Made by a program: the position numbers and the translations under genes
Shown here: piece after piece, positions 1-49,697 of the stretch
How the letters are laid out: the number at the start of each line of letters is the position of its first letter
Position numbering within the stretch: position 1 is the first letter of the stretch
The notes under the pieces: model-generated
Databases searched by the model: none
What the model was told of the DNA's origin: nothing
Seen by the model: the letters and a program-made list of their open reading frames with translations, nothing else
Assembly: GCA_030263595.1 (NCBI GenBank)
Contig: SZPG01000034.1
Span: 1 to 49,697, forward strand
Direction of reading: 5' to 3'
DNA length: 49,697 nucleotides
Source of the DNA: Chloroflexi bacterium CFX6
Lineage (GTDB): Bacteria > Chloroflexota > Anaerolineae > Anaerolineales > Villigracilaceae

Positions 1-36
1 GAGCGGTATAATGACGGAAGAGAAAGGCAGGACGAT

Positions 37-237
37 ATGAAGTTTACCGTTGAATACGAACAGGAAGAAGACGGTCGCTGGCTGGCGGAAGTGAAGGAAT
101 TGCCGGGCGTATTGACCTACGGCAAAGACCCGGAGGAAGCCGTTGCCCACGCGCAGGCATTGGCGTTGCGCGTCATTGCGGATCGTCTTGAGAACGGCGA
201 AGCGATTCCCGCGCTGATTTCAGCAATGTCAAAATGA
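37..237 (+). CDS. HicB-like antitoxin domain protein (orphan)
   Basis: This 66-residue protein has the HicB/UPF0150 pattern: an N-terminal beta strand with a Y-x-E-D-G-W-x-A-x-V core, then 'LPGVLTYGKDPEEAVAHAQ' leading into a helix. In HicAB toxin-antitoxin modules this RNase-H-like fold neutralises the HicA mRNA interferase and often carries a DNA-binding tail. Here there is no C-terminal ribbon-helix-helix or HTH extension. No HicA is visible downstream, because a terminator follows 20 bases after the stop. A hicA gene could lie just before the window, of which only 36 bases are present. A purine-rich stretch precedes the ATG. Function as an antitoxin is inferred from the family only. Confidence 0.8.
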   Translation: MKFTVEYEQEEDGRWLAEVKELPGVLTYGKDPEEAVAHAQALALRVIADRLENGEAIPALISAMSK

Positions 238-257
238 CCAAAAACGACTAAGAATTT

Positions 258-297
258 GTCCCGCAACGGAGCGATGCTCAGGTTGCGGGACTTTTTT
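258..297 (+). terminator. Rho-independent terminator after the HicB-like gene
   Basis: A perfect 10-bp stem (GTCCCGCAAC pairing with GTTGCGGGAC) with a 14-base loop is followed by six T residues. It lies 20 bases after the stop codon of the HicB-like gene. Confidence 0.85.
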
Positions 298-310
298 ATA
301 TTTGCCCAGC

Positions 311-344
311 GCCCTCACCCTGCCCTCTCCCACAGGGAGAGGGG
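311..344. repeat. GC-rich palindromic dispersed repeat, copy 1
   Basis: The element contains CCCTCTCCC, a short loop and GGGAGAGGG, preceded by CCTCACCCTG. Closely similar copies occur at 2448-2480 and 3083-3120, where they sit inside a reading frame. This copy is intergenic, between the HicB-like terminator and the DGR template repeat. The rest of 298-456 shows no gene that I can recognise. Confidence 0.75.
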
Positions 345-456
345 AATGTGGATGCCAGCCAGGACATCATCCAGCCATCATTAATGCCTCGGCGAGAAAG
401 CCGTAACCTTGTCGCATTTCCGGCGTAGCGCAAGTGTCAGTCTACGCCACAAAATA

Positions 457-582
457 ATGATGTGGGAAGACGCAACCCGAAAACCCCTATTGTTGTTGAA
501 GTTGTTCGGGTTGTTCCTGTTGCGGTTCGCACAGCGGGCATTCCTGTGATTGTTGTTGAACGAGCCGCCGCGCAACACACGA
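457..582 (-). repeat. DGR template repeat (TR)
   Basis: This 126-bp segment matches 2065-2190 base for base except at 20 positions. Read on the minus strand, every one of the 20 is an adenine in this copy and another base in the other copy. It is full of AAC, AAT and AGG codons, the usual make-up of a DGR template. The segment is non-coding: it would encode an Asn-rich stretch with no proper gene around it. The 3' end (minus-strand sense, about 457-490) is adenine-poor and nearly invariant, as expected for the region where mutagenic homing starts. It lies just downstream of avd, so the order is target, RT, Avd, TR. In DGRs, TR RNA is copied with adenine-specific errors and replaces the variable repeat. 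Confidence 0.95.
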
Positions 583-614
583 TTCCTTTGGATGCGCCCT
601 TCACAACGGGAGGT

Positions 615-962
615 TCATCCCGATAGTGACGATTTTTTCCAGCCGCCCAATAATTTTCCGATCTCGGCAACCATTGTTGAAACATGGCGATATTGACCCA
701 TGGTGATCCACTTCCATTTTTCGCACAATCGCAAATACAGGCGAACCTTTCTCAATTCCGCATCCGCCGCGCGTAGTTTCTCGACCCTTAACGCGCCGCG
801 CAGGGAATTTGCTTCGATGATCGATTCCTGAAAATTCAACGCGGCATCTTGCAGTCGCCGCGTAACGACGAACCGCTGACTGCGGGGAAAATTCCCAGCC
901 AGCGGCAACAGCCAGGATATGAAATCATAGGTTTTCGTAAAGATGATCATTTCTTCAGCCAT
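615..962 (-). CDS. avd: DGR accessory variability determinant (Avd), four-helix bundle protein
   Basis: This is a small, all-helical, basic protein of about 115 residues. It sits between a DGR reverse transcriptase and its template repeat, the usual place for Avd. In studied DGRs Avd forms a pentameric barrel that binds the RT and the template RNA and is needed for cDNA synthesis. I chose the ATG at 962 because AAAGGAG lies just upstream and because the start overlaps the last codons of the RT gene (TATGGCTGA), a typical translational-coupling arrangement. A longer frame starting at 995 would add 11 residues inside the RT gene and lacks such a signal. The central helix 'RRLQDAALNFQESIIEANSL' and the later Arg/Lys-rich helices fit the family. 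It appears intact. Confidence 0.88.
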   Translation of the reverse strand: MAEEMIIFTKTYDFISWLLPLAGNFPRSQRFVVTRRLQDAALNFQESIIEANSLRGALRVEKLRAADAELRKVRLYLRLCEKWKWITMGQYRHVSTMVAEIGKLLGGWKKSSLSG

Positions 963-2007
963 ACAAATTCTCCTTTGCCAGCAATCCAAATTCATTGAGC
1001 ATGGAACGCCTCAAACCAAAGGTATCCCCATAATGAACATGATTGATCCAGCCTTGTATTGAGGCATTGATCTTTGCGCCCGAAGCAATCTTCATCAAAT
1101 GGAGTAACTTCCTGCGAAACGCATAGCCTTTTCTGGATTTGAGACGCCGATGTTGAGGAAAGATTTGAAAACCAAGAAACGGAATTCCCTCTGTGACAGG
1201 CTTGGGGTACGCGCTTCCTTCGTGCAAGGTCAAACGGAACTTTTCCAATCGTTCGAGAATCCTTTCCCGCCAATACAGTAATTCAAGTTTGCTATCGCTG
1301 AACAATAGGAAATCGTCCACATAGCGGACATAGCCGCGGCAGCCCAATTCGCGCTTGATAAACTGATCGAAGGGGTTGAGGTAACAATTCGCCCACCATT
1401 GCGAAGTGAGATTGCCGATCGGCAGTCCGCGCGGTCTTTGCGAGGCGAACAAATCGTCGTGGGGGAAATAGACCATTTCGTATTCCTCCGATAGTACGCC
1501 GCGCCCGCTGGCAAGGATCCTATCCACGAGCCACATCACGCTTTCATCGGGCAGCATCTTCGCAAGTATTTCGCGCAGGACGGCATGGTCAATGCTCGGA
1601 AAGAACTGCTTTACATCGCATTGCAAGACATACTTGTATCGCCGCGCAAATTGCGTACAGCGATCCAAAGCGCGGTGCGTGCCTTTTCCCGTTTGGTTGG
1701 CGTAACTATCGGGAATGAACAGCCTTTCGAAATATGGAACGGTAATATTGCACAGGGCATGATGCACGACACGGTCACGAAACGGCGCGGCGGAGATCAG
1801 ACGTTTCTTGGGCTCATGAATGTGAAAACTTGTGTATCCGCCTGGCTGGTAGGTTTGTTCCTCCAGTTCCTTTTGCAGTTCGAGCAGGTTATCGGCAAGG
1901 AGCATTTCAAATGAGGCGGTGGCGCCGCGCCCGCGTTTGCCGCGCGAGGCATTTTGATATGCCAGGCTTATGTTTCTCCATTCACATAACCGATCCTGTA
2001 GATCCAT
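955..2007 (-). CDS. DGR-type reverse transcriptase
   Basis: This 350-residue reverse transcriptase has the palm motifs in order: 'CDVKQFFPSID' with the first catalytic Asp near 131, LPIGNLTSQ at about 195-203, and YVDD at 229-232. The IGNxxSQ form of motif 4 is the hallmark that separates DGR enzymes from group II intron and retron RTs. An N-terminal 'SFHIHEPKKRLISAAPFRDRVVHHAL' region (split here by residues of the finger motifs) is also typical. There is no maturase or endonuclease domain, and the length is normal for the family. GGAGGG lies 3 bases before the ATG. It copies the template RNA at 457-582 with errors at adenine and so diversifies the repeat at 2065-2190. The gene appears intact and overlaps avd. 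Confidence 0.97.
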   Translation of the reverse strand: MDLQDRLCEWRNISLAYQNASRGKRGRGATASFEMLLADNLLELQKELEEQTYQPGGYTSFHIHEPKKRLISAAPFRDRVVHHALCNITVPYFERLFIPDSYANQTGKGTHRALDRCTQFARRYKYVLQCDVKQFFPSIDHAVLREILAKMLPDESVMWLVDRILASGRGVLSEEYEMVYFPHDDLFASQRPRGLPIGNLTSQWWANCYLNPFDQFIKRELGCRGYVRYVDDFLLFSDSKLELLYWRERILERLEKFRLTLHEGSAYPKPVTEGIPFLGFQIFPQHRRLKSRKGYAFRRKLLHLMKIASGAKINASIQGWINHVHYGDTFGLRRSMLNEFGLLAKENLYG

Positions 2008-2048
2008 AGACCCTCCAAATTAGAATCAGAGATTCAGAGCGCAGAGAT

Positions 2049-3443
2049 TCAGAGTTCAGATTTGATGATGGGGGAAGACGCAACCCGAAAACCCCAAAGG
2101 CTGACGAAGTTGATCGGGAAGCTCCCGAAGCGGTTCGCACAGCGGGCATACCCGAGACTGAGGTTGAACGAGCCGCCGCGCAACACACGAGATTGACCGT
2201 CTTCTGGACCCTGCGGGTCTTTCGTGATTTTGTCTGCCCTGCCTTTGTACTCATCCTCCTTGAACCAATCATTGCACCATTCCCAAACATTGCCAGCCAT
2301 GTCCGCACAGCCATAGGGAGAATCGCCGCTTTGAGCAGGGTCATTGCTGGAAAACTTTCCAACATCTGTTGTATCTCCAATTTTTGATTCGACAGTGTTG
2401 GCTTTCTTTGGATCAAAATCATTTCCCCAGGGGTAGATCAGCGCTTCGCCCTCACCCTGCCCTCTCCCATCGGGAGAGGGTTTCCAACGCGCGGCTTTCT
2501 CCCATTCGGCTTCGGTGGGCAAACGATAGTTCTTCTTCGTTTTCTCACTCAACCACTTGCAATATTCGTTCGCATCGTTCCATGAAACATTCACAACAGG
2601 GTGACTGCCTTTTTCGGCGGGGAACTGGTCGCCGTCCCAGCCTTGAGGCGGTTTGTATTTCGCATCGCGCACAAAAGCCTGATATTCACGGTTCGTAATC
2701 GGGTATTTGCCTATGGAATATTCGGAGAGTTCAACGGTATGCTGAGGTTGTTCCCATCCAACCCATTTTTTCCAATCTTCTCCGCCTTCTTTGATAACTT
2801 GTTGAGCCTGTTCTTTTGTTGTTCCCATCAGGAACTTGCCCGCAGGTATCCTCACCATCTGAGGCTCGAACACCAGCCGCGCGGCTTCGGCGGCGGGAGG
2901 CGTCGGTTGCGGCGCTTCGACGCTGCGCGTCAGCGTGAAATATAGTTTCAGTTCATCGGTGGATAAGCCCGCAAAGTTTGCATCCTTTGTTCCAGGTTTG
3001 TGCTTCATTGTCAAAATTTTTCGCACCGCTGCAATTCCTCGTTGTGAAAGGAAAGGAACGAGGGCAGGCGGCGGCTCGACGCGCCCCTCACCCTTACCCT
3101 CTCCCGAAGGGAGAGGGGATTCGCCTCTTTCCATTTTTCTTTCCTGGGACGATTCGGCGCGGTAGTATTCCTCCAGTTCGCGCAGATAACGCGGCTCATC
3201 CTTCAAGAGCAGGTTATACAGATCGGGATGCGCCGCCTGAATCGCCACCACCTTTGCCAGACGGATCGGTTTGACCTGTCCCTTTAATTTCTCTTTGCGT
3301 TTCTCCGCTAGTTTGGAAAGCATCAGAAACGTATTGACCGTTCGCTTGATCTGGCGCGGGTTGTCGCCTAATCCCTCGGCAAATACCTTGTGGCATTCCT
3401 CGTGGGGCCACTCGCCGCTCAGTCCCTCCACGAATTTTCCCAT
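2049..3443 (-). CDS. DGR target: C-terminal part of a KAP NTPase fused to an FGE-sulfatase domain
   Basis: Residues 1-90 resemble the end of a KAP-family P-loop NTPase, including 'GLGDNPRQIKRTVNTFL'. A Pro-rich linker follows, then an FGE-sulfatase (formylglycine-generating-enzyme fold, C-type-lectin-like) domain at about 195-460, with IPAGKFLMGT, YRLPTEAEWEKAAR and 'CADMAGNVWEWCNDW'. The last 43 residues are the variable repeat. Two palindromic repeats are inserted in frame, at residues 107-119 (linker) and 321-334, the latter between EKAAR and IYPWGND inside the FGE fold. The frame starts at an ATG in mid-domain with no clear ribosome site. It shares its frame with the NTPase fragment at 3552-4265, so I read it as the distal part of one gene broken between about 3440 and 3630. 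Enzymatic FGE activity is not expected; a binding role is inferred from the DGR. Confidence 0.9.
   Translation of the reverse strand: MGKFVEGLSGEWPHEECHKVFAEGLGDNPRQIKRTVNTFLMLSKLAEKRKEKLKGQVKPIRLAKVVAIQAAHPDLYNLLLKDEPRYLRELEEYYRAESSQERKMERGESPLPSGEGKGEGRVEPPPALVPFLSQRGIAAVRKILTMKHKPGTKDANFAGLSTDELKLYFTLTRSVEAPQPTPPAAEAARLVFEPQMVRIPAGKFLMGTTKEQAQQVIKEGGEDWKKWVGWEQPQHTVELSEYSIGKYPITNREYQAFVRDAKYKPPQGWDGDQFPAEKGSHPVVNVSWNDANEYCKWLSEKTKKNYRLPTEAEWEKAARWKPSPDGRGQGEGEALIYPWGNDFDPKKANTVESKIGDTTDVGKFSSNDPAQSGDSPYGCADMAGNVWEWCNDWFKEDEYKGRADKITKDPQGPEDGQSRVLRGGSFNLSLGYARCANRFGSFPINFVSLWGFRVASSPIIKSEL
2065..2190 (-). repeat. DGR variable repeat (VR) at the 3' end of the target gene
   Basis: This 126-bp segment is the partner of the template repeat at 457-582. 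It encodes residues of about 418-460 of the FGE-domain ORF, ending four codons before the stop. Compared with the template there are 20 substitutions affecting 16 codons, all at template adenines: for example Asn codons became Leu, Phe, Ser, Ile or Val, and AGG became GGG or TGG. The flanks (…GTGTGTTGCGCGGCGGC at one end, GGTTTTCGGGTTGCGTC at the other) are identical. The pattern is direct evidence that the DGR has acted at least once. The position matches the ligand-binding face of C-type-lectin-fold DGR targets. Confidence 0.96.
2448..2480. repeat. GC-rich palindromic repeat, copy 2, inserted in the FGE domain
   Basis: The sequence has the same CCTCACCCTG-CCCTCTCCC-loop-GGGAGAGGG layout as at 311-344. 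It falls inside the coding sequence of the DGR target and is translated as KPSPDGRGQGEGEA between two conserved FGE motifs. In ordinary family members these are separated by only a few residues, so this is an in-frame insertion. Confidence 0.8.
3083..3120. repeat. GC-rich palindromic repeat, copy 3, inserted in the linker of the DGR target
   Basis: CCCCTCACCCTTACCCTCTC with its inverted partner GAGAGGGGA, translated as ESPLPSGEGKGEGR. It lies in the low-complexity linker between the KAP and FGE parts, where an insertion should be tolerated. Confidence 0.8.
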
Positions 3444-3551
3444 GTCAGATATTTAATGCCTTCGATGGTGAAATGCGGTTTCCCACTCGCATCCTGTCTG
3501 TCCTTGACATCCTTGTATTTCATCTCGATGCCGCGCGCGATCACATCCTGG

Positions 3552-4265
3552 TCAATGCCGAGGATGAACACACAATCCTGTACATCGAGGAACAGTTTGA
3601 TGGCTTCGGTTGGGGCTGACGTGTTCCTTCACCAATGCCCTGAATGTATCCTGGAACTTTTCAAGAAACTGAATCTGCTCGATATAAACCTTTGTCCGTT
3701 CGCGTTGGATGGCGGTCGCCGCTTCGTCCACATCCTTTGCGACCCCGGATTGCAAACCTTCAACCAATTTGGTCAGCGGCGCTATCCCAGGAATAAAGGA
3801 CAAACTCAGTTGAACAAGACTTTTCGCCGTCACCCCGCCCAGTTTTGCCAGGTCAATTTTTACGCCCCCAACCTTCTCAAGTTCCATTTCACGGTAGAGT
3901 AATGATTGGAGTTTCTCGAACGCCTCCACTGGCCGCCCTTGAGACGCGGCCGTTTCCTTCAACGCAGTCAGGATTCTTAGCAGAAATGCCCGCCACAGCG
4001 TTTCCTCTTTGTCGTACTTCCACGCATCGAACCAGACAATCGTGTAATCTTTGGGCAGCCCTTTGTATTCGCTGTCAGGAATCCCATTCTGTACCATTCT
4101 CATGAGAGAAGTCTTGCCCGAACCCCATCCGCCGAACACGCCGATGGTCAATGGCGTGTTTCCCGTCTGGATGATGTCCGCCAGGGTTTCGACGTAAGGC
4201 GTGAAATCGAGCGCGTCCTTTTCGGTCGGCTGGTCGTTGACGATGTAGGTTTTTGAGTCGGTCAT
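3552..4265 (-). pseudogene. KAP-family P-loop NTPase, N-terminal part, disrupted before Walker B
   Basis: The N-terminus 'DIIQTGNTPLTIGVFGGWGS' leads into the Walker A motif GGWGSGKTS at about 45-53; TIVWFDAWKYDKEETLWRAF follows, a KAP signature. KAP NTPases are membrane-associated or conflict-system ATPases. The frame is normal up to 'FRALVKEHV' and then becomes nonsense. In another frame, PTEAIKLFLDVQDCVFILGI continues the family pattern, but the strand that should carry the Walker B aspartates (hydrophobic-DDLDRC) is missing at about 3625. A second gap follows 'FTIEGIKYL' near 3450, where the KAP stretch before the FVEGL of the downstream ORF is missing. After both losses the reading frame returns to that of 2049-3443. 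So one KAP-FGE gene carries two small deletions, or the assembly does. Confidence 0.8.
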
Positions 4266-4293
4266 ATGTTTCCTTTCCCTTGAGTCGAAATGA

Positions 4294-4673
4294 TCAAAGA
4301 CCGAAATATTGCTTTACAACCAATAGAAACTCATCTGCCCATTCAAACGACTCGCGCGCTTCCTCATCTGTCACGCTGCTTTCCTCACCGTAATGACCCG
4401 TCTCACGGCGTCTCTCTGCGATGATGAGACGGCGATGGTATTTGGGTCAAGAATTTGAGACTTTGCAAACTCTTTTCCAAATGCCGCCATGACGGCAGAA
4501 TGGCTTGAAAATTGCAAACCTTTCGAGAAAAGAAGCGCCTCAGTCAGGTAGAAGATCGTGTAATAAGACTGCGCGGCAGAATAATTGAAAAATCCCTTGT
4601 CAAGCAATACCTTGGCAGCCTGATGACTTTCGTCCGCGCGGTCAATAAGTATCTGAATCTGCGGGATACTCAT
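4294..4673 (-). pseudogene. HEPN-domain toxin, frameshifted
   Basis: The first 80 residues are a HEPN-domain protein: 'ADESHQAAKVLLDKGFFNYS' and an AAQSYYTIFYLTEALLF helix, then GKEFAKSQILDP. After that the frame runs into an unrelated tail ending at 4371. Adding one base at the AAA run near 4440 restores a continuous frame ending at 4294 with RRRETGHYG, an R-x4-H active-site-like motif, and a 'DEEARESFEWADEFL' closing helix that fits the family. HEPN proteins paired with MNT proteins are RNase toxins. It overlaps the MNT gene upstream by 4 bases. Either the toxin is inactivated by a one-base loss or the base was missed in a homopolymer. Confidence 0.8.
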
Positions 4674-4993
4674 ACACTTACCGCATCCCTGCGAACATTG
4701 AGCATAAACGGCATCTCACTTTCAGAATAACGTTTGTCGGAAACGTAATGACACATGATGACAACATCATATTCCAGACATAGTGAAGCTACGAACTCTA
4801 TGGAGCGGTTTTCGACGTCTCTGGTATTAAATTCCCCGTTTAACACAACCATCACATCAATATCCGAATCGGGCAGGCGTCCCTCACCGCGCGCGAACGA
4901 GCCGAAGAGGTACACGGCTTTCAACTGGTCACCGTGAATCTTGGTCAGTCCTTTTTTTAGTTCACGCAATATTTTTTTGATGTTGGCAGGCAT
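4670..4993 (-). CDS. MNT-type nucleotidyltransferase antitoxin
   Basis: This 107-residue minimal nucleotidyltransferase has the signature 'VYLFGSFARGEGRLPDSDID' (GSF-A-RG then D-x-D) and a third acidic position in VVIM. MNT proteins of this type neutralise HEPN toxins, in studied cases by AMPylating the toxin. It overlaps the HEPN gene by 4 bases (ATGA), so the two are translationally coupled. The gene looks intact. It lies directly upstream of the DGR target on the same strand, but a functional link to the DGR is not shown. Confidence 0.88.
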   Translation of the reverse strand: MPANIKKILRELKKGLTKIHGDQLKAVYLFGSFARGEGRLPDSDIDVMVVLNGEFNTRDVENRSIEFVASLCLEYDVVIMCHYVSDKRYSESEMPFMLNVRRDAVSV

Positions 4994-5012
4994 TTAGCAC
5001 CTATTGGCTGAA

Positions 5013-5111
5013 TTATACACCGATGGTCAACGGCGCGTCCCCCGTCTGAATGATCTGCTCCGGGTCGAACCTCTCCGCGATGTGTTTCGCAATGGCGCGG
5101 ATGGTCTTCAT
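5013..5111 (-). pseudogene. Chimeric gene scrap: nucleotidyltransferase start joined to KAP N-terminus
   Basis: The 32-codon frame begins 'MKTIRAIAKHIAERFDPEQI', a standard opening of MNT nucleotidyltransferases (normally followed by ILFGSYARG). It then switches to IQTGDAPLTIGV, nearly the same as IQTGNTPLTIGV at the start of the KAP gene, and stops. The DNA from about 5021 to 5050 resembles 4141-4170. The junction falls at a shared Ile-Ile, which suggests recombination through microhomology. It is too short to be functional. Confidence 0.55.
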
Positions 5112-5303
5112 CGGGATGCGTTTGCGTTTGTCGAGCGGCGGGACCCGGAACACGGATGGCGTTGCCACGTTCGTATTATACGTGATTTTGCATGGCTGCC
5201 CGTCCGCCCCACCGCCCGGTATTCCCCCGAAAACCGCCCAACCAAAAACGCCCTCCGCATGGAGGGCGTTGGTATAATACCGCTTCGGGTACCCTGTCGC
5301 CTG

Positions 5304-5386
<83 letters not shown>

Positions 5387-5484
5387 TTGTGTGACAAATT
5401 GACGATCTGTCGCACGCGTTCGCAAGTATACCACTCCCAAGATGTAACGCAAGATCAATCCTGCGCTGCTTTCACAAGGAAAAG

Positions 5485-6543
5485 ATGAAACTCGGAATCA
5501 TCGGACTGCCCCAATCGGGCAAGACAACCATCTTCAACGCCCTGACGCGCGGGAACGCGCCCACCACCGCCTCGGCGGGACGCTTCGAAGTCCATACCGC
5601 TGTGGTGGACGTCCCCGACCCGCGCGTGGACAAACTCTCGGAGATGTTCAACCCGAAAAAGACCATTTACGCCAAAGTGACGTACACGGACATCGCGGGA
5701 CTGGAGGCTGGCGCGGCAAAAAGCGGCATTTCCGGTCAACTCCTGAACCAACTCGCGCAAATGGACGGCTTCATCCTCGTCGTGCGCTGCTTCGAAAGCG
5801 ACCTGGTGATGCACCCCGACGGCAGCGTGGACCCGAAGCGCGACGTCGAATCCATGCTAAGCGAATTGCTGCTCAACGACCTGATCGCGGTGGAACGCAA
5901 ACTCGAACGCCTCGCGGACGAGAAACGCAAAGGCGGCACGGACAAAACCATAAACGAGCGTCAAACCGTATTGTTCGATCGCCTGCTCGAAGCGCTGAAC
6001 GATAATATCCCCCTCCGCAAACTGGAATTCTCGAACGAGGAGCAAAAGGAACTCTCCTCGTACGGTCTGCTCACGCGCAAGCCCGTTCTGGCGGTTTTCA
6101 ATTTGGGCGAGGGACAGTCCGCGCCGCAAATGGAATTGGACGCGCCGTCCGTTGCGTTGATGGGCAAACTCGAAATGGAGATCGCGCAACTCTCCCCCGA
6201 GGATGCCGGGATGTTCATGCAGGAATACGGGATTCAGGAACTCAGCCTGAATAAAATGATCCGCCTTTCGTACGACCTGCTCCAGGTGCAGTCGTTCTTC
6301 ACGGTGGGCGAGGACGAGGTCCGCGCCTGGGAGACGAGGATCGGCGCGACCGCGCAGGAATCCGCAGGCGAGATCCACACCGATTTGCAGAAGGGATTCG
6401 TCCGGGCGGAGGTGGTGGCTTACGACGACCTCACCAGCCTCGGGTCCATGAATGAAGCGAAGGCAAAGGGCAGGCTCAGGCTGGAGGGCAGGGACTACGT
6501 CGTCCAGGACGGCGATATCGTCCACATCCGATCCAGCCTGTAA
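5485..6543 (+). CDS. ychF: Redox-regulated ATPase/GTPase YchF
   Basis: This 352-residue Obg-related P-loop protein has the Walker A GLPQSGKTT at 7-15, the switch motif DIAGLEAGA and the C-terminal TGS/DUF933 domain ending GDIVHIRSS. YchF binds ribosomes and prefers ATP because its G4 motif departs from NKxD; here the equivalent position reads VFNLGEG. The length is normal. AAGGAAAAG precedes the ATG. The protein is a conserved single-copy gene and probably marks the return from island to core chromosome. The frame is intact. Confidence 0.95.
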   Translation: MKLGIIGLPQSGKTTIFNALTRGNAPTTASAGRFEVHTAVVDVPDPRVDKLSEMFNPKKTIYAKVTYTDIAGLEAGAAKSGISGQLLNQLAQMDGFILVVRCFESDLVMHPDGSVDPKRDVESMLSELLLNDLIAVERKLERLADEKRKGGTDKTINERQTVLFDRLLEALNDNIPLRKLEFSNEEQKELSSYGLLTRKPVLAVFNLGEGQSAPQMELDAPSVALMGKLEMEIAQLSPEDAGMFMQEYGIQELSLNKMIRLSYDLLQVQSFFTVGEDEVRAWETRIGATAQESAGEIHTDLQKGFVRAEVVAYDDLTSLGSMNEAKAKGRLRLEGRDYVVQDGDIVHIRSSL

Positions 6544-6628
6544 AATCATGGAGTCAGCCGGCGTCGCGTGGCGGCGCCTGTTGGTATATATCACGGGAGC
6601 AGGCTCCCGAATCCAAATAGGAGACATC

Positions 6629-8395
6629 ATGGCATACGCAATCAAGAAATGGGATCTTGCGCAACTCTTTCCCGGTTTCGACAGCCCCGAACTGCAAGCC
6701 GCGTTCGATAACGTGGAGGAGCAGGTCGCGTCGTTCGAGGGCGCGCGGGACAAACTCAAACCCGACATGGACGCTGGCACGTTCCTCGATGTGGTGCGCG
6801 CCTCCGAAGCGACGACCCGCATCGTGAACAGGATCTACGTCTTCGCCGAACTTTCCTTTGCCGAGAACACGCAAAACCAGAACGCGCAAAGCCTGATGGG
6901 ACGCGTCCAGCAGTTCGCGGCGGAGATGCAGAACCGCACGCTGTTCTTCAGCCTGTGGTGGAAGGAATTGGACGATGCCAACGCCGACCGCCTCATGTCC
7001 GCCTCGGGCGAGTATCGTTATTACCTCGAAGCGATGCGCAAGTTCAAGCCCTACACGCTGGGCGAGGCGGAGGAGAAGATCATCAACATCAAGGACGTGA
7101 CCGGCGCGAACGCGCTCGTCAACCTGTACGAGGCGATCACGAACCGCTACGTCTTCAAACTGGCTGTGAACGGCGAGGTGAAGGAACTGACGCGCGCCCA
7201 GTTGCAACCGTACATCCAGGGACTCGACCCCGACCTGCGCGCCAAAGCCTACCAGGAACTGTACCGGGTCTACGGGGACGACGGTCCGATCCTCGGACAG
7301 ATGTATCAGACGCGCGCCCGCGACTGGCACAACGAAAACATCAACCTGCGGAAGTTCAGGAGCGCCATGTCGGTGCGGAATCTCGTGAACGACATCCCCG
7401 ACGAGGCGGTGGATACCCTGCTCGACGTGGCGAAGAAGAACGCAAAGGTCTTCCACCGTTATTTCAAGTTGAAGGCGAAACACATCGGCGTCGGGAAACT
7501 GCGCCGTTACGACATTTACGCGCCCGTCGCCAAATCGGACAAGGCGTTCGATTTCAGCGACGCCGCCGGGATGGTGCTGGAATCGTTCAACGCCTTCGAC
7601 CCGAAACTCGGCGAACTGGCGCGCCGCGTGTTCGACCAGAACCGTCTCGACAGCGAGGTGCGCAAGGGCAAGCAGGGCGGCGCGTTCTGCGCTTCGATCA
7701 ATCCCGAAGATACGCCCTTCGTGTTGATGAACTACACGGGACGCGCCCGCGACGTGGCGACATTGGCGCACGAACTGGGACACGCCATCCATGCGATGCT
7801 GGCTTCGCATCACAGCGCCTTCACCTTCCACTCGTCTCTTCCCCTCGCCGAAACTGCCTCGACCTTCGGGGAGATGATGCTCACCGAAAAATTGCTCGCC
7901 GCGGAGAGCGACGAAGCCGTGCGCCGCGACATCCTCTTCAAGCAAATGGACGACGCCTTCGCGACCATCCTGCGCCAGATCTATTTCGCGCTCTTCGAAC
8001 GCGAGGCGCACGAGTTGGCGCAGAAGAACGCCACCGTGGACGAGATGTGCGCCGCGTACATGGCGAACCTGCGGGAGCAGTTCGGCGATGCGGTGGAGTT
8101 GAGCGACGAGTTCAAATGGGAGTGGGTGTCCATCCCGCACATTTACGCCGTGCCGTTCTACGTGTACGCTTACGCGTTCGGTCAGTTGCTGGTGTTCTCG
8201 CTCTACCAGCAGTTCAAAGCGGAGGGCGACGCGTTCAAGCCGAAGTATCTCAAGATCCTTTCGGCAGGCGGATCGGAATCGCCCGCACAGATCCTTGCCG
8301 AGGCGGGCGTGGACATCAACTCCGCGCAATTCTGGCAGGGCGGCTTCGACGTGTTGAGCCGCATGGTGGACGAGTTGGAAAGCCTGCCCGTGTAG
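6629..8395 (+). CDS. pepF: M3-family oligoendopeptidase F
   Basis: This 588-residue zinc metallopeptidase carries the thimet-oligopeptidase motif HELGHAIH at about 381-388, with the third ligand expected in the following AETASTFGEMM helix. The M3 family cleaves short peptides in the cytoplasm. AGGAGACATC stands directly before the ATG at 6629. A longer frame beginning inside ychF has no such support and would cross the intergenic gap. The stop is 5 bases before tmk, so the two are probably cotranscribed. Confidence 0.93.
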   Translation: MAYAIKKWDLAQLFPGFDSPELQAAFDNVEEQVASFEGARDKLKPDMDAGTFLDVVRASEATTRIVNRIYVFAELSFAENTQNQNAQSLMGRVQQFAAEMQNRTLFFSLWWKELDDANADRLMSASGEYRYYLEAMRKFKPYTLGEAEEKIINIKDVTGANALVNLYEAITNRYVFKLAVNGEVKELTRAQLQPYIQGLDPDLRAKAYQELYRVYGDDGPILGQMYQTRARDWHNENINLRKFRSAMSVRNLVNDIPDEAVDTLLDVAKKNAKVFHRYFKLKAKHIGVGKLRRYDIYAPVAKSDKAFDFSDAAGMVLESFNAFDPKLGELARRVFDQNRLDSEVRKGKQGGAFCASINPEDTPFVLMNYTGRARDVATLAHELGHAIHAMLASHHSAFTFHSSLPLAETASTFGEMMLTEKLLAAESDEAVRRDILFKQMDDAFATILRQIYFALFEREAHELAQKNATVDEMCAAYMANLREQFGDAVELSDEFKWEWVSIPHIYAVPFYVYAYAFGQLLVFSLYQQFKAEGDAFKPKYLKILSAGGSESPAQILAEAGVDINSAQFWQGGFDVLSRMVDELESLPV

Positions 8396-8400
8396 GTCCC

Positions 8401-9021
8401 ATGTTCATCACGCTCGAAGGTCCCGAAGGCTCCGGCAAGACGTCCCACATCCCTTACCTCGTGGAATACCTCCGCGAGAAGGGACGCGTCGTATTTCCTA
8501 CGCGCGAACCGGGCGGCACGTCCATCGGGGAGCAGATACGGGAGATCATCCACGACCTGAAGAACGTGGAGATGCACCCGCGCGCCGAGACGCTCCTCTA
8601 CCAGGCGGCGCGCGCCCAGATCGTGGAACAGGTTATCAAGCCGCGTCTCGCGGACGGGGGGATCGTCGTCTCGGACCGATACTATGACTCCACGATTGCC
8701 TATCAGGGCTACGGTCACCAGCAGGACCTCGAGCAGATCCGCGCGCTGGTGAGGTACGCGACGGGAGGCTTGGTCCCGGACCTGACCATCCTGCTGGACG
8801 TGGACGTGGAGGAAGGGCTGAGGCGAAAGAAGAAGGATAACGAATGGAACCGCATGGACGCGTATACGGTGGAGTTCCACCAGCGCGTCCGCGCGGGGTA
8901 TTTGGAGATGGTCGGGCAGGACCCGCATCGCTGGGTGGTCGTTGATGCAGGGCGGAAGTGGGAATCCGTGCAGGAGGAGTTGCGGAGGGTGATCGTGGAA
9001 CGATTGCAGGCCGGTAACTGA
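8401..9021 (+). CDS. tmk: Thymidylate kinase
   Basis: This 206-residue enzyme phosphorylates dTMP to dTDP. It shows the P-loop GPEGSGKTS at 8-16, the 'REPGGTSIGEQIR' substrate loop, and the SDRYYDSTIAYQG motif with the Asp-Arg pair. The length is typical. It starts 5 bases after the pepF stop. The lid region has 'RRKKKDNEWNRMD', basic as in other bacterial TMKs. The frame is intact. Confidence 0.95.
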   Translation: MFITLEGPEGSGKTSHIPYLVEYLREKGRVVFPTREPGGTSIGEQIREIIHDLKNVEMHPRAETLLYQAARAQIVEQVIKPRLADGGIVVSDRYYDSTIAYQGYGHQQDLEQIRALVRYATGGLVPDLTILLDVDVEEGLRRKKKDNEWNRMDAYTVEFHQRVRAGYLEMVGQDPHRWVVVDAGRKWESVQEELRRVIVERLQAGN

Positions 9022-9058
9022 ACGCCAAAGCGGATTTTTCTTGCTGTATAATGTTTTC

Positions 9059-9229
9059 ATGCCGCGCGCAAGTGAATTCCTTGGTATTGTCGTTTACATG
9101 TATTGCCACGATCACATGCCTCCGCATTTCCATGCAGGGTATAAGGAAAAACTCGAAGAAGGCGGGGCAGCCGTCCCGCAGGAAAGAGGCGAACATGTCC
9201 GAAGAGGAGACCTGGGTTCCCGGCACTAA
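9059..9229 (+). pseudogene. DUF4160-type protein, truncated remnant
   Basis: The first 28 residues match the opening of DUF4160 proteins: SEFLGIVVYMYCHDHMPPHF with the HFHAGY end of the motif. These are small proteins often paired with DUF2442 in toxin-antitoxin-like cassettes. After KEKL the family pattern is lost and the frame runs on into the ribosome-binding region of the next gene, overlapping it. No partner gene is visible. I read it as the leftover 5' end of a deleted gene; a functional 56-residue protein cannot be excluded. Confidence 0.5.
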
Positions 9230-9698
9230 ATCCGAGTTGATGTCCGCCATCGAGCAGGAATGGAATCTGCTCATGGAGGTCGTGTCGAAACTGGATGAGG
9301 CGAAGATGACGACGCCGGATGAAGGCGGGTGGAGTCCGAAGGACAACCTGGCGCATCTGACGGAATGGATGAACGTGCTGATGGGGTATCATCTCGACCG
9401 CCGCCCAGCCCACGAGGTTCTCGGCGTTTCCGAGGATGTGACGAGGGACTGGGACATGGAAGTCATCAATCCCGTGTTGTTCGAACGCAACAAGGATCGT
9501 TCGACGGAGGACACGCTGGCGGAGTTGAAACGCGTGTACGCCGAACTGGTGAAGAAACTCGAAGCCGCGCCGTTCGAGGATTTGCTCGCGCCGCGTCACG
9601 CGGACGACCCGCAGAAACGCCCCGTACTGCTGTGGGTTTTGGGGGATACAACCAATCACTTCGCGGAGCATCGCGCGGCGATCGAAAAAGCGTTGTAG
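9195..9698 (+). CDS. ClbS/DfsB-like four-helix bundle protein
   Basis: This 167-residue protein has the DinB/DfsB-like pattern: an N-terminal helix 'ELMSAIEQEWNLLMEVVSKL', GGWSPKDNLAHLTEWMN, a central PVLFERNKDRSTEDTLAEL block and a closing TTNHFAEHRAAIE with His residues. ClbS from the colibactin cluster hydrolyses colibactin, and relatives are widespread with unknown roles. AGGAAAGAGG precedes the ATG at 9195; earlier in-frame starts fall in the DUF4160 remnant. It is probably monocistronic. Confidence 0.78.
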   Translation: MSEEETWVPGTKSELMSAIEQEWNLLMEVVSKLDEAKMTTPDEGGWSPKDNLAHLTEWMNVLMGYHLDRRPAHEVLGVSEDVTRDWDMEVINPVLFERNKDRSTEDTLAELKRVYAELVKKLEAAPFEDLLAPRHADDPQKRPVLLWVLGDTTNHFAEHRAAIEKAL

Positions 9699-9746
9699 TG
9701 TTATACTTCCGCGCATCTCGATCATTTTCCCCGGAGGAGACGTCCC

Positions 9747-10418
9747 ATGGAATTCGATATCAACAGTATTTCGGCCGTTCTTGGCGTGCTGGGCGCGTAT
9801 TTCGCGATCCTGCTCGTGTTGTCGGTCAGCGTGGAAACCATCCTTGAACCGTTTTCATTTTTCAAGGGCTTGCAAAAACAAGCCAACCCGGACGACGTGG
9901 TGAAGTCGGTGCAGGAGTGGCTCCCCGAAGGGTCGGGCGAAGCGGCAAAGGTGGTCGCCATCCAGGCGATCGCCGAAAAGACCCGCACCGACCTGGCGCA
10001 ACTGGAAAGGAAAGCGACGGATGTGGCGACGAACGCGGAGGAAACGTTGAAACAGTTGGGGCTGGGCGAACAGGTGGATATCGAGAAGAAGAAGGTCGCC
10101 ATCAAACTCGCCGCCCTGCGCGAGCGCTACGCCGCCAGCCAGAGGCAGCGCATCACGATCCTGCGCACGCTTTCCGGGATCATCGGCATTGCCATCGCCT
10201 TTGCCCTGCAGATCAACACCTTCGACATCCTGGGGTCGTTCTTCTCGGCGGACGTGGCGCGCACGCTTTCCTCGCCTGCGGGACAGTTCGGCGGCATCGT
10301 CATCACGGGACTTGCGGCAAGCGCCGGCAGTTCCTTCTGGCACGACATGCTCGGACGCGTCCGCAACATCAAGGACACGGTCAAGCAGGTGGAGAAGGCT
10401 GTCAGCAGGCAAGAGTAA
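9747..10418 (+). CDS. Conserved membrane protein with coiled coil
   Basis: I do not recognise this 223-residue protein. It has a membrane segment at about 8-28, a long charged helical stretch at 60-135 likely to form a coiled coil, and two hydrophobic stretches near 142-160 and 180-198. A basic tail follows. The order suggests an anchored protein with a cytoplasmic coiled coil. CGGAGGAGACG gives a strong ribosome site. A terminator follows directly. It has no Cys residues and no enzymatic motif. Confidence 0.75.
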   Translation: MEFDINSISAVLGVLGAYFAILLVLSVSVETILEPFSFFKGLQKQANPDDVVKSVQEWLPEGSGEAAKVVAIQAIAEKTRTDLAQLERKATDVATNAEETLKQLGLGEQVDIEKKKVAIKLAALRERYAASQRQRITILRTLSGIIGIAIAFALQINTFDILGSFFSADVARTLSSPAGQFGGIVITGLAASAGSSFWHDMLGRVRNIKDTVKQVEKAVSRQE

Positions 10419-10428
10419 CGAAATCGAA

Positions 10429-10466
10429 GAACCGCTCCTCGAAAAGAGGGGCGGTTCATTTTTCGG
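10429..10466 (+). terminator. Rho-independent terminator
   Basis: GAACCGCTCCTC and GAGGGGCGGTTC form a stem around a GAAAA loop, followed by a T run, just after the stop of the membrane protein gene. Confidence 0.85.
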
Positions 10467-10484
10467 ACTTTTGGCTGGTCCTGT

Positions 10485-10865
10485 TTACTCCTCGCCCCCC
10501 GCGTCCCCACCCAGATCGGGGATCGCCTTTTCGATCTCTTCGGGGCTTTGACCCTTTTCCAGGCGGTCCACCACTTCGTCGAATTCGGGAGGCAGTTCCT
10601 CGCCCATTTCCTTTCCCATTTTCCGCATCATCCTGCCCATTGCTTTGGGGTCGTCCTCCAAGCCTTCGAATCCGCTGAAATCGTCCGTCATGGATTCCAC
10701 GCGGCTCTCCTCGGAGCGGGCGATGCGCACCTTCGTCATGCGGCGGCGGACGTTTTTGCTTCCGCAATGCGCGCATTTGACGGCCTTCCTGCCGTATTCG
10801 GCGAAGGTGAGAAATACGTCGAATCGCTGGTCGCAGTCGTTACAAATAAAGTCGTAGGTGGGCAT
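10485..10865 (-). CDS. FmdB-family zinc-ribbon protein
   Basis: This 126-residue protein opens with the FmdB zinc ribbon: MPTYDFICNDCD (CxxC), then VKCAHCGS (CxxC) at about 30-35, followed by basic 'KNVRRRM'. The C-terminal half is acidic, with GRMMRKMGKEMGEELPPEFD, as in many family members. FmdB was named as a putative regulator; its biochemical role is not settled. It is convergent with the membrane protein gene and shares the short intergenic terminator region. Confidence 0.85.
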   Translation of the reverse strand: MPTYDFICNDCDQRFDVFLTFAEYGRKAVKCAHCGSKNVRRRMTKVRIARSEESRVESMTDDFSGFEGLEDDPKAMGRMMRKMGKEMGEELPPEFDEVVDRLEKGQSPEEIEKAIPDLGGDAGGEE

Positions 10866-10918
10866 GATTCAATCAATACTCGAAGATGTATCTCTTTCGG
10901 TGTGAGAGGCTTCCTGCG

Positions 10919-11110
10919 TCAGCGCTGGAGAACGTTCAAAACAGCCTGGATAATTTGCGCAACCTGGGTTTGAGAGAGTACTCCCAATTTTCTTATCAAC
11001 CTTTGCTCGGATATCGAACGCACTTGCAAGCCATCCGCGGCGGACGGCTTGGTCAAACCATTTTGAGCGTCAGGGGCAATTCGCACCACCCAGATTTCCC
11101 CCCTCTTCAT
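10919..11110 (-). pseudogene. MazF/PemK-family toxin with internal deletion
   Basis: The 63-residue frame starts MKRGEIWVVRIAPDA, the usual MazF opening, and ends QVRSISEQRLIRKLGVLSQT with a helix, the usual MazF ending. MazF proteins are about 110 residues, so roughly 45-50 residues of the central beta barrel are missing, including the usual RPAVIV and T-S region. The reading frame is preserved through the loss. It overlaps the antitoxin gene upstream by 4 bases. A working endoribonuclease is unlikely. Confidence 0.75.
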
Positions 11111-11367
11111 GGTTCTTCATCCTCGAAGATGAAATCATCGGCATCCAGAGCAGTGAACTCCGTCAAATCGGGATCGGCGGCGTAGTCCGCTTGAAGTTCT
11201 CGCGCGGCAAGCAGCGTTTGGCGACGCTGACGGAAACGCAATTCGCGCTCGATCATCTCACGCACAATCTCTGAAATACTGCGGTTTTCCTCCTCTGCGA
11301 TCATTGCCAGGATCTGGCGCTGGGATTTTTCGAGCAGGATTTGTATTTTTTGCAGTTCCATATACAC
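11107..11367 (-). CDS. Ribbon-helix-helix antitoxin
   Basis: This 86-residue protein begins with a beta strand (MELQKIQILLEKSQRQIL) followed by two helices including 'ENRSISEIVREMIERELRFR', the RHH DNA-binding fold. An acidic tail (ALDADDFIFEDEEP) would bind the toxin. It directly precedes and overlaps the deleted MazF gene, the MazE-MazF order. It probably represses its own promoter. The start could be the first or the third codon (both Met). Confidence 0.82.
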   Translation of the reverse strand: MYMELQKIQILLEKSQRQILAMIAEEENRSISEIVREMIERELRFRQRRQTLLAARELQADYAADPDLTEFTALDADDFIFEDEEP

Positions 11368-11489
11368 ATCCTTTACGGGCAGAAACGCTGCGTATGATTA
11401 TTGCTTGTAACCCTGCGCCTGTCAAGAAAAGCATGAAAGGCTGTTGACCGGCTTCCCCATGGTGCCACCTGCCCGCGACGAAACCCATC

Positions 11490-12557
11490 CTATTTCTTCA
11501 AATATTCCTCCATCGCTTCGAGCAGTTTTTCGATATCTTCCATTTGCGTCTCGCCCATGTGCGCGATGCGGAAGGTCGTCTCCTTGATGGGCCCGTATCC
11601 GCCCGCGATGCGCATCTCGCGCCCCTTGAGGAAGGCGTTGAGTTCGGAGACGTTGATGCCGCGCTCGTTTTTTATGGTCGTGACCGTTTGCGAGCGATAA
11701 CCGGGAGGCGCATACATGGACAGGTCGTGCGCCTCCGCCCAATCCTGCACGCGCTTCGCCATGGCGGAGTGACGCGCAAAACGATTCTCCAGCCCCTCCG
11801 CGAGGATGCGATCGAGTTGGAAGTCGAGGGCGTAGATGAGGGACATGGCTGGCGTGGCGGGGGACGAATCCTTGAGGCGGTGTTTCTCCATGCGGAGGAA
11901 GTCGAAGTACCAGCCGCGATTTTCGACGGTCTCCGCTTTTTTCATGGCGCGGTCCGAGACCGCCCCCAGCGCGAGACCGGGCGGGAGCGCAAGGCATTTC
12001 TGCGAGGAGGTGAGAACCATGTCGAGTCCCCACGCGTCCATTTCGATCTTTGCGCCTCCGAGCGAAGACACGGCGTCCACGAAGATCAGCGTATCGGGCG
12101 CGACGGCGCGCACCGCTTCGGCGATTTCCCGGACGGGATTCTGCATCCCGGTGGAGGTCTCGTTGTGGACGATGGTCAGGGCTTCGAATCCGCCCTTTCG
12201 GACGGTATCAGCCACTCGGTCGGGCGAAGCGGGCGCGTCCCATTCGAAGGACAGTTTCTCCGCTTCTTTTCCGTTCGATATCGCGACCTCGTGCCAGCGA
12301 TCCGCAAACGCGCCGTTGACCACGGAAAGCGCTCGCCTGTTCACAAAGTTGCGGAGGGCGGCTTCCTGCAAACCGGTTCCCGAGGAGGCGGTGAGGAAAA
12401 CGCGGTGCCGGGTGTAGAAAAGTTTCTGCGCCTTTTCAGCGGCGCGGCGATAGATGGCTTCGAATTCCTTGCTTCGATGCGGAAGCATGGGCGCGGTCTG
12501 CGCCTGCAACACCTCGTCGGCGACATCCACCGGACCGGGAACGAACATGCGGGACAT
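11490..12557 (-). CDS. Class V aminotransferase (serine-pyruvate / alanine-glyoxylate type)
   Basis: This 355-residue PLP enzyme has TASSGTGLQEAALRN as the phosphate-binding region, HNETSTGMQNPV, FVDAVSSLGG with the Asp that contacts the pyridine nitrogen, and TSSQKCLALPPGL with the Schiff-base lysine at about 187. This is the signature of archaeal and bacterial alanine-glyoxylate/serine-pyruvate aminotransferases, which interconvert amino groups between alanine or serine and glyoxylate or pyruvate. Exact substrate cannot be told from sequence. CGGAG precedes the start. Confidence 0.9.
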   Translation of the reverse strand: MSRMFVPGPVDVADEVLQAQTAPMLPHRSKEFEAIYRRAAEKAQKLFYTRHRVFLTASSGTGLQEAALRNFVNRRALSVVNGAFADRWHEVAISNGKEAEKLSFEWDAPASPDRVADTVRKGGFEALTIVHNETSTGMQNPVREIAEAVRAVAPDTLIFVDAVSSLGGAKIEMDAWGLDMVLTSSQKCLALPPGLALGAVSDRAMKKAETVENRGWYFDFLRMEKHRLKDSSPATPAMSLIYALDFQLDRILAEGLENRFARHSAMAKRVQDWAEAHDLSMYAPPGYRSQTVTTIKNERGINVSELNAFLKGREMRIAGGYGPIKETTFRIAHMGETQMEDIEKLLEAMEEYLKK

Positions 12558-12598
12558 AAGAACTCCGTGTGGTGCGACTTGAAAGCCGCGATACGTTG

Positions 12599-12769
12599 TT
12601 ATTTCAAAAAGAACGAGATGACGATCAACACGAGGACGAAGAAGCCTGCCAGCGATCCGATGCGCTTCAGGTCCTTTTTGACGTAGGTGTAATCGGGGTT
12701 GAATTCGCTCCGGCTCGGGGCGGGCGTCGCGATCACCGTGGTTGTCGTTCGTCTGTTTTTCTTTGCCAT
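12599..12769 (-). CDS. Small single-pass membrane protein
   Basis: This 56-residue protein has a basic N-terminus (MAKKNRRTTTTVIATP), a middle SEFNPDYTYVKKDLKRIG, and a C-terminal membrane helix of about 18 residues ending FFLK. It has the pattern of small conserved Chloroflexota membrane proteins. AAGGAG is near the ATG at 12769. A longer frame to 12934 would read through a dispersed repeat and is rejected. Confidence 0.65.
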   Translation of the reverse strand: MAKKNRRTTTTVIATPAPSRSEFNPDYTYVKKDLKRIGSLAGFFVLVLIVISFFLK

Positions 12770-12790
12770 TCGATACTCCTTATCGCTTCC

Positions 12791-12904
12791 GTCATTGCGA
12801 GGAAGTGTAACGAACGAAGCGATCCTCCCGCGAGGGTGGAGATCGCTTCGGGCTGGGTCTCGATACGCAACAAATGCTGCTCGACCGCCAACCCTCGCAA
12901 TGAC
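12791..12904. repeat. Dispersed palindromic repeat with GTCATTGCGAGG / CCTCGCAATGAC ends
   Basis: The element starts GTCATTGCGAGG and ends CCCTCGCAATGAC, terminal inverted repeats of about 12 bases, with an internal hairpin GAAGCGATC…GATCGCTTC. It lies between the small membrane protein gene and the sortase stop codon. Copies with related ends occur at 19065-19146 and 43843-43884. It carries no ORF of its own and may be a MITE-like non-autonomous element. Confidence 0.75.
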
Positions 12905-12905
12905 A

Positions 12906-13793
12906 TTAATTTTGCAACCGCGCGAAGACCACAATGCGCTGGTCGTTTACGAGATATGGATAACATGAGATCAGGGTCGTGGTGGGATTCCCGGTGGACG
13001 CCATCACTTCGACCGCGGTCGGCTCGACGATGGCGGCGCGATCCACCACGTACACGTACTGCCGCTGTTGGGTGTAAAGGATCACCTGGTCGCCCGGCGC
13101 AAGCCTGTCCAGGTGGCGAAAGATCTCGCCGTACACGTCGTTGTGCGCCGAAAGAACCACGTTCCCGTTCTGTCCGGGGTTTGCGGAACCGACGTGCTGT
13201 CCGACGCCCTTCTTCAACTGCTCCCATCCATCGCCCTGCACGACGGGCGCATCCACGTCGAGGGCGGGGATCTGGATGCGTATCGCCTGGTCGGGCGCGG
13301 GCGTGGGGATGGGGATGTTCGCCAGCGACTGCACCATCGGGCGCAGGTGTTCGGGAATCTCCGCGTCGTTCGGGCGCGTGTTTCCCTGCGCGTCGGGCGG
13401 CGTGTGACCGGAAGGCAGGACGACCGCCATCACCAGCGGAGTCGGCGTGAACGTTTCCTGGATCAGAGCCGCCGCCACCTCCTCGTTGAGGTCGCGCAGC
13501 ACTCCGAACCCGCTGATGAGAACTCCGACCAATCCGACCACCGCCAGGACTTCCACCGCCAAAAGGATGCGATCCATCACCCGGCGGCGCGTCGAAACCT
13601 GGACCTGGGGCTGGCTCCCGTTTTCTTCGAGCGTATCCACCACCGGAGCCGACGGCTCCGGCGCCACGTCCACGACGCGCCCCGTCCGTTTGAAATGTTC
13701 GAGCCGCTCGCGGCGCGCGCCGCGCCGTTTCTCGATCAATAAACGGCGCAACTCCTCGACCGACAGATCTTCAGGGGCTTTCCTTCTTGGCAT
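12906..13793 (-). CDS. Sortase-family transpeptidase
   Basis: This 295-residue protein has a basic cytoplasmic N-terminus of about 70 residues, a membrane helix at about 75-95 and an extracellular sortase domain. The catalytic His is in VVLSAHNDVYG, the Cys in TTTLISCYPY, and the Arg in NDQRIVVFAR. A Pro/Thr linker (IPIPTPAPDQ) precedes the domain. Sortases attach surface proteins to the cell wall or build pili; no LPxTG substrate is visible nearby. The single membrane pass with the catalytic domain outside fits class D/E sortases; the class is not certain. Confidence 0.9.
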   Translation of the reverse strand: MPRRKAPEDLSVEELRRLLIEKRRGARRERLEHFKRTGRVVDVAPEPSAPVVDTLEENGSQPQVQVSTRRRVMDRILLAVEVLAVVGLVGVLISGFGVLRDLNEEVAAALIQETFTPTPLVMAVVLPSGHTPPDAQGNTRPNDAEIPEHLRPMVQSLANIPIPTPAPDQAIRIQIPALDVDAPVVQGDGWEQLKKGVGQHVGSANPGQNGNVVLSAHNDVYGEIFRHLDRLAPGDQVILYTQQRQYVYVVDRAAIVEPTAVEVMASTGNPTTTLISCYPYLVNDQRIVVFARLQN

Positions 13794-13961
13794 GGCGAGG
13801 GGATTATACCGCAGGGTCGTTCATCATGTGTTTTGAACCCGGCTCGCCGAATGAACCTGTGCCTGCAAGGCCGAGAATTGGAGAAACGGAGGGTTGGGAT
13901 GGCGGAGGGACGAGGGTGAAGCGCGATCGCTCGTCAGGGCGAACGGAACCACCATACATTA

Positions 13962-14165
13962 TGGGCTCTTTGGGGACTCCTGTGATCCTCTGGACACGGA
14001 CAGCACGGAAACGTGGAATCCCATTCACCGAAGCGGGAACAGTGTTTGGCGATGAGCCTGAGATTGCCAAAGCCTTCCCCAACGAGAAGGCGGTCAATGA
14101 CGCCTTGCGGCTGGTCATCGAATTGAACAAAGTGCAGACGAAGGCAAGACACAACGCAAGATGGC
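13962..14165 (+). other. Possible decayed coding segment in a 550-base gap
   Basis: Between the sortase and the kinase, 13,794-14,347 holds no gene that I recognise. From an ATG at 13962 an open stretch reads 'GDEPEIAKAFPNEKAVNDAL' and 'RLVIELNKVQTKARHN', which looks like real protein sequence. It then runs straight into a perfect palindrome at 14172-14201. This could be the 3' end of a broken gene. I cannot name a family. Confidence 0.25.
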
Positions 14166-14171
14166 AACCCA

Positions 14172-14201
14172 AAAATCCGAAGCCCATGGGCTTCGGATTT
14201 T
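14172..14201. terminator. Perfect 30-bp palindrome, probable bidirectional terminator
   Basis: AAAATCCGAAGCCC is followed by its exact inverted complement, then more T residues at 14201-14203. It resembles a rho-independent terminator usable on both strands, but no intact gene ends just before it. Confidence 0.75.
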
Positions 14202-14347
14202 TTATTGCAACCACCGGGGGAACGGTCAATCTGCGGTTCCGAATTGCCCCAAAGAACAAGCCGTTACAGGCGCAAAATTTCTGCAATCCAAATGTATCGC
14301 TTGCCCTCCAAAACGCTCTTATACTAGGGCTTGGCGTTGGAGCATAA

Positions 14348-16426
14348 GTGGATACACCCAAACAAAAATTCAAACGTTACGAGGTCATCGAGGAACTGGG
14401 CATCGGGGGAATGGCTACGGTCTACCGCGCCTACGACCCGCTGTTCGAGCGCGAGGTGGCGCTCAAAGTCCTCAAGCGCGAACTGCTCGAAGACCCGGAA
14501 CTGAAGGAACGCTTCGAACGCGAGACCAAGATCGTCGCCAAACTCGAACACGCCGCCATCGTCCCGGTCTACGACGTGGGCTTCGACAACGGTCAGTTGT
14601 TCTACGTCATGCGCTACATGACCGGCGGTTCGCTTTCCGAACGCATCAACGCGGGCAGCCTCGACCTCGAACAGGTCGCCTACATCCTCCTGCGCCTCGC
14701 CGACGCGCTCGATTACGCCCACCGCAAGGGCATCATCCATCGCGACCTCAAACCCGCCAACATCCTTTTCGACGAAGTGGGCAACGCGTTCATCTCCGAT
14801 TTCGGCATCGCCAAATTCGCGCAAGCCGCCACCCGCATTACCCACTCCGGCATCATCGGCACGCCGCGTTACATGAGTCCCGAACAGGCGCGCGGCGAAG
14901 AAATTGACGGCCGCAGCGACCTTTACTCGCTGGGCGTGCTGCTCTTCGAAATCCTGGGCGGCAAGGCGCCCTTCGAAGCCACCACGCCGCTGGCGCTCGC
15001 CTTCAAACACGCCACCGAACCCGCGCCGGACATCCTCAAGGTCAACCCCGACCTGCCGCCGGAACTGGGTCCCATCCTCAAAAAAGCCATGGAGAAGGAA
15101 CCCGGGGATCGCTACGAGACCTGCGCCGAATTCGCCAACGCGTTTCTCGAAGCCCTTCCCAGCGGCGCCGCCCCCAACGCCAAACTCATCACGCCCCTTC
15201 CGCCCCGCCCCCCGCACAGGCACGAGGCGCCCACTCAAGCCCCCTCGGTCCCCGAACCAGCCCAAAGGTCCAGAAAGAACGTTTGGATGATCGGGGGACT
15301 CGCCGCGCTCATCCTCATCACGTTTGGATTGTGGAGAACGTTCGGACCCAATTCCCCGATAAACGATTCAACCTCCACGCCGGAAACTGCCACCGCCACG
15401 AACATCCCTCCCTCCCCGACGCCTTCCCCCACTGCCTCCGCAACGATCACTCCCACAGAGACCCTCGCTCCATCCACGACTCCCATCGTCGAAGACGGCG
15501 GCGCGATCAACATCGCCCTCACCTCCAACAGGGAAATCTACCTGATGGACATGGACGGGAGGAACATCAAGCAACTGACCAAGACCGGCATCCCCAAATT
15601 CGACCTGCAATGGCTTCACGACGGGAACGAACTTTTGTATGGCGAGGGGAAATGTGTGTACAAAGTGAACGCGGAGGAAAGCCAGCCGCAGCCGGAAAGG
15701 ATCGCCTGTTTCACCGACGAACGCTTCGAGGGGTTCCGCGTCTCGCCGGACGGCAATCACGTCGCCATCAGTATCGAGCGGCGGCTGATCGTCCTTCCGT
15801 TCGACCTCGAACTGCTTGGGACAGCCAAATCGGCGTTCGAACTTCAACGCTCCGAAAAGGTTTGCGTCAACTATTCCGAGGTGGCGGTCAAGGGCGCGCA
15901 ATGGTCTGCGGACGGAAAGAGCCTGGCGATCCTGTACCAGAGCGCCATCGGTCAGCGGCTCGGCGAAACCGTCCGCATCATGGACGTGGACCTGGCGCGC
16001 TGCAAGGCGGTGGACCCGTTGGTGATTGATGAATTTCCCGGCGGACATTTCGTCCCCGAAGGGTATGGCGCCCTCCCCGTCCTGCCCTCCTATCATTGGG
16101 ACGGCAGGGAAAGATTTTTACTCAACACCTACATCCGCAACGGCGGGTACGGCGACCTGTACCTTTACGATATGGCTGCGGCTCGGGAGACCCATCTCAA
16201 CCCGGTGAACGGCGTTTGCTGTTATCGCAGCGCCACATTCAGCCCGGATGGGACGCGCATCCTGTTCGCCTTTCAGGATATCGGCAAAGGCTCCGGGAGC
16301 AGGACGGAGTTGTATTACATCCCGCTGGACGGCAGCCAGCCGGTCGTCCCCTTCCGCCTCCCGCTCGATATTTTCAAGGACATACGCGAAAACATCATGC
16401 TCGCCCTGCGCCCCGCCGGTCAATGA
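14348..16426 (+). CDS. Membrane Ser/Thr protein kinase with C-terminal beta-propeller
   Basis: Residues 1-275 are a Hanks-type kinase: Gly-loop GIGGMATVYRA, Lys40 in VALK, HRDLKPAN at 131-138, DFG at 151-153, and GTPRYMSPEQ. A Pro-rich linker, one membrane helix at about 312-331 and a Pro/Thr spacer (PPSPTPSPTASAT) lead to an outer domain at 375-690 with TolB/WD40-like repeats (LTSNREIYLMDMDGRN, RVSPDGNHVAIS, FSPDGTRILFAF). The design is a receptor kinase with an extracellular propeller. The start is GTG at 14348. TATACT upstream at about 14321 could be a -10 box. No PASTA repeats are present. Confidence 0.92.
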   Translation: MDTPKQKFKRYEVIEELGIGGMATVYRAYDPLFEREVALKVLKRELLEDPELKERFERETKIVAKLEHAAIVPVYDVGFDNGQLFYVMRYMTGGSLSERINAGSLDLEQVAYILLRLADALDYAHRKGIIHRDLKPANILFDEVGNAFISDFGIAKFAQAATRITHSGIIGTPRYMSPEQARGEEIDGRSDLYSLGVLLFEILGGKAPFEATTPLALAFKHATEPAPDILKVNPDLPPELGPILKKAMEKEPGDRYETCAEFANAFLEALPSGAAPNAKLITPLPPRPPHRHEAPTQAPSVPEPAQRSRKNVWMIGGLAALILITFGLWRTFGPNSPINDSTSTPETATATNIPPSPTPSPTASATITPTETLAPSTTPIVEDGGAINIALTSNREIYLMDMDGRNIKQLTKTGIPKFDLQWLHDGNELLYGEGKCVYKVNAEESQPQPERIACFTDERFEGFRVSPDGNHVAISIERRLIVLPFDLELLGTAKSAFELQRSEKVCVNYSEVAVKGAQWSADGKSLAILYQSAIGQRLGETVRIMDVDLARCKAVDPLVIDEFPGGHFVPEGYGALPVLPSYHWDGRERFLLNTYIRNGGYGDLYLYDMAAARETHLNPVNGVCCYRSATFSPDGTRILFAFQDIGKGSGSRTELYYIPLDGSQPVVPFRLPLDIFKDIRENIMLALRPAGQ

Positions 16427-16443
16427 TGGAAGCCCGCCTGCTC

Positions 16444-16476
16444 GAAACACCGCCCTCCCGGCGGTGTTTTTGTTTG
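16444..16476 (+). terminator. Rho-independent terminator after the receptor kinase
   Basis: AACACCGCC and GGCGGTGTT form a stem around CTCCC, followed by TTTGTTTG, within 20 bases of the kinase stop. Confidence 0.85.
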
Positions 16477-16687
16477 TAGCGCAGGATGTTTCCCGGTTCG
16501 CCGGTTCAGACGCCGGATCGCGGGGCGGCACAAAAAATGCCGTAACCGCGCGTAGTTGGCGTTCTCTAACGCCAATGGGCGCCGCCGGTTCAATTGTTGG
16601 TTCGCAAACGTCGTCGCCATGGATAGCCCTTCGAGAAGCGTTGATTGTATAATTTCCCAATCGAAAGATTCACAAGGAGTATCTGCC

Positions 16688-17671
16688 ATGCAATACATAA
16701 ACATCGGAAAGACCGGAATGAAGGTCTCGCGTCTGTGCCTGGGCATGATGAGTTATGGATCCAAATCCTGGCGCGAGTGGGTGTTACCGGAAGAGGACGC
16801 CAAACCCTTCGTCAAGCGCGCCCTCGACGCGGGAATCAACTTTTTCGACACGGCGGACGTTTATTCCCTCGGCGAAAGCGAACGCATCACGGGCAGGCTG
16901 CTCAGGGAGTTCGGCGTGAAGCGTGAAAATGTGGTCCTCGCCACCAAAGTACACGGTCAGATGAGCGAAGACGTCAACGACAGGGGACTCTCGCGCAAGC
17001 ACATCCTGGACTCGATTGACAGATCCCTGCAACGCCTGGGAATGGATTACGTGGACCTGTATCAGATCCATCGCTGGGATCCGAACGTCCCCATCGAAGA
17101 AACGATGGAGGCGTTGAACGACGTGGTCCGCGCGGGCAAAGCGCGTTACATCGGCGCGTCGTCCATGTTCGCGTGGCAATTTTCCAAGGCGCAGCACACA
17201 GCCCAAAGTCACGGCTGGACGCGTTTCGTCTCGATGCAGAACCACTACAACCTGATCTATCGCGAAGAGGAACGCGAGATGATCCCGTTGTGTCTCGACC
17301 AGGGCGTGGGGCTGGTCCCGTGGAGTCCGATGGCGCGCGGTTTCTTTGCGAAAAATCGCACGCGCGGCGGAGGCGGGGAAACGGCGCGGGCGAAAAGCGA
17401 TCCCTTTGCGAATCAGTTGTATTTCCGCGAGGAGGATTTTGTCGTCGCCGAACGCGCGAATGAAATCGCCGAGGCGCGCGGCGCCAGCGGTTCGCAGATC
17501 GCGCTGGCGTGGCTGTTGAACAAACCGCACGTCACCTCCCCCATCATCGGCGCGACCAAAATGGATCACCTCGAACAGGCGGTCGCCGCGCTCGAGATCC
17601 AACTCTCGGAGGACGAGGTCAAGCAGCTCGAGGAGCCGTACAAGCCCCATCCCATCCGCGGTCATTCGTAA
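16688..17671 (+). CDS. Aldo/keto reductase
   Basis: This 327-residue NADPH-dependent oxidoreductase of the AKR superfamily has GMKVSRLCLGMMSYG at the start and NFFDTADVYSLGESE carrying the catalytic Asp and Tyr. LATKVHGQM contains the Lys, and YVDLYQIHRWDP the His. It resembles the YajO/Tas-like group acting on sugar-derived aldehydes or ketones; the substrate is unknown. CACAAGGAG precedes the ATG at 16688. The earlier in-frame start at 16556 lies in a low-complexity region and lacks a ribosome site. Confidence 0.92.
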   Translation: MQYINIGKTGMKVSRLCLGMMSYGSKSWREWVLPEEDAKPFVKRALDAGINFFDTADVYSLGESERITGRLLREFGVKRENVVLATKVHGQMSEDVNDRGLSRKHILDSIDRSLQRLGMDYVDLYQIHRWDPNVPIEETMEALNDVVRAGKARYIGASSMFAWQFSKAQHTAQSHGWTRFVSMQNHYNLIYREEEREMIPLCLDQGVGLVPWSPMARGFFAKNRTRGGGGETARAKSDPFANQLYFREEDFVVAERANEIAEARGASGSQIALAWLLNKPHVTSPIIGATKMDHLEQAVAALEIQLSEDEVKQLEEPYKPHPIRGHS

Positions 17672-17746
17672 CGCGGCATTCACGTCGCAACCCGGAAGAC
17701 ATGATTGTCGCAACCCGGGCGACATGAATGTCGCGTTACGGCATTA
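17672..17746 (+). repeat. Short repeated motif downstream of the aldo/keto reductase
   Basis: Three near-copies of GACATGA-TGTCGCAACCCGG-like units occur in 75 bases, with ACGCGGCATT…GTCGCGTTACGGCATT at the ends. A related GTAACGCGACTTTCAAGTCGC segment follows the gene ending at 36579. The units make small hairpins, but no T run follows. Their role is unknown. Confidence 0.5.
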
Positions 17747-17819
17747 ACTTTCTCCCGCTTTGTCCGTCTTTTCATTGGTACAATATCAGGGCAATACACC
17801 ACAACAAACGGAGTTGACC

Positions 17820-18854
17820 TTGGCTGAGACCTTCAAGATCGTGATTCCCATGGCGGGCTGGGGGACGCGCATGCGTCCGCACACGTTCAGCAAGCCCAAG
17901 CCGCTCGTCAGTGTGGCGGGCAAGACCACACTCGAACACCTGCTGGATATGTTCAAGACCATGCCGGACCCCGAAAACCTGGAATACGTCTTCATCATCA
18001 GTCCGTTTCTCGGCGAAATCCAAATCCCCGCCTTCATCGAGGAGAAATATCCGGGCATGAAGGCGCATTACGTCGTCCAGCACGAGATGAAGGGACAATC
18101 CCACGCCCTGTGGCTGGCGCGCGAACACCTGCACGGACCGATGCAAATGGTCTTCTCGGACACGCTGATCGAAACGGACTTCTCGTTTCTCGCGCACGAG
18201 ACGGCGGATTCGGTGGCCTGGGTCATGCCCGTCCCCGACCCGCGCCGCTTCGGCGTGGCGGAGGTCGGCGGGGACGGCTTTGTCAAACGCTTCATCGAGA
18301 AGCCGAAGACCCTGGAAAACAACCTCGTCATCGCGGGCTGTTATTATTTCAGGGAGGGACAGGACCTGGTCGCCGCCATCGAGGAACAGATGAAACGCAA
18401 CATGACCCTGAAGGACGAATATTTCCTCGCCGACGCCATGACAATAATGATCGAACTCGGGACGAAGATCCGCGTGCACGAGATCAGCACCTGGCTCGAC
18501 ACAGGCACCATCGAGGCGACGTTGGAGACGAACAGAATCCTGCTCGAACGCGGCGCGGCAAACATCACGGAGGACGAGATGCGTGACGGCGTGATCATCA
18601 CTGCGCCCTCCTTCGTTCACCCCAGCGCGGAGATCAGGGAGGCGATCATCGGACCCCACGCCTCCATCGGAGCCAATTGCAGGATCAGCCAGGCGGTCAT
18701 CCAGGAAAGCATCATCGAGGAAGGCGCGGAAATCAAACGCACGGCATTGACCGACTCCCTGATCGGGCGCAACTGTTACGTGGAGGGACAACCGAACAGG
18801 GAGGCGCCCATGTCCCTGAACATCGGCGACGAGAGTTCGGTGGTGTCGAAATGA
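17820..18854 (+). CDS. Sugar-1-phosphate nucleotidyltransferase
   Basis: This 344-residue enzyme has the nucleotidyltransferase signature IPMAGWGTRMRPHTFSKPKP (G-x-G-T-R then K-P-K) and the later acidic metal-binding positions in VFSDTLIE. C-terminal hexapeptide repeats (HPSAEIREAIIGPHASIGAN) form a left-handed beta helix, as in glucose-1-phosphate thymidylyl- or uridylyltransferases. I place the start at TTG 17820, with CGGAG upstream, because TACAAT at about 17779 looks like a -10 box and would be inside the longer reading. It probably makes a nucleotide sugar for envelope polymers. Confidence 0.88.
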   Translation: MAETFKIVIPMAGWGTRMRPHTFSKPKPLVSVAGKTTLEHLLDMFKTMPDPENLEYVFIISPFLGEIQIPAFIEEKYPGMKAHYVVQHEMKGQSHALWLAREHLHGPMQMVFSDTLIETDFSFLAHETADSVAWVMPVPDPRRFGVAEVGGDGFVKRFIEKPKTLENNLVIAGCYYFREGQDLVAAIEEQMKRNMTLKDEYFLADAMTIMIELGTKIRVHEISTWLDTGTIEATLETNRILLERGAANITEDEMRDGVIITAPSFVHPSAEIREAIIGPHASIGANCRISQAVIQESIIEEGAEIKRTALTDSLIGRNCYVEGQPNREAPMSLNIGDESSVVSK

Positions 18855-19063
18855 TGAACGCCGTCGAATGTCGTTCCGACACCACCTTCGCGGAGCGTCC
18901 GCTTTCCCTCACCTGGCAGGGATGCAAATACGAGATCGCGGAGATCATCGCGCGCTGGCGCGGTCCCGCCGAAAGGGGCTTCCGCGTGAAGACGACGGAT
19001 GGATACGCTTTTGAACTGACCTATCGGGAAATTCCCGATGAATGGCACGTACAACCGATCTAA
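18851..19063 (+). CDS. Small conserved protein (DUF6504-like)
   Basis: This 70-residue protein has 'PLSLTWQGCKYEIAEIIARW', then FRVKTTDGYAFELTYREIPDEW. It is a small beta-rich protein similar in outline to the DUF6504 group, function unknown. Its ATG overlaps the stop of the nucleotidyltransferase (ATGATG), so it is translationally coupled. It is followed by a dispersed repeat and then an aminotransferase. Confidence 0.65.
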   Translation: MMNAVECRSDTTFAERPLSLTWQGCKYEIAEIIARWRGPAERGFRVKTTDGYAFELTYREIPDEWHVQPI

Positions 19064-19064
19064 T

Positions 19065-19146
19065 GTCATTGCGATGAGTGATGTTGCTGGTTGAGTAGAG
19101 CGGCGCTCTCCCGCTCGTATCGAAACCAGCACCCGCTCACAATGAC
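19065..19146. repeat. Dispersed repeat related to the GTCATTGCGAG family
   Basis: It begins GTCATTGCGATGAG and ends CTCACAATGAC, with CTGGTTGAGTAGAG and TATCGAAACCAG as inner inverted parts. It fills the gap between two genes on the plus strand. Confidence 0.65.
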
Positions 19147-19164
19147 ACACTCAATGGAGGCGCA

Positions 19165-20343
19165 ATGCAGGAAGTGACCAACGTAAGCAGGCTTTCAAAG
19201 CGCGTGGCGGGACTCAAGCCCTCGGGCATCCGCAAATTCTTCGACATCGCCGCGACCATGAAGGACGTCATCTCGCTCGGCATCGGCGAACCGGACTTCA
19301 CCACGCCGAAACCGATCCTCGAAGCGGGCATCCAATCCCTGCAAAAGGGCGAAACGCATTACACGTCCAACTGGGGCAAGATGGAACTGCGCCAGGGGAT
19401 CTCAGACAACCTGACGAGGCTGTATAACGTGAAGTACGACCCGGCGAACGAGATCATCGCGACCGTCGGCGTATCGGAGGCGTTGTACCTCACGTTCACC
19501 GCCATCCTCGACCCCGGCGACGAGGTTATCATCCCAACGCCGTGCTTCGTCTCCTACCAGGCGGAGGTCATCATGGCGGGCGGCGTCCCCGTCGAAGTGG
19601 TGGCGCGCGAGGAAAACAACTTCATGGTTGACCCGGACGACATTCGCAGAGCCATCACGCCGCGCACGAGGTGCATCTTCATCGGGTATCCGTCAAATCC
19701 CACCGGCGCGGTCGCCACGCGCGAAGTCCTGTTCGAGATCGGGAAGATCGCCGAGGAATACGACCTGCTCGTCGTCTCCGACGAGATCTACGACCGGCTG
19801 GTCTACGATTTCGAACACGTCTGTTTCCCCTCCCTCGATGAAAGTCTCAAACATCGCACGCTTCTACTCGGCGGCTTCTCGAAGGATTACGCCATGACCG
19901 GCTGGCGCATCGGCTATGCCTGCGGTCCCGCCGACATCATCCAGGGACTCGTGCGTATCCATCAATACACCATCATGTCCGCGCCGACCACCGCGCAGGA
20001 CGCCGCCATCGAGGCGCTCAAAACCGGGGAACCTCACGTACAGGAGATGCTGGCGGAATACAACCGCCGCCGCAAACTCCTCGTCGCGGGACTCAACCGC
20101 CTCGGCTTGCGGACCTTCGAGCCGCGCGGCGCGTTCTATGCCTTTCCCAACATCCAAGCCTCCGGCATGGACGACGAGACCTTCGCCGAAAAATTATTGC
20201 GCGAAGAACACGTCGCCGTTGTGCCGGGCAACGCCTTCGGTCCCGGCGGCGACGGGTTCGCGCGCATGTGTTACGCAACGGCTTACGAAAAGATCGAGGA
20301 GGCGCTGCATCGGATGGAGAAGTTTATGACGCGGTACGGGTAG
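19165..20343 (+). CDS. Class I/II aminotransferase (aspartate aminotransferase family)
   Basis: This 392-residue fold-type I PLP enzyme has ISLGIGEPDFTTPKPI, THYTSNWGKMELRQ, NPTGAVATREVL (Asn-Pro), SDEIYDRLVYD, and the Schiff-base Lys240 in GGFSKDYAMTGWRIGYACG. This matches the aspartate/aromatic aminotransferase Igamma group. It probably transfers the amino group of aspartate or an aromatic amino acid to 2-oxoglutarate. AATGGAGG precedes the ATG. The tail ends just before a purine-rich repeat tract. Confidence 0.92.
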   Translation: MQEVTNVSRLSKRVAGLKPSGIRKFFDIAATMKDVISLGIGEPDFTTPKPILEAGIQSLQKGETHYTSNWGKMELRQGISDNLTRLYNVKYDPANEIIATVGVSEALYLTFTAILDPGDEVIIPTPCFVSYQAEVIMAGGVPVEVVAREENNFMVDPDDIRRAITPRTRCIFIGYPSNPTGAVATREVLFEIGKIAEEYDLLVVSDEIYDRLVYDFEHVCFPSLDESLKHRTLLLGGFSKDYAMTGWRIGYACGPADIIQGLVRIHQYTIMSAPTTAQDAAIEALKTGEPHVQEMLAEYNRRRKLLVAGLNRLGLRTFEPRGAFYAFPNIQASGMDDETFAEKLLREEHVAVVPGNAFGPGGDGFARMCYATAYEKIEEALHRMEKFMTRYG

Positions 20344-20344
20344 G

Positions 20345-20477
20345 GGTGGGAAGGGAGAAGGGAGAGGGGAGAAGTAAAAAGGGAGAAGGGAGAAGTAAAA
20401 AGGGAGAAGTAAAAAGTGAGAAGTGGAAAGTGGGGAGTGGAAAGTGGGGAGTGGAAAGTGGGGAGTGGAAAGTGGGC
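20345..20477 (+). repeat. Polypurine tandem repeat (GGAAAGTGG-type units)
   Basis: About 130 bases consist almost only of A and G with regular T: first AAGGGAGAAGGGAGAAGTAAA units, then GGAAAGTGGGGAGT repeated about four times. It lies between convergent genes. The same heptamer family, in opposite orientation on the plus strand, is at 38619-38780. Confidence 0.9.
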
Positions 20478-20500
20478 GGCTGTGAGGCTCGCCCGCTTTT

Positions 20501-22183
20501 TTATTCCTCGTTTTCGCATTTACATTCGAGGCGGTAGATGTTCGTTTCTTCGTCTCGATAGACCAACTCAACCAAGACGTAAGGATTGTCGTATTCGATC
20601 GCGTCCGCCGTGGCAATATATCGGATGCGATAGGCATCCCATAGCGTCGCATACTCGCCCCTATTGATCGCCCGGTTGAGACCCTTTTCCTTTTCCGCCA
20701 CGCTGGAAGGCGTACGGGCGACGTAACCGAAAGCCATCGGTTTGCGATGCGCGGTTTGATAATACAGTTGCAGGTACTTCGTCGGCGCGGCAAGGTCGAG
20801 GACGCCTCCATCGTCCGGGAGGTCAGCCAGAGCCGTGACGTAATTCGGGACTCCCATCGGCGTGGCTGGCAGGACGCCGGGCAGGTATTCGATGACGAGC
20901 AACGCGACGAGGAGGAAAGCGAATAGCCGCCCGCGCGCCGTTCTCATCAGGAGGGCGATCGCCATCGCGCACAACACGGAGGCGGACAGCGTCACCATCA
21001 CGACCATTCTGACTGGCACACCCGACAATTTCATAAAGGGGAGAATCGTTTCCAACAGCGTGTAGGGCATCAGCGATTCGTACACGATCCTCCCGTTGAT
21101 CCGCAGCGCCGGTCCCAGCGCCAGGAGGAAAAAGAAGACCGCCAGAAAGTACCATAGATTGATCCCGCCGATGCCCGTGTCCTTTACATCCCGCCGTTTT
21201 ACCCACAGATAAGCGAGCAATGCAAGAACGGCGTATCCCAGATGCACGCTTGTCTCGCTGACGCCCAGAGGCAGTTTCGACCAATAGCCTTCCGTGAGGC
21301 GACCGAATCGCCAGGTCTCGCCTGGAACGAAGAGCGCGAACAGATCGAGCGAAAAACTCACGGGGTTGTGCGCGTCGAGGAGGGGATCGGTCCGCAGGAG
21401 ATACATCAAAGGGAGGATGATCGGGCCGGTCAAAAGCAGGGACATCAGGACGAATATAGCCAGCGGGGAGCGATATTCGCGGTCGAGGAGAAAGCGAAAG
21501 TCCCTTTGCGCGACCATGCGCCACAACACGACGAGGATTCCGATCAGGAAACAGTAAAGGAAGTAGTAATAGTCGCAGAGCAGGACCAGCCACAAGGTCA
21601 GGGCTGAAGCGATTCCCATCCATACAGTGGGACGCGTGATCAGGACGTACCAGCACAACACGAAGAGCGGAATCCACTCCATCGAGATCAGGTTCAGATG
21701 CCCGTAATAATGCGCGAAGTGATAACTGGAGAAGGTGAAGACGTATCCCGCGAGCAGGCTTCCCCAAAAGGATCGGGTTAGATAATAAGCCAGCCAGTAC
21801 GCCGTCACGCCGCTCATCACGAACGAGAACAGGACGATCGTGTTGTGCGCCTGCGCGAGCGACATGAACCTGAGCCATGGAACCGCGAGCAATCCGTTGA
21901 AGGGATTGAGCGTTTGCCCAAGCAGCGTGACGCCGAAGGGCAGGTGCAACATATCCGTATGCCAGATGGATGGATGAACGGACGGCTGGGAGATTGCCGT
22001 GTTGACCCACCAAAGGTTCCACACGTTCATAAAGCCGTCGCCGTCGTCCGTGAAAAAGCGGGCGGAAAATTCGCGGATCAGGGGCCAGGTCAACAGGCAG
22101 AACGAGAGAAAATAGAACAAAGCCGGGAGCAGACCGTGTTCGACGAGGTTGACGACCCATGCCTTGCTGGCGTTCCGTTTCAT
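20501..22183 (-). CDS. Multi-pass membrane protein, GT-C glycosyltransferase-like
   Basis: This 560-residue protein has about 11-13 hydrophobic helices. After the first helix is a 'FFTDDGDGFMNVWNLWWV' loop with the acidic residues expected in GT-C type polyprenol-linked glycosyltransferases or YfhO-like proteins. A C-terminal soluble domain of about 130 residues starts near 'GVLDLAAPTKYLQLYYQT'. It probably transfers a sugar in the membrane; the donor and acceptor are unknown. The start is ATG with upstream AATTG only; the first Met is in a basic, typical N-terminus. It is convergent with the aminotransferase. Confidence 0.75.
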   Translation of the reverse strand: MKRNASKAWVVNLVEHGLLPALFYFLSFCLLTWPLIREFSARFFTDDGDGFMNVWNLWWVNTAISQPSVHPSIWHTDMLHLPFGVTLLGQTLNPFNGLLAVPWLRFMSLAQAHNTIVLFSFVMSGVTAYWLAYYLTRSFWGSLLAGYVFTFSSYHFAHYYGHLNLISMEWIPLFVLCWYVLITRPTVWMGIASALTLWLVLLCDYYYFLYCFLIGILVVLWRMVAQRDFRFLLDREYRSPLAIFVLMSLLLTGPIILPLMYLLRTDPLLDAHNPVSFSLDLFALFVPGETWRFGRLTEGYWSKLPLGVSETSVHLGYAVLALLAYLWVKRRDVKDTGIGGINLWYFLAVFFFLLALGPALRINGRIVYESLMPYTLLETILPFMKLSGVPVRMVVMVTLSASVLCAMAIALLMRTARGRLFAFLLVALLVIEYLPGVLPATPMGVPNYVTALADLPDDGGVLDLAAPTKYLQLYYQTAHRKPMAFGYVARTPSSVAEKEKGLNRAINRGEYATLWDAYRIRYIATADAIEYDNPYVLVELVYRDEETNIYRLECKCENEE

Positions 22184-22222
22184 TGACGCAATTATACAGT
22201 CCTGCGGCGATGGGATGAATCA

Positions 22223-22254
22223 AAAAATCCCCGGAACTTTCATTCCGGGGATTT
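22223..22254 (-). terminator. Rho-independent terminator of the cold-shock gene
   Basis: On the minus strand ATCCCCGGAA and TTCCGGGGAT form a 10-bp stem with a 6-base loop followed by six T residues. Confidence 0.9.
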
Positions 22255-22271
22255 CGTCAGATGGCGGTCAA

Positions 22272-22484
22272 TCAGCCGACGACGACAACGTCTGCGGCTT
22301 GAAGTCCCTTGGGTCCCTGTTCGACGTTGAACTCGACCCTCTGTCCCTCCTGCAGGTTCTTGAAACCTTCGCCCTGGATCGCGGAGAAGTGGACGAAGAC
22401 ATCGGGTCCGCCTTCACGTTCGATGAAGCCGTAGCCCTTCGTTCCGTTGAACCATTTGACTGTACCGTTGATACGTTCCGACAT
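22272..22484 (-). CDS. cspA: Cold-shock protein (CspA family)
   Basis: This 70-residue OB-fold RNA chaperone shows the RNP1 motif KGYGFIE and the RNP2 motif DVFVHFSAI. It binds single-stranded RNA and melts structure at low temperature. A ribosome site GGAGGC precedes the ATG. A strong hairpin lies in its leader and a terminator follows, so it is a one-gene unit. The start is the only plausible one. Confidence 0.95.
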
Positions 22485-22568
22485 TTTTGCCTCCTTGGCA
22501 AGAAAAAAATTTGGAGGGTACTCAATGGGTGTTGCATCGGAGCCGCCTCAACGGCGGTAAAACAAAAT

Positions 22569-22593
22569 CGGCTCACGGATGAACCGTGAGCCG
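22569..22593 (-). promoter_or_regulatory. Hairpin in the leader of the cold-shock gene
   Basis: CGGCTCACGG and CCGTGAGCCG form a perfect 10-bp stem with a 5-base loop, 85 bases before the cspA start. Long structured leaders control csp translation in other bacteria. It may be a leader structure or an upstream terminator; no long T run follows. Confidence 0.5.
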
Positions 22594-22732
22594 ACCTGGT
22601 ACTTCCAAAGCAAACTACTGGTATCCTACGCCCGCAAGGATAACATGAGGAGGGCGACGCGTCAATGAAATTATTAGACAACGAAATTATGAAAATCGTC
22701 AATCCAAAACCGCCCCTTCCCCTGTCCGCTTC

Positions 22733-24385
22733 CTACAACCCCCTCAAATACTCCTTGATCAACGCGTAGGCGATCGCGCCCTCGCCCACCGCCGAGGCAA
22801 CGCGGTGATTCGTCCCGTAGCGCACGTCGCCAGCCGCGAAAATGCCGGGGATGCTGGTCTCCAATAAAAACGGATCCCGTTCCAGGGTCCAGCCCTGAGG
22901 CGGTTTCTTGTCCACGATCAGATCGGGACCCGTGAAGATATATCCCTTTTCATCGCGCTTCACCAGGTCGGCGACCAACTGGCTTTGCGGGCGCACGCCG
23001 ATGAACACGAACAACGCCGCAGCGTTGCGCGTCTGCGCCTCGCCGCTCTTCGTATTCCTGAAGACGATCTGCTCCAGCGTGTTCGCGCCCCTCACTTCGA
23101 GCAGGTCGGTGTTCAACAGGATTTCGAGTTTGGCGTTGTCGTTCATCGCATCCACGAGATATTTCGAGGCGGTCGGCTGGGGACCGCGGATCAACACCGT
23201 GACCTTGCGCGCAAACCGACTCAAATAGATCGCGCCCTGTGCGGCGGAATTCGCGCCGCCGACGACGAAGACATCCTGATCCCTGTAATTCATCGCCTCG
23301 GTGTACGCCGCGCCGTAATAGATGCCCGCGCCCGTCAACTTATCCGCGCCCGGCATCCTCAACGCGTGGAACGACGCGCCGGTCGCGATCAGCGTCGCAT
23401 GAGACGAAATCTCCGTCCCGTCCTTCAACCTGACGATCCGATACGCGTCCCTGACTCCGACTTTGACTGCCTCCTGCGCCGACAAAATTTCCACCCCGAA
23501 TCGTTTTGCCTGCGAGACCGCGCGGCGGGTGAGGTCGTCGCCGGAGATGCCCGCCGGGAAGCCGAGATAATTCTCGATCTTCGGACTGCTTCCCGCCTGA
23601 CCGCCCGGCGCAGCTTTCTCGACGACCAGGCACTTCAATCCCTCCGACCCTGCGTAGACCGCCGCCGCGAGCCCGGCGGGACCGCTCCCGATGACGACCA
23701 GATCGTAAAAAGGCAAACCCGCGCGCGTCTGCAAACCGACCTTGTCCGCCAATGCTTTCAAATCAGGTTCGATCAATACAGTTCCATCGGGAAAAAATAT
23801 GATGGGAAGTTTCGTCTCGGAGGTCACACCCTCCACCAGCCTGCGCGCGCGGGAATCCTTTTCGATATCCAGCCACCGATAGGGGATCTGATGCCGCGTG
23901 AGAAAATCCTTCGCCTCGTGACTCGAAAGCGACCACAAAGTCCCCGCAACGCGAATACCTTCGTAGGGCAACCGAACGTGAATTCTCCAATCCTCCAGCA
24001 ATTCATCCAATATCGGATAGAGTTTCTCCTCCGGCGGGTGCCAGGGTTTCATCAAATAATAATCAAGACCGACCTCATTGATGGAAGCGATCGCGGCTTG
24101 CGTATCGGCATAGGCGGTCAGCAGGACGCGTTTGGCTTGCGGATGGATCTTGATCGCCTCCGCGAGGAATTCCGTCCCGCTCATTTCGGGCATGCGTTGG
24201 TCAACCAGGAAGAGCGCCGCGGTCTCGTTGCGCTGTTCCATCTTCTTCAGGTATTCCAGCGCGGCTTTGCCCTCACCCATCGGCAGGATGCGGTAATCGG
24301 GCCCATAACGGGAGCGCAGATCGCGCTCCACGGAATTCAATACAGAGGGATCGTCGTCCAGCGAAAGAATGACCGGCTTGGGCAT
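22733..24385 (-). CDS. Response-regulator / thioredoxin-reductase-like fusion protein
   Basis: Residues 1-130 are a receiver domain: LSLDDDPS acidic pocket, phospho-acceptor Asp62 in LFLVDQRMP, Lys113 in MKPW. Residues 135-220 look thioredoxin/glutaredoxin-like, ending LPIIFFPDGTVLIEP, without a CxxC. Residues 225-550 are a FAD/NAD(P) oxidoreductase of the TrxB type: GSGPAGLAAA at 233-242, GGANSAAQGA at 376-385, IFAAGDVR. The position of the TrxR redox CxxC reads GIYYGAAYTEA, so both redox-disulfide sites are absent. It may be a phosphorylation-controlled flavin enzyme or sensor. The same fused architecture is known in other bacteria with unclear function. Confidence 0.88.
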   Translation of the reverse strand: MPKPVILSLDDDPSVLNSVERDLRSRYGPDYRILPMGEGKAALEYLKKMEQRNETAALFLVDQRMPEMSGTEFLAEAIKIHPQAKRVLLTAYADTQAAIASINEVGLDYYLMKPWHPPEEKLYPILDELLEDWRIHVRLPYEGIRVAGTLWSLSSHEAKDFLTRHQIPYRWLDIEKDSRARRLVEGVTSETKLPIIFFPDGTVLIEPDLKALADKVGLQTRAGLPFYDLVVIGSGPAGLAAAVYAGSEGLKCLVVEKAAPGGQAGSSPKIENYLGFPAGISGDDLTRRAVSQAKRFGVEILSAQEAVKVGVRDAYRIVRLKDGTEISSHATLIATGASFHALRMPGADKLTGAGIYYGAAYTEAMNYRDQDVFVVGGANSAAQGAIYLSRFARKVTVLIRGPQPTASKYLVDAMNDNAKLEILLNTDLLEVRGANTLEQIVFRNTKSGEAQTRNAAALFVFIGVRPQSQLVADLVKRDEKGYIFTGPDLIVDKKPPQGWTLERDPFLLETSIPGIFAAGDVRYGTNHRVASAVGEGAIAYALIKEYLRGL

Positions 24386-24521
24386 TTGTCCTTTTCTTCC
24401 TGTTTGCTTTCCATTTTGTTTTACGCTGATGCAGCCGCGCCCAGAATTTTACCCCGCGAATTCGAGGCAGGCAGCCTCCCGACCCTTCGGAAAGCCCCGC
24501 GCAGGGAGACTCGTCCGCGCC

Positions 24522-25448
24522 CTAGAACCAGTCGCGTTTGTAGAAGATGTAGGTGGCGATGGCTGCCAAACCGACCGTGAGTCCGATGATCGAAAGAAAG
24601 GCGAACGGGTGATCCTGGGCGGGAAGCGTAACGTTCATCCCGTAGAACGAGGCGACGATGGTCGGCAGGTTGAGCAGGATGGTCAGCGCGGCGAGGGCTT
24701 TCATCACCGCGTTCAGGTTGTTCGAGATGATCGAGGCGAAGGCGTCCATCATGCTCGAAAGGATCTCCGTGTTGATGCTGGTCATTTGGATGGCTTGCTG
24801 GTTCTCGGTCAGCACGTCCTCGAGCAGTTCCTGGTCCTCCTCGTAATAGTTGAAGATCTGCGTGCGCTGGACGCGCTCCATCATCACCTCGTTCGAGCGG
24901 AGCGCGGTGGCGAAATAGGTGAGGCTCTTCTGGTACTTGAGCAGTTCCATCAACTCGCGGTTGCGCGTGGATTTTTGCAACTGGTCCTCGATCATCTCCG
25001 TCATGCGATTGATCTCGCGCAGGTGCGCGAGATAGCGCGTGGCGGTTTCGAGAAAAATGTACAACGCAAAGCGGTATCGTTTGCCCGTTTTCAACATGCG
25101 GTACTTCCCGTTCGAAAGCACCCTGAACATATCCTTGTCGTATTTGCAAATGGTGACGACCATGTTCCCGCGGATCATGATCCCCAGCGGAATGGTGATG
25201 TAGGGAATGTCGCTTTCCGGCTGGCGGTGCGGAATGCGGATCAGGATGAAGGTGTAATCCTCATCCCGTTCCATGCGCGGCATTTCATCGAGATCGAGCG
25301 AATAATTGATGTAATCAACGTCCACCCCCCAATTGACGAGTTGTCCGATTTCCTCCGGCGTCGGGTCAATGGCTTTCACCCATACGCCATTCGTCATCGT
25401 ATCCAGTTGTTCGAGCCCCTGCTCGGTCGTTTTATAAATGGCGAGCAT
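24522..25448 (-). CDS. corA: CorA-family divalent-metal ion transporter
   Basis: This 308-residue protein has a long soluble helix-rich domain and two C-terminal membrane helices flanking the YGMN selectivity motif (FYGMNVTLP), the CorA signature. CorA forms a pentameric Mg2+ channel; Co2+ or other metals are also possible. The start at 25448 has AAGGAGG 5 bases upstream; a longer frame to 25475 would include this ribosome site. The C-terminus ends with basic residues after the last helix (YKRDWF). Confidence 0.92.
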   Translation of the reverse strand: MLAIYKTTEQGLEQLDTMTNGVWVKAIDPTPEEIGQLVNWGVDVDYINYSLDLDEMPRMERDEDYTFILIRIPHRQPESDIPYITIPLGIMIRGNMVVTICKYDKDMFRVLSNGKYRMLKTGKRYRFALYIFLETATRYLAHLREINRMTEMIEDQLQKSTRNRELMELLKYQKSLTYFATALRSNEVMMERVQRTQIFNYYEEDQELLEDVLTENQQAIQMTSINTEILSSMMDAFASIISNNLNAVMKALAALTILLNLPTIVASFYGMNVTLPAQDHPFAFLSIIGLTVGLAAIATYIFYKRDWF

Positions 25449-25826
25449 GAATGCCTCCTTGCGTGAGATCGTCACGCAGGGGCTTGGCTCGCCTGTGTGA
25501 CGTCATGGATGTTGCAACGCGTATTTTCCGCCCGTACTGGGCGGCTGACTTTCGGTATTTCCTGAATTACTCTCGTTCGTGTACATCGCATTTCCTTGCG
25601 GCGGTATTGTACGCCCGTTGGGGGGATTCCACAACAGCGCAAAGGAGGGAAGTTCGCGCGGGAAAAAACGCCTCTTTCCCAGCCGGAACCTGCCTCCTCC
25701 GCCCGCCCTCCCGGCGACTCTTACAATGACCCATCCCCGCATCAACCCGTGCGTTGAAACACACTGCGGGATTTCGACTCACAAATTACGAACCAAAAAA
25801 AGAGCGGACAAGCGTCCGCATCTTCT
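25449..25826. other. Intergenic region with a terminator and no gene seen
   Basis: I see no plausible gene in this 378-base gap between the CorA promoter side and the next minus-strand gene's 3' end. Inverted stretches GGAAGTTCGCGCGGGAAAA…CCAGCCGGAA occur near 25645-25690. Near its right edge (25794-25819) lies the terminator of the next gene. Confidence 0.5.
25794..25819 (-). terminator. Rho-independent terminator after the LURP-one operon
   Basis: On the minus strand GCGGAC and GTCCGC form a stem around GCTT, followed by a TCTTTTTTT tract, just after the stop at 25827. Confidence 0.75.
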
Positions 25827-26249
25827 TTATTCTCCCTCGTCCGAGGCGGTGCCCGGCTGGTCAACGTTCAACACCTCTCCGTGCACGTTGATGATCACCT
25901 TGAACCCCATCATCCCCAGGTAGGCGCGCGCGTCCTCTGGAATGCCCGCCTTCATCAATTGATCGAATTGCTTGTCTATGTTCTTCAACTGCTGTTCGAT
26001 GGCGGCTTTGGTGAACACGTCCTCCTGCCCGAGCATTTTGGCGGTCTGTTCGGAGATGACGCCCTCGCTGCCTTTCATTAGATCGGCGATCTGTTTCAGC
26101 ACCTGCCGATCCACCTGCTCCGAGGGGATGTGGCGACGAAAACCCGCGTCGTTCACCACGTAACACGGTTCGTCGCCTATGAAAGCGGTTTCAGCGGGAT
26201 TCCCGAACTCGTCCAGGACCAGGCCGGCAAAAAGAGGTTCGCGCGGCAT
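25827..26249 (-). CDS. Hypothetical protein coupled to the LURP-one-like gene
   Basis: I do not recognise this 140-residue protein. It is soluble: 'LVLDEFGNPAETAFIGDEPC' with YVVNDAGFRRHIPSEQVDRQ, then an amphipathic middle and MMGFKVIINVHGEV near the end. Its ATG overlaps the stop of the upstream LURP-one-like gene (TGATG), so the two are translated together and may interact. Confidence 0.65.
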   Translation of the reverse strand: MPREPLFAGLVLDEFGNPAETAFIGDEPCYVVNDAGFRRHIPSEQVDRQVLKQIADLMKGSEGVISEQTAKMLGQEDVFTKAAIEQQLKNIDKQFDQLMKAGIPEDARAYLGMMGFKVIINVHGEVLNVDQPGTASDEGE

Positions 26250-26830
26250 CAGTTACTCTGCCTTCCCTCCACTGCCGCAAGCAGGATACCGGCGGCAATG
26301 CCGAGGCGGCGGTCGAGCGCGTGCGCGATGTCCATGCTGAAATCGAGGTTCAGTTCGTAACGGAAGAGGTTGAAATTTTGTCGCAGGTCCGCGACGCGCG
26401 CCTCGCCGAGGGTAAGGTCGTAGTTTTGAGGCAGCCAGGAGCCGAGAAGGAAGCGGCGCAGCAGAGCCAGCCCCATGCTGTCCTCGAACAGGACGCCGAT
26501 CTGGTTGTCGTTCGCGTCCAGCACCTGCCATTCGTCGCGCAGGATCGAACTCCATCCCTTGCGCCGCAACGCGCCCACCTTCTGGTTCATGGCGGTATCC
26601 ACCACGTCGTAGGCTGCGGCGAAATCAATGATCTGCCGCGCCTTGACGCTCAACACCTCCTGCGATTTGCTCTCGTCCGAATATACGCGGATGTCCTCCC
26701 GCAGTTTGAACATCTTCTGTTCGCTGAACATCACGAGGTTCCCCGTCGGGTCGTAAAAGCGGAACTTGCCCGTGAGCGCGAATACCTGGCGTTTGAGCAG
26801 ATAACGCGGATGTCGAAAAATGGGATTCAT
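26249..26830 (-). CDS. LURP-one-related (tubby-like fold) protein
   Basis: This 193-residue protein has 'YLLKRQVFALTGKFRFYDP' and TGNLVMFSEQKMFKLREDIR, then repeated short beta-strand blocks such as WQVLDANDNQIGVLFEDSMG, the pattern of LURP-one-related/scramblase-like 12-strand barrels around a central helix. The biochemical role in bacteria is unknown. AAGGAGAATC gives a good ribosome site for the ATG at 26830, excluding a longer frame. It is coupled to the gene downstream. Confidence 0.75.
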   Translation of the reverse strand: MNPIFRHPRYLLKRQVFALTGKFRFYDPTGNLVMFSEQKMFKLREDIRVYSDESKSQEVLSVKARQIIDFAAAYDVVDTAMNQKVGALRRKGWSSILRDEWQVLDANDNQIGVLFEDSMGLALLRRFLLGSWLPQNYDLTLGEARVADLRQNFNLFRYELNLDFSMDIAHALDRRLGIAAGILLAAVEGRQSN

Positions 26831-26880
26831 GATTCTCCTTGCGCAGACTTGCAGAGTAGGGCGGCATCCTACTCTACCGA

Positions 26881-27906
26881 TTATATGACCTGGACCCGAG
26901 TGCCTTCCCCCGATAGATGGAGGTAATCCTCGTCGGGCGGGACGTTTGGCAGGGTCCAGCGATAGATGAATTTCGCCGCTTCCGACGGCAGGTTCACGCA
27001 GCCGTGACTGCGCGGACGCCCGTAATCGTTGTGCCAGTACGTTCCATGCAGGGCGTGTCCCGCACCGGTGAAGAACGAGCACCACGGCACGCCGGGCAGA
27101 TTATAAATGTTTTCGAGCGCGTCGCCCTGGTTGGTCATGTGGATGGCAGGACCTTTGTGATACGTGAGAAATTCGCCTTTCGGGGTTTCAGTGCCGGGCG
27201 CGCCGCTCGAGCAGCGCTGCGAGAAGACCAGTCTCTCGCCCTCGAACGCGGTCACCATCTGGGTCTCGCGGTCTATGATAATGTGCTTTTCCTCCTGCGG
27301 CGCCTCCGGCGACAGGAGGGTCAGTTCATCATGGGGGATAAGTCTCATGGCGTGGGAGGGAACGTACAGGTGTCTCTTGATCTCCGTATCGTAGATCTCG
27401 TACCAGATGCTTTTTTCTTCGCGCGTGACGACGACCCGCGTCGCCCAGTGTGCGCTCCCGTAATAGACGCGGTAACCCCGTTCGGCATAGACGTAGGGCG
27501 CCTTTTTCGTATCAACGAACGGGATCGTGATCTCGCCCACCCGCCCGGATTTGGGGACATCGAATAACGGCTTTTGATAACGCGTCTCTACGGGAAGCAC
27601 CCAGCCTGAATAGGTGTAGCCTTCGTCGTTGACTCGATACCACACGCGATTGAACGGGTTTCCCTCCTCGCCGCTTTCCTCGATGGCGGTGACGTCCACC
27701 ACGTTATCCTTTCCAAAGTGGTGGATCTTGTTCGCGTCGAACGAGGGCGCGTCGTACAGCGGAATGCCGCTGATGGTCATCAATCCCTGTTTGATATTGG
27801 GGGAGGCGAGCGCGCGGTCGAGTTTCAGGTCGCTCAGGGCAAAGGCGAGCGAACCGGTGGTCGCCAGTTTCAAAAACTCCCGGCGCGACAGTTGAGGGTT
27901 AAGCAT
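26881..27906 (-). CDS. Tat-exported L,D-transpeptidase (YkuD family), paralog 1
   Basis: This 341-residue enzyme begins with a twin-arginine signal (SRREFLK at 7-13) and a hydrophobic stretch. SH3-like beta-rich regions at about 40-190 precede a YkuD domain at 205-340 with HGTYWHNDYG (His287) and SHGCVNL (His301, Cys303). L,D-transpeptidases make 3-3 peptidoglycan crosslinks or attach proteins to the wall. It is 37% or so shorter in the linker than the next paralog is not claimed; the two have similar lengths and the same motifs, suggesting a duplication. Confidence 0.92.
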   Translation of the reverse strand: MLNPQLSRREFLKLATTGSLAFALSDLKLDRALASPNIKQGLMTISGIPLYDAPSFDANKIHHFGKDNVVDVTAIEESGEEGNPFNRVWYRVNDEGYTYSGWVLPVETRYQKPLFDVPKSGRVGEITIPFVDTKKAPYVYAERGYRVYYGSAHWATRVVVTREEKSIWYEIYDTEIKRHLYVPSHAMRLIPHDELTLLSPEAPQEEKHIIIDRETQMVTAFEGERLVFSQRCSSGAPGTETPKGEFLTYHKGPAIHMTNQGDALENIYNLPGVPWCSFFTGAGHALHGTYWHNDYGRPRSHGCVNLPSEAAKFIYRWTLPNVPPDEDYLHLSGEGTRVQVI

Positions 27907-28038
27907 GGTGATAGTTTAACTGGAAATTGGGAGGATTTGTTCCGTTATAACGTTTTTCTTACCTTCGCAGAACGCCCCGAAGGGTTCCTTGAAAAACGTA
28001 TCGCGTTTCTGAATCCTTCGGAACCATTGGCTTGTTTC

Positions 28039-29064
28039 CTATTCCACAATATCCACTCGCGTTCCTGCGTATCCGTAAACGAGATGTTTGCCCGGCGGGA
28101 CGGTGGGAATGGTCCAACGGAAGAGCCGTTTGGCGGCTTGCGGCGTCAGGTTGATGCAGCCGTGACTGCGCGGACGCCCGTAATCGTTGTGCCAGTACGT
28201 CCCGTGAAACGACGTGCCGTTCTCTTTGATGTAGATCACCCAGGGGACGCCGGGCAGGTCGAAGCCGCTGGAGGCGAGGTCGCCGGCCGCCATGTGCCGC
28301 GTGGGACGTTTGTGATAGGTAATGTAATCGCCGACGGGGGTTGTGTACGTTCCGCTTCGCAGGCGTCCGCCGGTGGAGGCGCGGGTGGCGAAGACCAGCC
28401 TGTCCTTTTCGTAGGCAAGCACGAGTTGATCGTCCAGGCGGACTTCGATCCGTTTATCAGCCTCGGAAAGGTCCGGGGAAAGCGGAGTCAGTTCCTCGTC
28501 GGGGATGAGGCGGATGTGTTCCCCCGGCGCGAAGTAGGTTTGCTCGAACTTGTCGTCCAGCAGGGCGTACCAGACGCTTCCATCCGGCAGGACGGCGCTG
28601 GCTGTCACCCAATGGACGGTCTCGTAATACAGGCGGTAGACCACCTCCGAATTCGGATCGGCTTCGAGGTGCGCGTCGGTGTAGGGGACGCTGACCTCGC
28701 CCAACGCGCCCTTCAGCGATATCAACTGCGGTTCGTTCAGGATCGTACGGACGGGCTGGACGCTCCCCGAATAAACGTATCCTCCCCCCTCGACCTCGTA
28801 CCAAACCCGGTTGTAGGCGGTCTCGTCGCCGCCGATCGTGGAATTCGTGATGCGGAAGACGAGGTCGTGCCAGTAGAGTTTTTTGCGTTTGGATTTGCGA
28901 TCCGGTTCCTCGTGCGACCAGAGGATGCGATCAATGACGCGCCCCTGCAGGGTATCGAAGAGGTCGGCTGGCGGATTCAATGAAAGGTCGGGCAGGATCA
29001 TCCCCATCAAACCGTACCCTGTTAATTTTAGAAAGTCGCGACGGGAAATGTTCGACCTGCTCAT
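28039..29064 (-). CDS. Tat-exported L,D-transpeptidase (YkuD family), paralog 2
   Basis: This 341-residue paralog has SRRDFLKL at the start, a SH3-like middle, and the same catalytic stretch HGTYWHNDYGRPRSHGC (His301, Cys303). Its extra-cytoplasmic middle is clearly divergent from paralog 1. The start at 29064 or two codons earlier (29070) is equally possible; no strong ribosome site is seen. It lies 132 bases upstream of paralog 1 on the same strand. Confidence 0.9.
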   Translation of the reverse strand: MSRSNISRRDFLKLTGYGLMGMILPDLSLNPPADLFDTLQGRVIDRILWSHEEPDRKSKRKKLYWHDLVFRITNSTIGGDETAYNRVWYEVEGGGYVYSGSVQPVRTILNEPQLISLKGALGEVSVPYTDAHLEADPNSEVVYRLYYETVHWVTASAVLPDGSVWYALLDDKFEQTYFAPGEHIRLIPDEELTPLSPDLSEADKRIEVRLDDQLVLAYEKDRLVFATRASTGGRLRSGTYTTPVGDYITYHKRPTRHMAAGDLASSGFDLPGVPWVIYIKENGTSFHGTYWHNDYGRPRSHGCINLTPQAAKRLFRWTIPTVPPGKHLVYGYAGTRVDIVE

Positions 29065-29083
29065 TATCATCCGGCAAAAGCAT

Positions 29084-29298
29084 GTCACTCTGAGCTCATC
29101 AGCTGACCCTTCCATTTCACTTCGTTCAGCGTCAGGGCTTTCTGGAAACCCTAAAGGTCTCCTTACCCTCCGCAAAACCCCAATTTACAGGAAAGACCTT
29201 TAGGGTTTTTACAAGAGGTTCGTACGATAGCAAATCTCAGAAAGTGTCTGAAAGGACAGACCCGAAAGTTTTCAGACATTCTCTTGGAATGACACGGC
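29084..29298. repeat. MITE-like repeat with 15-bp internal inverted repeat
   Basis: Ends GTCACTCTGAG and CTTGGAATGAC enclose a perfect 15-bp inverted repeat, AAACCCTAAAGGTCT (29146-29160) with AGACCTTTAGGGTTT (29194-29208). A second smaller stem GTCTGAAA…TTTTCAGAC is near 29245-29278. It fills the gap between two L,D-transpeptidase genes. No ORF lies inside. Confidence 0.65.
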
Positions 29299-29305
29299 AA
29301 ACGCA

Positions 29306-30078
29306 TCAGTAATGCACGTTCACCAGCGTGCCGACCGAAGCCCAATTGAACAGCCATGCGGCGTCATCGGTCCTCAAGTTGACGCGCCATGCAGACCATA
29401 TCCCTTGTAGAAGTACATGATATACGGGACGTTGGGAAGATAATAGCCGGGACCGGACATTTTGGCGGAGCGATATTTCACGTAGACCTTATACTGCCCG
29501 GTGACGGTGGGCGTGAGCCAGGTACCGGTCGAAACGAGAAACGAGTTCACGACGACGTCGCCCTCGTAGGCGTAAACCATCTGGTTGGTCAGGTCCACGT
29601 CAATCCAGCGGACGCCGTTGCCAACGCTGACAGAACTCGGTTTTTGAGGATTCGCAGGCGGGACGTACGCGCTGGTGGGCGTGTTTGCCACGATCTCCAT
29701 CGCCAGTTCGGCGGGGGTCTCCGTCGCTTCGGGGATGGTGGCGGGCGCTTCGGCGGGAACGGATGCCGGCTCGTCCGTCGGCGCGGGTGTGGCTTCGATC
29801 TCGGCGGGAGGCGGGGATACCTCCGCCGGGGCGGGCGTCTCCGCGGCGTCCTGGGCGAAAACGTTCATGTCCGCCGGTTTGGGCAGCGGCTTGACAATCT
29901 CCACCTGCGCCCAGAGGTTCTCCTGCGTGGGGACCGGGGATCTGGGAATGATGGAGGCAAACGCCGGGTGATTGACCGCCGTCCACGCCGCGGCGAGAAG
30001 CACGATGCAGGTCAGGGAGGTCAACGCGCCGAGGAACAGGTAAATGCGGGGGTTGCTCTTTTTGCCTTGTTTGTTCAT
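29306..30078 (-). pseudogene. Membrane-anchored L,D-transpeptidase missing its active-site segment
   Basis: The first 234 codons give an N-terminal membrane helix (about 11-35), a long Pro/Ala/Thr spacer, and the start of a YkuD domain up to YKGYGLHGA. The family continues with a His/Ser-His-Gly-Cys segment before a VNL stretch. Here HG is followed almost at once, in another frame, by VNLRTDDAAWLFNWASVGTL and a stop at 29306. About 45 bases with the catalytic His and Cys are gone. The loss fits a deletion between the two CATGG(C) copies coding HG in HGA and HGC. It is either a real loss of activity or an assembly error. Confidence 0.8.
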
Positions 30079-30099
30079 GGTGTCACCTGTAAAGGAACG

Positions 30100-30879
30100 T
30101 TACCATCGAATTTCCACGGGAGTGCCGATCTCAGCCCAATCATACAACAATTTTGATTCGTAGGCGCCCAGCACGACACATCCATAGGAGACGGGCCTGC
30201 CGAGGTAGCCCGCCCACAGGGTCGCGCCGTTGGGAAGGATGGGCAGGGCGTGGATGCCGTTCTCCAGTCCGCCCGCCCAGTAGATGCCGAGCCAGTTGGG
30301 CATCCAGATGTTCCAGGTGGAGCCGTAAGCGTTGGGGATCTTGCTCTGCACGGCGAACGTTCCGACGCGCGTGGCGTTGTTCATCCCGGTGGAGGCGACG
30401 AAACTGTAAACAAGCGCATCCCCCTCGTAGACGTACATGTGCTGCTCGGAAATGTCCACGAGGATGTATTTCGAGCCGCTGTAGGAATAGGAAGGAGCGG
30501 CAGGTCCTCCCGCCTGCTGGATCGGAACAGGCGTATTTTCAAGCACTTCCATCAAAAGTTCGGCGGGCGTTTCCGTGGCAGTCGGTATTGGCGTGACAGT
30601 ATCCAGCGGGACGGGAGTCGATTCGTCTTCCGCAATGGAGGTCGGGAGTTCCATTGTCGTTCCGGCCGGGAAGATGAGCGGAGTGGGCGTGAACGCAGGT
30701 TTGGGAATCTCGACGTACGACCAAACGTATTCCTGCGCGGGGGGAGGCGGCGGAACGAAGTAGGCGCGCGCCAGGGGGATCATATAAAAGAATGCGGCGA
30801 GGAAGATGCCTCCGAATGCCAGGAGCAGGACGAGGAGGGGGATGAGGCGGACGCGTCCGTTATCAATAAGGAATTTCAT
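30100..30879 (-). CDS. Membrane-anchored L,D-transpeptidase (YkuD family)
   Basis: This 259-residue protein has an N-terminal membrane helix (about 12-32), a Pro/Thr-rich spacer, a linker with 'PTATETPAELLMEVLENTP' similar to that of its neighbour at 29306-30078, and a YkuD domain. The catalytic stretch is GIHALPILPNG … PVSYGCVVLG with the Cys; the usual SHGC reads SYGC, as in some family members. The ATG at 30879 overlaps the amidase stop (CCATGA). It is the middle gene of an amidase - transpeptidase - broken transpeptidase operon. Confidence 0.88.
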   Translation of the reverse strand: MKFLIDNGRVRLIPLLVLLLAFGGIFLAAFFYMIPLARAYFVPPPPPAQEYVWSYVEIPKPAFTPTPLIFPAGTTMELPTSIAEDESTPVPLDTVTPIPTATETPAELLMEVLENTPVPIQQAGGPAAPSYSYSGSKYILVDISEQHMYVYEGDALVYSFVASTGMNNATRVGTFAVQSKIPNAYGSTWNIWMPNWLGIYWAGGLENGIHALPILPNGATLWAGYLGRPVSYGCVVLGAYESKLLYDWAEIGTPVEIRW

Positions 30880-31679
30880 GGCGTCACTCCGGGAACGGGG
30901 ATCGGTTCGATGTTCTCGTTGTTCGCAAAACACAGGATGCCGTCCACAACGCCCGCCGCGACGCGGTCGGTCTGTTTGGTAAGGAGTTCGCGGTCGAGGT
31001 TGAGGAAGCCCGTTTCGATGATGGCGGCGACGGTGCTGGGGTCAATTTCGCGGAAGGCGTGGTATTCCCGCATGTCGCTCGTGATGCTCCCCGCGTGGAA
31101 GGTCAGGTCGGTGGCGCGGTAGTAACGGTCCACGAGGCAGGCGGTCAGGCGGTTGGCGCGGTTGAGGTCGTGCGTATTGAGCGCGGCGGCGACCTTGAAG
31201 CCGGTCGCCTGGTCGTTGACGTATTCGCAGGAGTCGTTGTGGATGGAGACGATGGCGAGGGCGCGGTAGCCGTTCAGTCGGGAATCGAACTCGCGCAGGA
31301 GGTCAACCTGATAGCCCCTTTCGACCAATTGCTGTTGGACGAGCGCCGCGATCTCGAGGTTGACCTCCGCCTCGGTAAGCGTGACGTTCCCGTTCCCGTC
31401 CAGGCAGACCGCGCCGGAATCGCTGCCCGCGTGACCCGCCACGATGCCGATGCGCGGGAGGGTTTGTGGGGCGGACGGCGCGCCGTCCACGGGGCGCGGG
31501 GTGAGGATGAGGCTCAGCCGTTCGTAGAAATCGCCGGAGACCAGCCCGCGCGAGGGCAGGGCGGTGAACAGGGTCGCCAGCAGGACGGCGACGCCGATGG
31601 TGGATTGCAGGGCGCGGAGAGAACTTTTACGCCTGGTCGTTTTGGACGGGTGGGAGGCGGTTTCCATGTTCCTGTCCAT
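30876..31679 (-). CDS. N-acetylmuramoyl-L-alanine amidase (Amidase_3)
   Basis: This 267-residue zinc amidase has an N-terminal membrane anchor (about 20-42) and the Amidase_3 domain: VAGHAGSDSGAVC (His), TEAEVNLEIAALV (Glu), SIHNDSCEY (His), and AAIIETGFLNLDRE with the catalytic Glu. It cleaves the bond between MurNAc and the stem peptide. A start four codons later (31667) is also possible. The stop overlaps the next gene start. Operon membership with the transpeptidases suggests cell-wall remodelling. Confidence 0.88.
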   Translation of the reverse strand: MDRNMETASHPSKTTRRKSSLRALQSTIGVAVLLATLFTALPSRGLVSGDFYERLSLILTPRPVDGAPSAPQTLPRIGIVAGHAGSDSGAVCLDGNGNVTLTEAEVNLEIAALVQQQLVERGYQVDLLREFDSRLNGYRALAIVSIHNDSCEYVNDQATGFKVAAALNTHDLNRANRLTACLVDRYYRATDLTFHAGSITSDMREYHAFREIDPSTVAAIIETGFLNLDRELLTKQTDRVAAGVVDGILCFANNENIEPIPVPGVTP

Positions 31680-31769
31680 GATGATAGCGTTGAAATCAGC
31701 CGGAGGCAAGGGGATTTGCCCCTGTTCGACAGGGGATTTCCGTCGCCGCGGAAATGCCGATTATTTGAC

Positions 31770-31798
31770 TTGACGCATCCATGCCCGCAAATTATGAT
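31770..31798 (+). promoter_or_regulatory. Sigma-70-type promoter of the flavin reductase gene
   Basis: TTGACG and TATGAT are separated by exactly 17 bases and lie 20 bases before the ATG at 31819, with GGAGATTAC as a ribosome site between. Confidence 0.75.
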
Positions 31799-31818
31799 AA
31801 ATCTTCATTGGAGATTAC

Positions 31819-32304
31819 ATGACGCCCGATTCCGAAACACTGCGCCGCGCCATGCGCGCCTGGACGACCGGCGTGGCGGTCATTACAGCCACCTACAACG
31901 GACAACGCTACGGCATGACCGTCAATTCGTTTACGTCCATTTCCCTGGAGCCGCCGCTGGTTTCCGTCACGCTGAAACGATTGACTCACACGCACGAACT
32001 CGTCGAAAGATCCGGCGAGTTTGCGATCACCATTCTTTCCGCGGAGCAAAAGCATCTTTCGGACCGCTTTGCCGGGAAGATACCGCATGTCGCCGACCGC
32101 TTCGAGGGTGTGGAGACCGAAACGCTTCTCACAAACGCCCCTCTCATCAAGGGCGGCATGGCTTACTTCAACTGCCGCGTGGCGAACGCGTTCCCCGCCG
32201 GAGAGAACACGCTGTTCATCGCCGAGGTCGTTGCCGCGCGCGGGGAGGGCGAGGGCGATCCTTTGGTGTATCATAATAGAGTGTTTTGGAAACTGGTCAA
32301 ATAA
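31819..32304 (+). CDS. Flavin reductase-like FMN-binding protein
   Basis: This 161-residue protein of the flavin reductase/DIM6 family has 'TTGVAVITATYNGQRYGMTV' followed by NSFTSISLEPPLVSVTL, the FMN-binding split barrel. Such enzymes reduce FMN with NAD(P)H or partner with monooxygenases. No partner gene is adjacent. A clear promoter and GGAG site support the start. Confidence 0.9.
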   Translation: MTPDSETLRRAMRAWTTGVAVITATYNGQRYGMTVNSFTSISLEPPLVSVTLKRLTHTHELVERSGEFAITILSAEQKHLSDRFAGKIPHVADRFEGVETETLLTNAPLIKGGMAYFNCRVANAFPAGENTLFIAEVVAARGEGEGDPLVYHNRVFWKLVK

Positions 32305-32351
32305 AAGCGCGTTGCGCCTTTGCGACCGATCGCTGATGGAGGGAATCAGCC

Positions 32352-32939
32352 ATGACAGAAAAATTGACTCTCGAGGAACAAAAGACGTTGCTCCGCCTCG
32401 CGCGTGAAGCGATGGAATATGCCGTGCGGGGAAAAGACCTGCCGCCGCTCGACGCCTCCGCCTTGACGCCCAGCCTGCGCGGACACGGCGCGTCGTTCGT
32501 GACGTTGACCATGAACGGTCAGCTACGCGGGTGCATCGGCGCGCTCGAAGCCCGCCAGTCGCTTGCCGAGGACGTGCGCGAACACGCCGTCGCCGCCGCG
32601 CTCGAAGACCCGCGCTTCCCCCCGGTGAGCGAGGACGAATTGAGCGGGATCAATATCGAGGTCTCGCGGCTGACGCGCCCGGTTCCGCTCCAATACAAGG
32701 ACGCGGACGACCTGTTATCCAAACTAAGGCCGCACGTGGACGGCGTCATCCTGAGCGAGGGCTTTCGCCGGGCGACCTTCCTCCCGCAGGTGTGGGAGAA
32801 GATCCCGGACCCGTCCGCGTTCCTCGACAACCTTTGTTACAAGATGGGGGCGAACCCCACCTCATGGCGCGCCAGGCATCTCGAAGTGTTGACGTATCAG
32901 GTGGAGGAATTTTACGAGTCCCCGAACGTTCCGAAATGA
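32352..32939 (+). CDS. AMMECR1-domain protein (AmmeA-like)
   Basis: This 195-residue protein has FVTLTMNGQLRGCIGALEAR, the AMMECR1 core with RGCIG, and later ISxLTRPVPL and a GFRRATFLPQVWEK stretch. AMMECR1 is conserved across life; in bacteria it often neighbours MEMO and a radical SAM protein, neither of which is seen here. Function is unknown. GGAGGGAATC lies upstream of the ATG. Confidence 0.9.
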   Translation: MTEKLTLEEQKTLLRLAREAMEYAVRGKDLPPLDASALTPSLRGHGASFVTLTMNGQLRGCIGALEARQSLAEDVREHAVAAALEDPRFPPVSEDELSGINIEVSRLTRPVPLQYKDADDLLSKLRPHVDGVILSEGFRRATFLPQVWEKIPDPSAFLDNLCYKMGANPTSWRARHLEVLTYQVEEFYESPNVPK

Positions 32940-32979
32940 ACTTCATGTCGTTCGAGGATGAGTAGGGTAAAATCAACGC

Positions 32980-34791
32980 ATGGCTGACAACGTCGTCTTT
33001 CAGGAGGCAATGGACGCCCTGCGCGATGGGAATAAAGCCCGCGCCCGCGAACTGCTTACGGGGCTGATAAAGGACGACCAGAACAATGCCGAGTATTGGG
33101 TCTGGTTGAGCGCCGCGATGGAAACCGCCAAAGAGCGCGTATACTGCCTCCAGACGGCGCTCAAACTGGACCCCGGACATGCCGCCGCCAAACGAGGTTT
33201 GATCCTGCTCGGGGCTTTGCCCGCCGACGAAACCGTACCGCCCTTTTCGATGAACCGTCCGCGCGCCTGGGAGGAAAACCTTTTGCTCGCGCACGAGAAA
33301 CCCAGGCTGAAGGGATGGGCGGCGGTCAGAGCCAGCCCAGTCTTTCGTTTGGGGATCGTCCTGTTGATCATCGGCGCGGTCGCCGGCGGCGCGGCGTTCG
33401 GACTAAGCGTCATTTCCGTCAACCGTAATACGCTTCCTCCCACCTCCACGCCGGGACCCTCCCCCACCTACACATTCACCGTCACCGTCGTCGGAGGCAG
33501 GCCCCAGGCGCAAGCCACAGGCACGCCCGGCGGAATTGCCGATCTCTTCGAGGACGTGAACTACTCCCCCACGCCTTTATACGTGCCGACGGAGCGTTCG
33601 CCGCTCACCTCCGATTTCCTGCTTCGCTTCGACCGCGCGTATAAACAGGGCGACTGGGACGGGGTCATCGCCGCTCTCCAGGGTGTGATCGAAGCCGAGC
33701 CGGACGCGGTCTTTGCCTATTACTACCTCGGCGAAGCGCATCGCTTCAAGGGGGATTTTGGAACCGCGCTGGGATACTACAACAACGCGCTCGAAAAGAA
33801 CGCGGATTTCGGGCCCGCATACGTGGGGATCGCGCGCGTCCGCCTCCAAATTGACCCGAACGCGAACGTCCTGCCGATCCTGAACGACGCGATCCGCCTC
33901 GATCCGAACTTCGGCGAAGCCTACCTCGAGCGAGCCCGCGTCAAAGTGAGGGATAACGACATCCAGGGCGCGATCGCCGACCTGGGCGATGCCTACGAAC
34001 TCCTGCCGGGCTCCCCGCTTGTGTTCTACCATCTTGCGCAGGCGCGTTTGAAGGAGGGCGAATTCGATCTCGCGCTCGACGCGGCGCGACAAGCCGGGGA
34101 AATGGACAGGACCTACCTGCCCACCTATCTCCTGCTCGGTCAGATCCACGCCGCGCTGGGAAATCAGGACGAAGCCATCGAAAACCTGAGCCTCTATTTG
34201 CAATATGAACCGGACGATCCCGCCGCCCGCTTCACGCTGGGAAAACTCCAATTCGAGACCGGCAGTTACGAGGCATCCGTGCAGACAATGGACAGGGTCC
34301 TCGCGGCAGACCGAAACCAGCGCGAAGCGTATCTCTATCGCTTCCTTGCGAACGTCGAACTGGGCAGGGGCGAAGCCGCGAACGAAGATCAGGATCGCGT
34401 CCTCGCTTTTTATCCCGATCTCTTCGAAGCCAACCTCGGATACGTCCGCGCCGAGTCGCTTAACGGACGCAATGGAAACGCCTTCCTGGGTTTGAATAAA
34501 ACCCTTGCGCTCGCGGAAACGGACGAACAAAAGGCGCTCGCCTATTACTGGGCGGCGATCGTCTACGAAGAACGCGACGATCGCAACAACGCCGCGAACA
34601 ATTGGGAACAACTGCTCGAACTCCCCGAAGACTCCATGACCGAGGCAATGCGCGAGACGGCTCGGGAACGCCTGCTCGATCTTCGCACGCCGCTCCCCAC
34701 CCCAACCTCGACTCGCACGCGCGCCCCGACCGTCACGCCCACTTCCACGCGGACGCCCACTCCCACGAGGACAGCGACGCCTGCGCCGTAA
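32980..34791 (+). CDS. Tetratricopeptide-repeat membrane protein
   Basis: This 603-residue protein has an N-terminal TPR-like part (about 5-75), a membrane helix at about 122-147, a Pro/Thr spacer, and at least eight TPR units from about 215 to 560, such as FAYYYLGEAHRFKGDFGTAL and 'LLLGQIHAALGNQDEAIENL'. It ends in a Pro/Thr tail (TPTSTRTPTPTRTATPAP) that may cross the wall. The role is probably protein binding outside the membrane. No enzymatic motif. Confidence 0.85.
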   Translation: MADNVVFQEAMDALRDGNKARARELLTGLIKDDQNNAEYWVWLSAAMETAKERVYCLQTALKLDPGHAAAKRGLILLGALPADETVPPFSMNRPRAWEENLLLAHEKPRLKGWAAVRASPVFRLGIVLLIIGAVAGGAAFGLSVISVNRNTLPPTSTPGPSPTYTFTVTVVGGRPQAQATGTPGGIADLFEDVNYSPTPLYVPTERSPLTSDFLLRFDRAYKQGDWDGVIAALQGVIEAEPDAVFAYYYLGEAHRFKGDFGTALGYYNNALEKNADFGPAYVGIARVRLQIDPNANVLPILNDAIRLDPNFGEAYLERARVKVRDNDIQGAIADLGDAYELLPGSPLVFYHLAQARLKEGEFDLALDAARQAGEMDRTYLPTYLLLGQIHAALGNQDEAIENLSLYLQYEPDDPAARFTLGKLQFETGSYEASVQTMDRVLAADRNQREAYLYRFLANVELGRGEAANEDQDRVLAFYPDLFEANLGYVRAESLNGRNGNAFLGLNKTLALAETDEQKALAYYWAAIVYEERDDRNNAANNWEQLLELPEDSMTEAMRETARERLLDLRTPLPTPTSTRTRAPTVTPTSTRTPTPTRTATPAP

Positions 34792-34956
34792 GCGCAAATA
34801 CAAATCCCTGCCGGAGGGTTGACCGTTCTTCCGGGTTCGACGCGCCAGGCTCAGGCGTATGGTCGAGCCGTCCGGGAGTATGATTAAAATATCGCAGGGG
34901 GCGTTTCAATATCGTGGTGACGCAACAATTTACCGGTTCGAAAAGGAGTATGTGCC

Positions 34957-36579
34957 ATGCCCGATCCAACGTCCGCCCAGAAGTTTGCCGTATTGACCCG
35001 CGATATTGACTGGCAAAGAGCCAGTTTCCTATCCAACAACCTCGAGATCGTATGGACTGCCGAGGATTCCAGCCGCGCGACTTACGCGCCCTCGGAGATC
35101 GTCGTGCGAAATATCCTCGACCATTACCTCCTGCTGGCGCTGCTCTTTTACAGGCAATTGCGTGACGATTTGAAAAACGAATTCAGCGCGAACAATATAT
35201 CCGAGCGGGAGGTGAAGGTCTCCATGCAGGACGGGCTGGATAAGCTGGTCGCGGAATGGTACCGCGTCTATGCAGCCATCCTTGCCATTCGCGCCAATCA
35301 ATCCACCGGCAAAGCCAGGGACATCATCCAGGAGATGCACCCCGTCCTGCAAACGGCAAGGGAGGACGTTTACCTTTCCCCGGATTTCCTTGCCATCCTT
35401 CACTTCGGGCGGGATTTCTCCATGCGGTTCTTCAATTACATGGAGAACGTCGCCGCGTTGAACATGCCGCTTGCAACGTTCGAGTCGCCCTGGGAATGGA
35501 CCATCCTGTGGCACGAGCTGGCGGGAGAAAAAGTGCGCTCCATGAAGAACAAGGATCCCTACTTCTTCGAATCCATGTTTTACGATATCATGAGCCGCCT
35601 GGACGAGGCTCAGGCATCGGAGGCGCAGAGGCTGGGCTGGTCCGTGGATTGGCTGGAGGAGTTGTTCGAGGACTCTTTTTCGGTGGTCAACTTTCCCATC
35701 CATTTCCTATACGTGTTGAAGAACCTGCTGGAACGCCGCACAGACCTCGGAGGCGAGGGATCGAGACACCCGCCCCAGGCGATCCGCCTGGCGGCCACCA
35801 TGTTCCATCACTTGCGCAGGAAAGACTTCGCTGATTCTCCGGACGTCCAAAATTGGGACGAAACGATCTGGCGCGACGCCTGGGCGGAGTTGAAGGACGC
35901 CACTGAACAGAGACCAACACGGTTCAGGGAGTTCGATCCTGCCCTCCTGCTCGCCGCTCAGCCCGTCAGCATCGCCGTCACGCGCCTCGCCTCCGAAAAA
36001 ATCCTCGCCTGGCACGATCAGCAAACCCGATGGGGCGGCGGAAGCGACGCTGTACACGATTTGATCGGAGATGCCATCATAGGGTATTCGCGAGGCAACG
36101 AACGGAAGAATATATTTGAACAGGCGGTCGAAGCCCTGGAACCAATCAAGGATGCCGCCGGGATGGAGAAGGAACAACCTGTCACGGACCAGGCGTTGAC
36201 ACAAGTGGAACAGATCGTTCGCAGCAGAAAGCTCGTCGAAAAAGATACAAATAAGATTCTCGATTCGCTCGAAGGGCAGAATCCAAAGGTGCGGAGGCTC
36301 CTGCGCGCTGGAAGCCATGAGACGGCGGCGAAACTTGGATACGAGGATCTGTTAGCCGTTTCGTTCAACGACGTTGACTTCGTGGTGGAGACCGTCACGA
36401 ACGTAACCTACAAGGGCGCGCTCCAGTTCGGCGATGGAGTCGGCAAACTCAACAAAATCCTCGCCAATACGCCTCCATCGGGGCTTGTCTCCTTTCGACT
36501 CAGCGCCAACGAAGACAAACGTACGACCGTCATCGCATGGAACAATTCGGCGGCGCCCGGTTTCACGATCAATCCGTAA
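34957..36579 (+). CDS. Hypothetical protein with a degenerate HExxH-like helix
   Basis: I do not recognise this 540-residue soluble protein. The middle contains WEWTILWHELAGEKV at about 174-188, similar to the zinc helix HExxH of metallopeptidases but with Gly at the second His position; 'DWLEELFEDSFSVVNF' 45 residues later resembles the downstream acidic helix of such proteins. The rest is helical and charged with no signal peptide. AAGGAGTATG is upstream. A terminator follows. It is convergent with the TIR-FGE gene. Confidence 0.7.
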   Translation: MPDPTSAQKFAVLTRDIDWQRASFLSNNLEIVWTAEDSSRATYAPSEIVVRNILDHYLLLALLFYRQLRDDLKNEFSANNISEREVKVSMQDGLDKLVAEWYRVYAAILAIRANQSTGKARDIIQEMHPVLQTAREDVYLSPDFLAILHFGRDFSMRFFNYMENVAALNMPLATFESPWEWTILWHELAGEKVRSMKNKDPYFFESMFYDIMSRLDEAQASEAQRLGWSVDWLEELFEDSFSVVNFPIHFLYVLKNLLERRTDLGGEGSRHPPQAIRLAATMFHHLRRKDFADSPDVQNWDETIWRDAWAELKDATEQRPTRFREFDPALLLAAQPVSIAVTRLASEKILAWHDQQTRWGGGSDAVHDLIGDAIIGYSRGNERKNIFEQAVEALEPIKDAAGMEKEQPVTDQALTQVEQIVRSRKLVEKDTNKILDSLEGQNPKVRRLLRAGSHETAAKLGYEDLLAVSFNDVDFVVETVTNVTYKGALQFGDGVGKLNKILANTPPSGLVSFRLSANEDKRTTVIAWNNSAAPGFTINP

Positions 36580-36695
36580 CGCGACTTTCAAGTCGCAACC
36601 CAAAGGCGGCGCTGCGAAGCGTATCGCGTTACAGAATCTTCGCGATCGGGATGGTTTTTGCAAAGTAATACGATAGACCAAAGACCTCACGAATC

Positions 36696-36734
36696 AGACA
36701 GGCTCCAATTTGGTTCGATTGGAGCCTGTCTTTA
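36696..36734 (+). terminator. Terminator between convergent genes
   Basis: AGACAGGCTCCAAT and ATTGGAGCCTGTCT form a perfect 14-bp stem with an 8-base loop and T-rich tail. It could serve both converging genes. A smaller GTAACGCGAC…GTCGC hairpin is at 36580. Confidence 0.75.
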
Positions 36735-36753
36735 TATCTCGACGCGCGGCGGT

Positions 36754-38154
36754 TTATTTTACGTCGTCCGCACAGCGAATACCGAGGTCGTCGCGAGCAG
36801 ATACGCCGAGATCGGCATTATAGATGGCGGCTTCCTCCGCCTTGTATCTCCAACCGCCGCCTCCCTGGGCATAAAAACAGGTCCCTTGATAGGTGTCGGG
36901 ATTTCCATCCCAAATTCGATTCAGGTCGCAGTCCGTTTCGTTTTTGATGATGGTGGACGTCCACTCCCAAACATTCCCGATCAAATTATAGACTCCCTCC
37001 GGGCTGACGCCGTCAGGGTTGCCGTCCACGGGTTCCAGTCCGCCTGGCGCATATTCCCCCCAGGGCATGTTTGCCAGTTCAGGCGTTGGATCGGCATTTC
37101 CCCAATGCCAGAGAGCTCCATCTGGTCCCCGCGCGGCGCGTTCCCATTCATATTGGGTGGGCAGGCGCTGACCGAGCCAGCGGCAATAGGTATTCGCCTG
37201 GAACAGCGTCACGTTCACAACGGGAAAATTCCATCTCTCATCCTTCCTGAAATCAGTCTGGTCAGCAGGCACGGTGCAATCGCCGTATTTTACGCACTGA
37301 CCATATTGATAATTCGTGACCTCGTATTTCCCGATATAAAACGCAGGCAGGGAGGCGATCTCCTGGCGAGGCGGAAAACCGGCTTCCACAAACAGGGAAT
37401 TCTCCGTGCCAAAAAAGGAAGGTCCTTCAGGGATGAGGATCATTTCACCTCGCGCATTGGATTGGGCGATTCGATCCAGGACGATCGGCGTGATCAACAC
37501 GCCGGCAATGCCGGTCATAACCAGCGCGATGAACGCCAGCACGCCGGTCGCGATCCTGCGCTGTCTGTCGGTTGCCTGGCGGCTTTTCAATACATATTCG
37601 CGTTGCAGTTCGGTGGGAAGGGGATCCTTCGCGGCATTGATCGAAAGTTGCCGCTCGGCATCCTCCAGGTCCCGTCCGCGCAGGAGGAAACCAGCATCCC
37701 TGTCGCTGCGTTCCCATTCCAGCGCCTTGACCTGCAAGCGGCGGTGCGCCTTTACCCACTTGTAATCCGTATCCAGGGCTGCCAGCAATTTGCCCAACGC
37801 CGAGTTGTAGTCGTCAGTCTCGCGAAAGAAAATGTAGTTCAGGCGCGAGAGTTCCGCAGGTACGTCGTCCCATTCGATCTCGGACGCTACAACCGGGATC
37901 AAACGCTTGCCGTTCCTCACGGCGATCTCCAATTCGTCCCTGCACACTTTGGACGCGATCGAATCGGGGCTGATAACGAACAGGAACGCATCCGCCTCCT
38001 CGACCCCCTTTTGGATCTCCTTCATCCAGTCCATGGTCGGCGGGATGCCCTCCCAGTCCACCCAGAAATCCAGTTCCCTTTTCTGCAAGGCGTCCGTGAG
38101 CCTTTTTACGAACTCGATGTTCCTGCGTGAATAAGAGATGAAGATCCTCGCCAT
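36754..38154 (-). CDS. TIR - membrane helix - FGE-sulfatase domain protein
   Basis: Residues 1-125 are a TIR domain (MARIFISYSRRN, WVDWEGIPPT, SKVCRDELEIAV with a Glu at about 74 where TIR NADases have their catalytic acid). A helical linker and one membrane helix at 201-221 lead to an FGE-sulfatase domain at 236-466 with EVTNYQYGQCV, RLPTQYEWERAARGPDG and NLIGNVWEWT. It resembles signalling proteins with an FGE-fold sensor. No variable/template repeat is seen near it, unlike the DGR target. Whether the TIR domain cleaves NAD or is only an adaptor is open. Confidence 0.9.
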   Translation of the reverse strand: MARIFISYSRRNIEFVKRLTDALQKRELDFWVDWEGIPPTMDWMKEIQKGVEEADAFLFVISPDSIASKVCRDELEIAVRNGKRLIPVVASEIEWDDVPAELSRLNYIFFRETDDYNSALGKLLAALDTDYKWVKAHRRLQVKALEWERSDRDAGFLLRGRDLEDAERQLSINAAKDPLPTELQREYVLKSRQATDRQRRIATGVLAFIALVMTGIAGVLITPIVLDRIAQSNARGEMILIPEGPSFFGTENSLFVEAGFPPRQEIASLPAFYIGKYEVTNYQYGQCVKYGDCTVPADQTDFRKDERWNFPVVNVTLFQANTYCRWLGQRLPTQYEWERAARGPDGALWHWGNADPTPELANMPWGEYAPGGLEPVDGNPDGVSPEGVYNLIGNVWEWTSTIIKNETDCDLNRIWDGNPDTYQGTCFYAQGGGGWRYKAEEAAIYNADLGVSARDDLGIRCADDVK

Positions 38155-38249
38155 ATAAACGCTCCTTCGCCCGAACCGCTAAACCGATGCTGTTCACACC
38201 ATTTCGACAAATCTTGCCTGACCCGGACAGACCCAATCGAAATGAACTG

Positions 38250-38606
38250 TTATTGTCTTGGTCCCTCAAACCTCTTCCGATCCTCCTCGCAGGGACACAA
38301 CGCCCGCAGATAATGCCAGTTGAAGATGCCATAATCGTGACCGTCCTCCCAGACGATGGTCAACGCGTAGGAGCCGACTGCGACAACATTTGAAATGCGC
38401 GTGGCGGGCGAATCCCCCAGTTTCTTTTCGAATACATCCGGGTCTGGCTCAGAGCTCATGTTCTCGTGTCCGCCTCTGCAAGAAGCGCACGGACACGCCG
38501 CGCGTAACAACTCGAACGGATATACGCTTACGTGCCCATCGTTCCACGTGATCGTAAACTCCCTTTTCGATTTATTGGCTGTAATGCCGGTCGGTTTTTC
38601 GTTCAT
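38250..38606 (-). CDS. DUF971-domain protein
   Basis: This 118-residue protein has [27 protein letters not shown] and '[20 protein letters not shown]', the DUF971/gamma-butyrobetaine-hydroxylase-like N-terminal fold with possible metal-binding cysteines. The N-terminus of the longer frame to 38672 is encoded by a tandem repeat, so I place the start at ATG 38606. Role unknown. Confidence 0.82.
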
Positions 38607-38618
38607 CAATGACTCCGT

Positions 38619-38780
38619 TGCTTCCTTCCACTTCCACTTTCCACTTCTCACTTTCCACTTTCCACTTTCCACTTTCTACTTTCCACTTTCTACTTTCCAC
38701 TTTCCACTTTCCACTTCTCACTTTCCACTTTCTACTTTCTACTTTCCACTTTCCACTTTTTACTTTCCACTTTCCACTTT
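38619..38780 (-). repeat. Polypyrimidine tandem repeat (CTTTCCA heptamers)
   Basis: About 160 bases of TTTCCAC, TTTCTAC and TTCTCAC heptamers on the plus strand (purine-rich on the minus strand), about 22 units, between the RtcB and DUF971 genes. It resembles the tract at 20345-20477 in unit and strand composition. Confidence 0.9.
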
Positions 38781-39956
38781 CTAATCCTTATACGGATCGA
38801 ACTCATTCTCCCCCGCCATCGCCACGCCGATCGGCTCGAGCGTGTGCAGGATGCGGACGGTCGAGGCGTGGAACTCCAGCACTTCGGGCAGGCGCTTGTA
38901 ACAATGCGGCGACTCGTCCGTGCCGGCGCCTCTCAACTCGACCCCCTGCCTGCGGATCCAATCCATCATCATCTCGCGTGAGATCGCGCCCTGCGAAATG
39001 ACCTTGCCCGTCCTGCGGTTGATCTTGCCGCGCGCCGCGTTGCGACTCATCACGCGTCCCGCGCCGTGAACGGTGGAATACAGCGAATACTTCGCCTCCT
39101 CCGATTCAACGCCCTCCAAAATCACGGAGATGTCGCCCATCGAACCGCCCACGAACCCGCGTTGACCGGGAAAAGCCGGCGTCGCTCCCTTACGCACCAC
39201 CCACAATTCCTGCCCGCCATGCGTTTCGCGCCAGGCGTAGTTATGATGGTTATGCACCTCCTCCAGAATGTTCGCGCCCAACATGCGCGCCACCTCACTG
39301 CACACCCAGTCGCGCCCGGCGTAGGCGTATCGTCCCGCCAGTTGCATACAGGCGAGATAATCGCTCCCCAAACCCGACCTCACGGAAACGACGAGCGGAT
39401 CAACGTCCATGCCGTCCTTTGCGCCGCCCGCGTTCAGGAAATAGGTCGCGGTCTTGTGACCGAGTCCGCGCGAACCAAAATGCACGCCGATCCAGGCGCG
39501 CCCCTGCTCGTCCTCGAACAGGTCAACGTAATGGTTGCCGGAGCCGATCGTACCCAGTTGCGCGCGCGCCTTGTCCTTGAGACCCCTGACCGCCTTGATG
39601 CCCCAGGCCGGGTCGTCGAAGAGTTCGTGATCTACGCGTTGTTTGTTCTTGAGACCCAGCCCAAAGGACAGGTTGTTCCAGATATCGTCCATGATCGTGC
39701 GGATGTTGGCGCGAATCTCCGAGGCGGGGATGTCGAGCAAAACGGCTTTGTTCCCGCAGGCGATGTCGAATCCGACTCCCGATGGGCTGATGCTGTCGCT
39801 ATAAGCCACCACCCCGCCGATGGGGACCGCGTAGCCCTTGTGATGGTCCGCCATCAACGCGGCGGCGTCGGCGGTGCGCGCGCAATTCCTGATCTGCGAA
39901 AATGCGCTCTCGTCCACCGGCTCGCCCCAGACAGGGATGTTCTCGATCAGTTTCAT
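38781..39956 (-). CDS. rtcB: RtcB-type tRNA-splicing/repair ligase
   Basis: This 391-residue RNA ligase has [10 protein letters not shown] (Cys metal ligand), [21 protein letters not shown] (metal-binding His residues), and [10 protein letters not shown] with the His that is guanylylated. RtcB joins 3'-phosphate or 2',3'-cyclic-phosphate and 5'-OH RNA ends with GTP and Mn2+. It is shorter than the about 480-residue archaeal type but normal for bacterial short forms. No archease gene is adjacent. AAGAATCCC precedes the start. Confidence 0.93.
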
Positions 39957-40086
39957 GGGATTCTTTTACCACAAATAACCAGGAATGGAAGCCGTTTGCC
40001 ACTTTGCGCAGGGCGCGTTCTCCCTTCGGCAAGCTCAGGGCAGGCTTACGCGCCCATCGGCGTTTGAGAACGCCGACTATGCACGG

Positions 40087-40557
40087 TCACGGCGCGGGGA
40101 TGTACGTCAAAAAGTCCGCCGCCGCCCAGCCCGCGCGCGCGTCGTCGTAGGGCGCGACGAGATACCACCACACGTATCCGTCCGCTTCGCGCGGACCGTC
40201 CTGCACGAGGAAAACCTCCGAGTCGAGGCCGAGGAAGACCGGTTCGCCGCTCAACCCCGGCGCGGCGCGGATGCGGAGCCCCTCTCCATTCGTGCCGGTG
40301 ATCTGGGCATAACTGCCGACGGCGATCCCGGTGGGCGTGGGAGAGGGCGCGAAGGGGTCAATGGTCGCTGTCGGCGTGACGTTGGGGGTGGCGGTCGGGG
40401 CGAAGATCACGGTCAATTGCGCGGGAACAAACCCAACGTCGGAGGAACGAAGCGGGGTCGTCCATCCAATGGAGATGACGACGACGAGGGTCAAACATCC
40501 CGCGACGATCAACGCGCCGAGGACGACCCATTTGTTGAAAAGTTGACGCGCATCCAT
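40087..40557 (-). CDS. Membrane-anchored SH3b-domain protein
   Basis: This 156-residue protein has one membrane helix at about 11-31, a Pro/Thr spacer (PTATPNVTPTATIDPFAPSP), and a C-terminal SH3b-like domain with GLRIRAAPG and WWYLVAPYDDARAGWAAADF. Bacterial SH3b domains often bind peptidoglycan. It starts 6 bases after the stop of the lipid kinase upstream on the minus strand, so the two may be one operon. Confidence 0.8.
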   Translation of the reverse strand: MDARQLFNKWVVLGALIVAGCLTLVVVISIGWTTPLRSSDVGFVPAQLTVIFAPTATPNVTPTATIDPFAPSPTPTGIAVGSYAQITGTNGEGLRIRAAPGLSGEPVFLGLDSEVFLVQDGPREADGYVWWYLVAPYDDARAGWAAADFLTYIPAP

Positions 40558-40563
40558 GTTTAT

Positions 40564-41502
40564 CTATCCGTGCTTCAATAATTCCAAGCCGCGCGGGGGC
40601 ATGAGCATTCGCAGGGCGCGCGGATGGGTTCTGATCTCAGCCTGTTGCGCGGAGCCGCGCGGTTCGCCGTCGGACTGGATCCAAAACGGGGTTTCGCTTT
40701 CGACGCGCAGGTGGCTGAAGGTGATGCGGCGGACGTTTTCCGCGTTGATGTGGAAGCCGCGCCACATGTTATAGGCATGACGCAACGCGTCGCCCAGATT
40801 GTTCCCGCTGAAGAGCCAGATGTCGAGCATCCCGTCGTCGAGATAGGCGTCGGGCGAAAGGTTGGCAAGACCGCCGAGGTAGTGGCGGATGTTGGTGGAC
40901 ACTGCGACGATGTAATTGCCCTCCACTTCCTCGCCGTCCACCCATAATCGCAATTGCACGCCGCTCCATTGCGCCGCCTGCCAGATGCTCTTCGCGGTGT
41001 ATTCGGGCATGGCAAAGAATTTTTCGAGGCGGATGCGCGGTTCGATGTTGTGAATGGTGAGCGCGTCGAGCCCGATGCCCGCCCACATCATAAAGGAATA
41101 CTGGTTGCACGCGCCAACGTCAACAGAATGGCAGGGCGCGTTCGCAAGGATGGAGGCGTTCCTTCTCAACACCCAGGGCTGCGTCCACGCGAAGGGGCGC
41201 AATCCGAGTTCGATGCTCCAGACGTTCGCCGTGCCGGCCGGCAGGACTCCCAGCGCGGTCTCGGTGCCGATCAAGCCGTTGACGACGTTGCCGATCGTAC
41301 CGTCGCCGCCGACGGCAAACACCGCGTCCCTTTTCTCCGCCGATGCCTGCTTCGCCAGTTCGATGGTGTGCGCGCCGCTCCGGGTTTCCGCCGCGTCCGC
41401 CTTCCACCCGGCGGATTCCAGTTCCTTGACCGCGGAATTGATGAAGGGCTTGACGTTGAAACGTCCCGCCGCAGGGTTGTAAATGACGACTGCGCTTCGC
41501 AT
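40564..41502 (-). CDS. Diacylglycerol-kinase-family lipid kinase
   Basis: This 312-residue protein of the DagK/YegS type has 'VIYNPAAGRFNVKPF', the GGDGTIGNVVNGL nucleotide motif, and GVLPAGTANVW. It phosphorylates a lipid, for example diacylglycerol, with ATP. I chose ATG 41502 as the first Met with the family start (RSAVVIYNPAAG); a longer frame overlaps the kinase promoter region. It ends 6 bases before the SH3b gene. Confidence 0.9.
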   Translation of the reverse strand: MRSAVVIYNPAAGRFNVKPFINSAVKELESAGWKADAAETRSGAHTIELAKQASAEKRDAVFAVGGDGTIGNVVNGLIGTETALGVLPAGTANVWSIELGLRPFAWTQPWVLRRNASILANAPCHSVDVGACNQYSFMMWAGIGLDALTIHNIEPRIRLEKFFAMPEYTAKSIWQAAQWSGVQLRLWVDGEEVEGNYIVAVSTNIRHYLGGLANLSPDAYLDDGMLDIWLFSGNNLGDALRHAYNMWRGFHINAENVRRITFSHLRVESETPFWIQSDGEPRGSAQQAEIRTHPRALRMLMPPRGLELLKHG

Positions 41503-41605
41503 GGGAGGGATTATAACCTGCCACCTCCCAGCCTCCCTCATCCCGCCACGCGGGATGGCGGGCGCCAAAGGCGGAGGGGGTCAAGATGATATAATCCTCC
41601 CCATC

Positions 41606-42670
41606 ATGGAAGAAGGCGCAGTACTCAACGACCGTTATCAACTCCTCGAACGCATCGGCACAGGCGGCATGGCGGACGTGTTCCGCGCGCGCGACCTGAT
41701 GCTCGAACGCACGGTGGCGATCAAGGTTCTGCACGAACATTACTCCAACGAACAGGGATTTCAGGAGCGCTTCAAAATGGAGGCGCGCGCCGCGGCAAAC
41801 CTCTCGCATCCCAACATCGTCACCGTGCACGATTTCGGCTTCGACAACGACCAGCTCTTTATCGTGATGGAATACATCCCCGGCAAGGACCTCAAAACCC
41901 TCCTGCGCCAGCGCGGACGTTATTCCATCGAGGAAGCCATTCCATTGATCGTGCAGGCGTGCGCGGGAATCGGGTACGCCCATCGCGCCGGGCTCGTCCA
42001 CTGCGACATCAAGCCGCACAACATGATCGTCACGCCCGACGGCAGGCTCAAGGTCACGGATTTTGGAATCGCCCGCGCCCTTTCCACCATCCTGCCCGAT
42101 GAACGCGCCGACGTGGTGTGGGGTTCGCCGCAATACTTCTCTCCCGAACAAGCCGTGGGCGAAGCGCCCTCGCCCGCCTCCGACGTGTATTCGCTCGGTG
42201 TTGTGCTGTACGAAATGATCACGGGCGCACTTCCCTTCAACGCCCCCACCAGCCAGGAACTCGCCAGGCTGCACCTCGAACAGCCGCCCATTCCCCCGCG
42301 CGAATACGTCCCCGATATTCCCCCGGCGCTCGAAGAGATCATCCTCAAAGTGCTTTCCAAGGAGCCCGCCGCGCGGTACCGCACCGCCGACCAATTGGGA
42401 CGCGTCCTTTTGCGGTTCGGGACTCAACGCGAGGAGTCCGCCGCGCCCGCCCTGAGTTTGACCCCCGAAGCCGCCTCCACCTACAAGGAGCCCGACTCGC
42501 AGCCTTCCCAGCCTCAGCCTGCCTTCACCATCCCCGAAATTGACCTCCCCGAAGTCCGCCTCCCGGAAATGGATTGGACGACGATCGGCTTGGGCTTGAT
42601 GGCGCTCATCGCCGTCCTGGGATTGATCCCGTTTTGGATCTATATCTTCATCCTGTACAACCCGCGCTGA
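41606..42670 (+). CDS. Ser/Thr protein kinase, non-RD type, C-terminal membrane anchor
   Basis: This 354-residue Hanks-type kinase has GTGGMADVFRARD, Lys40 in VAIK, DFGIAR and GSPQYFSPEQ. The catalytic loop reads HCDIKPHN, with Cys where most kinases have Arg (HRD), so it is a non-RD kinase; the catalytic Asp is kept. A Pro/Ser linker and one membrane helix at about 328-350 end the protein, with no outer domain. An A+T box (GATATAATCC) precedes the ATG at 41606, close to a -10 consensus. Confidence 0.92.
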   Translation: MEEGAVLNDRYQLLERIGTGGMADVFRARDLMLERTVAIKVLHEHYSNEQGFQERFKMEARAAANLSHPNIVTVHDFGFDNDQLFIVMEYIPGKDLKTLLRQRGRYSIEEAIPLIVQACAGIGYAHRAGLVHCDIKPHNMIVTPDGRLKVTDFGIARALSTILPDERADVVWGSPQYFSPEQAVGEAPSPASDVYSLGVVLYEMITGALPFNAPTSQELARLHLEQPPIPPREYVPDIPPALEEIILKVLSKEPAARYRTADQLGRVLLRFGTQREESAAPALSLTPEAASTYKEPDSQPSQPQPAFTIPEIDLPEVRLPEMDWTTIGLGLMALIAVLGLIPFWIYIFILYNPR

Positions 42671-42708
42671 CAAAATAAAAAGGCGGCTGTCGTTGTTGGT
42701 TTCCTGCC

Positions 42709-43371
42709 ATGACCGAACCTATCATCGCCCCCTCCATCCTCTCCGCAGATTTCACCAGACTTGGCGAAGAGATCCGCGCCTGCGAAACCGCCGGCGCGGA
42801 TTGGATCCACGTGGACGTGATGGACGGTCGCTTCGTCCCGAACATCACGATGGGACCGTTCATCGTCGAGGCGTGCAGGCGCATCACGGGACTTCCGCTC
42901 GACGTGCATTTGATGATCGAGAAACCGGAACTTCATCTCGAAGCGTTCGCCAAAGCCGGGGCAACCGGTCTGACCGTCCACGTGGAGACCTGTCCGCATT
43001 TGCATCGCACATTGCAATACATCAAATCTTTGGGATGCAGAGCCGGGGTGGTATTGAATCCCGGAACGCCTGTCGGGGCGTTGGAGGCTGTTTTGGGAGA
43101 GGCGGATCTGGTGTTGGTGATGAGCGTCAACCCGGGGTTTTCGGGGCAGGCGTTCATCCCGGGATCCACTGCGAGGGTGGCGGAGGTCCGCAGGAGGCTG
43201 GATGCATTGGGTTCCGCCGCATGGCTCGAAGTGGACGGCGGGGTGACGGCGGAAAACGCGGGGAAACTGAAGGAAGCCGGCGCGACCGCGCTCGTCGCGG
43301 CGACGGCGGTCTTCAAACATCCTCAGGGGATCGAGGCGGGGATAAAAGCGTTGAGGGACCATCTGAAATGA
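42709..43371 (+). CDS. rpe: Ribulose-phosphate 3-epimerase
   Basis: This 220-residue TIM barrel has APSILSADFTRLGEEI, WIHVDVMDGRFVPN, PLDVHLMI, MSVNPGFSGQAFIP and LEVDGGVT, all active-site regions of Rpe. It interconverts D-ribulose 5-phosphate and D-xylulose 5-phosphate in the pentose phosphate pathway. It follows the kinase by 38 bases. Length and motifs are normal. Confidence 0.96.
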   Translation: MTEPIIAPSILSADFTRLGEEIRACETAGADWIHVDVMDGRFVPNITMGPFIVEACRRITGLPLDVHLMIEKPELHLEAFAKAGATGLTVHVETCPHLHRTLQYIKSLGCRAGVVLNPGTPVGALEAVLGEADLVLVMSVNPGFSGQAFIPGSTARVAEVRRRLDALGSAAWLEVDGGVTAENAGKLKEAGATALVAATAVFKHPQGIEAGIKALRDHLK

Positions 43372-43378
43372 TCCTACG

Positions 43379-43480
43379 CTGTCATATCGAGGGAGCCTTG
43401 TCTCGAACGAAGGGAGAGGGCTGGCGATTGAGAAATCCTCCACCCGAAGTAAAGATTTCTCCCTTCGGTCGAATTGACAG
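43379..43480. repeat. Palindromic repeat downstream of rpe
   Basis: CTGTCATATCGAGG and TCGAATTGACAG form imperfect ends with inner AGAAATC…GATTTCT. The layout resembles the other TCATTGCGAG-type elements. Confidence 0.5.
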
Positions 43481-43491
43481 GTAATGGAATT

Positions 43492-43522
43492 AAACAAAAA
43501 TCACAGCCTTTCGGCTGCGACT
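43492..43522 (-). terminator. Rho-independent terminator of rpmB
   Basis: On the minus strand TCGCAGCC and GGCTGTGA form a stem with a GAAA tetraloop followed by TTTTTGTTT. Confidence 0.85.
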
Positions 43523-43544
43523 TTTGTTACGAGAAAACCGGCGG

Positions 43545-43730
43545 TCAGGCGGCGGATTTCGCCATTGCCTTGATGCACTTGGCGCAAAGCACTTTATGCA
43601 CCTTGCGTCCCTGTTCCATTACGAGCGTCTTTTGCAGGTTCGGCTTGAACTTGCGGTTGGTGGCTCGCTGGGAAAAGGAGCGGTTGTGACCGAAGGACGT
43701 GGATTTTCCACAGTTCGCGCATTTAGCCAT
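43545..43730 (-). CDS. rpmB: 50S ribosomal protein L28
   Basis: This 61-residue protein has MAKCANCGKSTSFGHNRSFS, RKFKPNLQK, and VLCAKCIKAMAK. The two CxxC pairs make a zinc-binding (C+) L28. The start is the ATG at 43730 with AAGGAAG upstream; the longer frame to 43907 would run into a repeat and the divergent gene. It is divergent from the Asp23-FakA pair, a common arrangement. Confidence 0.96.
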   Translation of the reverse strand: MAKCANCGKSTSFGHNRSFSQRATNRKFKPNLQKTLVMEQGRKVHKVLCAKCIKAMAKSAA

Positions 43731-43842
43731 TGGATGACTTCCTTTCTTGCTATAATTCCGATTGCGATTGCCTTCCCGAAGGCACGACATTTTATCACGT
43801 GACCTTTTTGCAGGCAAGATGTTAAAATAGAAAAAAAACATT

Positions 43843-43884
43843 GTCATTGCGAGACGGAATCCTTCGGCTGCGCTTCGCAATGAC
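43843..43884. repeat. Short dispersed repeat GTCATTGCGAGA / TTCGCAATGAC
   Basis: A compact copy of the GTCATTGCGAG family with inverted ends, 22 bases before the Asp23 gene start, so it lies in the likely leader of that gene. Confidence 0.7.
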
Positions 43885-43905
43885 GGAAACAACGAGAGGA
43901 AATCC

Positions 43906-44262
43906 ATGGGTGAAGAACAGACAACCCTGGGCGGGATTCACATCTCCCCACATGCAGTGGCGACCATCGCCCATAAAGCCGTACTCGAATCGTACGGCGT
44001 GGTGGGGCTGGCGCCGATGAACCTGGCGGACGGCATCGTCAAATCCATTACGCGCGAACCCTCGAAGGGTATCTCGGTGCGGTACAACGGCGAGGACATT
44101 GACATCGAGGCGCACATCATCGTCGAGTATGGCACGCGCATCAACAGCGTGGCGGAAAGCGTAAGGAACACGATCATCTTCCACGTGGAAAAGGCGCTGG
44201 GTCTCAAGGTGAACAGCGTCAACGTGCACGTGGCGGGACTGCGGATCAGCGACAGCGACTAG
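43906..44262 (+). CDS. Asp23/Gls24-family protein
   Basis: This 118-residue protein has ISPHAVATIAHKAVLESYGV, then IDIEAHIIVEYGTRINSVAE and VNVHVAGLRI, the Asp23/DUF322 pattern. The family is linked to envelope stress and membrane homeostasis in Gram-positive bacteria. It precedes fakA by 18 bases, and rpmB lies upstream in the opposite direction, the arrangement known from many Gram-positive genomes. Confidence 0.93.
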   Translation: MGEEQTTLGGIHISPHAVATIAHKAVLESYGVVGLAPMNLADGIVKSITREPSKGISVRYNGEDIDIEAHIIVEYGTRINSVAESVRNTIIFHVEKALGLKVNSVNVHVAGLRISDSD

Positions 44263-44280
44263 AAGCGGAGAGCAGATTAC

Positions 44281-45954
44281 ATGACTTTGAACCCCTCTCG
44301 CGTGGAGAAACTCCGCCGGACGCGCATTGACGGTCAATCGTTGAAACGGCTGGTGGAGGCGGGCATGATCTGGCTCCGCACGAACCAGCAGATCGTGAAC
44401 GCGCTGAACGTTTTCCCGGTGCCGGACGGGGACACCGGCACGAACATGCTCCTCACCATGCAATCCGCTTACAACGAGATCAAGGATGCGGGTGAAAAGC
44501 ATCTCGGCAAAATGGCTGGCATGGTGGCAAAGGGCGCGTTGATGGGGGCGCGCGGCAATTCGGGCGTGATCCTTTCGCAGTTGTGGCGCGGGTTCGCGCG
44601 CAGCGTGCAGGATCACGAGGCGCTCGACGCGGAGACCCTCGTCCGGGCGTTCGCGGAGGCGCGCGATACAGCCTACAAGGGAGTCGTCAAGCCGGTGGAG
44701 GGGACGATCTTAACCGTCGCCAGGGGAATTGCCGAGGGAACAGAAGCAGGTCTCGGGTCCGATGCGAAGCGGGACGCGATTGACATCCTCGAGATCGCGG
44801 TGAAGGCGGCGGATGAGACGGTCCGGCAGACGCCCGAGTTGCTCCCCATCCTGAAGCAGGCGGGCGTGGTGGATGCGGGCGGGAAAGGTTTGTATTTCAT
44901 CCTCGAGGGTATGTTGCGTCACGTGTATGGCGAACCGCTGGATGTGCCGCTGGCGAGCGTGCAACCGCTTTCGGCAATGAATCTCGAGAGCGCCATGCAG
45001 GAGGTGGAGGAGGGACAGGATTACGAAGTGGTGGTGGACTTCTTCCCGAACGACGGTTTCGAGTTGCAATCGTTTTACGGCCGGCTGGAAGGGATGGGCA
45101 CTTCGATCCAGGTGGGCGAGGGCGAGGGGATGTATCGGATGCACATCCACGTGCCGCTCGAAAAACGATACGAGCCGATTGATTACATCATGGGGATCGG
45201 CACCATCACAAAGGTTGCGATGGAAAACCTGCTCGCACAGATGGACGACATCCAAAAGAGCAAGGAGCAGACGATCAACTTTACGGCGGTGGAGCCGGGG
45301 CAGATCGCGGTGGTGGTCGTTTCGCCGGGCAACGGGTTGAGCCGCATCTTCGCGAGTTTGGGCGCGGCGGCTGCGGTCTCCGGCGGGCAGACGATGAATC
45401 CCTCCACGCAGGACATCCTCGCGGCGTTCGAGAATCTGCCGACCGATAAAGTTATCATCCTGCCGAACAACAAGAACATCATCATGGCGGCGAACCAGGC
45501 AAAGGAAGTGACGGTGAAACAGGTGGCGGTGGTGCCGAGCAAAACCGTGCCGCAGGGACTCGCCGCCATGCTCTCGCTTCAACCCGACGGGGAGGTTGAT
45601 TCTGTCGCCGAGAAAATGACCAAAGCCCTGAGCCAGGTCAGGACGGGCGAGATCACGGTGGCGACGCGCTCGGTGGAGATTGACGGCGTCATTGTCAAGG
45701 AGGGACAGGTGATCGCGCTGCTCGACGGGAAACTGGTTGCCTCGGCGGGGTCTGTGGAGGAGGGAACGCTGGCGCTGCTCGAAAAGGCGGACGCAGGCGA
45801 ACACGAACTCATCACGCTTTTCCACGGACAGGACATGCCGCGCGCGGAGGCGCATCGCATTGCGGACATGGCGCGCGAAAAATACCCGCACCTCGAGGTG
45901 GAAGTGCAGGAGGGCGGGCAACCGCACTATCAGTTCATCATTTCAGTGGAATAA
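44281..45954 (+). CDS. fakA: Fatty-acid kinase subunit FakA (DAK2-domain protein)
   Basis: This 557-residue protein starts with a DAK2 kinase domain (about 20-215): NVFPVPDGDTGTNMLLTM carries the Mg-binding Asp residues, ARGNSGVILSQLWRG follows. The middle and C-terminal domains include VVVSPGNGLSRIFASLGA and 'IILPNNKNIIMAANQAKE'. FakA phosphorylates fatty acids presented by a FakB protein; no FakB gene is in this window. The length is normal. The gene is in an operon with the Asp23 homolog. Confidence 0.92.
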   Translation: MTLNPSRVEKLRRTRIDGQSLKRLVEAGMIWLRTNQQIVNALNVFPVPDGDTGTNMLLTMQSAYNEIKDAGEKHLGKMAGMVAKGALMGARGNSGVILSQLWRGFARSVQDHEALDAETLVRAFAEARDTAYKGVVKPVEGTILTVARGIAEGTEAGLGSDAKRDAIDILEIAVKAADETVRQTPELLPILKQAGVVDAGGKGLYFILEGMLRHVYGEPLDVPLASVQPLSAMNLESAMQEVEEGQDYEVVVDFFPNDGFELQSFYGRLEGMGTSIQVGEGEGMYRMHIHVPLEKRYEPIDYIMGIGTITKVAMENLLAQMDDIQKSKEQTINFTAVEPGQIAVVVVSPGNGLSRIFASLGAAAAVSGGQTMNPSTQDILAAFENLPTDKVIILPNNKNIIMAANQAKEVTVKQVAVVPSKTVPQGLAAMLSLQPDGEVDSVAEKMTKALSQVRTGEITVATRSVEIDGVIVKEGQVIALLDGKLVASAGSVEEGTLALLEKADAGEHELITLFHGQDMPRAEAHRIADMAREKYPHLEVEVQEGGQPHYQFIISVE

Positions 45955-45965
45955 GAATTCTTTTT

Positions 45966-46030
45966 TTACCGCCAGGAGCGTAAAGATTTTTTAAAAGTTT
46001 TCTTTGCGTCCCTGGCGCGCTTGGCGGTGG
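45966..46030. repeat. Imperfect palindromic repeat (CCGCCAGGAGCGTAAAGA type)
   Basis: ACCGCCAGGAGCGTAAAGA and TCTTTGCGTCCCTGGCG-C pair around TTTTTTAAAAGTTT. It sits between convergent genes and might help termination. Confidence 0.6.
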
Positions 46031-46042
46031 ATTTTGTTGTGT

Positions 46043-46939
46043 TTACGAATCCCCATTGACGATCTTCGCCGCGCCGCCGGCGCGCGCGACGAGAACGTTC
46101 GTCACCCCTTCGATCTCCCGCAATTTTTCGTCAACGACGCGCGCCTCGGTTTCGGGGCAGATGACGTGGACGTTGGGTCCCGCATCCACTGTGTAACAGA
46201 CCGGCAGTCCCTCGCTCCGCCATTGCCGCACGGCGTTCATCACCCCCAGCGAGGCGGGTTTCCAGTAATGCAGCGCGGGCGTGGAGGTCGTCATCACGGC
46301 GTACATCATATCCGAATCGAGTTCCACGACGTTTGCCAGCATTTCAAAATCGCGGCGCAGGATGGCGCTGCGGCAGATCTCCAGCCTGCGCGGCGCGTCC
46401 GATACGCGCGCGGCTTGAAGCGGACTGGTCGGCGCGAGGGTGTGTCCCTCGGTGGAGCCGGTCTTTTTGTGCGCGGCGCTGACGATGGCGGCACAATCCG
46501 CGAGTCTCCAGTGATCCGGTCCCGAGATGGAGAAGGCGAAAGAGTCTTCGTCGCCCGTTCCCATTTGCCATTCCACGAATCCGCCGGGGACCGATCTCGA
46601 AGCGGAACCAGACCCACGCCGCGCGAGACGCGAGAGTTCGGATTCGCTCAGGTTCAGTCCCGCTGCTTTGCTTCCCGCGAGGGCTAAGGCGGCAAACGCG
46701 GAGGCGGAGGAGGCGATCCCCGCGCCGGAGGGAAAGTTGTTCTCCGTCATCACCTCCGCCCGATCGTTGATCTGCGCCATTTCACGGATGATGTCGAGGA
46801 TGCGCGTGACGCGCTCCAGCCCGGCGCCCGCGACCTCGCGCCCGTTGATGATGAGTTCGTCGAAGGGAAGCGACGGCTGGAAACTGACCGTCGTGCGCGT
46901 GGTCAGCCCATCGAGGTTCATCGAGATGGATCCATTCAT
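46043..46939 (-). pseudogene. mvaD: Mevalonate-pathway decarboxylase, 5' end replaced by an integrated element
   Basis: This 298-residue frame is a GHMP-type decarboxylase: MNGSISMNLDGLTTRTTVSF, NNFPSGAGIASSASAFAALA (ATP loop) and VCYTVDAGPNVHVI. It belongs to the diphosphomevalonate decarboxylase family; in some Chloroflexota a homolog acts on mevalonate 5-phosphate, so the substrate is uncertain. Upstream in the same frame IAFIKYWGNRDNTLRLP still matches the family, but then the DNA changes to recombinase sequence at about 46990. So the conserved start (around AHPN) is missing, and the first start codon left is the internal Met at 46939. It overlaps the recombinase stop as ATGA. Confidence 0.85.
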
Positions 46940-48525
46940 GGGCAGGCGAAGCGTGTTATCGCGGTTGCCCCAATATTTGATGAAGGCGATTCTATTGCTA
47001 GTGTACCACGAACATCTAGCATCTCCAGCACACGCCGTTTTTGTTCAAATGTAGCATTATCTAAAACATCTTTGATCGATTCGCAATAATCTTTTACATT
47101 TTCCACTTGCTCATCGGACAATACCACTTGCTCAAGATATGATGAGACTTCAGTGTGTTCATTCCTCAGTTTCTCCATAGTCTCCTCGAGCCTAGTACGT
47201 CTCTCGGTCAGTATCTCGCGTTCAAAGTCGCCTGATAGATAAAGGTCCAACAGTTTATTGAGCTGTGCTTCATTCTCAGCGATTTGGCTTTCTATTAACT
47301 CCAGCCTAGCAGTCAGGGCTTGATTGCTTCGACCCTGTTCCTCCTGCTGGTCCTGTAAACCAGCAATAATATAATCAGGATGCTGAATAATATTGGCTAC
47401 CCATGCCCAAACCGCATTATCAACGTCCCGCCCACGAAATACAGGCATGTCGCAGCGTTTAACTGGTCGTCTTTCGGTTGACTTGCAGTAGTAATAGATA
47501 TTATTGATTCTTCTTGCGCGACCCTGATATGTTTTGCCACATTTCGCACATCTGAGTCTTTTGGAAAGAAGATACTCGTATTTCCGATTCCTGTCGGATT
47601 GCTGGGCGTTTAACTTCATTCGATTTTGTGCTTGGTCGAAGGCTACCTTGCTGATGATCGCCGGTACAGGTACTCCAACCCATTCATCTTTCGAGCGAGC
47701 CACTTGTTTACCAAAGCCGCACTTGGGTCTGGGCTTCCGGACCTTGCCATCATCAATGACCTTGGTTTTGCCGTAATGCCATGTGCCGGTATATGTCTCG
47801 TTCTTCAGGATATTCCGTATCATTTCGGGAGCCCAAAATCCAACTTCGTACTTTTTGTAAATGTGTTTATGCTTGTCGCCACGGCTTGGGACACCCATTT
47901 CGGTTAGTTTCCTGGCAATGGCATTCATCGACATGGGGCCGGTTTCGCCATCTCCTCGCAAGTACCAATTGAATACATTTACGACAACCTGCTCCTCATC
48001 TTCATCCACTTCCAGCCAGGTTTTGTGCGGCTCGGAAACAGTCTTATACCCATAAGGCGGCCGCGATCCAACAATGACAAAACCGCTTTGCGCCTTGCCT
48101 CGTTTTCCACGTTTGCTGCGCTCCAAGATCTTTGCCTTTTCATATTCTGCGATGCTGGCACGAATCTGTTTTTGGAGCCGGCCTTCATCGCTATTATCGT
48201 ACTGCCCAATCACATATTCGACTGCAATCCCCAATCGCAAAAATTCCTCCTCGATCAGCGCCTGATAGACACTTTTTCGCGCGAGTCGGTCAATATCATA
48301 CACGATAATGACATCAATAGGTTCCTGGGCGGCAAAATCGCGCAAGGCATTAAGCTGCGGGCGGTCTATCGTTGCTCCGCTGTAATCCTCGGAGAATGTC
48401 ATCAAAAGCACATAACCACAGTCGGCGGCATATAACTTGCAGGCTTCGATCTGCGTATTCAGACTGTACCCCTTGGTCTGCTCATCCGTACTGACTCTGG
48501 CGTAAATCACTGAACGTTTATTCAT
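46936..48525 (-). CDS. Large serine recombinase (site-specific integrase)
   Basis: This 529-residue recombinase has the resolvase catalytic domain (YARVSTDEQ with Ser12, then IVYDIDRLARK), the 'Recombinase' domain with PPYGYKTV and 'IRNILKNETYTGTWHYGKT', a zinc ribbon (LRCAKCGKTYQG … YYCKS … RCDMPVF), and a C-terminal coiled coil (about 400-480). Large serine integrases join attP and attB. The last residues after LDVRGTLAIE are host mvaD DNA, which gives the protein a new tail. AGGAAG precedes ATG 48525. A frame from 48543 is less likely. Confidence 0.95.
   Translation of the reverse strand: MNKRSVIYARVSTDEQTKGYSLNTQIEACKLYAADCGYVLLMTFSEDYSGATIDRPQLNALRDFAAQEPIDVIIVYDIDRLARKSVYQALIEEEFLRLGIAVEYVIGQYDNSDEGRLQKQIRASIAEYEKAKILERSKRGKRGKAQSGFVIVGSRPPYGYKTVSEPHKTWLEVDEDEEQVVVNVFNWYLRGDGETGPMSMNAIARKLTEMGVPSRGDKHKHIYKKYEVGFWAPEMIRNILKNETYTGTWHYGKTKVIDDGKVRKPRPKCGFGKQVARSKDEWVGVPVPAIISKVAFDQAQNRMKLNAQQSDRNRKYEYLLSKRLRCAKCGKTYQGRARRINNIYYYCKSTERRPVKRCDMPVFRGRDVDNAVWAWVANIIQHPDYIIAGLQDQQEEQGRSNQALTARLELIESQIAENEAQLNKLLDLYLSGDFEREILTERRTRLEETMEKLRNEHTEVSSYLEQVVLSDEQVENVKDYCESIKDVLDNATFEQKRRVLEMLDVRGTLAIESPSSNIGATAITRFACP
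46985..46996. other. Junction between mvaD and the integrated element
   Basis: Reading the minus strand, mvaD-like sequence (ATCGCCTTCATCAAATATTG) gives way upstream to the end of the recombinase gene (GGTACACTAGCAATAGA). The exact crossover core cannot be set without the other end of the element. Base composition shifts visibly toward A+T on the element side. Confidence 0.7.
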
Positions 48526-48564
48526 ATTGAATCTTCCTGTCAAGAAAGTAGATTGGTGTATTTC

Positions 48565-48592
48565 CTGTCAGCCGAGCCGGGCCGGCTGACAG
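48565..48592. repeat. 10-bp-stem hairpin between element genes
   Basis: CTGTCAGCCG and CGGCTGACAG form a perfect stem around an 8-base loop, 40 bases upstream of the recombinase start. There is no T run on the minus strand, so it is more likely a regulatory or attenuating structure than a terminator. Confidence 0.5.
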
Positions 48593-48597
48593 CAAGA

Positions 48598-48846
48598 TCA
48601 GTTGTGCTTTGGTGCATACAGAAATTCTTGCAACTCAAGGAAGAGATCATTTCCCAGAATTTGGCACTGGTCGCTCACATCTAAACCAAAGCCGTTGATC
48701 AAGTCAGCCAAAACGAGCCCTATCTTCCCATCAGTTTCAAGCAGGCTTGTTCCATTTGTCGCTTCCTGCCACTCCAGGCGCAGGCGTGTCAGTGTAGAAA
48801 TGATCCTTCTGTGCGTGTCGGTTTGATCAGTTATTCGTTGCAGCAT
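48598..48846 (-). CDS. Hypothetical element protein
   Basis: I do not recognise this 82-residue protein. It is helical and acidic: 'TRLRLEWQEATNGTSLLETD', then GKIGLVLADLINGFGLDVSD. AGGAGA is 4 bases before the ATG at 48846; the longer frame to 48924 lacks this. It is cotranscribed with the recombinase, judging by the strong promoter upstream and lack of a terminator. Confidence 0.6.
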   Translation of the reverse strand: MLQRITDQTDTHRRIISTLTRLRLEWQEATNGTSLLETDGKIGLVLADLINGFGLDVSDQCQILGNDLFLELQEFLYAPKHN

Positions 48847-49061
48847 GGCTTCTCCTATTGAATGGAGGGCGTTCCATTCTCTCCCGGCACGAGAAACGAA
48901 ATCGCCCCAGTGGAATCCCACCAAGGGCGTGAAATCTGGGCTGATATAATGAAGTCAGCCCATCCCTCCGCTACAGTCGGTGGGTTGGGTCAGGGTCGTG
49001 CGTGTGTTCCACCACATTCACGGCCCGTTACAAACAGCATAATTATCGTATTGGTACTATA

Positions 49062-49089
49062 ATTATACTACATTGATACAGCGCGTCAA
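49062..49089 (-). promoter_or_regulatory. Strong sigma-70-type promoter of the element's minus-strand genes
   Basis: On the minus strand TTGACG and TATAAT are 16 bases apart. The promoter lies between the HTH gene and the 82-residue protein gene and points to the latter and the recombinase. The 190 bases from 48847 to 49037 otherwise hold no gene. Confidence 0.75.
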
Positions 49090-49115
49090 TGTATTCTCAC
49101 CAGTATTGGATTGGT

Positions 49116-49331
49116 TTAACGCCTCTTGGAACCAGGTCTCGGTTTTGCGCCGCGCCGTTCCCCCAGTTTCTCAGCTTTCTTCACATATTCTTCAAGGGAT
49201 CGCCGGCTGACCTGCCAGGATAATCCCCACTTCCTGCCCCGCACTTTCTGAGAGCGAATTAACTGCCGAATGTAATCCGGGTTGTAACCGCTTACGCGAG
49301 CGGCTTCATAGGTCGTCAGCCAATCTTCCAT
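49116..49331 (-). CDS. Excisionase-like helix-turn-helix protein
   Basis: This 71-residue protein has a MerR/excisionase-type HTH: WLTTYEAARVSGYNPDYIRQ, LIRSQKVRGRKWGLSWQVSR, SLEEYVKKAEK, with a basic tail. Such proteins act as recombination directionality factors or regulators of mobile elements. It lies upstream of the integrase in the same orientation, which suggests that it controls excision. The gap 49332-49440 toward the divergent gene is A+T rich and probably holds the promoters. Confidence 0.8.
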   Translation of the reverse strand: MEDWLTTYEAARVSGYNPDYIRQLIRSQKVRGRKWGLSWQVSRRSLEEYVKKAEKLGERRGAKPRPGSKRR

Positions 49332-49440
49332 AATCTAATCAATTCTCCAAATTGCAATTATAACTTTAATGATTATCGTTAGGAGATTGTAAGTATTTTC
49401 ACATAAAAAGTTTGATTTTTTCTTTTACAATTGCCGCCCT

Positions 49441-49697
49441 ATGGCTGAAAATGTAACCAAACGCAGTCATATTCATCCCTTTTTTCGGGTCGTGCTGGTT
49501 TTCCTATTGATACTTTTCGGGGGTATGTTAGTTGCTTCAATCAATTGGATTTTTCATAAAGTTCATTACACCCTGGGGATGGAACTGGCTGAAGTCATGG
49601 TTGCCATCATTTCCATCTTTATCCTGATATTGATCCTGGTGGGCTTGCGCACTGGTCTGAGCATGGACCGCTTCCTTCGACGGAGAAGGTATGAGGC
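49441..49697 (+). CDS. Partial membrane protein running off the window
   Basis: An open frame starts with ATG at 49441 (MAENVTKRSHIHPFFR) and continues to the last base without a stop, at least 85 codons. It has two hydrophobic helices: one at about 16-36 (VVLVFLLILFGGMLVASIN) and one at about 50-73 (VMVAIISIFILILILVG), then a basic turn (RFLRRRRYE). It is divergent from the HTH gene. The function cannot be told; a conjugation or element maintenance role is only a guess. Confidence 0.65.
   Translation, partial: MAENVTKRSHIHPFFRVVLVFLLILFGGMLVASINWIFHKVHYTLGMELAEVMVAIISIFILILILVGLRTGLSMDRFLRRRRYE

Follow-up and report, generated by a model that had tools for sequence, protein, structure and literature searches.

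The diversity-generating retroelement (DGR) of the Bordetella phage BPP-1 has the order target-Avd-TR-RT and acts on a phage tail protein, and TvpA of Treponema denticola is also a DGR target. In BPP-1, a structured spacer 3' of the template repeat (TR) recruits the reverse transcriptase (RT) with Avd and primes cDNA synthesis (PMC12875486). Clade-5D DGRs of multicellular bacteria, including filamentous Chloroflexi, diversify a C-terminal CLec/FGE sensor on NACHT, STAND or KAP NTPases, and trans action has been proposed for their incomplete loci (Dore et al. 2024, PMC10907252). That account already covers the antigen-sensor idea as well as KAP NTPase targets and filamentous Chloroflexi as hosts, hence DGR targeting of KAP-type NTPases is not novel.

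The locus described here lies in a 49,697-nt stretch of DNA (the window) and resembles the clade-5D systems by its target. The portion of the clade-5D account drawn on here makes no mention of a conserved 3' RNA, of cassettes that lack RT and Avd and carry their own template, or of fossil variable repeats (VRs) in DGR-free orthologues. As a whole, the window is best explained as a cell-encoded Anaerolineales DGR that diversifies a receptor and is accompanied by non-autonomous satellites, a reading that we consider likely.

Components of the retroelement and its target

The initial annotation described a complete DGR, and all of its parts were found, namely a TR/VR pair, an RT, an Avd overlapping the RT, and a CLec-fold target whose FGE-fold ORF terminates in the VR (Table 1). 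The RT ORF contains YVDD and LPIGNLTSQ, the latter presumably a DGR motif, and its best PDB match is 8ub7_A (E 6.6e-50). Avd matches 4dwl and 8ub7_B, and both entries are taken here to represent BPP-1.

Pairwise comparison of the repeats bears out the 20 differences claimed, all of them within the 33 TR adenines (11 A>T, 6 A>G and 3 A>C), as opposed to 0/93 at other sites, so that the non-adenine mismatches that had been named as the mark of a simple duplication do not occur in the window pair. The differences alter 15 codons of the FGE ORF, one fewer than the 16 first counted. On its sequence, the window VR is evidently a recently rewritten one.

The target matches FGE (PF03781), and the structure model of its 464-aa ORF (pLDDT 74.9) retrieves ToxD, FGE and TvpA (2y3c) in Foldseek. 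TvpA shares the FGE-like CLec fold, although its match covers the FGE part only and not the NTPase fusion of the relatives. The proposed KAP NTPase-FGE fusion holds insofar as the FGE sensor is joined to the KAP C-terminus, but no single ORF encodes it, as two stops part the KAP N-terminal ORF from the KAP C-terminus-FGE ORF. Compared with its orthologues, the window lacks 62 nt at a junction near 3608/3609 and 49 nt near 3446/3447, lengths that were taken from the orthologue alignment; measured against locus L067, which carries a 15-nt insertion there, the first deletion is 77 nt. Lost with these deletions are DDLDRCLP (Walker B) and YLEKI.QL.F, both of which are invariant in 18/18 aligned KAP-FGE proteins (a set that excludes L137 and L142, whose ORFs are disturbed). 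The window has no KAP domain with both Walker A and Walker B, since Walker B is missing; the NTPase domain is intact in L067, L071 and L074. With its NTPase part broken by two deletions, the window receptor has probably lost its function, or only its KAP C-terminus-FGE part is left.

Table 1. Positions of the DGR components in the window
Feature	Coordinates	Strand	Details and support
Terminator-like hairpin closing the template RNA (GTCCCGCAAC..GTTGCGGGAC)	259..292	minus	sequence
Conserved structured RNA, P1-P4, with conserved CAAAUAUAAAA end	291..436	minus	model R1 89.9 bits (window in seed); covariation
Palindromic repeat copy in P4 loop of the RNA	297..343	minus	repeat family D2
Template repeat (TR)	457..582	minus	126 nt, 33 adenines; VR mismatches at adenines alone
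Avd accessory protein, 126 aa	615..995	minus	bAvd PF22296 1.4e-23; overlaps RT
DGR-type RT, 350 aa, intact ORF	955..2007	minus	RVT_1 5.1e-16
KAP C-terminal part and FGE-fold sensor, 464-aa ORF	2049..3443	minus	FGE 2.7e-53
Variable repeat (VR)	2065..2190	minus	3' end of FGE ORF; 126 nt
Damaged KAP segment	3444..3620	minus	62-nt and 49-nt deletions; two main-frame stops
KAP NTPase N-terminal part, 237-aa ORF, frame lost	3552..4265	minus	KAP_NTPase 1.7e-14, profile 1-123 of 293

A structured RNA adjoining the template

Directly 3' of the TR lies a structured RNA that recurs across the class Anaerolineae. The fold of positions 240-436 has a z of -3.9, and in a seed of 15 sequences 86.7% of cells are paired, compared with 35-55% in slid versions, while double-sided changes number 48 against 16.9 in shuffled controls (0/500). 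One of the alignments, A5, had been fitted to the model. In only 76% of seed cells is helix P3 paired, and P1 and P2 are not reproduced by the MFE fold computed from the window sequence alone. Searching 81 sources with model R1 gave 59 matches, 15 of which are the seed. The distance to the TR was checked for 44 of the 59, and 43 of these start -5 to 93 nt after it (median 10), the remaining one (L150) having no strict pair. Rfam returned no match at the element, its one sub-threshold match in window positions 1-2500 lying elsewhere, and in six other loci likewise a single sub-threshold match away from the element. Among 17 RNA-positive regions, seven have a TR/VR pair and six nothing recognised, in two (L157, L160) the RNA comes straight after an FGE target, the TR being absent, and two (L166, L167) hold RT pieces only.

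The reading frames and alignments establish intact RT and Avd, an adenine-specific TR/VR pair and a conserved RNA 3' of the TR that ends at a terminator-like hairpin. BPP-1 also has a structured RNA 3' of its TR, a likeness of position. By analogy with that DGR, RT-Avd would bind the TR transcript through its 3' structure, which would prime cDNA; the TR would be copied with errors at adenines, and the cDNA would replace the VR, rewriting 15 residues of the FGE-fold sensor.

Cassettes without a reverse transcriptase

The source genome (G000) carries a second cassette on contig C20, with a NACHT-FGE target, Avd, template and RNA (72.7 bits with R1), and no RT was found in the 13 kb searched, of which 9.2 kb lie beyond the 3' end of the RNA. 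In its VR/TR pair 19/31 A sites are changed, and 0/92 others. The window RT is the sole RVT_1 match of a profile search of the source assembly, and since it shares a genome with an RT-less cassette, it may act in trans. The simplest view, held here with about even confidence, is that C20 is a non-autonomous cassette served by the window RT, now or formerly, although a further RT could be absent from the assembly, the source genome being 90.9% complete. Possible, though on balance doubtful, is that C20 owes its changes instead to an RT of its own that was later lost, or to those of other cells in the population, as structural variants with intact RT. Such variants have been seen at incomplete loci (Dore et al. 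2024, PMC10907252), and the templates of the window and C20 (TR1 and TR2) share only 80% identity across 107-110 nt. On the other hand, the C20 Avd forms one clade with those of L123 and L127 (SH-aLRT 99), which has no RT-bearing member.

Some relatives contain smaller cassettes that have a receptor (in most cases TIR-FGE), a template and the RNA but neither RT nor Avd, and whose differences fall almost entirely at adenine sites. Clean pairs occur in RT-less cassettes of G032, G081 and G131 (other-site mismatches 0/63, 0/93 and 0/93), genomes in which no DGR-type RT was found; G032 has one RVT_1 gene, which may or may not be of DGR type. Freshness therefore needs no resident RT, and it was rejected as proof of trans action. 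Furthermore, the TR/VR detector accepts only stretches of 40-50 nt or more that are free of other mismatches, and the site counts trim pair ends, which biases the set towards fresh pairs; untrimmed, the pairs of L136 and L150 have 13 and 16 other mismatches, and in L123 5/91 non-adenine sites differ. L126 (G107) was withdrawn as an RT-less cassette since its contig stops 43 nt past the RNA and an RT may lie beyond, and L130 and L131 (Avd and FGE, no RT) were left out of the count for want of a pair and because of a contig end.

With confidence just short of even, we propose an Anaerolineae class of non-autonomous DGRs, in which an immune-receptor gene (often TIR-FGE, also KAP- or NACHT-FGE), followed within about 125-170 nt by its own template and a structured RNA handle, but with no RT or Avd, would be rewritten in trans by RT-Avd from complete DGRs at other sites in the genome. 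One enzyme would thereby diversify a receptor repertoire, and loss of the machinery could freeze a receptor. It is rather unlikely that the loci merely represent a decaying DGR, with a target killed by deletion, an RT lost from C20 by chance, and pairs that are frozen relics beyond any trans action. Decay would account for the broken KAP of the window, for the KAP of L064, truncated by what we take to be a transposase-like gene, and for RT remnants beside templates in C4 (source genome), L129, L155 and L173 (RT internally deleted). It would also fit the scatter of the no-DGR label on the KAP-FGE tree (7 changes, as low in 405/500 shuffles), which omits L137 and enters L135 as DGR-free although its 3' side runs off the contig. 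However, the window RT and Avd ORFs are intact, the source genome's two cassettes have no non-adenine differences, and the RT-less layouts, common to receptors of only 42-60% identity, look maintained, as does the RT-less Avd clade, which spans two genera.

Fossil-like VRs are carried by two close KAP-FGE orthologues that lack an adjacent DGR, suggesting that loss of the mutator can fix a hypermutated receptor. When remote templates were sought for the DGR-free orthologues, the L143 VR retrieved from G014, besides itself, only 54 nt at 74% identity, located in a different target's VR region. The L141 VR retrieved nothing but itself from G011.

If RT-Avd recognises the RNA handle, any adjoining receptor gene could be enrolled for hypermutation without an enzyme of its own. 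DGR repertoires would then be larger than RT-based surveys count, the RNA covariance model would serve as a search tool for hidden cassettes, and the arrangement would be a bacterial parallel to a single mutator serving many receptors.

Relatives of the target and gene order

The initial annotation proposed a search for KAP-FGE fusions with a 3' VR in relatives, and in three related Anaerolineales loci (L067, L071, L074) the intact gene is indeed followed by a DGR RT. A PADLOC search with the KAP part of L067 hits QatA (E 1.6e-48) and PifA (5.4e-26), consistent with a conflict receptor; the likeness concerns the KAP module, and the FGE sensor and the DGR set these fusions apart. The full-length predicted structure of L067 reached a pLDDT of 64 and was discarded. 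In the intact relatives, a sensor on a QatA/PifA-like KAP NTPase is probably a phage-sensing conflict receptor; the earlier suggestion of an NTPase coupled to a diversified sensor thus suits them, and is not supported for the window copy, which probably encodes no working fusion.

That the KAP break is an assembly or strain-mixing artefact, in a cell with an intact KAP-FGE target like that of L067, is possible but seems improbable: the assembly is in 141 contigs and the close orthologues L141 and L143 show no such damage, but two separate clean deletions are atypical of base-calling errors and the KAP of L064 is truncated too. Plain duplication as the origin of the repeat pair has a negligible chance and is refuted by the restriction of 20/20 differences to template adenines (hypergeometric p 6.7e-15).

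KAP-FGE was rejected as a DGR hallmark, because 13 of the 17 further near-full-length KAP-FGE matches listed (L135-L151) show neither RT nor Avd, and neither TR nor RNA, within the stretch of the locus covered; in L139 an RT starts at the contig end, and L136 and L150 have template and RNA alone. The 30 scanned targets of the window DGR family comprise 26 NACHT-FGE (counting L088, although just under Pfam's NACHT cut-off), two KAP-FGE, one TIR-FGE and one FGE only. Loci L040-L061 were left out of the analysis as duplicates of whole-genome entries.

The order target-RT-Avd-TR, annotated as non-classical, is real, but it is the commonest in this family (four short RTs were left out of the count) and matches what an earlier survey called 'group 2', so its novelty was rejected. 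A TR downstream of the RT was reported in 2012 (PMC3521204). MNT-HEPN genes are also present as neighbours.

The window DGR and its damaged receptor

The diversity-generating retroelement (DGR) of the window is genuine and belongs to the NTPase-FGE receptor kind, FGE being a C-type-lectin-fold sensor domain, and its receptor is damaged. As initially annotated, the mismatches between template repeat (TR) and variable repeat (VR) are confined to template adenines, with 20 of 33 adenines and none of 93 other sites changed, and they alter 15 codons rather than the 16 claimed. Since the VR is free of non-adenine differences, its rewriting is recent, by that clock. The reverse transcriptase (RT) matches PDB entry 8ub7_A (E 6.6e-50), and Avd matches 4dwl and 8ub7_B. 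The minus-strand order of KAP piece, KAP-C/FGE ORF with the VR, RT, Avd and TR was likewise confirmed.

The proposed KAP NTPase-FGE target stands in that KAP and FGE parts are both present, but two in-frame stops split the KAP pieces. Aligned to the related genes L141, L143 and L144, the target lacks 62 nt and 49 nt, which cover DDLDRCLP (Walker B) and YLEKI.QL.F, two motifs that all 18 aligned KAP-FGE proteins share unchanged (an alignment leaving out L137 and L142). Of the two copies of a palindromic repeat within the target ORF, one coincides with 33 nt inserted in frame compared with L067. Several relatives have similar sequence in their RNA loops, and it also lies close to a DGR relic on contig C4 of the window's genome. 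Further upstream, a frame that begins like another KAP N-terminus, also matched by L140, is probably the remnant of a tandem KAP gene. The HEPN and nucleotidyltransferase genes just upstream of this target, and a nucleotidyltransferase gene upstream of the target on contig C20 of the same genome, may belong to toxin-antitoxin pairs, and PADLOC matched PDC-S09 to a window gene at this site.

Coordinates of DGR components and neighbouring features
Feature	Sequence	Position	Strand	Remark
TR	window	457-582	minus
RNA element	window	291-436	minus
Avd	window	615-995	minus
RT	window	955-2007	minus
VR	window	2065-2190	minus
Palindromic repeat (CCCTCTCCC..GGGAGAGGG)	window	297-343, 2434-2480, 3071-3117		template RNA loop once, target ORF twice
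HEPN and nucleotidyltransferase genes	window	4371-4993	minus	immediately upstream of KAP target
KAP-like frame	window	5013-5345	minus
Repeat D3	window	5017-5064, 4138-4185		paired
Nucleotidyltransferase gene	L005 (C20)	12878-13246	minus	upstream of C20 target
RNA element	L010 (C4)	8171-8316		third DGR trace
RT N-terminal fragment	L010 (C4)	7790-8008		third DGR trace
FGE target-RT ORF	L085	8035-12324	minus	single ORF, 1429 aa

Gene orders and targets of RT relatives

Relatives of the RT were found in 45 of 152 family genomes (E 1e-20 or better), and named records for 23 RT loci comprise 22 Chloroflexota MAGs, mostly Anaerolineae, and one Phycisphaerae MAG. Sixty of the RT places in family genomes were taken for locus analysis, and orders were counted in 58 loci with an RT match of at least 240 aa, the window and L062 included and four shorter ones dropped. 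The order VR-RT-Avd-TR, initially regarded as not the classical one, is not unusual here, as it is seen in 24 of the 58, and it occurs with a second VR in four more and with extra repeats in one. VR-Avd-TR-RT accounts for ten loci, plus one with two VRs upstream, Avd-TR-RT-VR and VR-Avd-RT-TR for one each, and no TR/VR pair was detected in 16. Gene order clusters on the RT tree (5 changes vs 17.8 in shuffles).

All 30 targets scanned at RT-bearing loci carry FGE, together with NACHT in 26 (one slightly below the Pfam cut-off), KAP in two, TIR in one and neither in one. At L085 the FGE target (FGE 765-1006) and RT (RVT_1 1149-1364) are joined in frame, with a weak nSTAND3. KAP NTPase targets, antigen sensing by DGR targets and trans activity at incomplete loci already appear in passages of Dore 2024 (PMC10907252), and partial DGRs are counted in a passage of PMC6642488.

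The structured RNA and RT-less cassettes

The surroundings of the window DGR point to a candidate new variant, namely RNA-marked non-autonomous cassettes. In well-aligned loci the TR is followed by GCCrGAAAUGC and a hairpin, then by GCCGAGGC, a small hairpin and a longer stem, and lastly by CAAAUAUAAAA ahead of a terminator-like hairpin; distant loci depart from this layout. In the 15-sequence seed alignment, 86.7% of cells are paired (35-55% in slid versions), and double-sided changes number 48 vs 16.9 shuffled (0/500). The covariance model gave 59 matches among 81 sources, and in the alignment of these, itself fitted to the model, 17 of the 20 pairs have changed on both sides. The model matches 64 places in 42 of 152 family genomes (E 1e-3), and in a sample of 396 genomes of the class it matches 56 (E 1e-4); Rfam holds no family matching at the element. 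The BPP-1 DGR spacer, which folds and recruits bRT-Avd according to a passage of PMC12875486, is a parallel in function. Neither the RNA element nor the minimal cassettes were found described in titles and abstract openings of the open PMC literature on non-autonomous DGRs, on covariation or spacers in DGR RNA, and on templates that act in trans or lack an RT; a term look-up covering PMC6642488, PMC3521204, PMC8987985 and PMC8144416 gave no relevant passage in the last. Two loci (L157, L160) carry the element 95 or 26 nt after the FGE target with no TR in the interval, a layout that recombination of the VR with the TR would leave.

The C20 cassette (L005) has a NACHT-FGE target, Avd, TR and RNA without an RT, and four further family loci, L123 and L124 (NACHT-FGE), L127 (TIR-FGE) and L129, keep Avd and TR and lack a complete RT in the 1.7-7.2 kb covered 3' of the RNA. 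An RT remnant persists at L129, an RT stub at L155 and RT ends only at L173, from another family of the class. In the minimal cassettes L153, L154, L158, L159 and L162 the target is followed, after a gap of 124-171 nt, by TR and RNA, and neither RT nor Avd was matched within 4 kb (3.2-3.7 kb covered 3' of the RNA). L165 also lacks Avd; its contig stops 12 nt past the RNA, and its gap presumably reads as transposase-like. With ends trimmed, non-adenine mismatches number 0/95, 1/93, 0/100 and 0/79 in the TIR-FGE cassettes L153, L154, L158 and L159, 1/66 in the KAP-FGE cassette L162, and 0/93 and 0/83 in the NACHT-FGE cassettes L165 and L155.

TIR-FGE makes up 5 of 11 scanned RT-less vs 1 of 30 RT-bearing targets (p 0.003, the groups not being random draws; 5 of 12 with L126, which was left out). 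The five TIR-FGE proteins are only 42-60% identical to one another, which suggests that the reduced layout is probably old; it is possible that it arose through repeated loss. L005, L123 and L127 fall in one Avd clade with differing targets, and receptors would appear to have been swapped in front of one Avd-template module.

The RT-less cassettes may be rewritten in trans by an RT elsewhere in the genome. A DGR-type RT lies elsewhere in the window's own genome (G000) and in G002, G020, G028, G043, G047, G055 and G073, which favours such action; however, G032, G081 and G131 have clean TR/VR pairs with no DGR-type RT found, and G057 has just a DGR-RT fragment of 81 residues alongside other RVT_1 genes.

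KAP-FGE genes with and without a DGR

RT, Avd, TR and RNA are all absent from the examined locus in 13 of 17 further near-full-length KAP-FGE genes, and this state is unclustered on a 21-gene tree (7 changes; 405 of 500 shuffles as low). The 13 include the closest relatives of the window gene, L143 (87% identity) and L141. The genome of L143 (G014) has a DGR elsewhere; the one-contig genome of L141 has no match to the window RT and one other RVT_1 gene. Against the window TR, the VRs of L143 and L141 differ at 20/33 and 17/33 adenine sites and at 6/42 and 7/42 non-adenine third positions, while third positions just upstream of the VR differ at 91/216 (p 0.0003) and 92/214 (p 0.0008), p values being uncorrected across seven tests. 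The DGR-bearing L139 (7/42) and L067 (9/42) give the same picture, and the DGR-free L144 (p 0.69), L140 (0.56) and L138 (0.06) are without that deficit. The VRs of L141 and L143 can be read as putative fossils, written by a DGR since gone from beside them. The left flank of L141 matches window 32731-41521, about 30 kb from the DGR, which may reflect a local move of the receptor gene in one or other genome.
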